A stretch of 64,000 bases of DNA. Source: Geosiphon pyriformis. Taxonomy: Eukaryota > Glomeromycota > Glomeromycetes > Archaeosporales > Geosiphonaceae. Under the pieces are notes generated by a model that saw only the letters and a list, made by a program, of their open reading frames with translations, ran no database searches and was not told the DNA's origin. The DNA is taken from NCBI GenBank assembly GCA_016748015.1, contig JAAOMT010000128.1, positions 723,223 through 787,222 of the forward strand. The letters run 5' to 3'. Shown here one piece after another: positions 1-64,000 of this stretch. The position numbers and the translations under genes are program-made. The stretch's first letter is position 1; the number at the start of each line of letters is the position of its first letter.

Positions 1-1
1 C

Positions 2-82
2 TATCCTATGCCAGAAGGAGAACTGGAAAAGTTTTTAAAAGACGTTAAAGACGATGATTTGAGAAAATCAAAGATTATATAA
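2..82 (+). CDS. C-terminal tail of an unidentified + strand gene (partial)
   Basis: An open frame enters from the left edge and reads 26 codons to a TAA. The peptide is acidic and lysine-rich and ends in KSKII. It converges on ALG8, whose stop lies about 100 bp further right. The piece is too short to identify, and it could also be chance read-through. A real last exon is plausible because the base composition is gene-like and a typical AT-rich 3' gap follows. Confidence 0.4.
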   Translation, partial: YPMPEGELEKFLKDVKDDDLRKSKII

Positions 83-178
83 ACCTCGGTTCTTCTATCT
101 TGATAGAAGCAAAATGTCTACAAAGGTTTTTCTTTGTATTATTTCTACTTTTTCGAACTGTCAAGACCTTCTGTACAC

Positions 179-2936
179 TTAATTCAGAAAGTAATTAACC
201 GAAAATCTAATCCACGAATATACAACTCCTATCGCACAATAAACCGATGTCGTCAGAAGTGGAAGAAACGGATATTTTCCTCGAAATACTAAGTCATGTA
301 TTATACTAGTAAAAAGCTGAAGCGCGAAGAATCCAAATATGTAAAAGTTTTTGAAAAGGGAGATCGTCGAGTTTAATCTAGTGTTCAATGGCTGCTTTTT
401 GGTGGACCTATTATAAATTAAATGGACCAGAAAAGTCACAGATAAAAAGTTAACTTCTTTTTTATGGAAGGGAGAAAAGGTACCAGAAAGTTCACTAGGA
501 AAAAAAACAAAAATCACCTTGGGATCAAATGAGACAGGCCAAAGAATGTTAAGATTATCCATATTAAAAATATCGAAATCTTAATGACTGACTCTGAAAC
601 AAAATTACAACTGAATGAATGACCAAGAGCCCATTTCAATAAAATAACCTTCAAATACATGGTAAACTAACCTGTGGCTTGAAAAAGAAGTGGAAACAGC
701 GAAACCAAACCAGATAAAGAGAGGATAACAAAAGTATGAAAGTGTTCGTGACTTTCGCCGGCTATCAAGCTACAAGGCCCAAAAATATCTTAGGTTAAAA
801 GTGCCTTACTGATCCACGAAAAATAGTCCTAAAGTTTGTTTAAATCAACAATGCTCATATTTTAATTACCTGAACGGAATCAAAACGAGTAAAATTGCTT
901 TCTCATGAACATGCCATCCGAATAAGAACGACGCGAATCCACACTGGATTAGAGAGCCCATGAAATTTCGAAAATTAGGTAGTCGCCATAATTTCACCAA
1001 GGCCGACTTTAAAGGTGAAATGATAAGCGATCCAAATTTTGTTAATGAATTTTTGTTTAGGAACAGAACGAGAAAAGATTTAAAGATATGAGAATGCCTA
1101 CAATTTGAAATAGGAGAGTGATTACGAAGGTATGATTCGGTTGAATGTTGGGTAATATGGCAAAATTCACATCTCCAACCAAACCTCGTGTAATAGAGGA
1201 AAGAGCCTCTTCGTTGATCTTCCAACCCAACCCTTTACCGACTAGAAAATCGCCAAAAATGAGCACTCTACAAGGCTTCATTGATTGCTAACCCAAAACA
1301 GAAATTTCAAATTTTCAAAATTACCAAAAACCAGGGCACGATCTGCCACCGAATATAACGCCCAAAAGTTCGGTGCCCAATAAGCGTGACATAAACCACG
1401 AGTGAACGGAAAAAGGCGTGATAGAACTTGACCCATTTGTCCTAGGTAAATAAAAGGGGCAAAAGAAATAGCAAATGTAATGGCTACAGATGCGCCCAAC
1501 ACTATAAAGTTCTTGAATAAGAACCGAGAAGATCCTGGATGGGGAAATCAAGCAATCCATAGTTATTAACGCATCTCAGCATATAGAATCATGAATATAA
1601 TGGAAAACGAAAAACACCTGCCGATTTCCCTGCATCTTGAAAACAATAGTGTCGTAATAGGTAAACAAAATAAGCGGGCGCCAGATATAAAAAAATATGT
1701 TTGAAATTGAGCAAGATGGCAAATAGAATTCCGGATGCGAGATCATTTCCCTATTTAGCGGATATGAATTTGAGTTATTTCATCAAGAAAATACAAAGGA
1801 ATATTAGTATAAAGCCAAATTGAATGTCTGATCGTAATTAACTGTGAAAACCGATATACCTTCTTTGCATACACTATTGAGAGTAAAAGGATCCCATATA
1901 GAAACCCGTTATACTGAAAATGAATATGTAGATTTTGGCAAATTGTCAAGGAGCCAAGTTTTTTTTGAGGTGTTTAGAATGAGCAGTTAGTTATGCCAAA
2001 CTGGATTTTAAATTGAAACAAGTTTTGATCGAAAGGACGTGACTGATCGAGACAATAATTAATGAAAGAAAGAGAAAACAGAAAACAACAAGGATATGAT
2101 CAACAATTATCAATCCTGGATTCAAAAATATCGAGGCAGCGATGATAAAGTTTTGCCAAGGATTGCTTTGCCTCCAAGTTTCCAAAAATCTTTTGATGAA
2201 ATTTGTACCGTGACGAAAATAAATAAATGAACGAATAAATAAAGGGTTTTACTGAAACACAGTTTGAGAATTAATCTTGACTCATGATAAAATGAATTTG
2301 AAAAGAATTGAAAATACTTTATAGTCAAAACTTGGTAAAACCCAAAGGATGAAAGATTCAAACAGCAAGTTTCTTCATTAGTAATGCATAATATTTTTCA
2401 CAAAAAACTTACTTTTCTAAAGCAAAGAACAAGAACAATTCACTGACCAACACAGATCCTCGCTGAAAATAGACTGTTTGACGACTAACATAATTCAAAT
2501 TGTCTACTCGCAACATTTCCTGATCGCTCAAGATCCTAGCGGCAATTTGTGCCAAGACCCATTCGAACCACGCAAAAAATGGTGGATAATCTATTGTCCA
2601 TTCACTTGTATCCTGGGAATATATCATCATCCACGCCAAAATCACAACCATTATGAAGGAAAGCCGAAGATAAACAAAATAATACCAGAACGCTAGTCAC
2701 CTCGGTGTACCATTTCGAGATTGGAAGACTGTATGTGATTGCTAGCCAGTTTCGATGAACTTCAAAATCTGTTGATCGGCTTTTCGTATTTTAAAAGACC
2801 AGAATGCAACACGAATGGAAATGGTAAATATATTGTATTATGATGTTTAAAAACTATTGGATTGAACTAAAACTTACTAAGCGGGAAAGAGTAAAACCTT
2901 GATAATGGTACTAAAAATCAAGACCGAGCTTTGCAT
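179..2936 (-). CDS. ALG8: ALG8-like dolichyl-P-Glc alpha-1,3-glucosyltransferase
   Basis: Adds the second glucose to the dolichol-linked N-glycan precursor in the ER lumen (GT-C fold, family GT57). The start at 2936 encodes [19 protein letters not shown]. Its TA|GTAAG donor joins an exon giving a Tyr codon and then [19 protein letters not shown], the first luminal loop that carries the acidic residue considered catalytic in this family. Next come [51 protein letters not shown] and [14 protein letters not shown] in the family's order, and the last exon ends with [29 protein letters not shown] points to ALG8 rather than ALG6. Coding is spread over many short exons separated by small introns. 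The internal exon borders were not all resolved. The protein is multi-pass. MCD4 lies about 515 bp upstream on the same strand. Confidence 0.93.
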
Positions 2937-3451
2937 GATAATTATGACTGAATTTTCGTTGATAATTTTCTCGCTTATTTTCCCATTGTCGATTTTGGAA
3001 TAAATCAATCGGAAATTTTCGAGTCTTTGTTAAATTGATATTTATAAATGCTTGTTGATAAATAGATATGACCCAAAAATAGTAATTGTATATCACTTAT
3101 TTTTAAAGACAAGATTTTAGCTTTGTTTTACTGTTTTGTTTGAATTTATGACAAATTAAATGACACAATCACACTTTAAAATTATTTTGGCAAATAAAAA
3201 TGTATTTGTTATATATTATTGTGAGTAAAAAGTAATTCCTTAATATACTGCCTAACAAAGTTGTATTTAAATGCTAAAATTATAGATAAAACTGCTTTTT
3301 GATTAATTTTTAATCAAAAATTGTTCCTTAATTAAATAAAAAAGAGTACGAATAAAGGAGATTCGCGAGATTTATTTTGTTAAAATTATTTTTATAAAAA
3401 TCATGAAAATCTTAAAGTTTAGTGTGCAACGAAAGATTCCCATGATTTTTT
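2937..3451. other. AT-rich spacer between ALG8 start and MCD4 stop
   Basis: About 515 bp of AT-rich DNA. It should hold the 3' UTR of MCD4 and the promoter of ALG8, both on the minus strand. No convincing coding, RNA or repeat signal was seen. Confidence 0.6.
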
Positions 3452-6400
3452 CTAAGATGAAACATCTCCTACCAAGAGATTACTCAACCAAAATAATAAA
3501 ATCATAAACAGTGAAAACAAGGAACTAATACAAAAGTGGCTGATTGTTGTACCTATCTCCAACCAACTTCCGTCATCTCGAACCAGATAAAAGAAATTAA
3601 GCGTCATCACGTCACTGGTTGACAACACAAGTAAAAAGATGCTGATCGCTGGCAATTCTATCGACTTTGTGACAATTGTAAAAACCGAAGAAACGATAAA
3701 GAAAGGTATGAGAATTTTAAAAATCAACAAAGCGCCCATCAAAAAAGGATCGAAGACAGTAGTCAGCCGGTAGACGCTTTGCAAGGAAAAGCTGCCGAGA
3801 CTCGCCACGTTGCCTGTGCCAAAAAATGCGACTTTGATAAAAAAAAGGAAAAAGACGGCGATTCGAATGTCATTAATCTTCAGAGATCGCATAGCCCCTG
3901 TGTTAGCTCCTCTTGACTGTGGAGCTTCAAAACGATACATTTTTCTCTCAAGCGCAAGCCATAAAAATAGTGTGATCGAAAAGAAGCAATAGAATAAAAC
4001 TTCATAAGAGATACTTAGAAGGACGAATAATGGTGCAAAGGCAAGAACGATGTTGACAAGGCGAAGAAGGAAATGTTGTTCGCCACGGAACCGATATATG
4101 AAAGGTGTAATAGAGGAAATACCTGTGATGGTATGTTTGTTGATAAATAACGGAATTTTTGGATGACTTATTTGTAGAAAAATCGAAGCAAGAACATAAA
4201 AAACGCTTTTTCGTTACCCAGGAATAACCATCCAAGTAATTGATTTAGCACAGGTAGACCCAATTTTTGGCTGAGTTTGCTTGTTGTATCATAGACCAAG
4301 AGAGTGCTGGATAATATCAATCCTATCTATTCGCAGCAAGACAAATCATATAAAATAAGTTTGGAATTAGCAGTGCGTGGAGTCTAGACTTTCAAATAAA
4401 ATTGATTTTGAATTGACCTGAAACTGAATAACTCTCCTGGAAAAAGTGTCCTCCTCCTTCATGAAAGGTTTACTGTGTCTTAGCGTAATAAAGCCGGTGG
4501 CTGCCAATAATAGCCCGCCAGAATTGCTATCGATTAATTGATAAAAAATTTAGAAATAGAGTATCGATAAATCAAAAACCTAGCATTTACTTACACCAAT
4601 GTGATATCTTCACCTTTTTCAACTGGCAGTAACATGAACAAGCTCGAAACTATACAAGACCCTGACCAAACAACAAGTAACTTCCCGTTGACATCACGAA
4701 AGTTCGATGGCATCGTGGCTGGCCAAAGAGCAGCAAGAACAAAGCAAGCAGTTAAAACACTCCGCTCAAAGTAACTATATACCTTCATAGTGAAAATAAG
4801 ATTAATGAAAAAAGAACGACATAAGTCATATTCATATGATGGAAAGCAGCAATTGACCATTCAATTAATATGGTGACCTTAATATAATGCTCCGCAACGT
4901 GCTTCATTTTCCTTGGTAAGCAATCATAGACTAAGGCAATTCTTATAAGTTGTGTAGCGAGAATTTTGTTAGACTTACCAGAACTTCCAAAGCAATTATA
5001 TATCCGGCGAGGTAACCCGCGACGCTCAACCGACTTCTTCCATTTACGGCGAACTGCCAGCTCTGAAAAAGGGTATGACGCTGCCTTATTATCTCACTCC
5101 AAAACGCTACTGGAAAAAATACATATACGTAATATGTTTTAGGAGATTCTTGAACGAATAAGATTAGATACAAGGACAAGAAGGCAAAATAGGTAATCAG
5201 AATTCGCTAGAAAACAATATTTTCTTTGTGAGTTATGAAAAGTAGATTAAAGATATTAATGAAGGTACAGCCGCACTCACTAGATAATTGGGACGATATC
5301 TCAACTTCGCTGATCTATGATCATCCTCCAAAAAATATTCTTTCAATATAAAAATAAAGCTGTAGATGATCCAGCCTGAAAATCCAGCCGTAATAATCAA
5401 TTGCAGAAATAACCAATCGTATCTATAATGATGAAGAGGTTCAAAACGGATAAATATATTTTACAATAAAAAGAAGATTTCCTATGTGAAATAAACCATA
5501 CGTTTGAAGATACCGTAGGCCTTTCAATGATAAATCCAACAGAAGCAAGCATAATTTTTCAGCGTCGTCATATTTTTCAGTTTCGATTAGCATTTTGATT
5601 TGTAGGATTAGAGTTCGGGGATTGTGCGTCGCATTGCTCAAAGGAAAAAATGGCTTAAACATCAGTTCAGTTTGCCTTTTTTGGTCTGTGGATAATGGAG
5701 GTATTAGAGGTATAATCATGAATAATAATTAGTGTTTTGAGCCACCCGAACAATATAACTTACCGTGTTTAACCAGATACTGTTCAGATACTTGCATTGC
5801 ATTGACCAGAGCACTTTGAGCCTTGAATTGAGGAGTGTTATTCAGATATTTTAACGGTAATTCCCCTACAGAGTTGACAGGATAATGAATACCGATCAGT
5901 GAGGCCTATATATGAAAATCGACATAATTAAGGAGCTATTTTAAAATTGAAACAATCAAGGATTTTTCTTATTAATGTATGATAGCCATTTGAAAAAATA
6001 CCATTAAAGGTGCAATATCGGCTTGTAAAACATCGTTTCTCTGCAAGTGATTCAGATTCCATTCAGCAGATATCTCATCATGCCCACTTAGATATGTTGT
6101 GTTTGGTTTATTAATACCAGCACCCCATGCAATCAATGGGGTGCGTGTATTATCTGGGTGGCCATCTCCATGATTTCCTGATAATGTAAATAAGTGAAAG
6201 TTAATTTCAAAAGTTCAAGATTTATATTCATAATTTAAAAATCTATACTTTGCCTCGATTGCTCATGCCATGATCTGAGGTAAGAACGTATGCTGTTTTC
6301 CCATCATCTCCGTAAAATTTTTCCATAAATTCCACAACTTGCTTGACACCCTCATCAACAACCTTGATATTACGCATGTATTCTTTAGAGTGAGGACCAT

Positions 6401-7386
6401 ATGCATGCCCATTGGTATCTAATCCCAGTAAATGTAAAAAAAAGATAATTTCCTCATCTTGAAGTTGTTCACGCAGACTATCGTTTGAGGTAGAATTCTC
6501 AAAAAGTTGACGAAATTTTTCAAAAACCCAAGTATCTAATTGGGTGGCATCTATTTTAGAATCCAATCCAATCCAATCCGATCAATATAAGGTATTTGAA
6601 TAAAGGTCAAATAATAGAACAAGGGTTTATAGTCATTAAAAAATACCTTTGGCAAAATTCTCAAGTTCGGAAGAGTACATTATTGTATCTATTCGAGAAG
6701 GGTCAGAAGCACCCTCAGAAAACATTGGCAATATATCAGGGGACCCGAAAGACCACGTATGTTTGCTTTGGTTCAAAACCGAATCAAATTCGACAGGATT
6801 TGTTTTCCAACCTGGCAAAATTTTCAAGGTCAAATTTTGAATCAATTAAAAAGACAAAACTATATTTTAAACCTTTTGTAACGGCACTGACATCCTCATA
6901 GAAGCCTGCAATCAAGGCCACATGTCCTGGTCTTGACTCAGTCGGGACGCGTGTATGTGATATTCCCCAGGACCCCTGTTCATTTATAATTTTCTTCAAG
7001 AATGGAGCTTTCAAGACAGATTGCGCTGAGTTTTCGTCTGAAAGAAATTGATAAAGCTTATCCGCGCGTAAGCCATCAGCTAAAAGTTGTTAAAAGTAAT
7101 AGTTATTATGCTATTTCACGAGCCTATGACTCGAATATAATTTGTTTTATTTAAATTTACCAACAAATAGAACCAGCCTTTTTGCAGGTGCCGGCAATCC
7201 CACTTTATACGGAGTCATACCATGAACCAATGGTGAGGTGAAATAAATGTCGAAAATACTCCATATGTATGCGACGTGAAATAACAGGCTAATAATAAGA
7301 AGACTACTGCTAGAAGTATTTGGAAGACCACAAATAAGAATAAAACGAAAAAAAGTCCTTAATCGAGTTAAAATTCGGAAAGCCAT
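3452..7386 (-). CDS. MCD4: GPI ethanolamine phosphate transferase 1 (MCD4/PIG-N)
   Basis: Transfers phosphoethanolamine to the first mannose of GPI anchors in the ER. The N-terminus has a membrane segment followed by [18 protein letters not shown], a hallmark of the family. Later exons give [32 protein letters not shown] (with the Thr nucleophile region of the alkaline-phosphatase-like domain), [20 protein letters not shown], and the metal-binding blocks [15 protein letters not shown] and [13 protein letters not shown]. The C-terminal half is a run of membrane segments ending in [18 protein letters not shown]. The Met at 7386 is used because it precedes the first membrane segment. At least ten introns break the gene. 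A short ATCCA tandem run lies at an intron near 6560-6580. ALG8, another ER glycan enzyme, is next downstream. Confidence 0.95.
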
Positions 7387-9428
7387 TAGTAAAAGGTCTT
7401 GAATTAGGAAAATCGTTCATGTTATATAAAAAATTATTGGATTTTTACAATGAGTCAATTCCAGGTACGAGACTTGCAGTGAACTGACACTAACCCGAAA
7501 TGAAAGGTAGGATGATCTTCACACGTGGGTGCCGGACCAACATAATAAATAAATAATTCTCCGATCTTAATATTTTAAATCAACTTCAGGCTTCAGTTTA
7601 CAACTTTATGAAGCCTCAAGCTATTAGAACCTTTCTTTCAAGGCTGAAACATATAGCAGACTCATAAAGAGCTCAAAGAAGAACAAAAGAGAAAGAAAAT
7701 TTTATAGAATCTGAAGGATAATATTACTTTTAAGTACGCAAGTGAAAAACATCGCAAATCATGTATTGCATGCGTTGGTTTATTCCTCTATTGCTTTTGC
7801 CATTCCCGAACGCCCCTCCATTCTTTGTTATTACCTTCTTAATCTCATATTTCCTGCATCAAAGACCATGGTAAACAGTTTTCCCTTTGCCTCGCTTTTT
7901 GATCCTGGTTTTTATGCTTGTCACCGAACTGTACTTCCAACTCTATGTTCGCGTTAGTGTCTATTGCTCAATACTTTTGCTGGCGCTTTTCTCGAGTACT
8001 TGCTATTGGGGACAAGGTCGTTGTTGGTTGACCCTGAATCATGGAGATTTCCTAAATCCACAATCGATGTCAACTCCCAACGAAATGGCTGGTAGGGGGC
8101 ATCTTCTTGATGCAGCTAAAGCTGGGGCTGTAGGTGGTTAAAAAAGTTTTAAGATTATAAACAAAAACAATTTACATTGCTCGTTACTTTGAATTACAAA
8201 GGGCTTTAGTATTCATTATTAATCAACTTTTAATTCATTACTTTCCCTCAGATATGGGAAATTCATTCACATAAACAGTGTATTTAAAGAGATTAATATT
8301 GTATTTCTATATAACCTTTAGCATTTTTCTTCTTTAGATTAGCAATGGCGACCGTTTTTGCGTTGACGCCAATCTTATTAATATTAAAGACAAATGAGAA
8401 ATAGAAGGAATTTAGGAAGGGCAATTCTGGTAAATGTAACTTAAGAATTTCATTTTAAAACAAAGATTGGAAAAAAGCCCCTCAAACTCCAGAGGATTTA
8501 TACAGACAAAGGGATATTTGACATAGATACGTGCTTTTAGATTAAATTTTCAAATTTTTTGATTATAAATTATATTATTTCATATAAAAGCAATGCGAAA
8601 GATGGGGGGCAAAAAAGTTTTTAAATCTCAATTAAAATTCCCATTATTTAAATTTTTCTTTTTTATAAACGGTGCATGGATTATGTAAACCCTAATAATA
8701 ATAATGGTGCTACTATGCTAATTATGAACGATCTTATTTGGTGATCAAAAAGGTATTTGGGAAATTTTTGATTTTTTGAATTTCAAATAATTGTATTCTC
8801 GATACGGAAAGCTTCACAGTATCTGACTAAATGGAATGCATCAATTTTTAGAAATTGGGAAGAAGTGATTCAATAATTCATTACATTTAATAAGCATTTG
8901 TCCTCAATATTGAGAATTTTTCAGTTCAGGTTTTAATTCTATGCTACTTTGACTTTTAATTTGATTTTTCTCTAAAGTGATCAACCATTAGCGATAAAAT
9001 AAATTTCTTTCGAGAAATAACAGCGTAATTAGCTCGAATTGAATCAGTCACGGGATTCCTTCGGAGATTACCATCACCGCATTAGACTAACTTACTTAAA
9101 CTGCGTCAAACTTGATCAAGAAATATGAGGAATCAGCCTTCGTTTATAAACACAATCATTTGGCACAAAGGGGTCATTAGTGACGGCTCTTATACATAAT
9201 ACACCAATCGAAGGGTGTACTTTCCAATCAAATATATATATATATATAAAATCATCAACTCGCATTCTGTCTCCAACTATTAGCTTTTAGAACAATATAA
9301 TTTCAAATTTTCTCCTCCCCTCTCTTAACCTAATAATTTTTCACAAATTTATCTCTTTGATAGACTCAAGTCGCGTCTTAAAATATCAATATAATCTAGT
9401 ACTTTTACTTAACGACAAATAAATCACA
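7387..9428. other. Intergenic region between MCD4 and UBC12 (divergent promoters)
   Basis: Two kilobases separate the divergent starts of MCD4 and UBC12. Overlapping + frames at 7742-7957 and 7887-8141 have unusually even base composition; the second would encode a small hydrophobic peptide ending in AAKAGAVGG. No family is recognised, so they are not called as genes. A (TA)n run lies near 9229-9248, about 180 bp upstream of the UBC12 ATG. The rest is AT-rich with no tRNA or repeat seen. Confidence 0.5.
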
Positions 9429-10479
9429 ATGATCAAAATTTGGTCAATCAAAAAGGAGAACGCACAAGCCGAGAAAAGGAAAACAAAAGTCAGTGCCGCC
9501 CAGATTCGCGTGCAAAAAGGTAGGTACTTTGGTCGGCTGATGCGTGTGACCTAATTTTAAGTCAGGATGCATAGTCAAAGATTATTGCAAAACCTGTTAT
9601 AATTTTCAAGGAATTTAGGAAACTGGCTTGAGTTTTAATTATTCAAAACTTAATTCTAGTGGGAATGAAGTCATGCTAATTTACTTCCTGTCTTATTATT
9701 TAATGTTTTCAAGATTTGACGGAATTGGCACTTCCCGATACAATGCAAATGAGTTTCCCCGATGAATCAGACTTGCTCAATTTCGATCTATCTATAAGAC
9801 CTGATGAAGGTATATTTTAATATAAAATAAGAATTATCATCTTAAACTACTCTTTTAAATTATAAAACTTATATCCAATTTGGTTAAACGTCAACCCGTC
9901 GACCATCTGCTTGTCGATTCCCAATAAATTTGTGATGATTTACAAATTTTAAAGGTTTCTATAAAGGTGGTCTTTTTAGGTTTAAATTCAATATAAATAA
10001 CAATTATCCTCATGATCCACCAAAGGTTCGATGCACTCAAAAGGTAAATTTAATCAATCAATCAATCAATTTAAATATAAATTTACATAATAAATCCTGG
10101 TAAAAATAATATTTTATTTCAATAATTTCACTGTCACTAGATTTATCATCCCAATATTGATCTTGAAGGAAATGTATGTTTGAACATTCTGCGTGAAGAT
10201 TGGAAACCTGTTTTGAACCTCAACTCTGTCTTGGTAGGTTTGCAATACCTCTTCCTAGAACCCAATGCAGAAGATCCTCTGAACAAAGGTAAATCGATTT
10301 TAAATGTAATAAATAAAATATTACATTTTAATTCGTTCATCTTAACATAAATTCATAATGTATTCGCAGAAGCGGCTGAGGACTTGAGATCAAACCGGAA
10401 GAATTTCGAACATAACGTCAAACAATCTATGAGGGGGAAGGATGTTAAAGGGGTTTATTTCGAGAATGTGTTGATTTGA
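9429..10479 (+). CDS. UBC12: NEDD8-conjugating enzyme E2 (UBC12/UBE2M)
   Basis: E2 enzyme that receives NEDD8 from the Uba3-Ula1 E1 and passes it to cullins. Five exons (9429-9519, 9714-9809, 9955-10043, 10141-10288, 10370-10479) splice in frame to 177 residues, the usual family length. The start gives [11 protein letters not shown], the N-terminal E1-docking extension typical of Ubc12. The UBC fold follows, with [10 protein letters not shown] and [19 protein letters not shown]; Cys105 of [10 protein letters not shown] is the thioester cysteine. [19 protein letters not shown] and [17 protein letters not shown] close the protein. [15 protein letters not shown] rather than ubiquitin-E2 signatures makes Ubc12 the clear call. 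Confidence 0.96.
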
Positions 10480-12651
10480 GAGAACCCTAGTTTGATTGCA
10501 AATGATTCCCTCATTTAATACACTGAAGATTTTTTTTCCTTCGTTAACATAGACTAATAAGAACTTTTGGGGGTTTTCGTTGTAGTCTTTTTTACGTCTT
10601 GCTTTTATATTCTTCTTGCTACAATTTCCTTTCCTTTCCTTTCCTTTCCTGACCTGACCTGACCTTCTAAATTCTCATTAATTCATAATTGAATTAAAAG
10701 CGCTGCTTTGAACAGTAGTTGGCTATATAATAGTTGAACTATTAGTGAAATAGATGTACAGAATGGAGAGAATTGGCTTGTTCTTCGTAACCTGAAATCA
10801 GCATGTTCTAGTGAAAAAAATGGCTTGATCTTTAGACATTTATCCTGAATTCAAAGGGAGGTTGTCTTTGTGACTGGAGTTAAACCTGTTATATTGACAT
10901 TTTTTATAGTTGAACGAGTATTTAGGCTTGAAAGTGTAGGCAGCGGTGGTATTTGTAAAGGTATTATGGAGACGTCAATCGTACACAGAACAAAAGTTGT
11001 GATAACTAGTAAAAGATTAACTTTGGATTTTTTTATCATTGTTTAATTGACCAACAATAAAGTTTAGGACGTTTAGAAGTTACCGGAAAAGAATGATCAA
11101 TGTTCAAGTACTATAGGTCTTCTTTCACTGAGGATTGTTAGCAAGCTATCATTCTCAATCATTTAATATTTAATAGAACCCTTTTATTAGTTGTTAATCT
11201 CTGACTTTAGCCCAGTCGGGGCTGATGTTCGTAACCTGCAAGAAATGGTCAAAGGCGTTCAAGAAAGCGATTGAAACATTTTACCAGATTTGACGTTTAA
11301 ATCAATGGTCTGAGATAAGGTATACTTAATTTTTACATTCTTTTAATGTAAGATGGGAACTCTCATTTCCAATGTTTCGTATGGTGGTCGAAATTAATCT
11401 TTTAGGACGTTCAATGTAACTAAAGTATGTTTCCCTTATTTAACATCGCGATAAAAATAAGTGACTGAAATTTAATCTAATGTGGTGAAAAAATGAGACT
11501 TTGAAATCAATTTGATTGAAACTTTCCCCATGATATTAGGCACTATATATCAGGTATCCAGATTCATTGTATTACACTAAAAAATTAAAATATCTTTGAC
11601 CTCGAACTCATTTTTAATTGTGCAAAACCTTCCCTAACTGAATGGCATTCGGTTAAATGAGATCGCACCTGGCCTAATTGAGGGAACTGCTACCAGCAGT
11701 CGCCCAACAAGTAATCCGTAATATCCCTTTACAGCGAATGGTATTTATAGAATTTTCAAAGCTAAAATTTGTTTTCTGAATACTGGAGGATATTGGATTT
11801 TTTAAAATCTTTTTGATCTTGGAAGCTGCCAGTCACATCACTAATATACATGTACCTTCCTTCACCCAACATAGGACAACGTTATGCCGTGGATGGTAGT
11901 GAGAAGCCTTGCCTTATCCTGAGAGCGTATTATATTCTGCTGAATTTTATCAAAAAAAACCCAGGTTTTAAATTGTAATTGAACGGGCGAATTGGTTTTA
12001 TTAATTAAAATATATTAATTTATTAGTCAAAAAACAAGATTTATTGCTCAATTTAAACTTAATACAATAATTCACTGAAGAATAGTAAAAAGTTTTCAAG
12101 GATTTTTACCCAGTGTTTAATACTTTTTGCGAAAAGAATGGCCGATTTGCAAAAATATTATTTCAGAATACAATGATGTAATTTTTATTCATATTTACAT
12201 ATATTCAATACTTTGCTATTAAATGTGGCGTCCCACTTACACGAAAGAGTACTGGATAACTGCGTATTTAAGAATTGGTCGAAATGATGCATGGAATATC
12301 TATTCGTGTCGTTATAATTGTGCGACAATGCCTTCTTTTGAATGGGATAATACATTTACATTAATCATAATATAATAGTCCTGATCCTTGACATCTAACC
12401 AACATATACAAAACGTCTTTCTTTTTTCGCGATCTCAAAATCTCCTCCCAGCCCCTATAAAAATTTCGACCTCCTGTCGCTTTCCTACCCGCTTATAGAA
12501 TTTTCATTTTTCCTGCCAACTCAAAGTTGTCCAGTAACAAGATAAAGAGCGTATTACAAAAAATTACAAGTTCAAAAATCACACTGATATAATAACTTAA
12601 ATTGCCATACAAGGAGCAGTGAAGATTGTAGTATAAGAAATAATTGACAAC
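10480..12651. other. Intergenic region between UBC12 and SKT5-like gene
   Basis: About 2.2 kb without a supported gene. It must contain the UBC12 3' UTR and the promoter of the SKT5-like gene. A pentanucleotide repeat lies at 10626-10665 (separate entry). A 62-codon minus frame at 10851-11039 shows no family resemblance. Pyrimidine-rich tracts at 12417-12490 precede the SKT5-like ATG. Confidence 0.5.
10626..10665 (+). repeat. Compound pentanucleotide microsatellite
   Basis: Five perfect copies of TTCCT are followed directly by three perfect copies of GACCT. It lies about 150 bp after the UBC12 stop, probably in or near its 3' UTR. Confidence 0.9.
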
Positions 12652-15587
12652 ATGGCAGATAAGAAAATCAAAAAAATCATTACCAATAGTTCGCACTCAA
12701 ATAATACTCAACAGCCAGAACGAACATTATCTCGAGGAAAATCTGTAGTTGGCCCGAGACCCTTACCTTCGACTACCACCCCTCCTAATAACTCTGTGTC
12801 CAATAATAACAATCCTGAAATAAATAGCAATGGTTACAACCATAGCAATAACATAACGACCTTATCACCACAGAAAACGAAAACCACACCCGGCCTACCC
12901 TTCGTAACCTTACTTACCCACGATGACCCTGCCCAATCCAGAAGTCCGACAACAGCTTCGGCACCATTTCCCGCTTTAGTATCGCCGAAACCCCATAAAC
13001 CGTTAGCCACCGCACACAATGATATCTCGCGAGCTTTGGAAACGCAAGAGACTGATATTGACATGCGATCGGGTCGGGAAAGTTGGTTTCCCGGAGATGA
13101 AAGAAATATGTCAGTTTTAGGTCATCCCCAGATACAGCCAAATCCACATCAGACTTCAAATAATTACCAGAATAATAATCAAAATGAAATCCTTTCTTAT
13201 CCACAACAACAACCTCCAAAAATATCAGGCGGTCCACTATCGCCTCCATCCCCACCACAACAGTATTATGATCAGCAGCAACAAATTGTATACTCAAACC
13301 AACCAAAATCAGGCGATTTATCAAGTATTGATGAGAATGGATCAAATGAAAATCAGCCACCGAATTTCATCTCGAATTTTCCGACACGATATAAGACAAC
13401 AGCCCCGGTAATTCAACAAGAATATCCATATTCGCCGCCATCATCATTCGAACTTGCGACACGAAATTTGAGTGAAGGCCACCAAGCTCCTTTGCCCGGA
13501 GCATATCCACATGTTGGTCCGAATTCTAGCCCTCAATACCATCAACCTGGTATTTTTCATTGCTTCACTTTCTTTCTTTGTTCGTAACTATTATTTAATT
13601 GATTTAGCTAAAAATAACATCTTTTTCTTATAGGTCGGTTATCAGAAGAATTAGCGCGAAAACTACCAACAAAAGCTCCTGAATCACAACGAGGACATTC
13701 AAGCGCACCAACTTCGCCTACTAAATCTACCCCACCAACCTTGAATATTCAACAAGCCCCTTATAATCAGAATGGTCCAACATTAGCACATTCCCAATCC
13801 TGGAGCAATAGTACTCCGATTCAGCAATCAGGTCATCATTATCCAACCCTATCACTAATCACTGATCCACAAATGCTTAATGGACATCATTTTGGGCAAG
13901 GCCCCGTAATGCGACAAAACGGTGCTTATGCCTCACAACACGATCAACACTTATGGATTTCAGATCAAAATGGAAGCTCGTACGAACAACAAAATTATCA
14001 AAATGGTCTTCGAAGTTCTGTTGTTAGTGTCCCACAGCGTGCACCTTCACCATCTTATTTCCCTCGTAATCCATCTCCTTTGGGTATTGCACGTCAGCCT
14101 TCTCCATCTAACCCTCAGATAGGACCAGATGGAACACCGCTAGTAACTTTATCCGGAGGTCGGCAAAGCGTATATGGTCGAACCTCACCGAACCCCGATT
14201 ATCGCATGTCCGTTCAATCGGCACCAAGATCTCCGAATACTAGGGCTCTTCGATTACTTATTGATGACAAAAATGCGAAACGAATGACATTTACCTCATT
14301 TACACTTGCCACTGACGAAAATGCTCTCCAAAGGTACCGCGAAGCTGCCACAAAAGCAGCCGATCCAACTGTCCAAGTGGATTATGCCAAATTTCTGATT
14401 GGCATGTCTAATTTCTACGTTACCGAAAATCCGACTAGCCCTAATCCAGATTCGAATAAAAATGATACATACACAAAGTTGGTCAATGAATCAGTTTATT
14501 GGATAGATAAATTGGCGAAAAACAATCACCCGGAAGCAATGTATATCAAAGGGACTTGGCATGAGTATGGAAATTTTACAAAAGAAGTGAATATGGAAAA
14601 AGCGTTAAAATATTATCAGTCAGCCTCGAAACAGGATCATGCAAAAGCGAACACCAAAGTAGGCGAACATTATGAAAGACAGAGAAATTTTGGTCGTACT
14701 ATATCATTTTTTCAAAAGGCAGCTTCTTTAGGAGACGTGACAGCACTCTATGTGAGTATTCATGATTTCTCCTTACTGAAGAATATATTTATAATGAAAT
14801 CTGCTTTATTTTCTTTTATTAGCGACTTGCATTAATATACATGCTAGGCGAAATGAAACAAGAAGTCAACTATAAACAAGCCTTGATTTACCTAAAACAA
14901 GCGGCCAACAAAGCTAACGAAGATTGTCCGGAAGGTGCATTTGTATACGGAATGATTCTCGCCAAAGAATACGAACAAGCACATGTTCCTGATGAACTAG
15001 TAGTCCCTGATCAACACGAAGCTAAAGAGTTGATTCAAAAGGCAGCGAATCTAGGGTACGTCTCTGCCTTATACAAAATGGGCCATTGTCATGAGTACGG
15101 GGTGCTTGAGTGTCCATTCGATCCAGTACTATCTGTTTCATATTATAAACGAGCGGCGGATAAAGGTCAAGCAGACGCGCATATGGCCCTGAGTAAATGG
15201 TATTTATGTGGTGCCGAAGGATTCTTTGATCAGAATGAAGCTCTGGCATATGACCATGCTGAGAAAGCGGCTAAGCAGGGGTTGCCCGCTGCTGAATTTG
15301 CTATGGGATATTTCCATGAAGTAGGAATTAACACGCAAGTTAATTTACAGATTGCAAAAGTATGGTATACTAAGGTGAGGAGACGAAGATTTCGATTTTC
15401 ATTTTTATTTATAGCTCTCACGAATACTTATTGGTTATTTCAGGCTGCGGCTCATGGAAATCAAGATGCAAAAGAAAGACTGGAGCGTGGAGATACGATA
15501 ACACGCCTAGAACACGAAAACACGGTACAAAAGGAACTAAAGAAACAACGAAAACCCGATAAGGATAAAGACTGTATTATTCAATAA
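12652..15587 (+). CDS. SKT5/CHS4-like chitin synthase activator with Sel1 repeats and CaaX end
   Basis: Likely activator and localiser of a class IV chitin synthase (Chs3-type) at the plasma membrane. Four exons (12652-13549, 13634-14751, 14823-15374, 15444-15587) join in frame to 903 residues. The first half is low-complexity and rich in Pro, Gln, Asn and Ser. From about residue 545 to 870 there is a chain of Sel1-type repeats, e.g. NHPEAMYIKGTWHEYG, GYVSALYKMGHCHEYG and GQADAHMALSKWYLCGAEG. A basic charged tail ends in CIIQ immediately before the TAA, a CaaX prenylation signal as known in yeast Chs4/Skt5. Domain order, size and CaaX end all fit the Skt5 family. Several Sel1 proteins exist in fungi, so the exact paralogue is not certain. 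It faces TLG1 tail to tail. Confidence 0.88.
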
Positions 15588-16139
15588 TAATTTCCTGATA
15601 ACCTTATTGAAAGAACATTATTTTATCGCCTCTCTTACTTCATATCAAAAGTCTATTAGTCATAAACTTGATTTTCCTATGAAGCTGTGGGTTTCTTTAG
15701 GTCTTTAAGGGAATTTTGACGGCGATTACAAAAATATTAAATTAAATACATTCAACCTTTGAAACACCTTTGTAATATATTAATTCTAAAATAATAAATT
15801 TGGAAATCTCATGTAATTTTATGCTTGCCAAGTATTTCAAGCTTACCTGCCATATTGAAAAGTTTTCGCAAATTTCTAGTTACAGTTGACTGCCGTGAGG
15901 GAATAATTGGAGCAGGAGGGCATGTAAGCAGTTGAAATCTTCCACTTACTTTTTCTTTTGCATTCAAAAGACTTGATCTACCAAGGGGAGTATTAATCTA
16001 CGACTGGTGTATACAAACACACACCATGAATTGTTTGATAAATATTGTTTTTCGCCGAAAATTTTCCAAATTTGATAACTTCAAAAGCTAAATAGGAATC
16101 TACAAAAATTAAGATAGTCGTAAGTGACTGATTTTAGCA
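15588..16139. other. Convergent 3' spacer between SKT5-like gene and TLG1
   Basis: About 550 bp of AT-rich sequence shared by two convergent genes, so it holds both 3' UTRs. No further gene or repeat was seen. Confidence 0.6.
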
Positions 16140-17437
16140 TCATATAGCAACAACCAAAATTAACAGGATAAATAAGATAGCGATCAGGATTGTAATCCAA
16201 CAAGTGGATTTAGACTCTAGAATTGGAGGAATAAATGAATATTAGAAAAAAGAATTGCTTTAAGATAGAAGTTGAAAATAGGGGAATTAGTAACCTTCAT
16301 TTTTTTTGATGATATATGCAACTTTGCGCATTGCCTTGTTCAATCGGCTTTGAGTATCATCTACATGGTGACCAAAGTCCTCCAGTAACCTGTGTAGTAT
16401 CACGTCAGTAACTTTTTGTTTAGAATCCATGGAAAAAAAGCCAAGAGTGGGAGTCGAAATAAATGATTATACGAACACATTTTGGTTGTCTATTTCATTC
16501 CCAATTGTGGTGGCAATACCATGAATATTCCGAGCAGTCCCATATAGAGATTCTAGTTGACCATCTTGCTCTTCGATTAGAATCTGATGATATGTCGGTA
16601 ATATATTAATCATAAATAATCGATCTTTCTTGATGTTACTTTCCAATATGATAATATACAAACGGCCTGTTGATGTGACTCGTTTTCAATAAACCTTTGA
16701 TTATCCATCTCGATTTCTTCAAAATGTTCTCGTGATTTATAATCATTTAAGGCAGAAATGGTTCGCACGCCTTGAAATAATTCCTGCGAATTAAAAAGCT
16801 ATTAGCAGGCCAAAAAATGGGCCAAAATTTTGTCCCAATTTGAACAAAATAGAAAGGTACCTGCCGATCGTTTTTTTGAGGAGCCGAAATTGTTATTTGT
16901 ATTTCCTAAATAATGATTCAAGAGAGAAGCAATTCTGAAATGGTATCTCAAGAATATATGCGTCTTAAAACTTGCACAAACCTTTAATTGTTGCCTTATC
17001 CCATCAACAAAACTTTGACGCGAATTCAAGTCTTCTCTCGTTAAAAGGAACTTTGAAGGATTAAGCTGTACGACTTGTAATTAATTTCAACGAAATCAAG
17101 GAATGTTTAAGAAATAGATATTAAATGAACTTTTGGCTATAAAATGGACAGATTGAGAAATTAGAAAGGATATTAATTGTTTCTTCCAAATCATCTAGAT
17201 CAGTTGTGATGCCCTGGGTAATCGCTCTCAAATCTTCTTCAGTCCTTTGGAGTTCTTCATTATACCGCGAAGATACGGTATTATAAATGCGTTTCCAACT
17301 TTGAAAAAGGTTACTTAAATTGGCCATATTTTCCTCGACATCTCTGAAATACAAAAGAAATATTAAATTTGAAGAAGAGAATGATCAAAATATAGACCTT
17401 ACTCTTTGACAACGAAAAAGGGATCTTCTGAACTCAT
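16140..17437 (-). CDS. TLG1: Syntaxin-6/Tlg1-type Qc SNARE
   Basis: SNARE for endosome-to-trans-Golgi fusion. The start exon reads MSSEDPFFVVKE, the syntaxin-6 N-terminus. The three-helix N-domain follows (NLSNLFQSWKRIYNTVSSRY, LDDLEETINIL). After a linker (NNNFGSSKKRSAG) comes the SNARE helix: LIEEQDGQLESLYGTARNIH, IGNEIDNQNV (its Gln is the likely zero-layer residue) and LLEDFGHHVDDTQSRLNKAM. Reading on would stop soon after KKNEGY. A splice from GAAG|GTTACT to TTCTAG|AG instead adds KSTCWITILIAILFILLILV, a C-terminal membrane anchor, with the stop at 16140; this is the preferred model. The gene has many small introns. Its promoter side abuts the large AT block. Confidence 0.9.
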
Positions 17438-18002
17438 TAGGGTGTCCTTAAAAGAAAGCTCAGCGTCAAATTAGTAGAGATTCACACAAAATTGTTCATA
17501 CATTTCAAGACATTTAGCCATTTGCACTTATTAACCCACGTGCCTTGTCCATTGACCATCTTTAATCTGATATTTATGAATTTAAATTTAAAAAATGTAA
17601 TAGACAATATTGAAGTTTTATTATTATTTAAAATAATATAGAACATTAATGTTAAATATATTAATAAAATAAAAATTGTAAATTATTTATTATTATTATT
17701 GGGCATTTACAAATGTAACTATTATAATACTTTTTATATGTAATCAGTTATCTAAACTAATTAAAGCCAACTATATATTATTTAATATATTATTAAAACC
17801 AACAGAATTAACAAATCTTAAAGTGACAAAATACTTGAACTTTTAACATCAAAAATTATGTAATTACTATTAAAAATTAAATTTTTTTTATATTTTATAT
17901 GTAATTTAATATTCAAAATTTAAATACTTTTTTTATAAATTACAATTAAATTGCAAATAAGATTTATAACATATAAATTAAAATTAATCTTTTAAACTTA
18001 TA

Positions 18003-18170
18003 TATAGTCACAACTAAAACAAAGAGTAAAAAAGATATAAATATTACTTTTTTTATAATAACTATTAAAATTTTAACAAAAAAAGTATTTTTTATTGTAA
18101 AAACAGCTAAATAAAATATCTTAAAGACATTATTACTTATAAAATAATTAAAAATCAAATATAACATAAA
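18003..18170 (+). mobile_element. Decayed LINE ORF1 5' end (copy E)
   Basis: The stretch beginning TATAGTCACAACTAAAAC aligns by eye with the ORF1 start of the better copies (ATGATCACAACCAAAAC at 61419 and the reverse complement at 35711). The AAAGAGTAAAAAAG block and the following codons match with G/C replaced by A/T. The initiator ATG is lost. How far the copy continues past about 18.17 kb cannot be told. Confidence 0.6.
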
Positions 18171-18780
18171 TTAATCAATTATATATTAAAAATTATTAGA
18201 TAATATAATATTAGAAATTTTAATAATAACTTAAAAAAAATATAAAAATCAGTAAAAAATTCAGAAATCTATATTATAAAAATTTATATATATATAATAA
18301 CAGCATTAAAAACAGAAAAATAAGAATTTTTTTATTTAATTTGTTTTAAATAACTTTAATAGTTAAAAATTTAATACTTAAAACAAATAAAATTTTTTAT
18401 TGATTATTTACTATTTAAATACATAAATTTATATTTATCTTATTAAAATTATTTACTGTTAATTAATACAAATAATATTTATACATAAAATTAATTTTTA
18501 AATTATTTATTAAAAAAACAAAAAACATTAAAATAAACTGATTATTATATTAAAAAAATTAAATACTAAATATTATTAATTGTTATTATTTGAATCTTTA
18601 TTTATTAAACAAAAAACTTAATTATTAAAATTTTTAAATTAAAAAAATTTTTAAATTACAATACTAATTAACAACATTAATTTATAGATTAATATATTAT
18701 ATAATTATTTATAATAGTGTTTTTTTAAAAAACTTGAAAATTTTTAATAACAGATTAATTAACAATTTAATTTTTTAATT

Positions 18781-18816
18781 TTATTACTATTATTATTATT
18801 ATTATTATTATTTTAT
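18781..18816. repeat. TTA/TAT trinucleotide run
   Basis: A nearly perfect (ATT)n microsatellite within the AT block. Confidence 0.8.
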
Positions 18817-19675
18817 AAATAGCCAAAAAAACCAAAAACTTAAAAAAATAACAATTATTTTTTTTGTTATTATTATATTAAATTTTTTTGGTATTCCAAA
18901 TAAGATTTTGAAAAAAATTTTAGCAATAATAATTAATTTTTTTTTTAATATAAATAACAATAATAATAAAATTTTTTTAAAATAAATCAAAATTAATTAT
19001 TAATTATATTATTAAAAATAACAAAACAAGACATATTTTTAAATATGTTTTTATTTAATCAATTTGTTAAATTACTTAATCTTAAAAATTAAGTTAATTA
19101 AATAAAAACTGAATAAATTTTTTTTTGTTTTTTAATGTTGTTTTTAATAATATTTAAAAAACAATTACCAATTGTTAAAGATTTGTTAAGTAAATAATTT
19201 CTATTTTAATATTTAATGTTTTTATTAAAATTAAAATAACTTATATTAAGAATGTATTTTAATTTTAACATGATTTTTTTAATTTGCATTTAACCACCAA
19301 AAATAATATTAAACTTTTTTGTATAAAGTTTATATTTTAAACTTCTTTAAATATTGTTATATAAATTAAGTTTAATAATTTACTTTTTTTTATTTTAAAA
19401 ATTATAAAGTTTTTTGTAGTTTTTTTTGAATTTTTTTTTTAACTATTGTTTTTTATAATGTCTTTTTTATTATTGTTTTTAATAATATTAAAATTGTTTT
19501 TTTTAAATTAATGTTTACTAATTTGTAATTTTATATTATTTTTATTTTAAGTTTTTTTATTATTAAAATTATTTTTACTTTTTAGTTTTTTTTTATTTTT
19601 TTATTTTTATAAATACAGTTTAACTACTATTTAATATATAGAAACAAAACAAGTAAATCAAACTAAATATGGCTT

Positions 19676-21440
19676 ATGCACTTTCTACATATGATTAGTC
19701 ATTTAAACCAATTAAAACAATACTATACACTTATAAAAATCTTTGTACTATTGTCTAATCCAGAAAAAAACAAACAAGGTCTATATAAATCAAAACTAAT
19801 AGCAAAAGATTTAATAATACCTAACAAACAAACCACTTTTTTAGACAAAAAATTGGACAAACCACATGACAAATTAAACACCACATTTATATAACTAACT
19901 AGGCCACTCTTTTTCATATTTACTCTAAACTTAGATTTTAATAATTATAATCTACTATAATACTTATTAGCCAAATGACAAACAAAATTAATTACTATTA
20001 ACACTGTTTTTTTTTTATCTTTAAAAACAGATACTGTTTCCTTAACCCATTTCTTAAGAACAAAGTCTTAATACAATACTATATATACACCAACATTTAA
20101 AACATCCAAAGAAAAAGTGTACAATACTAAAAATAATAATAAAAAACAATCTTCTGCCAAGAACTTTCACAGTTCAACATAATCAGAAAGAATATTAGAG
20201 TATATAAGAACATCTTTAAAGCAAGTAAAAGCATAATCAGGCAGCTCAATATCATCACACATCAAGCACAAAATGTCCAAATAATTCTTATTATATAGTC
20301 TTTTATAAACAGCAATTAACAATTTTCTGTGGATGGTTTTTATCAAATATGTAAACAAAACAGCTAATTTCTTACTGGTAAATTCAATCAACATGTAAAA
20401 ATCTGAATGCCAAACTAAAGCAGTATAATTCTAATTAATATACTAAATAAACAAATTATTTAAAATATCTGCACCAAAATCTGCTTTCTATAGAGCTTAA
20501 TAAACAGTTTAATAAATATTATAAACAAAATAGTGTGTATTATCTAAAACTACTTGACTATTTACTATAAAAATTTTTTTATAAACTCCAATAAAAAGAG
20601 CCAAATATAATTACACCACAACACAAATAAAAGCATTTATCTGATCATTATTAATGTTTTTCAAATAATTTTTTACTTTTACTTACTTTACAGAAATATT
20701 CTTTAACCTAATCAAATTAGTCACATAATATTTTTTTACTTAACACTTATTCTGAAAATCAGATTAACAAAATTTACATTCCAACAAATACACATCCAAA
20801 GCTGCTTGGCTATCTATATGCAAAACTACTAAGCAAGATGAAAAAACACATTTTAAGACCAAAGCAATTACATACAATTCTATTAATATTAAAGACAATA
20901 AACTATACACTCTAATATTTACACTTATCCTAATATCAAAAAAATAAGCTGCTGTTTACTTGTTACTTCCACTATATCCAGATTTTTTAATAAACTATTA
21001 ATATAAACATTAATCACTTCAGCTTATATTTCATACAAATATTTACAAACACCTAAAAACTTATTTAAGCAAAAAAAATTTAAACAGTTCTTAATAACAG
21101 CATTTTTATTAAACACTACAGAAAGATTGCTCATATATACCAAAGTTTTCTTAAATTATAGAGATATTAGACCTCTTAAACTTAATTTTTTTTAATACCA
21201 AAAAGTTTTTCAATCTATAACTTAATTATGTTTGTTTAGTAAACTATCTCCAAAGACAAAATTAAAATATTTTAAGGAATATATCACATTAAAATAATAA
21301 GTATTTTCCAATATTCTGGACATTAGAAAGTGGCCAGATTTATAAAACACATTAGGCAAATTATTAGCCAAAAAAATTTTGGTATCCAAAAAAATTTTCA
21401 TAATATTTGCCAAAAAATTATTCTTTAGATCAACTTTCAA
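19676..21440 (-). mobile_element. Decayed LINE ORF2 C-terminal half (RNase H region to 3' end)
   Basis: Three minus-strand frames lie in ORF2 order. 21222-21440 contains FLANNLPNVFYKSGHFLMSR and SLKYFNFVFGDSLLNK. 20167-20394 contains a cysteine-bearing segment with LDILCLMCDDIELPDYAFTC. 19723-19917 ends in CLFFSGLDNSTKIFISV and a stop. They resemble, from memory, the C-terminal part of a jockey-like reverse transcriptase/RNase H polyprotein abundant in Rhizophagus-type genomes. Between them the frame is broken. Directly after the stop lies a conserved 3' motif (19672-19712) shared with copies A and C. The RT domain itself was not found. Confidence 0.65.
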
Positions 21441-23020
21441 CTTAACTGAATATTATAAAAAATTCAAAAATGCCTATTCTAAAACTTACAAATCTAAAAC
21501 ACAGTGTTTAAACAATTAACCAAGAATTCCAATAGTATTAGAAAATCTAATTACTGAAGTTATTTTTGTTTCAGCTTATGTTTAATCTTAAAAAATTTGT
21601 TTGTTTTATTTTGTAATATAATTGTAATATCTTTAGTATATTTTGTATCTATAACTTTTCTTCTAATAATGATTTTTTTGCTTGTTAATAATAATTGTAA
21701 AGTAATTTGTATTATTGCTTTTAGTAGAATTTTAAAAACAATTTTAAAATTAATTTTAGTTAAAGATTTTGGTTAAAAGATTAAAGTATTTTTTTCTGAA
21801 TATTATAAGTCATATTTAACATCAATATTATAAGCTTTTTCTGGCTTAATTTTTTAACTATTGTTATTAAAGTATTTCAATTACAATATTAATTAATGTT
21901 TAATTAAGTAGATTAGTATTGTTAACAGTTTTTTTTGATTCAGGTTTTCCAAATTTGATTTTGTATTTATTATTTTCAATAGATAATAATATGTTAAAAG
22001 CACAATATTTTAAACACTATTAGTTATTACATAACATGAAATATTTTTTACATAATTAAATGTTCATTTGTTTTAATCATTAAATTTGAATTTTTTTGAA
22101 AAGATAGATGTAACTAGCAATTTAATGATACTTTTTTATTTTATTTTCATAGTTGTATTTAGTAATTTCAAAAATATACTCAATATATTCAGCTTCTTTT
22201 ATTTAGTAAATATTTTTTTGGGTGGCTCTATTAATTAAAACTATAATGAGATCATAAATTATTTTAGCATTATGTAAATAATAACAAAGTTTATTAAAAG
22301 TACTGTTGTATATTGTGTTAAAAAATGTTTTTTTTCTGACTTTTTTAGAAATTGATAAAACATATTAACAAATTTAATTGCATACTCTTTCTCTTATTGC
22401 AATATTAATTTAGTTGTATTCTTTAAGCAGTAATTTTCTACATGTAAAATAATATGTGTTGTTCTATTTTCTATTTTATTTTAGGCTGCCAAATTATTTT
22501 TAGTAACAGATTTTACAGTAATAACAGATATAAGTTTTATATTTCTTTTCAAGCAATATGTAAACTTTTATAAATAAAAGCTTTTTGTTATAATTTTTGT
22601 ATTTAAGTAGAATATAAAATAATTGCTTTTTTGGTTCTAGTTTTAAATATAAGACATATTAATTATTAACTGATTTAATTACAAAAATAGATTGTTAACT
22701 AGTCTTTTTAGTCCATAGTATTATTGATTATAATATGAATGTTTTGAATAACTGCTTTGTTTTTTCAGTCTAATTTAATATTAATTCAAGAATTATATAA
22801 GTCTTAGTAATTGGTTTTTTTTCTTTTTTAAATTTAAACACTATGACTTTTTAAGATTGTTTGTTAAAAGTATTACAAATAGCAGCTACTCAAGTATATT
22901 ATTCTTGATATAAAATCCTTGATTTTTAAGTTTCTTAATTTAAATTTGCATTGGCTTTGAGAAGTTAATTATTTCTAATTAGAGCTTGGTATTGAGATGT
23001 ATTTATGACTAAAATCTTGA

Positions 23021-24033
23021 TTAAAATAGTAATTTTATTAATTGTAAAGAGAAATTGTTAATTTTTCTAACTAAAATCTTTTTTATACTATCTGCTATAA
23101 TAATAATAGTCTGGACTAGTCTATTAATACTATGATTAAGTTGTTGTATTAATTGATAAGTAATAATACTTCTAGCAGATTTATTGTTTAAAATTAAATA
23201 AATTGGTTTTTTTTTTACTTCAGCTTTTATATATATTGTTGTAATTGTTTTTTGTTTTATAATAACTATATTGCTAAGCAAAAATGGTAATTTATTTGCT
23301 TCAAATTCGAATAGAAAAATATTAGAAAAATTGGTATTTTCAGCAATTCTGACTGGTAAAATTATGTAATTATTAAAAAAGATTTATCTTGGTACTGCAA
23401 TTTCATTTTCAAAAAGTGCAGTTTGTTAAAAATTTGATTCTTTTGATATTGTGAGATAATTAGATTAAGTGTAGTAATACATGGGCTTTTGTTCAGCTAA
23501 GTTTTAAAAAACCAATTAATTATTTAGGTTTATTTTGTTGTTATTAAAAAACTGATTTTATGATGTAAATTGGTTTTGTCAAACCAATTTTTTAGTAAGT
23601 ACTTAATATTATTAAGTGAATAATATAAAGCAGATAGCTCTAAAGAAAATTGTATTTTAAGATAAGATTAAGATACATTGTCTTAAAAAGAAAAGCTTTT
23701 CTTTTATATAACTTATTATAATATTAGTATATGAATTTTAACTTTTTTTTTGTTATGATTTTAACAAATTAAAAATATATTTTAATAAATTACAAGTTAT
23801 TTCTACAAATCATTAATTATTTTGTTAAACTATTAAAATATTTTACAAATTTTTAAATATTACAGAGTTTAGATTATTATATTTATATATTATATAAATC
23901 AAATTATTAATTGAATAGTAATATTTAATAATATGATTAAATAATAAGTAATAATTAAAATAATAAGTAATAATTAAAATAATAATAATATATGCTAATT
24001 AATACTAAAAATTATAAAGAGAATTTTATGTTA
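23021..24033 (-). mobile_element. Dead Ty3-type element fragment, minus orientation (protease plus LTR part)
   Basis: The frame 23021-23281 (-) reads VKKKPIYLILNNKSARSIIT and then ADSIKKILVRKINNF, a retropepsin-like region. The expected catalytic D-S/T-G is eroded to NNKS. About 23640-24033 is the reverse complement of the first part of the LTR seen at 62.69 kb: shared blocks include AAAAGCTTTTC, TACAAGTTATTTCT and GCTAATTAAT. The space between protease and LTR is too short for a full gag, so the copy is probably internally deleted. Confidence 0.6.
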
Positions 24034-27000
24034 TTTATTAACTAAATTTTACTGGTAACTATATCAAATAAATATGTTCTAAATAGTAGAATTGTAATTA
24101 TTTTATTAATTTAAATTATTTCCAAGTTTTTTGCATTATTTTTAGATAGTTAATAAGTAGAATAATAGTTTTTATAGAACTAAAATTTTGGTTTTTATAT
24201 TTAGTCTTTCTTAATTTTTTTTAGATTTCAGTAGTAATTAATCTGATAATTCAGAGTAAAAATAAGAAAATTTTTTGTACAATTCTTTTTTTTAATTTAA
24301 TTATATATGATTAATCTAATTTATTGTGTAATAAAATTATAAGATTATTTATATATTTAAAGTTTATAATTTTTTCTTTGATATTAATTTTTTTTTGGCT
24401 AAGTTAGATTGAAAAACTATTTGTACTATGATTTCAATTGGTATTTTAAATGCTATTTTTAGATTAATCATAATAAAAATAAAAGATTTTAATATTAATA
24501 TTTAATTTTTAGAGTATTAAAAATCAAATCTAGTATTGTTTAAATGTATTTATTCTAGTAAAATTCTTTGATTGTTATTAAAAAAACATTTAAAATTTAG
24601 TTTTTGTTAAAAGTATATAAATTGTTTGTTAGTGTTTTTAGTGTTTGTAAAATTTTGTTTTATGCTTTAGAATCTGAATAATTTCCAAGTTAAATTGCCT
24701 TTTTTAATAGTTTAAGCTAAAATTAACAATCAAAACATTATTGTAATTAATAAAAAATTAAATAATTCTTATATAAATAAGTATTAATCTGTATAAAATA
24801 TTGTTTTTGTTCTTCTTATATTGAACAAAATTTCTAATAATAATCTTGAAATTCTTATAAAAAGTTTAAAAAATTGTATTTAGCAACTTTTTTAATTATT
24901 TTTAAGAGTGTTTTCCAATTTTAACTTTTTTTGGCCATTTTATTTTGTATATTTGCTTTAGTAATTATTATAGATAAATTAGATATATGATGATAATATT
25001 TGGTGCTCAAAATTTGGGTTTTTAGAAAGCTTTTAAAGGTTTTCTTTTGGTTGACTTGTTTAGTGTATCAGTATTATCAGTCTCTAAAGATTTTTTTAAT
25101 TGATGTAAATTTATTTATAGAGTTTTTTAGTTATAAGGCACAAAAAAATGGTTTTGCAGTGTTGTAACTTTGTATATATAAGCTATTTTTTCTGAGCTAG
25201 TTGAACATAGTTACAGTGTTTTTTTGCCCTTTTGGTAAGCTAACAAAATAATATTAATATCCAATCTTAGAGGAAGCTTCTTTTTTTTACCAGGCTATTA
25301 CAAAGTCTATTTTTAAACAATTAATTTTTTTATATTGCTGTTCTACAAGAGAAAATAAAAAAAAATAAAAAAAAAATAAAAGAGGAGAAATTAGTATCAT
25401 TAATTGCCATAATTAAAAGTAATTGGTTCAAGTTATAATGATTCAAGATGGTTTTATATTAAGAACATCTGACTAAAAATAAAAGTAAGAACAAGATTAA
25501 TTCAACTAAAACATACAAATATAAGAATCATATAGATATGAATTTTGGGTTTTTAATATTTTTTTATTTTAGTAATATAAGATATAAGATGTAACAAAAG
25601 ATATATAGTAAATATAGGTAGAAAAAAGTTAATTCTTGTTTATTTGTCTGTCTTTTTATCTTCTATAACTACTCTTTTTTATACATTTCTTTTAGTTTTA
25701 TAAAACTGCTTTTGATTATTTTGTTATTGCTAATTATTGCTTGCTATTTTTGTTATTGCTTTATTTTTCTATATTATTACTAGTTATTCTAAGTTTAACT
25801 AGTTTTTTTGTGCTATATTATATTCTTGTATTTTGTATTATGTTATTCTGAGTTATTATACATTATTCTGTATTATTTCATGTTATTTTGTGTTATTTTA
25901 TGTTATTATATTTTGATCATGTTTTTTCATAACTTGAATTGGTTTTTTATTTAGGTAACAGTAGTTATTTTTTGAGAATTTACAGATATTTGAATAAGAA
26001 AAACTATAGGTTCTGGTTTTAATTTACTTAAAAATTTATTTATTTTTGGTATATTGTTTTCAGGTTTAAATTTAAATTCAGATTTAAATTTAGATTTAAA
26101 TTCTCAAATGGCTTGAAAGTTTGATTGTAAAGGTAGTAGATTTAAGAATTACAAAAAATATTTCTCTAAAATAAATTTTTTAAAGAGTTTTTCTTTGAAT
26201 AAAATATGAACATAATTAAGAATTTAAAAAATTGTTTTTATGATAAATAAAGATACAATTCTTAATATTATGTTTTAATTATCTGATAATAGATAATAAG
26301 ATAAGACTTTTGATAATATAATCTAAAGTTTTTTATATAATAAAATTAGTATTTGCTATTAATTTATATATTTTTAATAGAGTATTTATATTGAGATTTT
26401 TGGTTTTTGTTGTTTATTTTAGTTATTGTTTTTTCTTTTATTTTTGTTAAATGTAAATAAAAAACTTTGCCAAATGTATTTTTTAATTTTTTAGTATATT
26501 TGTATCAAAGTTATTAAAAATAATTGTGTATTAAGTAATATAATATGTTGAATTGATTTTTAATATAGGTTTTATTTTTGTTCTTAAAATTTTGGGCTTT
26601 GTTTAAATAGATATTGAATTTAATAATACACATAGTAGTTAAAAATTAATTTAGCTAAAAAACAATTATTAAGTAATCTCAATTTTTCTTAAAATATAAA
26701 TTTTAGCTAAAAAAATTAGAAGTTGTTGTTAGTTTTATTACTTTGATCTATTGATTTATGTAATTAATTATTGCTAGAATTTAAATAGCTTGGATAGATT
26801 AAAATTAAACTTTAAAGTAGATACTAAATATTACAAAAAAGTTTTCTTTAGAGATTGTACTATAATTAATTTCTTATACAGTCTTAGATTAAATAATAAT
26901 ACAAAAAATTATCAACTTTTAATATGATTATAAGTAGATTAGTCTTAATAAGTATTATTTTTAATTTATGTTAAATTCTCATTTAATAAATTATTATTAT

Positions 27001-27844
27001 TTTCTTATTTTAGGACTTAAAAATTAACTTAATGAGTTTTTCTTAACTTTTAACAAGTATTAAATAATTTTCTTTAATAAATACTTTTTATTTAATTTAA
27101 TATGTTGTATAATATTTATGTTACTGTTGATAACTACTGTTATACTAATCTTCTAAAAAGAATTTTTGTAATATTTTTATATTTTTATTTGTGTTTTTTT
27201 TTAAAACTTTTATAGAGATATTTTTTTTATCTTATATTAATATCAAACATTTGTATTTCTTTGTTTATAATAAAGTAGTACTTTATTTTTAATAAATTTA
27301 AAAAAAATTAAATAAGAAAAAGTAAAATTTAATAAAATTAGTATTCAAAAATAATCTTAATTAGAAATTATTTTTTCAAAACATAAAAAAATTGTTCCGA
27401 ATTTTTAAATTGTTTGTTAATTTTGGCCAAAGTATTATTACAAGTAAATTTTATGTGATTGTATATAATTAATATTTTTCTAACATGTTCTTAATTTTGT
27501 TAAGTTTGAGTTTTATCTGTATTCTGTTATTATATTATGTATTTTATTGTTTTTATTAATAGAAAATGACAATAAAAATTTGGTAGTCTTTTTTTTTTCT
27601 TTTTTGAGCTTTTTATTAAGACTTGAATTACAAAAAGGAAAGATTTCTAATTCTATTAATTTTATTATTAATAAATATTATAATACAAAGTTAAAAAAAC
27701 ACACTTTCTAATTTTTTTTGGAATTATAATTTAATTTTATTTAATTAACTTGTTATTTGTTTATTCTTTTTTTTAGTTAAAAAACTATTATATATATATT
27801 TTTTAAATTATATATAATTATTGTTATTAGTAGAATTTAGTTAA

Positions 27845-28720
27845 TAAATTAACATGAAATTATTTTTATAATTTTTATTATCAATTAGCATATTAGTATT
27901 GTTTTAATTATTACTTATTATGTAATTATATTATTAAATACTATTATTTAATTAATAACTTAATTTATATAATACACAAATGAAATAATTAGATTATGCA
28001 ATATTTCGAATTTTATAACAGTCAAAAATTCACCAAAAGTTATAGAATTTTGTGAAATAATTCAATAGTTTACTAAAATAATTTATAATTTATAATTCAT
28101 AGAAACAATTTATAGTTTACTAAAATGTATCTTTGGTTTATCAAAATAATAGTAAAGAAAAAAGTACAAGTTTAAAAACTAGTACAATAACAAATTGTAT
28201 AAAAGAAAAGCTTTTCTCTTTAAGAAAATATATTTTACCAAAGAATAATAATCTTAGCTAAAATTAACTTTATTAAAAATATCTTTCTTTAGTATTTATA
28301 CAAATTGTTTCAATAAAAATTATATTAAAAAACAACAAAATTTATAATTTTATTTACTTAAAATTCTCCAAATTCTGATTAATGTTTTGAAATTTATTAA
28401 CTATTAATTTTAATAAATCATTAGTAATTTCAAACTTAAACAGAAGATAATTTTCGTAACAAAATTTTTTTTTTATTTAGTATAATTATTAGAGTAGCTT
28501 ACAAATAAAATTTTTGTAGAAGAGTTAACTTTTCTAACAAAGTAACTACACATTTTAGTAAGCTTCCAAATAAACATTTCTTAAAAAAAAATTAATTTTT
28601 ATCATAAAATAACTATATAAGTAACTAATATAAAATTGGTTATTTTATTTATAAGTCTAACAGTTTAAATTATAAAAGATAATTTGAAAATAAATTCAGT
28701 TATTAGAAATTTAACAGCTT
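27845..28720 (+). mobile_element. Decayed 5' LTR and leader of a Ty3-type element
   Basis: This stretch aligns by eye over most of its length with 62.69-63.56 kb: ACACAAATG, TTTACTAAAATGTATCTTTG, TTGTATAAAAGAAAAGC, AAGTAACTACACATTTT and ATAAATTCAGTTAT occur in the same order. Differences are mostly C-to-T and G-to-A. A TATAAAA box near 28198 and the palindrome GAAAAGCTTTTC are preserved. It reads into the pol relic to its right. Confidence 0.72.
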
Positions 28721-31700
28721 TTAATAATTGTAAATTCGCAACAAAATAACAGTAACAATATTTAAAAAAAAAGACCAAAAATCTTTAATAATATTGTGTC
28801 TATTCTAATTAATTAGTAAATAATTGCTAAGTTATTAGGTCTTTTATTTGACTGTGAATGTTTTTTGTATTATTATTTTTGGTTTTTGTTAATTTCTATT
28901 AGATAATAATAGAACACTTTTTAAGAGATTGCAACAATTTTTTTCTGCTTTTATTAGTTTTTAGAAACAATAATAACCAAAACAACAAATCTAACAATAA
29001 TAGTGCTTTTAATTAAAGATCTAATTATGTTAATATTAATTTCTTTAGAGAAAATTTCTTAATTAAAATTATTATTTATTAGTCTTTAAATTAGTAGACA
29101 TATTTCTAAAAAATAAGAATACAAGTCAACCAAAAAAAATTTTTTTATGCTTTTAATTTAATTAATAAAATAAATTAACTATTAATTTTACTAAATTTAC
29201 AAAAAAAAAAAGTTAAGATTAATTTTATTTCAGATTTTAACAAAGTCTCAACTTTTACTACTGATAATAATAAGTCACTAAAAGCTAAAGTTTTTAAGAA
29301 TTTTCTAAAATTAGAACTTTTAAAAATTGTACAAAAATTTAGATCTTATTTTATTATTAAAAATTTTATAAAAATCCCAATATATATTATTTTTAATTAA
29401 TTAATAATCTATTTTTAATTCAAAAAAAATCTTTACAAATTTTTAATTTCAAAGAAAATTTTTTTAAAATTAATAAATGTTTTTAACAAACTGAATTTAC
29501 TAACAATAGTAATATTATCTTTTTAATTTACAAAGTTTAAGTGATTGGTTATTTTATTAATCTGATTCTAAACAATAAATTATTTGTTAATATTATTCTT
29601 AAATACTTTCTTAAAACAATTGGTAAAAAAATAAATAAATTTTCAATTCAACTTATAAACAATATACAAAAAAAGGCTTTTGTATAACCAAAGCTGTTCT
29701 TGTTTATATTAATAACATTAGCATTAAAACTAACATAAAAATTTCTAAAACAAAAAAGTATATTATAATTGTTAACAATAAATGGCCTAATAAAGTAAAA
29801 GTTTTACTTAATTATAAACTGTATAAACTAATTATTAGATATGATAAGAAGCTTATTATGATTAAGTATTATCATTAAACAACTTTTTTAATATCTAAAC
29901 AAAACCAAGAAAAAGAACAATTAAATAAATTAGATAATAAAAAAAGTAATAAAAAAGAAAAAAAAAGAACAAGAAAAAACTATTAAACTTATTTATATTA
30001 TTTTTACTAGCAATAGCAAGTTATTAAATAATATCAAAACTAACAAAGAAAAAATTATTGTAAATAACAAGTTAATCTGTTGGTCTTATTATAATATCTT
30101 TAAAAGAATTTTTAATAAAAAATCTGATAATATAATTACTAGTAGTAGAGTTTTTGTATATAGTATTAGTGTAATAAACTATTGTATTTTTCTAATAATA
30201 AATACATGTTTTGTCTAATTTATTACAAAGATTGGGAACTTATTAGCCTAATATTTAAAGAAAAAATAAAAGAAATAAAAAAATTTTTTGAAAATAAACT
30301 GCTTGAAATTTAATTATTAGTAGTAGAACAAAGAAAAATTTTTTTAGAAGAAAAAAAAACTAATATTGAAAATTTGCTGATTAAAAACAGTTTAATAATA
30401 TCAAAAGAAAGTAATATTCTTAAATAAATTTATATAATACAACATACTATTATTATCAGAGAAATTTATTCTATTTATTTAAAGTCTTATTAATTTAATT
30501 ACCACAATAATAAATTCATCAAAAAAAAATAAACCAGATAAAAAATTTTGGATTCATATAAAAAACCAAAAATAAATAAATTTTCTTAGTTATAGTAATA
30601 TTTAAGAAAAATAGAATCTTATACTTCTGTATTAATTACTATTAATTAAATATTATTACTAAAAAAAAAAATTATTTTTCAAAATTAATACAATACTAAA
30701 TCAATTTAAAGATGCTGCTTTTTTTTAATTATTAATTTGACTGCTAAATTTTGGCAAATAAAAATGAATTCAAAAAGTAGAAAAAAAACCACTTTTATTA
30801 TTAAATAGTACCTATAAATTTATAATTATGTTTTTTAGTTTTATCAATGTTTTTTTTATTTTTTAATGCTTAATAAACAAAGTATTTGAATCAGTCAATA
30901 GAAGTTTTGTTTTAGTTTATTTAAATAATATAATAGTATATTCAAAAATCTGGAATAAATATCTTGAATACTTGTAAAAAGTTTTTAATCTTCTTAAAAA
31001 TACTGATCTTAAAATCAATTTAATCAAATTTTTTTTTGAACATTAATCTATTTAGTTCTTTGGTCATCTTATTACAAAAAATAGAATTTTTTCTGATTTT
31101 GCCAAAATCAAAAAAGTTTAAAATATTAAACAATCAATAAATATCTATAAATTATATACTTTTTTTAAGTTGGCTTTTTATTATTAAAAATTTGGTAAAG
31201 ATTTCTTTAAAATTGTCTTTTTTTCAATCAACTATTCAAGAAAACTATCAATTATTATTAAAATACATATTAGTAAAAAGCCTTTTAAATTTTAAAAGAA
31301 AAATTAGTTATAGAACTATTTTTATACAACTTAATTTAAATTAATCTTTTATTTTTTACATTAATATATCTGACTTTAAACTTAGTGCTGTTTTTTTCCA
31401 GAAAAATAAAATAACAAAAAGTATATTATAGTTTATATCAATCAATTACTTTTTTTAATAAAACAAAATTCACTTAGTTATTAAACAGAAATACTTAGCA
31501 ATAGTTTAAATTACTAATTACTAAGATAAATATTTTTTTGGTATTAAATTTCTCATAATAACAAATTATTAAAGTTTGGTTTGGCTGTACAATAAAAAAA
31601 AGCTAAAACATAAATAAATAATTTGCTAAATACTTTACTTAAATGAATTTGACTATAATATATAATATTAGAAAAAAACAAATTATTAAAATGCTAATAT

Positions 31701-32800
31701 TCTTTTCAAACTTATTACTAAGTAATAGTACAATCTTCTTAAATTAAAACAACCTAATTATTAGTAACTTTATTTTAACCAAACATAATAATAGACTTAA
31801 ATAACTACTTTGTCTTAATAGAATTTTTGAATAAAAAACAATATTTACCAAAGTACACTTGATAGCAAAAAAAACATTTATTTAAATAATCAAATTTCTA
31901 TTTGATTTATCAAAACCAACTATACAAAAGAAACAAAAAAGATTTTAATAATTCTTAAAAAGTTATCAGATTTATAAAAAAAAATTGTAATTTACAATAT
32001 ATATTAATCTATTAGCTGAGCACTTTAGAAAAACAAAAACAATTCAGAAAATTTTAACTTATTATTATTGGTTTATCTTAAAAAAAGACATTGCTAAGTA
32101 CATAAAAATCTGTAATATTTGCCAAAAAATAATAATTTCAATCACAAAGAAAACTTATATTCAATCTTTATTGGCCAACTATTTGACAAAATTGGCATAA
32201 ATATTGTGAAATCTTTAACAATAATTTCTAATAACAACGGATATATTATTACAGCTACTAACTATCTTATAAAGTAAATAAAAACAAAAGTTATTCCAGA
32301 CCAAACAGCAGTTTTTATTGCCAATTTTATTTATAAAAATATTATTTGTCATTATAACTGTTCCAAAAAACTTTTGTTTAATAAAAAAAGAACTTTTCTT
32401 AATATACTAATTAAAAAACTTTATAAAAAGATGAAAATATATTATAAATTCTTTTTTTTTATCTTTAAACCAATAATTTAGTAAAATATTTCAACAGAAT
32501 TCTATATAAAATCTTAACCAAAACTAGTAAAAAACAAACTTATAAGACAAAATACTACTTTTAGCTTTGTTTGCTTATAGAACTATAAATTATGATATAA
32601 TAAGTTATAAATTTTTTTATCTGTTTTATGAACAAATAGCAATTTTACCAATAGAAATTAATATTAAAACAATATTTTTTAAAAAAATCATAATAAGAAA
32701 TTATATGAACATTTTGCAAAAAAACTTAATATAATTCTTAACTTCTTAATAGAAACACAAATAATTGTCTTTAAAAAGATAAAACAATTACAAATAAACT
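28720..32800 (+). pseudogene. Dead Ty3-type gag-pol interior (RT, RNase H and integrase remnants)
   Basis: Shredded frames follow Ty3 pol order. Near 29755 is YYIIVNNKWPNKVKVLLNYK. At 30915-30944 the RT motif reads VYLNNIIVYS, followed by KVFNLLKNTDLKINL and FFGHLITKNRIF. At about 32010-32130 is an integrase zinc-binding region with H...TYYYWFILKKDIAKYI...CNIC. At about 32225-32330 is an integrase core-like NNNGYIITATNYL...IANFIYKNIIC. The RT YxDD aspartates are both asparagine (AAT at 30924-30926 and 30927-30929). In-frame stops are frequent, so the element cannot be autonomous. No 3' LTR was identified before the LINE copy at 33.5 kb. Confidence 0.75.
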
Positions 32801-33534
32801 AAAAAAAAATCCATAAAATATTTTCTTTAAGTGTTGATAACTTAATTTTAAAATACTATTTAAACAAAAACAATGTTTATAAAAATAAATTTTCTAATCA
32901 GTAAAAAGAATTTTTTTTAGTAAACAAAGTTTTAAACAATAGTTTTTATATCTTATAAAATCAATATAATACAATTTTTAATAATCATTTTATTTATGAT
33001 ACAAAATTCAAGAAATATTACAAATAATCTAATTGGTTATCTGTTGTAATAATATTAACCTAAATAATTAACAAAAATTAAATATAAATAAATATACTAT
33101 TCCTAAAACAAAGATATTTTTAATTAAAATGAATAATTATTTCTTAAATCAAAATATTCAAAATGCTTTTTATATTTTTTCTAAATATTAAACCAAAATT
33201 TATCCAAATGACACTTTGATTATTAGAAAACAAATTATTATAACTGATAATAATAAGACTTATACTATTATTAATTTAAAAAAACTACTATTAAAAAAAA
33301 ATTGGTAATAAAATAGATAATTATCTATTTAAAAGCATAACAGCAGCAATACTTTTACTCTTTATTACAATTAAAAAAACAATTAAAAAAATTCTGTTTA
33401 TAAATAAAAATTTTTTATATAAAAAATAATTAAAATTTTATAGTTGTTTTTTTTTTATTTTATTTGCTTAATGAGTGCAGCCCAAAAACAATCTAGTACT
33501 ATATACCAAAAAAATGATCTAAACTAAATATTAA

Positions 33535-33580
33535 TCATGCATTTTTTACATGTAACTAGTTACTTGAACCAATTAAGGAC
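33535..33580 (+). repeat. Conserved LINE 3'-end motif with 12-bp palindrome
   Basis: The stretch ACATGTAACTAGTTACTTGA followed by ACCAATTAAG contains the perfect palindrome GTAACTAGTTAC. Eroded versions, all in the same orientation, occur near 17731, 19680, 38223, 44932 and 61352. At 19.7 kb it directly follows the ORF2 stop on the minus strand, so it belongs to the LINE 3' UTR in at least copies A, C and the ORF2 copy. Confidence 0.65.
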
Positions 33581-35711
33581 ACATTACACTGAAACAATAA
33601 GAAGTGGGAATAATCTCAACTCATGAATTTTTTAATAACACTATTTAGATTCCTAGAATCAAAAATAAACTCATTAAGAAATAATCTAGTAAATTCAACA
33701 CTACTCCTAATCTCAGCACCTGACATTTGCCACAAAGCTATAATACACTCAACAATATTTTCACTTAAGAGAGAAGGTTTGGTAATCTGCATATCATAAT
33801 AATTCATGCCACCAAAGTCAACTTCAGATTTAAGACAAGCAATGTCCTTAGACACACCAACCAAAAGATTGGCAAAATTGTTAGAAGCATATTTCATAGA
33901 AAAAAGATCTTTCTTTGACTGAATAGTCTTAACAGCATTATTATCAAGGAGACAAGATACTAAGACAACCAAAGAGCCAACAGGCTCAATAATAAATTTT
34001 ACCAAAGCAGCCAAATTTGAAATTTGCTTTTCCAAAGAGTTTAATCTGAACCCAACAGCAGGATCAACAATAGCCACAGGAGGGGTGGAAGCCACCAAAG
34101 GAGGAAATTCAGACATAACAGGGGGAGCAGATGCCTTAGCATAAGACAAAGAACCAACAAAATGTGGTTTGAATACCTTGAGAGCCTTAGAAAAGAGAGA
34201 TAAAGCAACTTTACAGTTTACAGCCAAGTGACCTGTTTCTTGACACTGAAAACAATACCAACAATTAGAAGTCTCCCACCAGATACAGCACTTTCTAAGT
34301 GTACCAGTATTGGCAACAACAAGATTCAAATCAGCTTGAGAGCCAAATGTAACTAGAGCAAAGTGGAAACAATGACCAGAATCAGGAGACCAAGAAATGA
34401 AACAAGACCAGCCACCAACCTGAGAAATCATATTACTAATTTCAAAAGCAGTACAGCCAAAAGAAAGGTTGACCAACTTGGTCTTAAACCTATTACAAGA
34501 CAAAATAGTCTCATTTTGATTCACCAAAGGAAGGATTCTAACACAATCCTTGTCCATCAATACTGACTAATGATTCAAAGCAGACATGACAGAATCTAAC
34601 TTCTCAAAATGAATTATCACATATTGCCAAATGCCAGCAGGCTTCAGCACAACACAAGTAACCATACCAAAAACATTAAAAGCTGTCTTAATGTCAGCAG
34701 CAGACACACTCAAAGGCACATTATGCAGTACAACAGTAGTAGAAGGGGATTCAAACTCAGAAACCACCAAAAACTTGGCAATTTTAAAAGTGGCAAGATA
34801 AACAGAGCTTGTAAGCTCAACTAAAAATGCAGTATCTAAAGAGGTTTGAAAAGCAAATTCCATACAAAAAAGCTTCATATTGTCTTTTAAAACAGACTTA
34901 GCACTCAAAAAACCATGTATAGATTGAAAAACAGCCTTAATATAAGTTAATTTGATTTTAAAAGTAACACCAGGCACCAGAGTAGAGACCACCCACCCAG
35001 CAAACCTTTAATAACTAGCAATAGTTTCCCAAGCACTACCAGAAGTAGCACCAGAAACTAGAGGAAAAAATGATTCAGTTTCTATCTGATCAGCCCAGTT
35101 TACAAAAACAAATAATCCAACAGAAGAAGATTGTTTTGCTTCTAAAACTGGTGATGATCTGCCAAAAGACACCACATTTGGCAACACAGCCAGTAGTTAA
35201 TCTTGGCCTATCTTGGATAATATGCCAGATGATGCTATGGAGATTTCATCTAAGATCTCATTTGGAACCACAAAGGGGTTCAGTATAACAATAGTAGAGG
35301 CAGGTAACTGTCCCATTTTTTTGAACTTTTGGTTTTTTTGATCATTTTCTTTAAAGAAGAGATACTAGAAGCACCAGATGTTGAAGCTATAGAGGGGAAC
35401 ACCAATTTGTTAACTGGTCTATTATTAAATACTTTTGGGCTTTTAGTAAGGATAGAGGCAACACTGGAACTAACTCAAGTATGTCTCTTTGAGGGAACTT
35501 TGACTGGTGAGAAACCAGCCAAAGATAAGAAAGTTGTTCCAGTGGCTACCAAAAACAGCTTTTCATGATTACTGGGTAAAGGAAAGGCTTCTAAAATGTT
35601 TTGCCTAGTTGCTTCTACAACAGAGAGAGCTTTTCTGGTTGAAATTTTATTAGATATCTTAGAACAGATATCAAGTGCAGCTTTTTTACTCTTTGCTCTA
35701 ATTGTGGTCAT
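33535..35711 (-). mobile_element. LINE ORF1 copy A (best-preserved, ORF2-less)
   Basis: Read from 35711 leftwards: start (M-T-T-I-R-A-K-S-K), a low-complexity Ser/Lys-rich segment, then 34992-34567 and 34560-33616. The last frame has a CCHC zinc knuckle (CFQCQETGHLAVNC), as in gag-like ORF1 proteins of jockey-type non-LTR elements. Breaks are a TGA after KVPSKRHT, disruptions between 35.0 and 35.47 kb, and a TAG at 34567-34569 where copy B has TGG. After the ORF1 end (stop at 33616) comes about 40 bp and then the same 3' motif that follows ORF2 at 19.7 kb; no ORF2 lies between. Its base composition is much less AT-biased than its surroundings, so it inserted late. The product would be an RNA-binding retrotransposon protein, now non-functional. 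Confidence 0.8.
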
Positions 35712-38700
35712 AAAATTAAGGAAACAAAGAGTATTTTTTATGCTGTTGTTTTAGTAAAATTATAGAAAATATAAAGTTTATGAAAAAAAATAAACTCAAA
35801 AATACAAGTAAAAATTTTGAATATTATATAATTAGATATTTCAAAAGTTTTAATTATTGCTAAAAGAACCAAAATTTTTATACAAAGATTTAGTTTCTTA
35901 AATTTAAAACTTATTTTATCTTAGATAATATATACTTTATTTATAAAAAACTTTATCAAATTAGTTAGCTTTAAGTTAAATAAAACTTTTTAAATAGATT
36001 ATTTCATAAATAACTTGATTTTACTAAAATTTAATTTCTTTAAAGATAATTAAAATTCATAGTTTTTATTAATTATTATATATAGTAACCAATAATATTA
36101 TATAATTAACTATTTTATTTTTAAATAATAATTATTGACTTAATTAATAACTTAATTATTGACTTAATCATTGATTTAATTATTAATATAATTGCTAACT
36201 TGATTATTAAACATTTTTAATAACTATATAAATAATAAGTCTCTTAATTATAAAAAAACATAATTATAATTAAAAAAAAATAAAATAACAATTATTATTT
36301 TAATTTTTTTTTTATTACTTATTTTTTTTTTTTTATCTTTAAGTATCTTAATATTCTGAAATAAAAAATTACTTATTAACAATTATTTATCTTTTTTTGA
36401 TTTATATAATTGTAGTATTTAAAGATTATTAAATAAAATATGACTAAAAAAATAAATTTAATACTTAATATTGAATTCTAAAAGTATTAACATAAGATAT
36501 AAAATTATACTAATATATTATCATTTATTAACAATATGAATTATTTCTTTACTTTCAAATTCTTTAGTTTATTTTTTAAAAAGAATAGCAATTAAAATAT
36601 TTTATAAAACTAATCTTACATATTAAATTTATACTTATTTAATTTGCTTCTTAAAGTTAAATTTTTTTTGATTTTTATTATTATTTTACAATATTGTTTT
36701 TCTTTGTTATTTGTTAATTTATTACTTTAATTTATAATAATATTAAGTTTTATATTAAAATTATTAGCCACATTTTGTAATTTAGATTATTAAATAAGTT
36801 GGCTTTATAAAAAAAACCACATAATTTATAGTCAAAATAATAAAAAGCCAGTATAATTATATATTAACAAAAAAAGTTTTATATTAAAACTTTTATTTTT
36901 TTGGTTTTTTTATTATTGTGTTTTAATTAATTCTGTTATTGTTATTAATTCCATAATTGATTCAAAATTAAATTTTTTAAAATTTTAAATCTTTAATTTA
37001 GCTGTATTAATTAAGTTTGTTGTTAAATTAATTGGTTTTTTGATTACTTAAGTTACTTTTTTTTAACTGTAAATTATTAAAAAAAGTTTAAAATAAAAGT
37101 TAATCTAATTATAATAACTAATATTACTTTGGGTTTTGTTGTAATTTTGGTTAATTTGTTTAAAAAAATAATAAAATAAGTACTATTAAGATATTTTTTT
37201 TAAACAGTTAATATTTAAATATTTAATATTATTATAACAAATAAATACTTTTAATATTAAGAGTAACATAAAAAAAATTAAATTATTTTTAAGTAAATTT
37301 ATTTCAATAATTAAAATTCAAATAATTATATTAATAAAATTAATAAGTTGAATTTATTTTTGGTTTTTCTAATTTAGTTTAATTTAGTTTTAAATAATTT
37401 AAATAGTTAATTTTATATAAAAAACATATAAATTATAATTAATTTTAATTTAGAATTTTATATAATAATTAGTAATTTAGTTATATTTTATTAAAGCATA
37501 ATAATAATAATATTTTATATAAAAGATGTATCTAGTAAAAAAATTTTAAATATTAATATTATTATAAATATTAACACTTGAATTATCTGATTTTTTAATT
37601 ATAAACCTGTTTTTTTTTGGTTATTTAAAGCAATTTTTTAAGTTTTTTACTGTTTTTAAAATTATTTTACTAAATTTATAATTTATATTAAAACTGTTGT
37701 TTTTTTTAATAATGTTTAATTTAATAGTTTTATTAATAAAATATATAATTCTAATTTGAATTTTTTAAATTTAGTTAAATTTATAATTGTAAAATTTGAT
37801 ATTTTGGTAAATTTAATTGTTTTTTTGGTAATTATTAAAGTAACCTTTAATATAAATATTAAAAGTTATTTTGTTTTTTTAAAAACTTGAATTAAGTATA
37901 TTGTTAATTTAATTATTATTATATTTATAGTTTTAAAAATTATAATTAATTATTATTAGTTATAAAAAATACATAATATATAAAACATATTAGATAATAA
38001 TTGTATAAATATGTTAAAAATAAACAAGTATTTGCTAAATATTTTAGTAAAATTAAAATATTAAATGTTTTTAATTTGAAAAATATATTAATTTAGATCT
38101 AAATAATTAATTATATATAAAAAATATTTAAATTAAATTTATAGTTTAATTTTTAAGAATAAATGATATAGAACTTAATAAGATTATACTTTGGTAAAAA
38201 TTATTCATAAATTAAGTATTTTTTATATGTAATTAATTATTTTTATTCATTAAAATTTAAGTTAAAACTAATTTACTATTGTGTTTTTATTTAATAAATT
38301 ACAAAATCAAGATTTTTATTTTTAAACTATGTAAATACTAATAAGTAATTTTTTATCACAAATAATGTTTAAATACTTGAAAATAAGAAATTAATAAGAA
38401 AAAGAATTAATAAAAAAAGAAATAGTATATTCAATATATTTAAAATCCGATAATTTTCTATAATTAAAAAAAATATTGCTATATAGCTAATAAAAAAAAT
38501 GTAGTAATACAATATTTTATAATTAGCTTAACAATTTTTGTTTTAAATTACTAATTAAAAAAATATTATCAAAATAAGTGAAATTCTAAAATTAATAATA
38601 TTTTTAATTTGAATAAAAAATTTATTTACAAAAATGTTTTTGATTAAAATTGGTTTAAACTACTTGTATTAAACACATTTATAAATTAAAGAAATCGCTT

Positions 38701-38954
38701 GCAGCAGAAAATACTTGAACAAAAACCTTTAAACAAGCAACAATTAAAGAACTCGAATGATTAATTCGTAATAGGAGTAATAATATTACAGGGGTCAAAA
38801 TCGTTGATCGCCACAATAATGTGACCCAGTATAAGAGCCTTTGTCACTTTATGACATTGGAAATTCCATCGCGTTTTTGCCTCTTTACATTCTCTAGCGA
38901 ACCCAATTTTGATAATAGCCTTTCGTTTTAGCTAAAACAAAATCTAATATCACT

Positions 38955-41900
38955 ATGGATATCCGAAACTATTTTCAAAAAAAGCCTGAAAGCCCTGGTG
39001 AAATCTCAACAATTAACCCTCAACCTTCCCCTACAAAGGTACTTGTATACTGCTTAGCCAAAGAATTAAGGCGCGTCTAGTTACTCTTTTATAACTTCCC
39101 AACGCTTTAGCTCAGTGAAACGAAGCTATTGACAAAGAAGGCACCACAGAAGAAACGAAGGATCAGAGGTAAACTCCCCTAATTTTAAGTTGACTTGTTC
39201 CCATTACAGTTTTTATGTGTACATTAACACAACTCCTTTTTCAGAAGAGTCGGAAGATGAAGTTTTTGAAAAGAGGCAAACCATTATTTATCAAAATAAC
39301 CTTTTTTTTGACTGTCACTAACAACCGGCTCTCTTTAGCAATATCAAAGTTTCTCCAAAAAATCCCAATGACAAAAAATCCATATCCTCATCGCGTTTAT
39401 CTACCCGACAACCAACTCGTCAGCCTTCCCCAAAAGCTCAAGAACAAGAAAGCGACAATAAACAGGTTACATCAAATAAGAGGTACCTTAATTTTCTCTG
39501 TAGAATTTTGCTCAACATCATAAAGATCTCGTACATCGAATTTTCGTTTTTCCAAATTTTATATATATCTCTCACCAAAATATAACTTTTCTTAGGCCCA
39601 AAAAACTCCAAGTTGAAAGTAAACCTAACAAACCATCTCGTAACGTACCAAAAAGTGATCCTCCTAAATCACCCGTGCCGGTATGCTCTTACCTAATTCA
39701 TGGGCTTCTTTAAATTTGAAAATTTGAAAATTTATAGTACCATGTGTTATAATTTAGGATTCAACCACTGTAAACTCGTTCGATGAAAATAGGCAAGATT
39801 CTAAAATAAATTTTGAAATTGATGAAATTGAGGGTGAGGTGGCTACTGAGGAGCAAACTAGAGGAGGAACCACACCAAATTCAACTACTAGCAAAACTGT
39901 TAAAATTCCTAAAACTCCCGCCGTCAAAAAATCATCTGAGCCCTTGAAACGCCCTATAAAAAGAAAGAGCGACGAATCTTTTCCGCCAGTTGGCACTTCT
40001 AAAAAAAAACAGGCGAAAAATGAGCTCACGAACGATGAATTTATCGCTGATGAAATCAGTGATCAAAAAATCAAAACTGTTGCTAAAGCTTCAAGGCCTA
40101 AAACTCCAAACGCTCAAAAAAATAATGACAACGAATCTGAGCCAAAACCTGCCAAAGCAGCATCTAAACCTAGGTAAACCAATTTATATGATATTGGCCC
40201 GAATATTCGCTTTATTTTATCTCTTTTTCCATTAGTCAACAATATTTTCGAAAGTCGAAAACTGGGCCCTCTGCTCCTGGGTCAAAAGAAATCCCTCTAG
40301 GTGAAGATATGTGCTTGGCAGTACGTATTGGCCTAATATTTATTTGCCTGTACCTTTCAATACGTAGCTCCAATATGTTAAAACTAATTTTATCATTCAT
40401 ACGCCTTCGCCAGGGTAAAGCATTTGTTTTCACCGGAGAATTGACGTCCATAAGTCGGGAAGAAGCTCAAGATCTGGTGAAGCGTTATGGCGGGTAGGTT
40501 CATAGTTTTCCAAGACTCAACATATTGGGGACTAATTTGCTATACTTTTATTTGGCCTTCTAGTCGTGTGACCGGCGCTATAAGCTCCCGCACAACTTAC
40601 GTTGTGGTGGGAGATGATCCTGGCCCAAAAAAAATCGAGAAGGCCCAAGAGCTTAAGATTAAAACCTTGAACGAGGATGAGCTTTTTGAACTCATAAAAA
40701 CATCTGTTGGAAAAGAAGCTGAAGTTACGCCTTCCAAAAAAGGCAAAAAGAAATCTGACGAAGCTTCCCTTGATAAACCTGAAAAGGTTTTACCCACTCA
40801 GTCTCACTCTGCTCGGCTTTCTTCGGTTCAATCGCCTCCTCATACGGCGTGAGTCTTTCATGACAATGATAATTAAAATCTTGTGTAGATTTCACCTTCA
40901 ATTTATTTCTATGATTAATCTCTGTGTGCAGATCCAACAAGCAATTATGGGTAGAAAAGCATAAGCCTAACTCGCTAAAAGACTTGTGCGGTAACAAGGC
41001 TCTTGTCGAAAAGCTGCAAACTTGGTTACGTGAATGGTAGGTGGACCGGTGTATCCTTTTAAATTCAAAAGCAAAATTGTCACTATTTCCTGAAATTTAT
41101 AGGGGAAATCCTCAGAAAGGACACCCTCGAGCTGTGTTGATATCTGGACCTCCTGGAATAGGGAAGGTAATTCACTATGTTAAAAATCTCAAGCACTGTT
41201 TTTAGGATTATAGAATAGATATTCCTTATCCTTTTTATCAACAGACAACTGCAGCTCATCTGGTTGGCAAATTAGAAGGCTATACAATCAATGAATTTAA
41301 TGCAAGTGACACCCGATCCAAAAAATCTTTAGACGTTTGTATATTTCAATGTGAAAAACCATATTTTTGTATTTTTATATTGTCACTATATCAATCTAAT
41401 CTTCACTCTTGTATCTGGGATTTTCAGCAACTTGTTAAAATTGCAACCCAAAACACTTCAATCACAAGTTTTTATCATGGGAACAGTATACAAAATGACG
41501 AAAATGATAAGGACAAAGGCACTACTGAGGTTGGATAAAGTAAAACTTTAACCAAATAGATTTCTCTTAAAAAGAAAGTGATATATTTTAAAAATTTATG
41601 AAGGAGATACCTCTTCATGGCCGAACACTTATAATTATGGATGAGGTAGATGGGATGTCATCTGGGGACCGTGGTGGAGTGGCAGAATTAATTCAGTTGA
41701 TTAAGAAAACACAGGTACCAACATTCAGAGATTCAAATTTTAAAAGAGAAATTTTATTCGTAAAGTTCAATATTGATTTTATCCTCTAGGTACCTATAAT
41801 TTGCATTTGCAATGACCGCTCCTCACCGAAAATGCGTACTTTGGGGCAAACATGTGGAGACATAAGATTTCAAAGGTAACACCAGAAAATTAGACTTGTT

Positions 41901-43714
41901 TTTATCATTATAGATTTCATTCTTAAGTTTAATTAGGCCTCGGGTTGAGCAAATCCGCAGTCGAATTATGACTATCGCTCATAAGTAAGTCACTTTAAGA
42001 TGTAAATTTTGTGTATAACTCGATGCCGCTTAAGCCTTATGGTTCCCATATTGGCTATTTAGGGAAAATCTCAAAATTGGATCTAACGTGGTCGATGAAC
42101 TTATTAAAGGGACTCATACAGACATACGCCAAGTTCTCAATATGCTGTCGACCTATAAACTTACCGAAAATAGTATGGATTACGATCAGGGAAAAGCTTT
42201 GTACGTTTTATCATTTCTCGAAATTCTCGTAAGTTAATATCAAACAATCTCATCTTGATATTTTTTTCATTCATTTTCTCAGATCCAAAGCCTCCGAAAA
42301 ATCGGACATTTTGAGTCCTTGGGATGTTTTATCCAAGCTTTTCAATGCTTCCTCCTGGGTTGAGCGCAACAACGTTACGTTAGATGATAAGCTCGAATTG
42401 TATTTTCAAGATCCGAGTCTTATTCCTTTGATGGTTCAAGTAAGTTCTCTGTTTTACGTATATTTGCAAACTCCGCTAGTACACTCAAAAAATCTTGCTT
42501 TGATTTGTATAGGAAAACTATATAAAACCTAAACCCCAACGTGCCGTTTCTCAACCTGGCAACGATTTTATCGAAATCTCTTTAGAAATGAGAAAAAAAG
42601 CTGCGGATGCTATCTGCGATGGTGATATTATTGATAGAAAGATACATGGGTATGCAAATTCATTTAGCATAGCTTTTTTAATTGTGTAAAATAACATCGG
42701 GCTTTGACTTGAACCCTAATTCGACCCTATTTTTTAAGCTCTCAAATGAATTGGAGCTTGATGCCACTCCACGGTCTCATTTCTTGTGTACGACCATCTT
42801 CTTTCATTCATGGCTCTATGAGTGGACAATCTTCATATGGTGGACCAATCTCATTCCCAAGGTAGGCTTTATTAAATAAAATGTTGGTCCGGATTAGTCC
42901 TTTGAATTCTCACAAATGTCTAAGCTGTTTTTGTTGACTTGTAGTTGGCTTGGTCAAAACTCGAAAATGGGTAAATATCAAAGGAGATTGCAAGAGATCC
43001 AAAGTCGCATGCGCCTTAAGATTTCTGGTGACAAAAATGAAGTGCGTCAGAGTTACCTTCCGGCTTTATTATCAGCGCTCACTAATCCCCTCATTCAAGA
43101 TGGAACTGTACGTAAAATTTCTGATACATTCCCTAAAGTTGCCGTATAAAAATTTAAATCAATTATCTAATTTTTCAGGATGGGGTGCCTCAAGTTGTTG
43201 AACTTATGGATGAATATTATCTTACAAAAGATGATTGGGATGTAATGATTGAATTTGAACTAGTTCGTAATGACGGGGAAACGCTTCTCAAGAAAATATC
43301 AACATCTACCAAGGGAGCTTTGACCAGAAAGTAAATCTTTGACTGATTGTGACTTTGCTACCTGATTACTTTTTTAATCGTGTTCTAAATATCTCTAGAT
43401 ACAATGCAACCACTCATCCCCTACCCTTCACCCGGTTAAGTACAATGGCTAAAGTAACTAAAGTATCTTCAGCCTCTGCTGAGGTGCCAGATGTCGAGGA
43501 GGCAATTGAGATTGATGATGTTATTGAAGAGGAAGAGGAAAGCGGCAGTGCCGATGAAGATGATTTGGCCCATGATGCTAATATCAAACAGAAAAATGTC
43601 GCTTCGAAGGCCAAAATTTCGACTAAGAAAAGTGCTGGGGCTGGGTCAACAAGAGGAGCACGAGGTGGTCGAGGAAGCAGAGGCGGAGGAGCACGTGGCA
43701 GAGGAAAGAAATGA
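38955..43714 (+). CDS. RFC1: Replication factor C large subunit (RFC1)
   Basis: Large subunit of the clamp loader that opens PCNA onto primed DNA. The start at 38955 gives MDIRNYFQKK, a PIP-like N-terminus conserved in Rfc1. Lys/Ser-rich linker exons follow. Then a BRCT domain: GKAFVFTGELTSISREEAQD, AISSRTTYVVVGDDPGPKK. The AAA+ module has LWVEKHKPNSLKDLCGNK, Walker A GPPGIGKTTAAHLVG (K and T codons split by an intron at 41167), NASDTRSKKSLD, Walker B IIMDEVDGMSSGDRGG, and ICNDRSSPKMRTL. The RFC1 C-terminal domain has QENYIKPKPQ, WLGQNSKMGKYQRRLQEI and DEYYLTKDDWDVMIEF. The protein ends in an acidic stretch and a Gly/Arg tail (RGARGGRGSRGGGARGRGKK). The gene has more than a dozen small exons, and not every border was fixed. 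Its 5' side lies about 250 bp from the AT block. Confidence 0.96.
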
Positions 43715-44900
43715 AATATCAGATTAAACAAAGGAAATCCAGTGACTTATAGTCTTTCCTTTTAAGTCTTGCTAACAGACATCCAATGAGCTGTTTTTAC
43801 AGCAATTTTCTTGGGATTCAGACTTGGATGTCTTTTGTTCTGAATTTTAGTTTGTAATATTCAAAATATTTGAGCTTTTAGTTACACCAGTTTGATTTAG
43901 GTACTTTGGATCAATAACTTCGTGGTTGTGAATATCGATTGCTTCTAAGCTTTTCTATACTTGATTATTTTCTTATTAATTCAAAATAAATGTTGTCTTT
44001 GTACAAACTAGTATTTTGGAATGTTATATTGAAAAATTGCCTAAAAACGATTAATAAATGTCTGAAATTCCTATTTTAACAGTTGAAAATTTTAATTAAA
44101 AAAATATTTATTTTTAATTCAATTTTATAATTTTTGTTAATTCATATTAAAATACAATTGTATAATAATTTTATAATATTAAAGTAAATAAAAAACAATT
44201 TATTTTTATATATTCTAATTCTATTATCTTAATTGTTGTTTTATTGGAAATATTTTATTTTTTGTAAATTATTATAAATAGTTTTTTTAAATGAATTCTT
44301 ATTATAATATTATTTATTTAATTTTTGTATATTTCTAAATACTACTTTAATTTATTAATTAGTTTTAATAAAAAAACAATTTTTAAAATCAAAAAAATTT
44401 ATTATTTTAAAAAACAATTTTAAAACTAAATTAATCAATATTTTTTAAAATTAGTAAATTGGTTTTTTGAGTATATAATTAAACTTATTTTATTTTTTAT
44501 TTTATTTATTTTATTTAATAGTTAAAATATATTATTATTATTTTTAATTTTTAAAAAAATTTAAATATTATTATTATTAAAACTAGTACATTAAAAAAAT
44601 TTTATTTAATAAAAAATATTTGGTTGTTAAAATTGTTTTAAGTATTAAATTTTGAATTATTTGATTTTTAAAATATAAAATATTTTTATTTTATTTATTA
44701 AAACTAATATTTAAATTTGTAATAAATCCTAAAATTTTTGAAATTAGTTTTTTAATATAAAATTATACACAAAAATTATTGTTTTTTTTTAGTTTTTTTT
44801 TTGTTGTTTTTGATTTTATATTTAACTTTAAATTGAAATTTTTTTTATTATGTTTTAACAAAGTATATTTAAACATTATCTAATATTATATATTAAATCA
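43715..44900. other. RFC1 3' flank grading into AT block
   Basis: The first about 330 bp are ordinary 3' flank. From about 44.05 kb the DNA becomes extremely AT-rich with homopolymer runs. No gene or named element is visible here. Confidence 0.6.
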
Positions 44901-44909
44901 AATAATCTA

Positions 44910-46990
44910 AATTAAACATAAATTATGTGTTTTTTATATGTAACCAATTATTTGAATTAGTTAAAACACTAACTAAACTGAATTAAAAAAAGCTAGAAAT
45001 AAATTCTGTTTATTAAGTTTCTTAATAATATTATTTAAATTTTTAGAATTAAAAATAAAATCACCAAAAAACAATCTAGTTTTTTAATATTATTTTTAAC
45101 TTTAGAATTACATATTTGTTATAAAGCAATTATATAATCATATGTTTTTTTGCTTAAAAAATGTGTTTTAACAATACTTAAATTATTATTATCTATATTA
45201 TTAAATTTAATCTTAGTTTTAAGATTAGCAAAGTTCTTAGATATATTAGCTAAAGAAAAAACAAAGTTTTTAAGAGCATTAAACATAATAAACAAATTTT
45301 TTTCAACTTTGTAATTTTTATGCATATTTTCAAATATAAAAAAAATAATTAAAATAACCAAAAAACCAATAGATTTAACAATAGACTTTATCAAAACAGC
45401 CAAACTTAAGACTTAAAATTTCAAAAAGTTTATTTTAAACATAATAGCTAAATCAACAGTTAAAACAACCAAAAAAACAGCAGAAAAAAAAACCAAAAGA
45501 ATAAAAATTATAGCATAGATTTTATTATTAACAAAAGATAACATAAAAAACTAAAAACTAATAATAAACTTAAAAAACAACTTAAAAGACAAAAGTAAAA
45601 ACACTTTATAATTAATAGATAAATAGTTTAAATTTTAATATTTATAATAATAGCAGTACTTAGAAGTTTTCTATTAAATATAACATTTGTGTAGAGTACT
45701 AGTCTTAACTATAACAAGCTTTAATATTTTATAAGACTTGAAAATAACAACAACAAAGTATTAATAATAATAAAAATTAGAAAAACAAAGAATATAACAA
45801 GTATAACCACCAATTTAAAAAATTATATTACTGATTTTAAAAACAATAAAACCAAAAAAAATTCCTTAAAATAATAATTTTTTTTTAATTGAAGAGAAAA
45901 AAAATTTGAATACTATTTTTTTTAATTAGTACAAACCAATTATTAAGAACAATAATTATAAAAAAAAAGTTTTAAAAGTTACAATGATATATTGTCACAA
46001 GTTAACAAACTTTAATTTTATTAAAGTGATAATACCAAAAACACCAAAAACATTTTTAATATTATTAAGAAATATATTAAAAAAAATATTATAAAATACA
46101 ACAAAAATGAAAAAAAACCAGAAGCTATTATAAAAAATTTTACAATTTTAAGTGTAATTAAAAAAAGAAAACCACTAATAAAAATTTTAATAATAGTAAC
46201 CAAAAAAGCTTTAGAAGCAAAATTTATATGAAATAACTTAATATTGTCTTTAAAAACTAATTTGATCTTAACAAAACCAGACAATAAATAAAACAAAAAA
46301 TTAATTAAAACTAATTAAATCTTAAAAATAGCACCAAATATTAAAATAAAAATCACTTATTTAAAGAATTTTTAATAAATAAAATTTTTTTTTTAGGTAT
46401 TATCAAAGACAATATTAAAAAACAAAAAAGTAGAAATTAAATTAATTTTTATTTAATTAATTTAATCTTTAAAATCAAGTAATTTAATAAGTTATTTTGC
46501 TTTTAGAACTGATAATAATTTACCAAAAGACATTATATTTAACAATACAGCCAGTAATTAATCTTAATTTATTTTAAAAAACATGTTAATATTATTATTG
46601 TTTATATTAAAAAAAAAACTAAATACTGTTAAAAAGATCTTATTTAAGATTTTATTTGAAATTACAAAAAATTTAATATAACAATAGCAAATACAAGCAA
46701 TTATTGCTGTTTTTTTAATTTTTTGATCTTTTTGGCCATTTGTAAAAAGATGATAATAATATTAGTAATAAAAACAAAAAAAACCAATTTGTTAACTAAT
46801 TTGTTATTAAAAATTTTAGATTTTTTAAAAAATGTAAAAACAATTAATTTAAGTGTGTTTTTTAAAAAAAACTTTAACTAATAAAAACTACCAATTAAAA
46901 ATAAAAAAAATACTTTAAAAACTACAAAAGACAACTTTTTATTACAAATATTTAAAAAAATGTTGTTATAACATTTTGATTATGGTCATA
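44910..46990 (-). mobile_element. Heavily AT-decayed LINE ORF1 copy C (ORF2-less)
   Basis: It is collinear with copy A in the same orientation. 46021-46296 (-) reads KDNIKLFHINFASKAFL against copy A KDNMKLFCMEFAFQTSL. 45119-45403 (-) reads FANLKTKIKFNNIDNNNLSI against CLKSEVDFGGMNYYDMQI. Near 45040-45070 FIFNSKNLNNIIKK matches FIFDSRNLNSVIKK. The DNA at 46.50-46.56 kb matches 35.14-35.20 kb with C-to-T and G-to-A changes. The 3' motif follows at 44.93 kb with no ORF2, as in copy A. The element is certainly non-coding now. Confidence 0.75.
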
Positions 46991-47199
46991 AAAATAGAAA
47001 AGAAAAAGAATTATTTGGCTTTTTTGAAATTTAAGTTGGCTAAATTAATTATATTAATTAGATTTATTATTGAATTTAATTTTTTGGTTATTTTGATTAT
47101 AAAATTGATAAGTATTTTATTTGTTATTAAAAAAAATATTGGTATTTTTGAAAAAATTATTAGTAATTTAAATAAAAAAAATAATTAATCATAATGTAA

Positions 47200-47897
47200 C
47201 ATATAATGTCAACAGTATATTTAATAAAATAATGGTTTTTTGGAAGTTTCAAGTTTCAAATATCAAGTTTGATGCTGCATAAATGACTGGTTTGGTTGTT
47301 CTTTTATAGATTCAATGTAGTGTAGACTTGATTGGCTGGTGTGGTTGGTTACGTATAAGCCACATTTAATTTAGAACATATACCTTATTTTATAGTATTA
47401 AATAGTGGTTGGGCTTCATTCATTAATAAAAATCAGAATTTGAGACTATTTTAGGGTCAAATATTTTGTTCTATATTTGACGAAAAAAACAAAAATGGGA
47501 ATTAACATTTACCGTCGAGATAGACAGTGGAATCTCTATAATTTTTTTACTGCACTTAAAAGTTTGATATATCGTTTTAATAATTTGTAAAGCTTAGATT
47601 GTTTTATCTTATATTATTTGTCATTCCTATTTTATTTTAAATATTAATTTAATTTGTTATTTAAACTTCTACATAATCAAATTAAAATCAAATAGAACAT
47701 TTTAATAATAAAATTCGATGTGTTTTTCTTTTCTGTAATGTAATTTTCAATTAAAAAAAAATTTAAACCAATTCAAACTATAAAATATACCATACAAATT
47801 TTATTTGGAAAATTTGTGTTTTAAGCAAGTTCCGGATGGATTGTAACACATGAATAATAGGCAATACTAAGCATTGCTATGTAATGCTTATTGTTTC
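47200..47897. other. Spacer between AT block and Fanzor relic
   Basis: About 700 bp of moderately AT-rich DNA with no supported gene. It lies 3' of the Fanzor relic, where an omega-RNA would be encoded in an intact element. An 8-bp-stem hairpin lies at 47868-47890. Confidence 0.5.
47868..47890 (-). repeat. Hairpin just 3' of the Fanzor relic
   Basis: TAAGCATT and AATGCTTA form a perfect 8-bp stem around a 7-nt loop (GCTATGT). It begins about 8 bp beyond the last recognisable relic codons. It could be a remnant of the guide RNA or element end, or a chance palindrome. Confidence 0.45.
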
Positions 47898-50165
47898 CTA
47901 TATGGTCAAGCAATGCACCAATTTCTCTCTATCCATAACAAGCTTATAATTTTGGCAAGTATACACCGATTCTTGGATATTTCCACACTCCTAATTCTTC
48001 TTGGTGATCAGATGTTGACGAAATCGATAGTGCGCCCAGCATAGCACCTTTCTAACTGTTTTTCATGCGATTTTCGATTCATCATGTCCGATACCTCAAA
48101 GGGAAGAATGAAAGTAGCATCCAATTCGTGAGTGAAGAATGCGACAGCCTTTCTGCGTATTTCTGTCTGCAAGTCTAAGATCTTTTAATGCACGCACCCA
48201 ATCGCCTTTTCTAATTTTCTGGCTTTAACTTTCTTAGGTTTTAAGGAGGTATTTAATTTATCTTCCTTTGAGCAAAGGTCATCTATAAATTTGTAGAGGT
48301 GAAAAATATGACTGATGTCACAAGAGCATAATTTGCCTTCTTTTGTTGGGGAATACCATGTAAATGGAGTGCAAATGCCAGGATCTATGGAGACTGCATA
48401 AACAGAACTATCCGCTTGGGTTTCGGGGAGCTGTTTTTGGCTTGTATACCCAGACAAACTTCCATTCATTAGTTTTGCGATAGTAAGTGAGCTTGCCATC
48501 ACATGTGATCTTGTGTGGATTGGGGCACTTGTATTTTTACGTTTTTTTTTCGAAGTGGAGAGGCCATAGTACATGTTTTTCCTAAAAATAAAGAGCAAAA
48601 TATGGCATAAAAACGACATAAATAATGATTAAAAAAAACAAAAACGTAAAAATTTATTATCTTTACCTTGTATCGATGTACATATGCATATTTTGTTAGA
48701 GTGTGAAGGTAAGATACATAGAAGCGATTCCAAGGTAACTTGGCAAAACTCAGATTGAAAAGAAAGATAATGTGTTGATGCACCTTGTTGTCGCTGTGTA
48801 TTACGTTTAATAACTTTCTTTCGCGTAACCAATTCTTGATCAATCGCTTCATCTGTGATGTTTGAGCCTAAGCAAACCTCTTGAGAGCATGCCAAGATGG
48901 ACAATGGCTCTGAAAACTTTTCTTTCACCGCAGATAGCCGAAATATCATTAAAAAGAAGACATTTTTGTTGAAACGTCATATGTTTTAACCATCCTTTTT
49001 CCGTGATACCATCTTGTCTCATAATGATGCGACGCCTTTTGCTATCCCACCACATATTGGAAGTAAATCTCGCCAAGCCCATCCATCGCTTCTGAAGGAG
49101 GTTGGGATACATCTTGACTAGTAACGTGCGGTTGAGGATACCTTCCGTCTTCTGACGTTTGCCACGAGCTTCTGTTTGTTTACTAATACAAATGACAGCA
49201 TACTGGTGGTCAACTCAAAAACCGTCACTACTCTCGTACTTGACGCATGTAAATCGTGAAGAGTCGATTCAAGCCTTGCGGAAGGAAGAACTAGATTCTC
49301 AATACGTGTCTTAGTTAGTAAAAATCACGAAGCATTATAAAGAAGAGACCAATGCCTTTACCTTGCGCTTTTTTGTTCCTGCGTTCTCTTCAGTAGCGAG
49401 ATCTCCTTCCCTGCATGCGGCAGATGAACTGTGTTGAAGGCAAGAATATCCTGGAAGAGTTGTGCCCGTCAGAGGTCGCATCGTCGAAGAAAACCAGTTT
49501 TGTAGAATGGAGATTTATTGGGGGAGGTCAAAGGCAAACAGGCAGATCATATCCTTCCAATATTATTTAACTGCGTTCGATCGGTTTTGGTCCTGTATTA
49601 TGCCAAAATTTCGTGTCAATGACAATTAGAAAAAGCTTTCTATCTGCGGAAATTTGAACCAAAATGGAACACGCAGCACAGAGGCAATTCCCCCCAGTAA
49701 CACGGAGGTCGTTGGGGATAGGTTGATCCAAAGTGGAACACGCAGCACAGAGGCAATGCCCCCCAGTAACACAGGGGTCGTTGAGGACACAAATGGCCAG
49801 CGAAGCAGTATGAAAGAAAATACTTTTTGAAAGTTTTCTAACCAAGCCCGAGCGGCTATTGTTCGTTTTGCGTCTTCATGAACCTCATCAGCGATAACTG
49901 AGAAAGTTCGCTTGTAAACGCTGTGGATCAATCACACTGGGTAATGGCAACTTCCGAGGCAGCACCGTATGGCTTGATCGTTCCAGTAGGGCCTTAACCC
50001 CTTGGCGCTTGAAGCTGACGCCAGAGCCGATATTGCTAACGAGCTCATATGTCGGGAATCTGGAGAGAATTGTTTTTGTCGCTCAAGGTCCTCTTTTTGC
50101 TTCGGACCAGAGATATGGGTGTAGAGGTAATCTTTCTTAGTGCGGGTGGTGGTATCAGGAAGAGG
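47898..50165 (-). pseudogene. Broken Fanzor/TnpB-like RNA-guided nuclease gene
   Basis: Eukaryotic relatives of TnpB are RuvC nucleases guided by omega-RNA. Read leftwards: an N-terminal region (KGLRPYWNDQ near 50.0 kb, then a frameshift), an NLS-like TKKRKVK near 49.36 kb, the RuvC-I block VSIDPGICTPFTWYSPTKEG (Asp codon 48383-48385), HIFHLYKFIDDLCSKEDKL, then a TAA at 48185-48187. In the same frame follow EIRRKAVAFFTHELDATFIL and PFEVSDMM (RuvC-II Glu codon 48095-48097). After a frameshift come KTVRKVLCWAHYRFRQHL, a stop, then CGNIQESVYTCQNYKLVMDR (Asp codon 47931-47933). The RuvC motif order and the WAHYRFRQ block are diagnostic of the family. Some 30 residues before the zinc finger appear deleted, and the second zinc-finger pair lacks a Cys. 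No start codon was found. The relic is divergent from VPS51, about 220 bp away. Confidence 0.82.
49659..49796. repeat. 69-bp imperfect tandem duplication inside the Fanzor relic
   Basis: Two units start at 49659 and 49728 (CCAAAATGGAACACGCAGCA and CCAAAGTGGAACACGCAGCA) and stay similar for most of their 69 bp. The unit is 23 codons, so on the minus strand it repeats GGIASVLRVP in frame. The unit is GC-richer than its surroundings. Confidence 0.85.
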
Positions 50166-50385
50166 TATTTATTTTCGCGATTTTGAACCTGATAAGTACC
50201 TGATTAATATTTTTATTGATTACCAAATCTTTTCATCGGCTAAGATTTCAAAAATTTGAGATGCATAAAATTTTCAAATCAAGAAGCGTGCAGCCTTGAG
50301 ACTAAGTATGAGTCAATATATTTTTGGTATCATCAATAGCTTCCTCACACCTATTTCTGTTAATATCTAGTGGTTCCGTTAAGAG

Positions 50386-52971
50386 ATGGAACCCATCACT
50401 CTATCCCTTCCAAAAAGGCGAGCAAAGCTTAATTTATTGAGAAACTATTATGGATTAGATTCAGATGAAAAGAAGGCAGATCCTTTAGATATTGACCATA
50501 AATCTTTTGAACCCGATAAATATTTTAATAAACTTCTCTCTGGGGAGCATTTAAATACACTGATACAACGAAACAATGAATTGACCACGGAGATTCGTCA
50601 ATTGGACGGAGATATGGAAACATTAGTGTATGAAAACTATAGTAAATTTATTAGCGCGACTGATACAATCCGAAAAATGAGAAATAACGTGGAAACGATG
50701 GAAACTGAAATGGATCAACTAACAAAAATTATGGTAAACATCTCTGCTATTTCTCAAACTGTCAATGCAGCTCTTGGAACTAAAAGAGATAAAATCCGGC
50801 AATTAAACGGTGTTCATGATCTCTTAAAGAAAGTTCAGTTTATTTTTGAATTACCAAAACGCTTGAACCATTGCCTGGAACATCAATCATATGCACAAGC
50901 TGCGCGATATTACGCCCGCACATCGAAATTATTTGAGCATTATCGCACTCTGTCGGTCTTTAATTCGATTGAGATCGAATGCAAGGAAATTATTCAAAAA
51001 GTAACTATGAAAATGAGGGAGAACATGATGAAGTCTGAGGCAACTGGAATAGAAATTGCAGAATCTATATCATTGTTGATTATGTTAAAAGAACCTGGCT
51101 TTCAATTACAAAGGGAATATCTTGAGATTGGTGGGAAATTCCTTGAACAATTTTTATTAAAAACAGTCAAAGAAATGTCGACATTGCCTCTTGACTATTC
51201 GATTGGCGTTGATGCAGACGATGAATTGCCTTTGGCACAAACCCTCGTGAAATCTAACAATAGGCTTAATTATCTGAACAATAAATTTCTAACCGAGCTC
51301 AATCGGTTCGTTGAATCATTTTATGGATTCTTTTTATCGGGTGGAAAGGGACAAAATAAAGAGGTAAAATCAAATACGTACAAATCACCTACCAGATCTC
51401 CCAAAACTACGGAGGGAACGAGGATTTTTCATGTTAATCTAAAAGGTGAGGAAAGATCAACGGCTGAGAAGGATTTTGTGGTGGTGGTAAATGCTTTAGC
51501 AAAAGATTATTTTGAGGTAGTCAATACTTTATTGGAATTTCCCGACAATATTACTTCACTTAATCCATCTATACATCTTCATATATTGGATGAACTTTAT
51601 TGGGCAATTTTATCACGAACAAGTCTTTGTAACATAGCTGGATTTCAAGAACGTGTTAATCAGATTATTGACAACTGGGAAAATAACTTGGCTAAAAAGG
51701 TTTTTGGATCACTTGAAAGCCAATTTCTTGATAGGTTCGCAATATTTACACAGTCCAAATCTGGTGAAGAAACTTCATCCCAAATGACAGCCCAAAATAT
51801 CCAATTTTTTGTTTTGGATAACGAAACCTGGTTCACCAATTATTTATCAGGGGAGTGTCTTGCTCTATTAGAAGAATGTGTTAGAACAGATGCTGAAATT
51901 ATACGTCAAAGGGGTGGAGTCGCCCAGCTTTCACAGCGATTTCAAACCAGTTTTCGTGAATTTTGGGATTCCATAATTTTATCAATGCTCGAATATGCAT
52001 CAGCCAACATCCAGATGACGAAAATGGGCTCAGTTGATTCAATTTTATCGATTGTTCCCCTTGTTATGGCTAGAATACTTTATGACTTTGCAGAGATGAT
52101 TATTTCTCAAGTCTATCAGGCTTACTCTAGTCGATTGTGTCTTAGGCGTGAACCCCAAACTCTAGGAATCGATTCATATAGTTTCAAAGATCGAACCGAA
52201 ATCGCAAAAGAATTAATGAAAGATCTCAAGGAAGTTATCTTCCTTTGTAAAGAGAGCTCTCAAAATCTTTTACGATGCTATGTTGAAATAGCAGGGAATT
52301 GGATTTCCGAAAAAATACGCTTAAATTATCCAGGTTTTAGTTCACTTCAGATTATCCATCCAGTTGAAGAGGTTTCAGATATCTGCAAAGAAATATTATC
52401 TAATCTTACCACGATTAACAACGATGTGGTAACATTATTTGGTGAACCTGCTGATTCTCATAAAAATCAAGAAACTAAATCAATTTATCAAGAATCAATT
52501 AAAGGCGATCTGTCTCGAGGAGCAAGTAATCTATCTCTAAATAGCCTTACAGCCCCATCTTATCGACGTAATCAATCTAGTTCACCTCTCAATTGGTTGG
52601 ATAATCAACGGAGACACAATTTTATCATCACTCATATTGATCAAACACAAATAGAAAAATTCTTCTCGGAACGTGTTGAGATATACGGAACAGTTGATTT
52701 TGGGAAATATGGAATTATGATTGGAATAATGAAGATCATCCTGAAAACATTCATTGAGATTATTCGATTGCAAACATTATCACGGACTGCTTTTGAAAAA
52801 ATTCAAATTGATTGTGAATTTCTTCGTTTAAATCTATGGAAATTTTTTGATGACGAAAGATTGATTGTTAATTTGCTACAAGAGTTGGCTACCAGCGCAT
52901 ATCGTCGTTGTATAGATCCAATTACCTTGGATTTCGCTTTGATAGAAAAAATCATTAATCCGAATGCATAA
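50386..52971 (+). CDS. VPS51: Vps51 subunit of GARP/EARP tethering complex
   Basis: GARP tethers endosome-derived vesicles at the trans-Golgi. It is a single uninterrupted frame of 861 residues, unusual in this intron-rich window. The N-terminus reads RAKLNLLRNYYGLDS, then FEPDKYFNKLLSGEHLNTLI and the Vps51/Dor1-type coiled-coil signature with LDGDMETLVYENYSKFISAT and DTIRKMRNNVETMETEMDQL at about residues 45-110. GVHDLLKKVQFIFELPKRLN follows. The rest is long, helical and CATCHR-like. Length and the YENYSKFISATDTIRKM block fit Vps51 well. In yeast and animals Vps51 binds Tlg1/syntaxin-6, which this window also encodes. Confidence 0.94.
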   Translation: MEPITLSLPKRRAKLNLLRNYYGLDSDEKKADPLDIDHKSFEPDKYFNKLLSGEHLNTLIQRNNELTTEIRQLDGDMETLVYENYSKFISATDTIRKMRNNVETMETEMDQLTKIMVNISAISQTVNAALGTKRDKIRQLNGVHDLLKKVQFIFELPKRLNHCLEHQSYAQAARYYARTSKLFEHYRTLSVFNSIEIECKEIIQKVTMKMRENMMKSEATGIEIAESISLLIMLKEPGFQLQREYLEIGGKFLEQFLLKTVKEMSTLPLDYSIGVDADDELPLAQTLVKSNNRLNYLNNKFLTELNRFVESFYGFFLSGGKGQNKEVKSNTYKSPTRSPKTTEGTRIFHVNLKGEERSTAEKDFVVVVNALAKDYFEVVNTLLEFPDNITSLNPSIHLHILDELYWAILSRTSLCNIAGFQERVNQIIDNWENNLAKKVFGSLESQFLDRFAIFTQSKSGEETSSQMTAQNIQFFVLDNETWFTNYLSGECLALLEECVRTDAEIIRQRGGVAQLSQRFQTSFREFWDSIILSMLEYASANIQMTKMGSVDSILSIVPLVMARILYDFAEMIISQVYQAYSSRLCLRREPQTLGIDSYSFKDRTEIAKELMKDLKEVIFLCKESSQNLLRCYVEIAGNWISEKIRLNYPGFSSLQIIHPVEEVSDICKEILSNLTTINNDVVTLFGEPADSHKNQETKSIYQESIKGDLSRGASNLSLNSLTAPSYRRNQSSSPLNWLDNQRRHNFIITHIDQTQIEKFFSERVEIYGTVDFGKYGIMIGIMKIILKTFIEIIRLQTLSRTAFEKIQIDCEFLRLNLWKFFDDERLIVNLLQELATSAYRRCIDPITLDFALIEKIINPNA

Positions 52972-53374
52972 ATGTCAAATTATCAGTTACACCCTACCTA
53001 GTGCCAATAAGAAGTGGTTTGATCAAGCTATTATTGTGTATTTAGATGATGTACATTGTATTATTATTTCTAAAAAGAGGATTCAGGTTCAGCAACCTTT
53101 AAAACGATATATTTCATCATATGATATTTAAAAAATTTTGTCAACTTTAACACATCATAATAATCAAACATCAAATCGTAATCATAGGAGTTGACATGTT
53201 TTTTTTGCTAATCATAACTTCATCCAATCGTGATAGCTGTCGCAGTCGCATATAATCAGGAGAGTAATAAATAGCAGATGAGAAATCAGGTTTATTCTAA
53301 TAAATTGGTCTGGTTTTTGCCGTCTTTGTTATAATTCAATAAATAAAATTCTCAACAGTTTACGCGTTTACAAA
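52972..53374. other. Spacer between VPS51 and CASC3-like gene
   Basis: About 400 bp holding the VPS51 3' UTR and the promoter of the next + strand gene. No other signal was seen. Confidence 0.6.
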
Positions 53375-56370
53375 ATGTCGATAGTAAGACGCTTAGGAAG
53401 AAGGCGAGAAGTTGCAGTGGACGTGCATAGCGAGGACGAAGACGATTTAGAGGTCGAACAAGGTGTCCTAGAGTTGAGTGATCTATCTGGTTCTGAAGCA
53501 AGTTTTGAGGACTCCGATGCTGAAAGTGAATTAAGCCAAAGCGAAGGGGAAGAGGATACTTTGGAAGAGATCAGTGAGACGAAGGAAGAGCCACCCATCA
53601 TTGATGTTAAAAACAAAAGCGCTTCAAGTAGTGGTGAAAAGCAACCTTCTCAAATTAACATAAAAAAGAAAATTAACTCACCTCCAGAAGACGGCAATAC
53701 ATCCTTAGAGATAAGTTATAAGATACTTCAAAATAAAGTGACAAGAAAAAACGGGGAAGCGATCACCTTCCCAAATGGGATCCTTGGATTATCCAAAGGT
53801 GACATACCTAAATCTTCGAGAATAAGTGTTGATGATGGTAGTTTCGATGAAGATTTGGATTTACCTAAAACTCAATCCAATGGAGTACCTGCCATTCTCG
53901 AAAATAAAGAAAACATCGAAAATGATTTAAATCAGGAATTTATATCAGAAAAGCCGTTGACCGCATGGCAAAAAAAGATGATAGCAAGACAAGAGTATCG
54001 CAAAAAGCTAGTCGAAGATCCTGCCTTCGTGCCACACCTTGGTGAGTTCTGGGGTCATGATGATCGATTTATGGCAGATGGATTGAAGAATGACTTTGAG
54101 AAGCGTCGAAGAAGGCCACAACTACCATATGCACCAAGGTAAAATTTGCACGAACTTTCATGTTTAATATGCTATTTATTCATTGAATTTTTACTAAATT
54201 TGGGATTTCTTCAAGAGGTAAAGGTGTTTGGGGCAACTCGCCTCCAAATGGTCGTTGGGGTCACGATGGATTTGAGGAATTAATGAAATTGGAGGAACAA
54301 GAAGAAAAACATAAGAGAGAAAGTCAACGGCATTTCCACAATCGGCGTGGGTACGAGCCGTTTACTCATAATGTAGGTGAAATTGATCACCAGAAATCAC
54401 ATAAATTTATTCAATGTTTATATCTAATTCTTTTTGTTAAACTGTAGGCTCCACGTCGTCTTGCCAATTCATTTAATAATAGGCAGATGCCCCCACCATA
54501 TCCCATTAATCCCAAACGGATTCCAGACCGCTTTTTGAATAACTCACCTTCATCTCATAATTCAGATGATAATGATAAAGAAAAATTCTCATTTCCCACA
54601 ACAAAATCACATAACGAGGAGAAACTTATTCTTGGAAAAGAATTCCTAAGCGATAAAGCTACTCTTACAAATGTTCCACAAGATAACGGTCCTCCAAAGA
54701 CCAACAATAACGAGAGGGAAAAGAATTCTGAAGATTCTCGGAAATCTTCTAGGACACGAAATGGTATAAATGAATACTCGGGGACCCCACCAACACGTCA
54801 TAATAATCAAAACTCATGGGGAAAAGGCTTCAATTCAAGAGGGCGCCCATCAGGTTACGATAAAAAGTCGAATGATTGGGGTTCTAGCAGTGTTAATAAA
54901 AATACCCATCGTTTCACTGACGAAAGCGGGGAAACAAAATCCAATGACTGGGGCTCTAGTCATTCACGTAGAAATCCTCCAAATCGTTTCTCTGAAGAAG
55001 GTGGGAAAAATCGCCTGCGGCTTGAAAGTAAAATTCGCCGGTACAGTGACCCACGTAGACGAAACTTCCAACACGACAATACTGTTGAATCTGTTCTTGA
55101 AAAAGACACCTGCAAACAAGAAGTTGACAAGGACAATGATACCATCCAGAGTGAAATTTATTATAGTCAACCTGAAGAGAAGGATACTATTTTAGAAAAA
55201 GCTAACAACGATATCCCAATAGAATCTAATCCTCTCAATGAAGATGATCTTATTAAAACACATATCAATATTGGATCATCATCGTCACCTTCACCCCACA
55301 CTCAGGATCTTGTTCTGAGCACGACTCAAAATGAATTAAACGTTGAATCTCAATCCGATTCAAATGCTCAAGTAATAGAACCTCCTAATACCAAAGAAGA
55401 AACCAATAATATTTTAGAATCCTCTGACGATGAGGAGTCTGATATAGAAATAATTATGGAACATCAGGTTATTTTAAGGCAACATGGAGATGGTATGGAC
55501 CACACTTTGAATATGGACAATTCAAATGGGTTAATAAAAGCTGAACTAGTCAAAGTACGAATTAGTTCACCATCAAGTGATGAACCAATAGACTTTTCGC
55601 ATTTGAAAAGTGAATTAGCGGCTGCCAATAAAAATAGTCTGGCCACAAAAGCCAAAAGTATTGAAGAGAAAACTCCTGAGAATCCTTTGCCGACACCCCA
55701 TCCACAATCAAAAAGATATTCGACGCGGCGTATAGCTGTTCCCTCTTCCTCAACATCAGACCTGAATATGACATCCCAAGCAACCAAACCAAATGATTCT
55801 CTATCCCAGCCGATAAATACACGGGTGACTAGAGTTATTCCCGCCTCAGGTATTTTAAATCTGATCAATACTTGGCCTTACAGCAAATTATGTATTGTAT
55901 TGTATTGTTATTTCTAAATTTGAAATTTTAATTTCTCATTATTAGCCGTGTATGCCGCTCCATTCACACCCCGAACTTCTGTTGTATCACGTGAGCCTAG
56001 TAATTTTAATGTTGTAGAAAATGAGCAAAAGAATGATAGCCACAATTCCGAGTATGTCGAAAAAGAAACTCGTTTATCCTTGGCTTCTGGTGAGAACAAT
56101 AGCGCATCTTCATTTGCTGCACCGTATTCGCCGCCTCAAACTATTGCATCGCCGATGCCATATCCTACCGAAGAAAATGGAGTCATGTGTTATTATGATC
56201 CTAATATATATCCTCATTATTATTATTATCCAATGGAAGGTGCCAAAGCTCCGGTGGAAGGCTCCTATGCTCCACAACAACCTCAGCCACCGGATGCCAA
56301 CCTTGCTGGCTCATCTTCACCCGGTAACAATAATGGTGGTTATTACACGTTTTACCCAGTTTATTATTAA
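53375..56370 (+). CDS. CASC3/Barentsz (Btz)-domain protein
   Basis: A probable exon-junction-complex factor that binds eIF4A-III and RNA. Four exons (53375-54138, 54216-54372, 54448-55849, 55946-56370) join in frame to 915 residues. The N-terminal 100 residues are very acidic. At about residues 210-235 comes EDPAFVPHLGEFWGHDDRF, the first half of the Btz/SELOR motif. After the first intron GVWGNSPPNGRWGHDGFEEL supplies the second half, with Trp and His-Asp. The remainder is low-complexity, Ser/Asn/Pro-rich with RG/SR elements, and ends in a Tyr/Pro-rich tail (HYYYYPMEG, YYTFYPVYY). Known CASC3 proteins share this order: acidic start, Btz core, disordered tail. The Btz core is the only firm homology, and a role in the EJC is inferred. 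Confidence 0.82.
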
Positions 56371-56703
56371 TAACGTGATTCATAACATCCCTCGAATCTT
56401 TGTATGTTCTTACAAAGTCGGAAAAAGAAAGGGACCATGGCGCTAAATTCGCTTTGGTAGGGGACTATGGGTGGTGTGGAGAAAAACATTGGTAGCAGTT
56501 GAGTTTTGTAGCATCATCGCCTTCGTCATCTTCATCATTATGTGTCTTCAATTTAAATATTGTGCTTGATTTTCATTGGACGTAAGACATATACGTCATA
56601 TGTATTATTATAAATTATTAAAAAATAAGATCAAAAGATCATCGCCTCAAGGACATTCAATCTAAACACTTGATTTCGAAAGACAGTTTATTGTCACAAG
56701 AAT
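56371..56703. other. Spacer between CASC3-like gene and GATC
   Basis: About 330 bp between two tandem + strand genes: 3' UTR and promoter. Nothing else was seen. Confidence 0.6.
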
Positions 56704-57350
56704 ATGTTGCAAGTCTCCAAAATTCCTAGACTATATCAACCGTTGAAAGTACCAAAAACTGGGTCCGTAGCGACGAGCCTTCGATTTGTTGCTAATATCC
56801 GCAAAAATTTTCTCAAGGAAGCGTGCTCTGAAACTGTAGTGGATGATGATGGGATGGTAGGATTTATTTTAAAGACTCCTTATTAAATTAAGTTCAGATG
56901 TTGTATAACTCAACCTAATTGAACTTTGTTGTATAGCCCAAAGAAGCCACATGGTCAGTGAAAGCACTTCTTCCACCAATATCCATATCAAACAATCTGC
57001 CAGATCACACTCAAAATCACGAAGAAATTGACACTGAGCAAATGAAACATCTATTTCGTTTGTGTAACTTACGTGTCCCACAATCATCCCAACAACTCAA
57101 CATAATCAAGACTGATATAAATCGGCTGTGTCACTTTGTCCGACATATTCAAGAGGTGGATGTTCACGATGTACCACCGATGAGAAGTACTTGGTCAGAT
57201 AATTTGGGCGTTGTCTTCCGACCTGATGATGAGACATTTAGTTTTTCGGAAGTCGAAGACGAGCAAGCCGGAAGAGAGCTCCTGAAGAGAGCCAAGGTGA
57301 CAAAAGGGGATTATTATCTTGTTGAGATTGGATCAAGTGACAAGCAATGA
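56704..57350 (+). CDS. Mitochondrial Glu-tRNA(Gln) amidotransferase subunit C (GatC-like)
   Basis: Small subunit that stabilises the GatCAB amidotransferase, which makes Gln-tRNA(Gln) in mitochondria. Two exons (56704-56856 and 56937-57350) join in frame to 188 residues. The N-terminus is basic and Ser-rich (MLQVSKIPRLYQPLK), consistent with a mitochondrial presequence. The GatC core is visible: EQMKHLFRLCNLRVPQSS, IKTDINRLCHFVRHIQEVDV and VPPM, matching the family pattern of a helix ending in FV..I.EVD..GV.PM. The C-terminal extension (GRELLKRAKVTKGDYYLVEI) resembles the R..L..A....GD.F.VP end of GatC proteins. Subunits A and B are not in the window. Confidence 0.88.
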
Positions 57351-57805
57351 TACAAAAATGAGAGTTATAAATTGATATAACGTAACTTAAATTTAGGTGA
57401 GGTCTACCTCTTAATTTACTACGCTAAGTTCTATCAATTGTTTTTGACTTTAACTTTCATCATCTCACTAATTATCACATTGTAAGAATTGCTTTGAGAT
57501 GCTAGTCTTAAGTTTTAGGGATTTGCCAGGATAATCAATGAATTAATTTTTTGTTTGGATCCAAATGAAGCGGTGCAGTAAAAATATGTGAATTTTGAAA
57601 TTTTCCCATCCACAATTTTTTAGAGAAATTTAGAATGTTCATAACTTTACAATGATAAAAAGAAATGGGAAACTAGGCCGTAGTTAAAAAGCATATCTTA
57701 GATAACTCTGATTTTTAACGCTGATTGATTGTTAAAGGCAATCAGTTGTCAATATTTTGCTAATTTTAGCACCGTGCCCTATCAAATTTTACGCACTATC
57801 CTAAG
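57351..57805. other. Spacer between GATC and threonine aldolase
   Basis: About 455 bp AT-rich; GATC 3' UTR and promoter of the threonine aldolase gene. No other feature was recognised. Confidence 0.6.
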
Positions 57806-59285
57806 ATGTTTTCCTTATCATGTCGAATTCTATCTGCTCCAATCTTCACTGTTTATCATTCCAAAAATATCTTAGTTAAGCGTCACTTTTCATCGTCACC
57901 TTCAAAATGGCTTCCAGAGTATCCTACGGTATTTGTCAATCAGCTTTTGAAACGTGAAAGAAACCCAGTCTTTTTCGACCTCAGAAGTGATACAGGTAAA
58001 TTTGAGATTATTGAAAATTTGATTGTAATAAACAGCAAATATGAAATGATGCTCTTTGTTATTAGAAACACGTCCAACAGATGAAATGTTTGATGTGATG
58101 CGCGCTGCTTCACGCGGTGATGATGTTTATGGGGTAAGTTATAAAATGTAGACAGAATCAAAGGAGTTTTACCATTTTAAATTTTTGTCTAGGAAGATGA
58201 ATCAACAAACGATCTTGAAGCCTACATGGCTGAACTTACAGGGCATGAAGCGGCTCTATTTGCTGTATCCTCAACAATGGTATCATTTGTCTGGATCTGT
58301 GAAATCCCATATCAATTTGCCCAACCCTAATCTCACTTCTACCTAGACAAATCAACTTGCGATCCGAGCCTATCTGGCCCAACCACCGAATTCGGTTCTT
58401 CTTGATGCCTCATCACATATTTATAATTGGGAAGCAGGGGGAATTGCATCTCATTCCCAAGCCCTTGTAATTCCAGTGGAAGCAAAAAATAAAGAACATC
58501 TTACAGCTGTAGAAATCGAATCACGTATGATCTTGAGTGAAGATTTCCATTGTGCTCCTACACGTTTAATTTGTCTTGAAAATACACTCGATGGAATCAT
58601 TTTCCCTCTCTCCGAAATTGAAGCGATTTCTAAGTTGGCGCGTAAGAACAAAATAAAATTGCATTTGGATGGAGCGCGATTATGGAACGCTTCAGCAGAA
58701 ACTGGTATCGAATTAAAGGAATACGGCCAGAATTTTGATTCCATCACATTGTGCTTATCGAAGGGTATCGGTGCCCCGATTGGCTCAGTTTTGGTAGGAA
58801 AGGCAAAGTTTATTAGTATGGTGAGACATTTACGGAAAATGTTTGGTGGTGGGTAAGTATATTCATATTTTTTATTTGATATATATCAATTATTATTAAA
58901 GTACTATATCTATCCGTAAAGTTGGCGACAATCAGGAAGCTTAGCTGCAGTGGGAAATTTTGCAATTAGACATACCTACCCAAATCTAATTAAAGAAACA
59001 CATGTTTTTGCGCGAAAACTCGCAGCGGGACTTCAAAAGCATGGTATAAAAATCACACGACCTGTTCATACAAACATGGTTTTTATAGACACAACACCAA
59101 TGAATATTTCGATTGAAGAGCTAAGGACTAGATTGGAAGAGCAAAATATCTTGATCAGTAGTGACACGGAGTTCACAACAAGAATAGTCTTGCATTATCA
59201 GATAACCGAAGAAGCGATTGACAAATTTCTTGATGTGGTTGCCAATATTACAAAAAAAAACTCCTCGCTTCTTCCACCGTTGTGA
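57806..59285 (+). CDS. GLY1: Low-specificity L-threonine aldolase with presequence-like N-terminus
   Basis: PLP enzyme splitting threonine/allo-threonine to glycine and acetaldehyde. Five exons (57806-57995, 58066-58133, 58193-58279, 58347-58852, 58922-59285) join in frame to 404 residues. The first about 38 residues lack acidic residues and contain several Arg/Lys and Ser (LVKRHFSSSPSKW), resembling a mitochondrial presequence; yeast Gly1 is cytosolic. The fold follows: FDLRSDTETRPTDEM, GDDVYGEDESTNDLEA, HIYNWEAGGIA, KLHLDGARLWNASAETG, and the PLP-lysine motif LCLSKGIGAPIGS (Lys about residue 252), then MFGGGWRQSGSLAAVG. Its stop is 40 bp from the convergent RPF1 stop. The family call is firm; the location is inferred. 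Confidence 0.95.
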
Positions 59286-59325
59286 TGTTTGAGGTTGTGC
59301 CAAAATTTGCTGAAAAACTGTAGAA

Positions 59326-60607
59326 TCATAAAAAAAATCTTCTCCGACTTGTCTCCATATCGGGCTTATCATTAAACAAAAGTTAATAAATCTGCCGTTT
59401 TTTGAATCCAAAGATCAAATGATATACCCAAAATTTACCTGAAAAAGCCATTCATATTCACCATCCTTCTCAAATGCACCTCTCTGTAACCATTTCAGTT
59501 TAAGCGTGAAACGAGGACCAAGTTCTTGCAAGTCTGCACGCTCCTTATTCCTAAATACATATCTAAAAAAACAGTATCCAGCGTGAGAAAATTTTATAAG
59601 AAACCAAAGAATAAAGCTTTAATACCTATGGCGTCTAAAGAAAATGAAATCCCGTTGGTTGTGGAAGGTAGCTACTTGTCGCCCTTTAAACTCAGGTACG
59701 TGAGGAAAAAGTGCTTGAAACCAACGTCCAATCGTATGACCTAAACGAGTATTGAAATTGTTGAGAATAAGTTCTGGTTTATGGGAGGAAGAACGCCCAT
59801 GATCCTAATTGTAAGTTTCAACTGAATGAGATTAGATCCAGATTTTGAATGGGAAAAAAATTGAACTTTTTTTATTACTTGAATTTCTTTACTTCGTTTG
59901 ATGCTGCTGAGCTTAAAATAGGCGGTGGGTCCGTTCGGCAAATGTATTAAAGTTATTGCATCTAAATTGAAATTGGTAAGAATTATTAAGATCTTTAGTT
60001 TGGAATATTTACAAAATATGTAAATAAAAAGCTTACTAGGTGTTTTTTTATCTTCATTGACAACCATAACATCTGTGAACTCGCGATTAATACAGAAATC
60101 CACAATTTGTTTAATAGTGTATTGTTTCACACGTCTCACAAATTGGCTATTAGGAAATACATCGACTAATTCCTCTGCGAATTCATACACTTGTTTCGTA
60201 GCACCCGAGCTGGTAGTGATTAAAAGTTTAGGAACAATTCCCTCGCGAAAATATTGAAGGAACTCATCATTTGCTTCGTCCTCTAACACTTCTTCGTCGT
60301 CTGACACGACTATGGTTTCGTCATGTTCTCTTGTGTTTTCAAGAGTTTTTGGAATGTTTTTTGCAAGACGTTCCTACTTCAAAAAAGAGAAAGCATGTAG
60401 TGAAGTTGTTTTTAATCGAAAAGAAAGAAACAAAGTCCAAGTGAATTAATAGAAACACACTTTCTTTTTCTCCGGATGTTGCGCCTCGTCATTTCGCCTT
60501 TGTTTCCTCAAAGCTAATTTTCGGCGAATTTTCTCTTGCTGCTGCCTATTATGAACTTCTTCCCGTTTTATTTTATTTTTGATTTGAGAAGGGATTTTAG
60601 AGGCCAT
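59326..60607 (-). CDS. RPF1: Ribosome production factor 1 (Brix domain)
   Basis: Nucleolar Brix/IMP4 protein needed for 60S subunit assembly (5S RNP and 27S pre-rRNA steps in yeast). Six exons (60607-60461, 60373-60037, 59961-59879, 59804-59626, 59562-59439, 59364-59326) join in frame to 302 residues. The start reads [20 protein letters not shown], a basic coiled region. The Brix domain follows: [80 protein letters not shown] and [19 protein letters not shown]. The end is [20 protein letters not shown]; the last 13-codon exon was recognised by this conserved RRRFFL tail. Reading past the CAG|GTAAAT donor instead would end in VNFGYII, which is less likely. The first intron has a weak GTGTGT donor. 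Confidence 0.94.
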
Positions 60608-60788
60608 ATTTTTCTAAGCTCGTGCTATGGCAAAAAAATAATAGAATTAGCTTTTATTTATATATTATATGAGCGATTATATATACAAAAAAAATCAAAT
60701 ATAACAATTTAACTTTTTTGAATGATAAAATTTTATTGTAAATCAAAAATTATTATATAAATTTATCAATACTCCTTTTTCCTATTTT

Positions 60789-61300
60789 TTATGACCATAA
60801 CCAAAAGCAAGGAGTAAAAAAGAAGTAATTACTATTTTCTCTATAGTTTTTAAAAATGTAATTATTCAGAAAGTTCTCTTAATTATAACGGCAATTAGAC
60901 AAAGCATTTTAGAAGTGCTTTTTTTAAGTAATTTTAAAACAAACCAGTTTTTAACTATTTAAAACCATTTTATTTGTTTTCAAAAAACATATTAAGACTA
61001 TTTTTAATGTTGTTATTATTATAATAAAAAGTCCCACTACTATTTAAAGCCAAAACAGCAAAAAAAACAACTTATTTTTTTTCTTATTATTATTGTTATA
61101 AATTTTTTTAAAATACCAAAAAATAATATTTTTTTTAATATTTTTAAACCATTTTTATTGTATTAAAGTCTGTTTTGTTTGGTATTTTTATTAGTTTTGT
61201 ATTTTTAATATTAAATATAATGCTTAATTTTGTTTTAACTATAAACAATAATTTTTTTTAGCTTTAAATAATATCAATTTATCAAGTAAAATTCAACTAT
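60789..61300 (+). mobile_element. Decayed LINE ORF1 5' part (copy F)
   Basis: The ORF1 start is recognisable (ATGACCATAACCAAAAGCAA near 60791), as is AATTAGACAAAGCATTTTAG further on; both align with copy B 630 bp downstream. Many frames are broken and the sequence fades out before 61.3 kb. Confidence 0.6.
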
Positions 61301-61418
61301 TATTTATTATAATACAATAAAATATATGTTTTAAAATAAATATAATCTGTTCAATTTTAACATGTAATTAAATATTTAGCCAATTAAAACAATAAAACTC
61401 TTTGTCTTCTTAATTTTA

Positions 61419-62635
61419 TGATCACAACCAAAACAAAGAGTAAAAAAGCTGCACCTGATATCTGTCCTGAGATATCTAATAAAATTTCAACCAAAAAAGC
61501 TCTCTCTGTTGTAGAAGCAACTAGACAGAACATTTTAGAAGTCTTTTTTTTACCCAGTAATTATGATAAGTAGCCTTTGGTAGCCACTGAAGCAATTTCT
61601 TTATCTTTGGTTGGTTTCTCATCAGTCAAAGTTCCCTCAAAAAGACACATTTGAGTTAGTCCCAATATTGCCTCCACCCCAACTAAGAGCCCAAAAGTTT
61701 TTAATAATAGACTAGTTAACAAGCTGGTTTTCCTCTTCATAGCTTCTATATCTGGTGTTGCTAGCATTTCTTCTTTAAAAAAAATGGTCAAAAAGACCAA
61801 AAGTTCAAAAAAGTGAGAGCAGTTACTTGCCTCTACTATTATTACACCGAATCCCTTTGTGGTTCCTAATAGATCTTAAATGAAATCTCCATAGTATCAT
61901 CTGACACATCATTCAAGATGGGCCAAGATTAACCACTGGCTGTATTGCTAAATATGGTGTCTTTTGGCAGATCTTCGCCAGTTCTAGAAGCAAAACAATC
62001 TCCTTCTGTTGGGTCACCTGTTCTTGAGAACTGGGCTGATCAAATCGAAACTGAATTATCTCCTTCTCCTGTTTCTGGTGCTATTTCTAGTAGTGTTTGA
62101 GAAACTATTTCTAGTCATCAAAAGTTTGCTGGGTGGATGGTCTCCACTCTGGTGTCTGGTACTACTTTTAAGATCAAATTGGCTTATGTTAAGGCTGTGT
62201 TTTAATTAATACATGATTTCTTGGGTGCAAAGTCAGTATTAAAAGACAATGTGAAGCTGTTTTGTGTAAAGTTTGCTTCCCAAAGTATTTTGAATGCTGC
62301 TTTTCTGATTGAGCTTACAAGCTCTGTTCACTTTGCTTCTCTTAAAATTGCCAAGTCTTTGGTGGTTTCTGAGTTTGGTTCTTCTCCTGCTGCTGTTGCA
62401 TTATGTGATGTGCTCCTGAGTATGTTTGCTGCTAATATTAAGTCAGCTCTTAGTGTTTTTGGTGAAGTTTCTCATGTAGTGCTGAAGTCTACTGGTGTTT
62501 GGCAATATGTGATTGTTTACTTTAAAGAATTAGATACTGCTGTTTCTGCTTTTAATTACTGGTCAATTTTGGTGGACAAAGATAGTGTTCATATTCTTTT
62601 TCTTATTAATTAAAATGAGACAATTTTGTTTCATA
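61419..62635 (+). mobile_element. LINE ORF1 copy B (moderately preserved, truncated)
   Basis: Inverted relative to copy A. The start at 61419 reads M-I-T-T-K-T-K-S-K and DICPEISNKISTKKALSVVE. It is broken by a TAG (61570-61572), a TGA after KVPSKRHI (same codon as copy A) and several others. The longest clean piece, 62221-62613, reads KSVLKDNVKLFCVKFASQSI and LIELTSSVHFASLKIAKSLV, and its NYWSILVDKD keeps TGG where copy A has TAG. The match ends shortly after DEIRDI-equivalent bases near 62.64 kb, before the zinc-knuckle region, where the LTR of the next element begins. The product would be the RNA-binding ORF1 protein; it is dead. Confidence 0.78.
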
Positions 62636-62684
62636 ATCAGTTCAAGGCCAATGTTACCAGACGAAATTAGAGATATTATTTAGC

Positions 62685-63620
62685 ATAAAATTATCTTATA
62701 ATTCCTATCATTAATTAGCATCGTTTTAAATTATCACTTATTACATTAGCAAAAATGTCCGAAATTATCATTTAATTAATAACCCAAATTGTACACAACA
62801 CAAATGTAACCTAATTGCGATAATCAATCATGTAATACCCCGAACTATGTAACATTCAAAAGTTTACTGAAATTTATAGAAATTTGTCGAAATAATTAAT
62901 AGTTCACCGAAATATCTAATAATTCACAGAAATAACTTGTAGTTCACCAAAATGTATCTTTAGTTCAGTGAAATTGTAGAAAATAGCAAAATTCAAGTTT
63001 ATAGAATAGTGTTACGACAAGTTGTATAAAAAAAGAGCTTCTCTCTTCAAGAAAATATATTTTACTTTAGATTTAACAATTAGAATCATTCTTTACACAC
63101 AAAAACGAAATAAATATCAAATAATTCAAAAAATCAAATCCTAAATTATTTCACTTTTAAAATTAACTAATTCCTACTAAACAGTTTGAAATTGATTAGC
63201 TACCAATTTCAGTAAACTGTTAGTAACTCCAGATCTGGATAGAAAACGTTTCCCTTGACAGAAATTCTATTTCTTTTACATTTCTTTTATTTTTCTTTTA
63301 TTTTCTTATTACAATCATTAGGGTAGCCTACAGATGAGATTCCTGTAGAAGAGTTGACTTTTACAGCAAAGTAACTACACATTTTTAGTGAGCTTCCAGA
63401 TGAGCAATTCCTGGGAAAGAGTTGACGTTTACTACAACATAACTACATAAAAGCAACTGGCAAGGAATTGGCCATTCCACTCATAAGTCCAGCAGCTCAA
63501 ATTATAGGAGATAATTTGAGGATAAATTCAGTTATCGGAGGTTCAAACACTTCCCATAATCATAAATTAACAGCATTACAACAAACATACAAGAGCTAAG
63601 AAGAGACCAAAAACCTTTGG
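62685..63620 (+). mobile_element. LTR and leader of a younger Ty3-type element
   Basis: It aligns by eye with the decayed stretch at 27.85-28.72 kb and, for its first about 350 bp, with the reverse complement at 23.64-24.03 kb. A TATA box (TATAAAAAAAGAGC) lies near 63026. GC content is clearly higher than in the two old copies. Near 63620-63637 TTGGTAACATTTGGTGCTCT looks like a leader/primer-binding region. The exact LTR ends cannot be set without a second LTR from beyond the window. Confidence 0.65.
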
Positions 63621-63670
63621 TAACATTTGGTGCTCTCCCATAGAAACAACACAGCAAAAACAACTTCAAA

Positions 63671-64000
63671 GTGGCGACTACACTAAACACAACAACTCTA
63701 GAGTATTACCAATCAATTTACACCCACTGCAAGCAAAAATTCAACATTCCAGATGGAATTGAAATTGTCAAGAAATCAGTATACCAATACATTGAAAACC
63801 GCATCAACAATTATCTTTTTGGAAATTACAATATCTCAGAAGTTAGAAGCAATCTTTACAATAATTTAGCACACTATTCACAGTTGGAAACTGAAGACCT
63901 TAACAGTGAAACACTTGCCACTTACTTTCACGAACTTAATTTTAACATTATCAAATACTGTGAAGAAACATATCCAGTGCAGTCTCAATACACTATTGAT
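63671..64000 (+). CDS. Gag-like ORF of the Ty3-type element (5' part, runs off the edge)
   Basis: An uninterrupted frame runs from about 63671 (VATTLNTTTLEYYQSIYTHC; the in-frame ATG is not visible, GTG stands there) to the right edge. It is rich in Asn, Tyr and Thr (LFGNYNISEVRSNLYNNLAH, ETLATYFHELNFNIIKYCEE). The position after an LTR/leader and the composition suggest gag of the same element. Similar proteins are recalled from Rhizophagus-type genomes. No zinc knuckle is reached in the visible part. The openness over about 110 codons fits a recently active copy, although the missing ATG could mean a mutated start or an upstream exon. Confidence 0.6.
   Translation, partial: MATTLNTTTLEYYQSIYTHCKQKFNIPDGIEIVKKSVYQYIENRINNYLFGNYNISEVRSNLYNNLAHYSQLETEDLNSETLATYFHELNFNIIKYCEETYPVQSQYTID

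Follow-up and report, generated by a model that had tools for sequence, protein, structure and literature searches.

The minus strand of the window (the whole stretch of 64,000 nucleotides analysed here) carries what a preliminary description had read as a Fanzor nuclease relic within a fungal gene island. The locus raises the question of what kind of mobile element left this relic, whether any member of its family is still intact, and what the N-terminal extension of the nuclease represents. The relic was found to be a single copy of a decayed IS607-type element of about 2405 bp with a TnpA transposase and a Fanzor2 nuclease, in which later insertions account for 557 bp (Table 1). We consider it highly probable that this is a long-dead fungal IS607-type transposon in which the N-terminus of Fanzor2 overlaps TnpA in the +1 frame.

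Table 1. Features of the decayed element in the window, listed from the left end of the element to its right end.
Feature	Position	Strand	Basis
Whole decayed IS607-type Fanzor2 element	47833..50237	-	homology among copies begins and ends sharply at left CGATGAAAAG (near 50237) and right CAATCCATCCG (47833)
TnpA (serine recombinase) remnant, catalytic N-terminus KKDYLYTHISGPKQKEDLERQKQF	50073..50147	-	NF033518 model 51-75, 13.6 bits, E 0.037
TnpA remnant after frameshift, PTYELVSNIGSGVSFKRQGVKALLERSS	49972..50055	-	NF033518 model 88-115, 14.8 bits, E 0.015
Putative Fanzor2 N-terminal extension motif KGLRPYWNDQ	49974..50003	-	+1 frame over the TnpA piece; same bases, two frames
381-nt insertion private to the window copy	49547..49927	-	missing from all other copies; single copy in genome
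TnpA C-terminal part overlapping second half of Fanzor2 extension (LQNWFSSTM...), then basic stretch TKKRKVK	49353..49546	-	aligned copies
176-nt insertion	49177..49352	-	common to three other copies only
Fanzor2 core, N-terminal part (TLLVKMYPN..QKRWMGLARFTSN; wedge/REC start)	48849..49176	-	tblastn among copies; homologous to viral Fanzor2 RIYPxxxQ core start
Putative spliceosomal-type intron GTAAAG...TTTTTAG, 85 nt	48582..48666	-	GT-AG junctions in window
Fanzor2 RuvC-I region with DPG; VSIDPGICTPFTW at 48394-48356	48185..48581	-	L083 1e-14, P0001 6e-5
Fanzor2 RuvC-II region (EIRRKAV..ILPFEVSDMM) and pre-zinc-finger helix KTVRKVLCWAHYRFRQHL at 48062-48009	48009..48184	-	L083 and P0001 matches
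Deletion junction, about 57-60 nt lost: catalytic Ealt glutamate and first zinc knuckle	47986..47987	-	alignment with paralogues
Second zinc knuckle (one Cys lost) and RuvC-III aspartate, YTCQNYKLVMDRE	47925..47963	-	sequence, L083 match
Right end, predicted 11-bp hairpin; candidate guide-RNA scaffold and recombinase site	47833..47890	-	sharp stop, kept in about 20 copies; fold prediction

The size of about 2.4 kb follows from the homology limits in the aligned copies, outside which the flanks are unrelated. The feature had earlier been placed at 47898-50165; it is real but longer, and its sharp ends are common to many copies. Neither terminal inverted repeats nor a target duplication were seen in the end alignments of the copies. 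Element DNA was found to recur across the 124.7-Mb genome, at more than 40 places and with 67-81% identity for the main matches, and this count is a lower bound as 40 of 164 candidates were scored. The copies have a median ungapped pairwise core identity of 82% with close pairs being absent, and C>T and G>A changes are about 3-11 times commoner among them than other changes, which together point to an old burst of spread followed by decay biased towards cytosine loss. A pair of IS607 copies on two contigs (C310:450158 and C397:2589) was observed to have identical match scores and identical upstream ORFs, and represents either a recent segmental duplication or an uncollapsed haplotype.

The private 381-nt insertion contains a 69-bp tandem duplication (TRF). 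The 176-nt insertion occurs at four places only (C370, C258, C386 and C170). With GTAAAG beside it and TTAG close to its end, it may represent either another intron-like segment, of young age, or a small mobile piece. An Rfam search of the scanned loci for a guide RNA gave no match, and the hairpin at the right end shows no useful covariation, a measure that is uninformative for copies that have decayed neutrally.

Direct Pfam and NCBIfam scans of the window fragments gave no significant single match, as expected for a broken copy, and the identity of the nuclease was therefore tested by homology. A viral IS607-type Fanzor2 (L083) matched the 64-kb window in linked, co-linear tblastn pieces (E=1e-14), with RuvC-I and RuvC-II at 48424-48074 and the stretch from the pre-zinc-finger helix to RuvC-III at 48074-47925, whereas a cyanobacterial TnpB (Trichormus, P0001) alone matched the same place at 6e-5. 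A single window fragment had no match in the PDB and a chance-level match only among phages. In the whole genome PF01385 (OrfB_IS605) had no match, and PF07282 (TnpB/Cas12f zinc ribbon) matched 117 places (best 2.8e-18), many of them just downstream of window-family copies. The top PDB match of a less decayed paralogue was mimivirus L79, which is the Fanzor2 of PDB 9b0l according to the title in the fold search (3.9e-11, 46 bits, against about 32 bits for Cas12f/TnpB-type chains); a better match to Fanzor than to TnpB was the check that the preliminary description had proposed. The best plasmid match was a cyanobacterial TnpB of the group regarded as pro-Fanzor by Yoon et al. 2023 (PMC10711439). 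The ranking of matches, both in the PDB and by window scores, thus places the nuclease closer to Fanzor2 than to other TnpB proteins. Single-sequence scans of viral contigs for Fanzor2 relatives found nothing, and an alignment-based scan did find relatives.

According to Yoon et al. 2023 (PMC10711439), two features define Fanzors: a DPG motif at RuvC-I, and an alternative catalytic glutamate, Ealt, six residues ahead of the zinc finger. The DPG is present as VSIDPG in the window and in about ten paralogues. As the paralogues carry Ealt (NEAYTSKTC), the family has this second signature too, and it is the window copy that has lost it. The window keeps half of the zinc finger and the RuvC-III motif VMDRE, and the paralogues match PF07282 up to 2.8e-18. 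Because both Ealt and the first zinc knuckle are deleted, the window copy could not cut even with a whole frame. Many viral Fanzor2 proteins (L087, L091-L102, L104) were observed to have no recognisable CxxC..CxxC zinc finger while Ealt and the RuvC-III Asp are kept.

The earlier call of a Fanzor relic in a fungal genome therefore holds, with the L083 match, the DPG and the mimivirus Fanzor2 as best PDB match of a paralogue. The peptides on which it was based were all recovered on the minus strand in the order given, spread over frames (EIRRKAVAFFTHELDATFIL..PFEVSDMM in frame 48184-48008, KKRKVK in frame 49514-49335), and the co-linear L083 pieces have RuvC-I, -II and -III in family order. PFEVSDMM does belong to the RuvC-II region, but it is not the catalytic glutamate, which lies before the zinc finger (PMC10711439) and is deleted here. 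The locus is a pseudogene as had been described, with its pieces split over frames in addition to this deletion.

The preliminary description recognised the nuclease but missed the transposase that accompanies it. NF033518, an IS607 transposase model, matched 62 places in the genome (best 5.4e-21), several of them in window-family copies, and PF00239 matched three places, with matches above threshold in paralogues. The two TnpA pieces in the window are individually weak, but they are adjacent and co-linear in two frames and are located where the paralogues match NF033518 strongly. In most copies the TnpA frame ends within the region 49353-49546. TnpA lies upstream of Fanzor2 on the same strand in the window-family elements, and this order, TnpA followed by a TnpB homologue, makes the element IS607-type. 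Judged by the IS607 TnpA and by the absence of TIR and TSD, the nuclease is a Fanzor2 within an IS607 element and not a Fanzor1.

The Fanzor2 gene is interrupted between its REC and RuvC-I parts by an 85-nt intron-like segment. An intron acceptor context was found in thirteen sequences by a scan, with a CAAG|GTAAAGATAAT-type donor picked in about half, and the viral Fanzor2 and cyanobacterial pro-Fanzor ORFs read through without this segment. It would be removed by splicing as a GT-AG intron.

No intact Fanzor2 copy was found in the searchable assembly, in which gaps or unsearched stretches could hide one. The longest open frame reported among the 117 zinc-ribbon matches has 183 aa, none of the 62 TnpA matches reaches the NF033518 cut-off, and sixteen extra loci picked for strong or paired matches contain no full-length frame. 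The intact relatives that had been expected elsewhere in the genome were accordingly not recovered, and the searchable genome holds no living fungal OMEGA system. The family has dozens of copies, all of those found are decayed, and it is long dead. A second Fanzor family was also observed (C354:385399-387799, C114:444049-446214 and C295:580596-582741; loci L063, L067 and L072), the main copies of which are 74-89% identical and less decayed, yet broken. It has PPFNASQ in the RuvC-II block, and its upstream traces resemble a deleted TnpA. A nuclease-dead Fanzor was considered for this family on account of PPFNASQ in place of PPFEVSD and was rejected, as the catalytic glutamate of Fanzor is Ealt, which is kept there.

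The N-terminal extension of Fanzor2 (about 95 aa) was found to overlap the catalytic domain of TnpA in the +1 frame. The bases that encode KGLRPYWNDQ read GSGVSFKRQGVKALLERSS in the next frame, which is the TnpA catalytic-domain motif GSGxNFKRxGLxxLLE. In viral loci the TnpA and Fanzor2 ORFs overlap, Fanzor2 being in the +1 frame, by 360-640 nt (stop to stop). A P-[FY]-W motif occurs 25 nt after NFKR, a spacing that is equal in the fungal locus L045. Since these loci show that both frames are real, the idea that KGLRPYWNDQ is a mere out-of-frame reading of TnpA was dropped. The cyanobacterial pro-Fanzor loci of Nostoc (L069) and Trichormus (L068) share the overlap (e.g., SYLPYWNEFSQAMSEWLWSAIKTDYADLDLNSSNG...NSWFSTK). 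KGLRPYWNDQ is thus part of a Fanzor N-terminal extension as had been proposed, but the extension is not specific to eukaryotes. Annotated TnpA-TnpB pairs from other bacteria and one archaeon overlap by 4-38 nt or are separate genes. In the Trichormus locus (1581-2138) TnpA has an in-frame stop and the overlapping pro-Fanzor frame is open, and a viral Fanzor-like protein (L108) has DVG for DPG with the PFWN...SWFS extension present.

The +1 frame is open in all thirteen viral loci tested and in two cyanobacterial loci. In the viral loci the open stretch runs for 120-212 codons, always to the end of TnpA, and under synonymous-codon permutation of TnpA it is longer than expected in each of the thirteen (P<0.01 in twelve, 0.047 in one). 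The same was observed for Trichormus, whereas the +1 stretch did not reach significance in ten control non-Fanzor IS607 loci, and of the thirteen viral loci a single one has a significant +2 frame. Codon identity at equal amino acids, relative to the codon-usage expectation, is 1.37 (95% CI 1.26-1.50) from NFKR to the end of TnpA in Fanzor2 and pro-Fanzor loci. The corresponding values are 0.95 and 1.01 for the upstream parts of these genes, and 1.02 (0.95-1.10) for the ten controls. Identity of the +1 peptides was above that of codon shuffles with z=18.2 for the overlap, compared to 0.3 for the N-terminal part and 0.2 for the controls; some viral loci are near-duplicates and this relatedness inflates the z-scores, with the non-overlapping part of the same genes serving as internal control. 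Synonymous sites are therefore constrained in the overlap, as measured in the viral and cyanobacterial relatives.

An extension profile from which fungal sequences had been left out matched the fungal copies in the predicted frame (3e-14 in L032, 8e-12 in L045), and a profile of extension plus core matched residues 77-166 of mimivirus L79 (4.3e-10), in an alignment that covers the SWF-type segment of the extension. Among the fungal copies, the overlap shows no shared stop column in the Fanzor frame and five in the control frame. Decay has gone too far in these copies for selection to be measured, and they indicate only that the frame was ancestrally open. AlphaFold predicts a confident core for a viral Fanzor2, with residues 1-90 at low confidence (pLDDT mostly 28-60) apart from short secondary-structure elements near PFWNDYCKEIQSNLWLP and SWFSIK. 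This fits an extension that would be mostly a flexible tail with two conserved short motifs, an arrangement that is common among overprinted segments. The extension is likely to be translated. Its motifs might bind RNA, TnpA or a host factor, and it is attractive to speculate that there is a link to TnpA.

We regard it as probable that the extension arose de novo by overprinting of the TnpA catalytic domain in a pro-Fanzor ancestor, and that it was translated and kept from cyanobacteria to giant viruses and fungi, so that the DNA they share would lock the transposase and the RNA-guided nuclease together. The open +1 frame and KGLRPYWN might instead be a by-product of TnpA conservation and codon usage, with Fanzor2 starting at its core and no overlapping protein part being made. 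TnpA is indeed strongly conserved exactly at the overlap, the public annotation begins the Trichormus TnpB at the core, and the AlphaFold confidence is low for all but the short elements. We nevertheless find such a by-product unlikely, as codon shuffles that preserve TnpA break the +1 frame, the synonymous constraint is confined to the overlap of Fanzor2 and pro-Fanzor loci, and the cryo-EM mimivirus Fanzor2 contains the second half of the extension. If, instead of an internal start, a programmed +1 frameshift were used to make the nuclease as a TnpA-Fanzor2 fusion, this would suit several loci (e.g., L105 and L102) in which both frames are open through most of TnpA. The +1 constraint, however, starts near NFKR and not where the open stretch starts, and in-frame ATGs occur just upstream of the motif in several loci (e.g., L092 and L095), which makes a frameshift a quite unlikely source of the protein.

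Similar weighing applies to how the element came to lie in this genome. The closest full-length homologues were found in viral contigs and giant viruses are known to carry Fanzor2 IS607 elements (PMC3627910), hence the element may have entered the fungus inside an endogenised giant virus, with the relic being part of a viral insertion. The copies, on the other hand, stop sharply at the IS607 ends with unrelated flanks, the distance from one element end to a fungal exocyst-like gene is about 150 bp, and the Fanzor gene has the intron-like segment. A viral insertion is accordingly a rather improbable source of the copies, although this evidence bears on the copies as they now stand and not on how the element first entered. 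Contamination by bacteria, or a recent IS607 insertion of bacterial origin, was also considered, given that IS607 is a bacterial family with close relatives of this element in cyanobacteria. It is excluded for practical purposes by the intron-like segment, the location of the copy in a 2.7-Mb contig with the exocyst-like neighbour, and the fungal chitin synthase held by the assembly, with more than 40 old decayed copies also counting against it; the preliminary description was sound in setting aside recent bacterial contamination.

Under the favoured reading of an extinct IS607-type Fanzor2 transposon, the living element would have been moved by the serine recombinase TnpA, with neither terminal inverted repeats nor target duplications, and its Fanzor2 would have been a DNA nuclease of the DPG/Ealt clade guided by RNA. 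In IS607/TnpB systems TnpA excises and inserts without target duplication, a guide is made from the right end and the nuclease cuts the empty donor. By analogy with this biology, a guide RNA from the right end would have led Fanzor2 to cut the empty donor site, where repair would have restored the element, and RNA guidance of the fungal Fanzor2 is inferred in the same way. The first ~95 residues of Fanzor2 would have been read in the +1 frame from the DNA of the TnpA catalytic domain. The intron in the Fanzor gene appears to have been gained in the fungal lineage of the element, and an old burst of spread would have been followed by the decay of all copies found.

Taken by itself the fungal element is ordinary, being a new though dead representative of the known Fanzor2-IS607 systems. 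Its family shares the core with DPG and Ealt and the second half of the extension with the viral IS607-type Fanzor2 proteins including that of mimivirus (L79, PDB 9b0l), and an IS607 TnpA upstream of Fanzor2 with the related viral loci. The viral elements are intact and intronless; in the fungal family, which is dead, the Fanzor gene contains an intron-like insert. The cyanobacterial pro-Fanzor IS607 elements (Nostoc, Trichormus) have in common with it TnpA, a DPG/Ealt TnpB and the +1 overlapping extension, but they are prokaryotic, their TnpB frame is intact and they are without an intron. Fanzor1 (e.g., Spizellomyces SpuFz1) has the same DPG and Ealt signatures and is also multicopy in fungi; in the literature it belongs to other eukaryotic transposons, often with TIRs and TSDs, in contrast to the IS607 TnpA and the absence of TIR and TSD in the fungal element. 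Ordinary IS607 elements (e.g., Stanieria, Levilactobacillus and Sulfolobus plasmids) likewise have TnpA followed by TnpB in one element, but with an overlap of 4-38 nt or separate genes and no conserved +1 extension.

Fanzor2 was tied to IS607 by Bao and Jurka 2013 (PMC3627910), who had it in only four yeast species among fungi, and Saito et al. 2023 (PMC10432273) found it broad in fungi and noted N-terminal extensions. Overlapping serine-recombinase and TnpB ORFs in bacterial IS607 have been described in general terms (PMC9956272). No mention of the TnpA-Fanzor2 gene overlap was found in PMC3627910, PMC10432273, PMC10711439, PMC11423790 (Fanzor structure) or the searched IS607 papers of a partial library. 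The relic adds a multicopy, intron-bearing, extinct family to the small known set of Fanzor2-IS607 systems, but the conserved long overlap matters more than the relic. It would give a simple reason why Fanzor2 stayed with the IS607 TnpA while Fanzor1 was free to join other transposons, and it adds to DPG and Ealt a third marker of the pro-Fanzor/Fanzor2 clade that is easy to score. In addition, a conserved part of the protein may be absent from Fanzor2 constructs trimmed to the TnpB-like core.

Several very AT-rich islands (GC 11-22%) were observed in the window at 18000-34000, 36000-38000 and 44000-48000, between gene blocks with mostly 33-41% GC, and the right end of the element borders the last of these islands. 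An ORF with a CCHC zinc knuckle at 33616-34566 is probably a retroelement ORF1, of a kind common in arbuscular mycorrhizal fungi.
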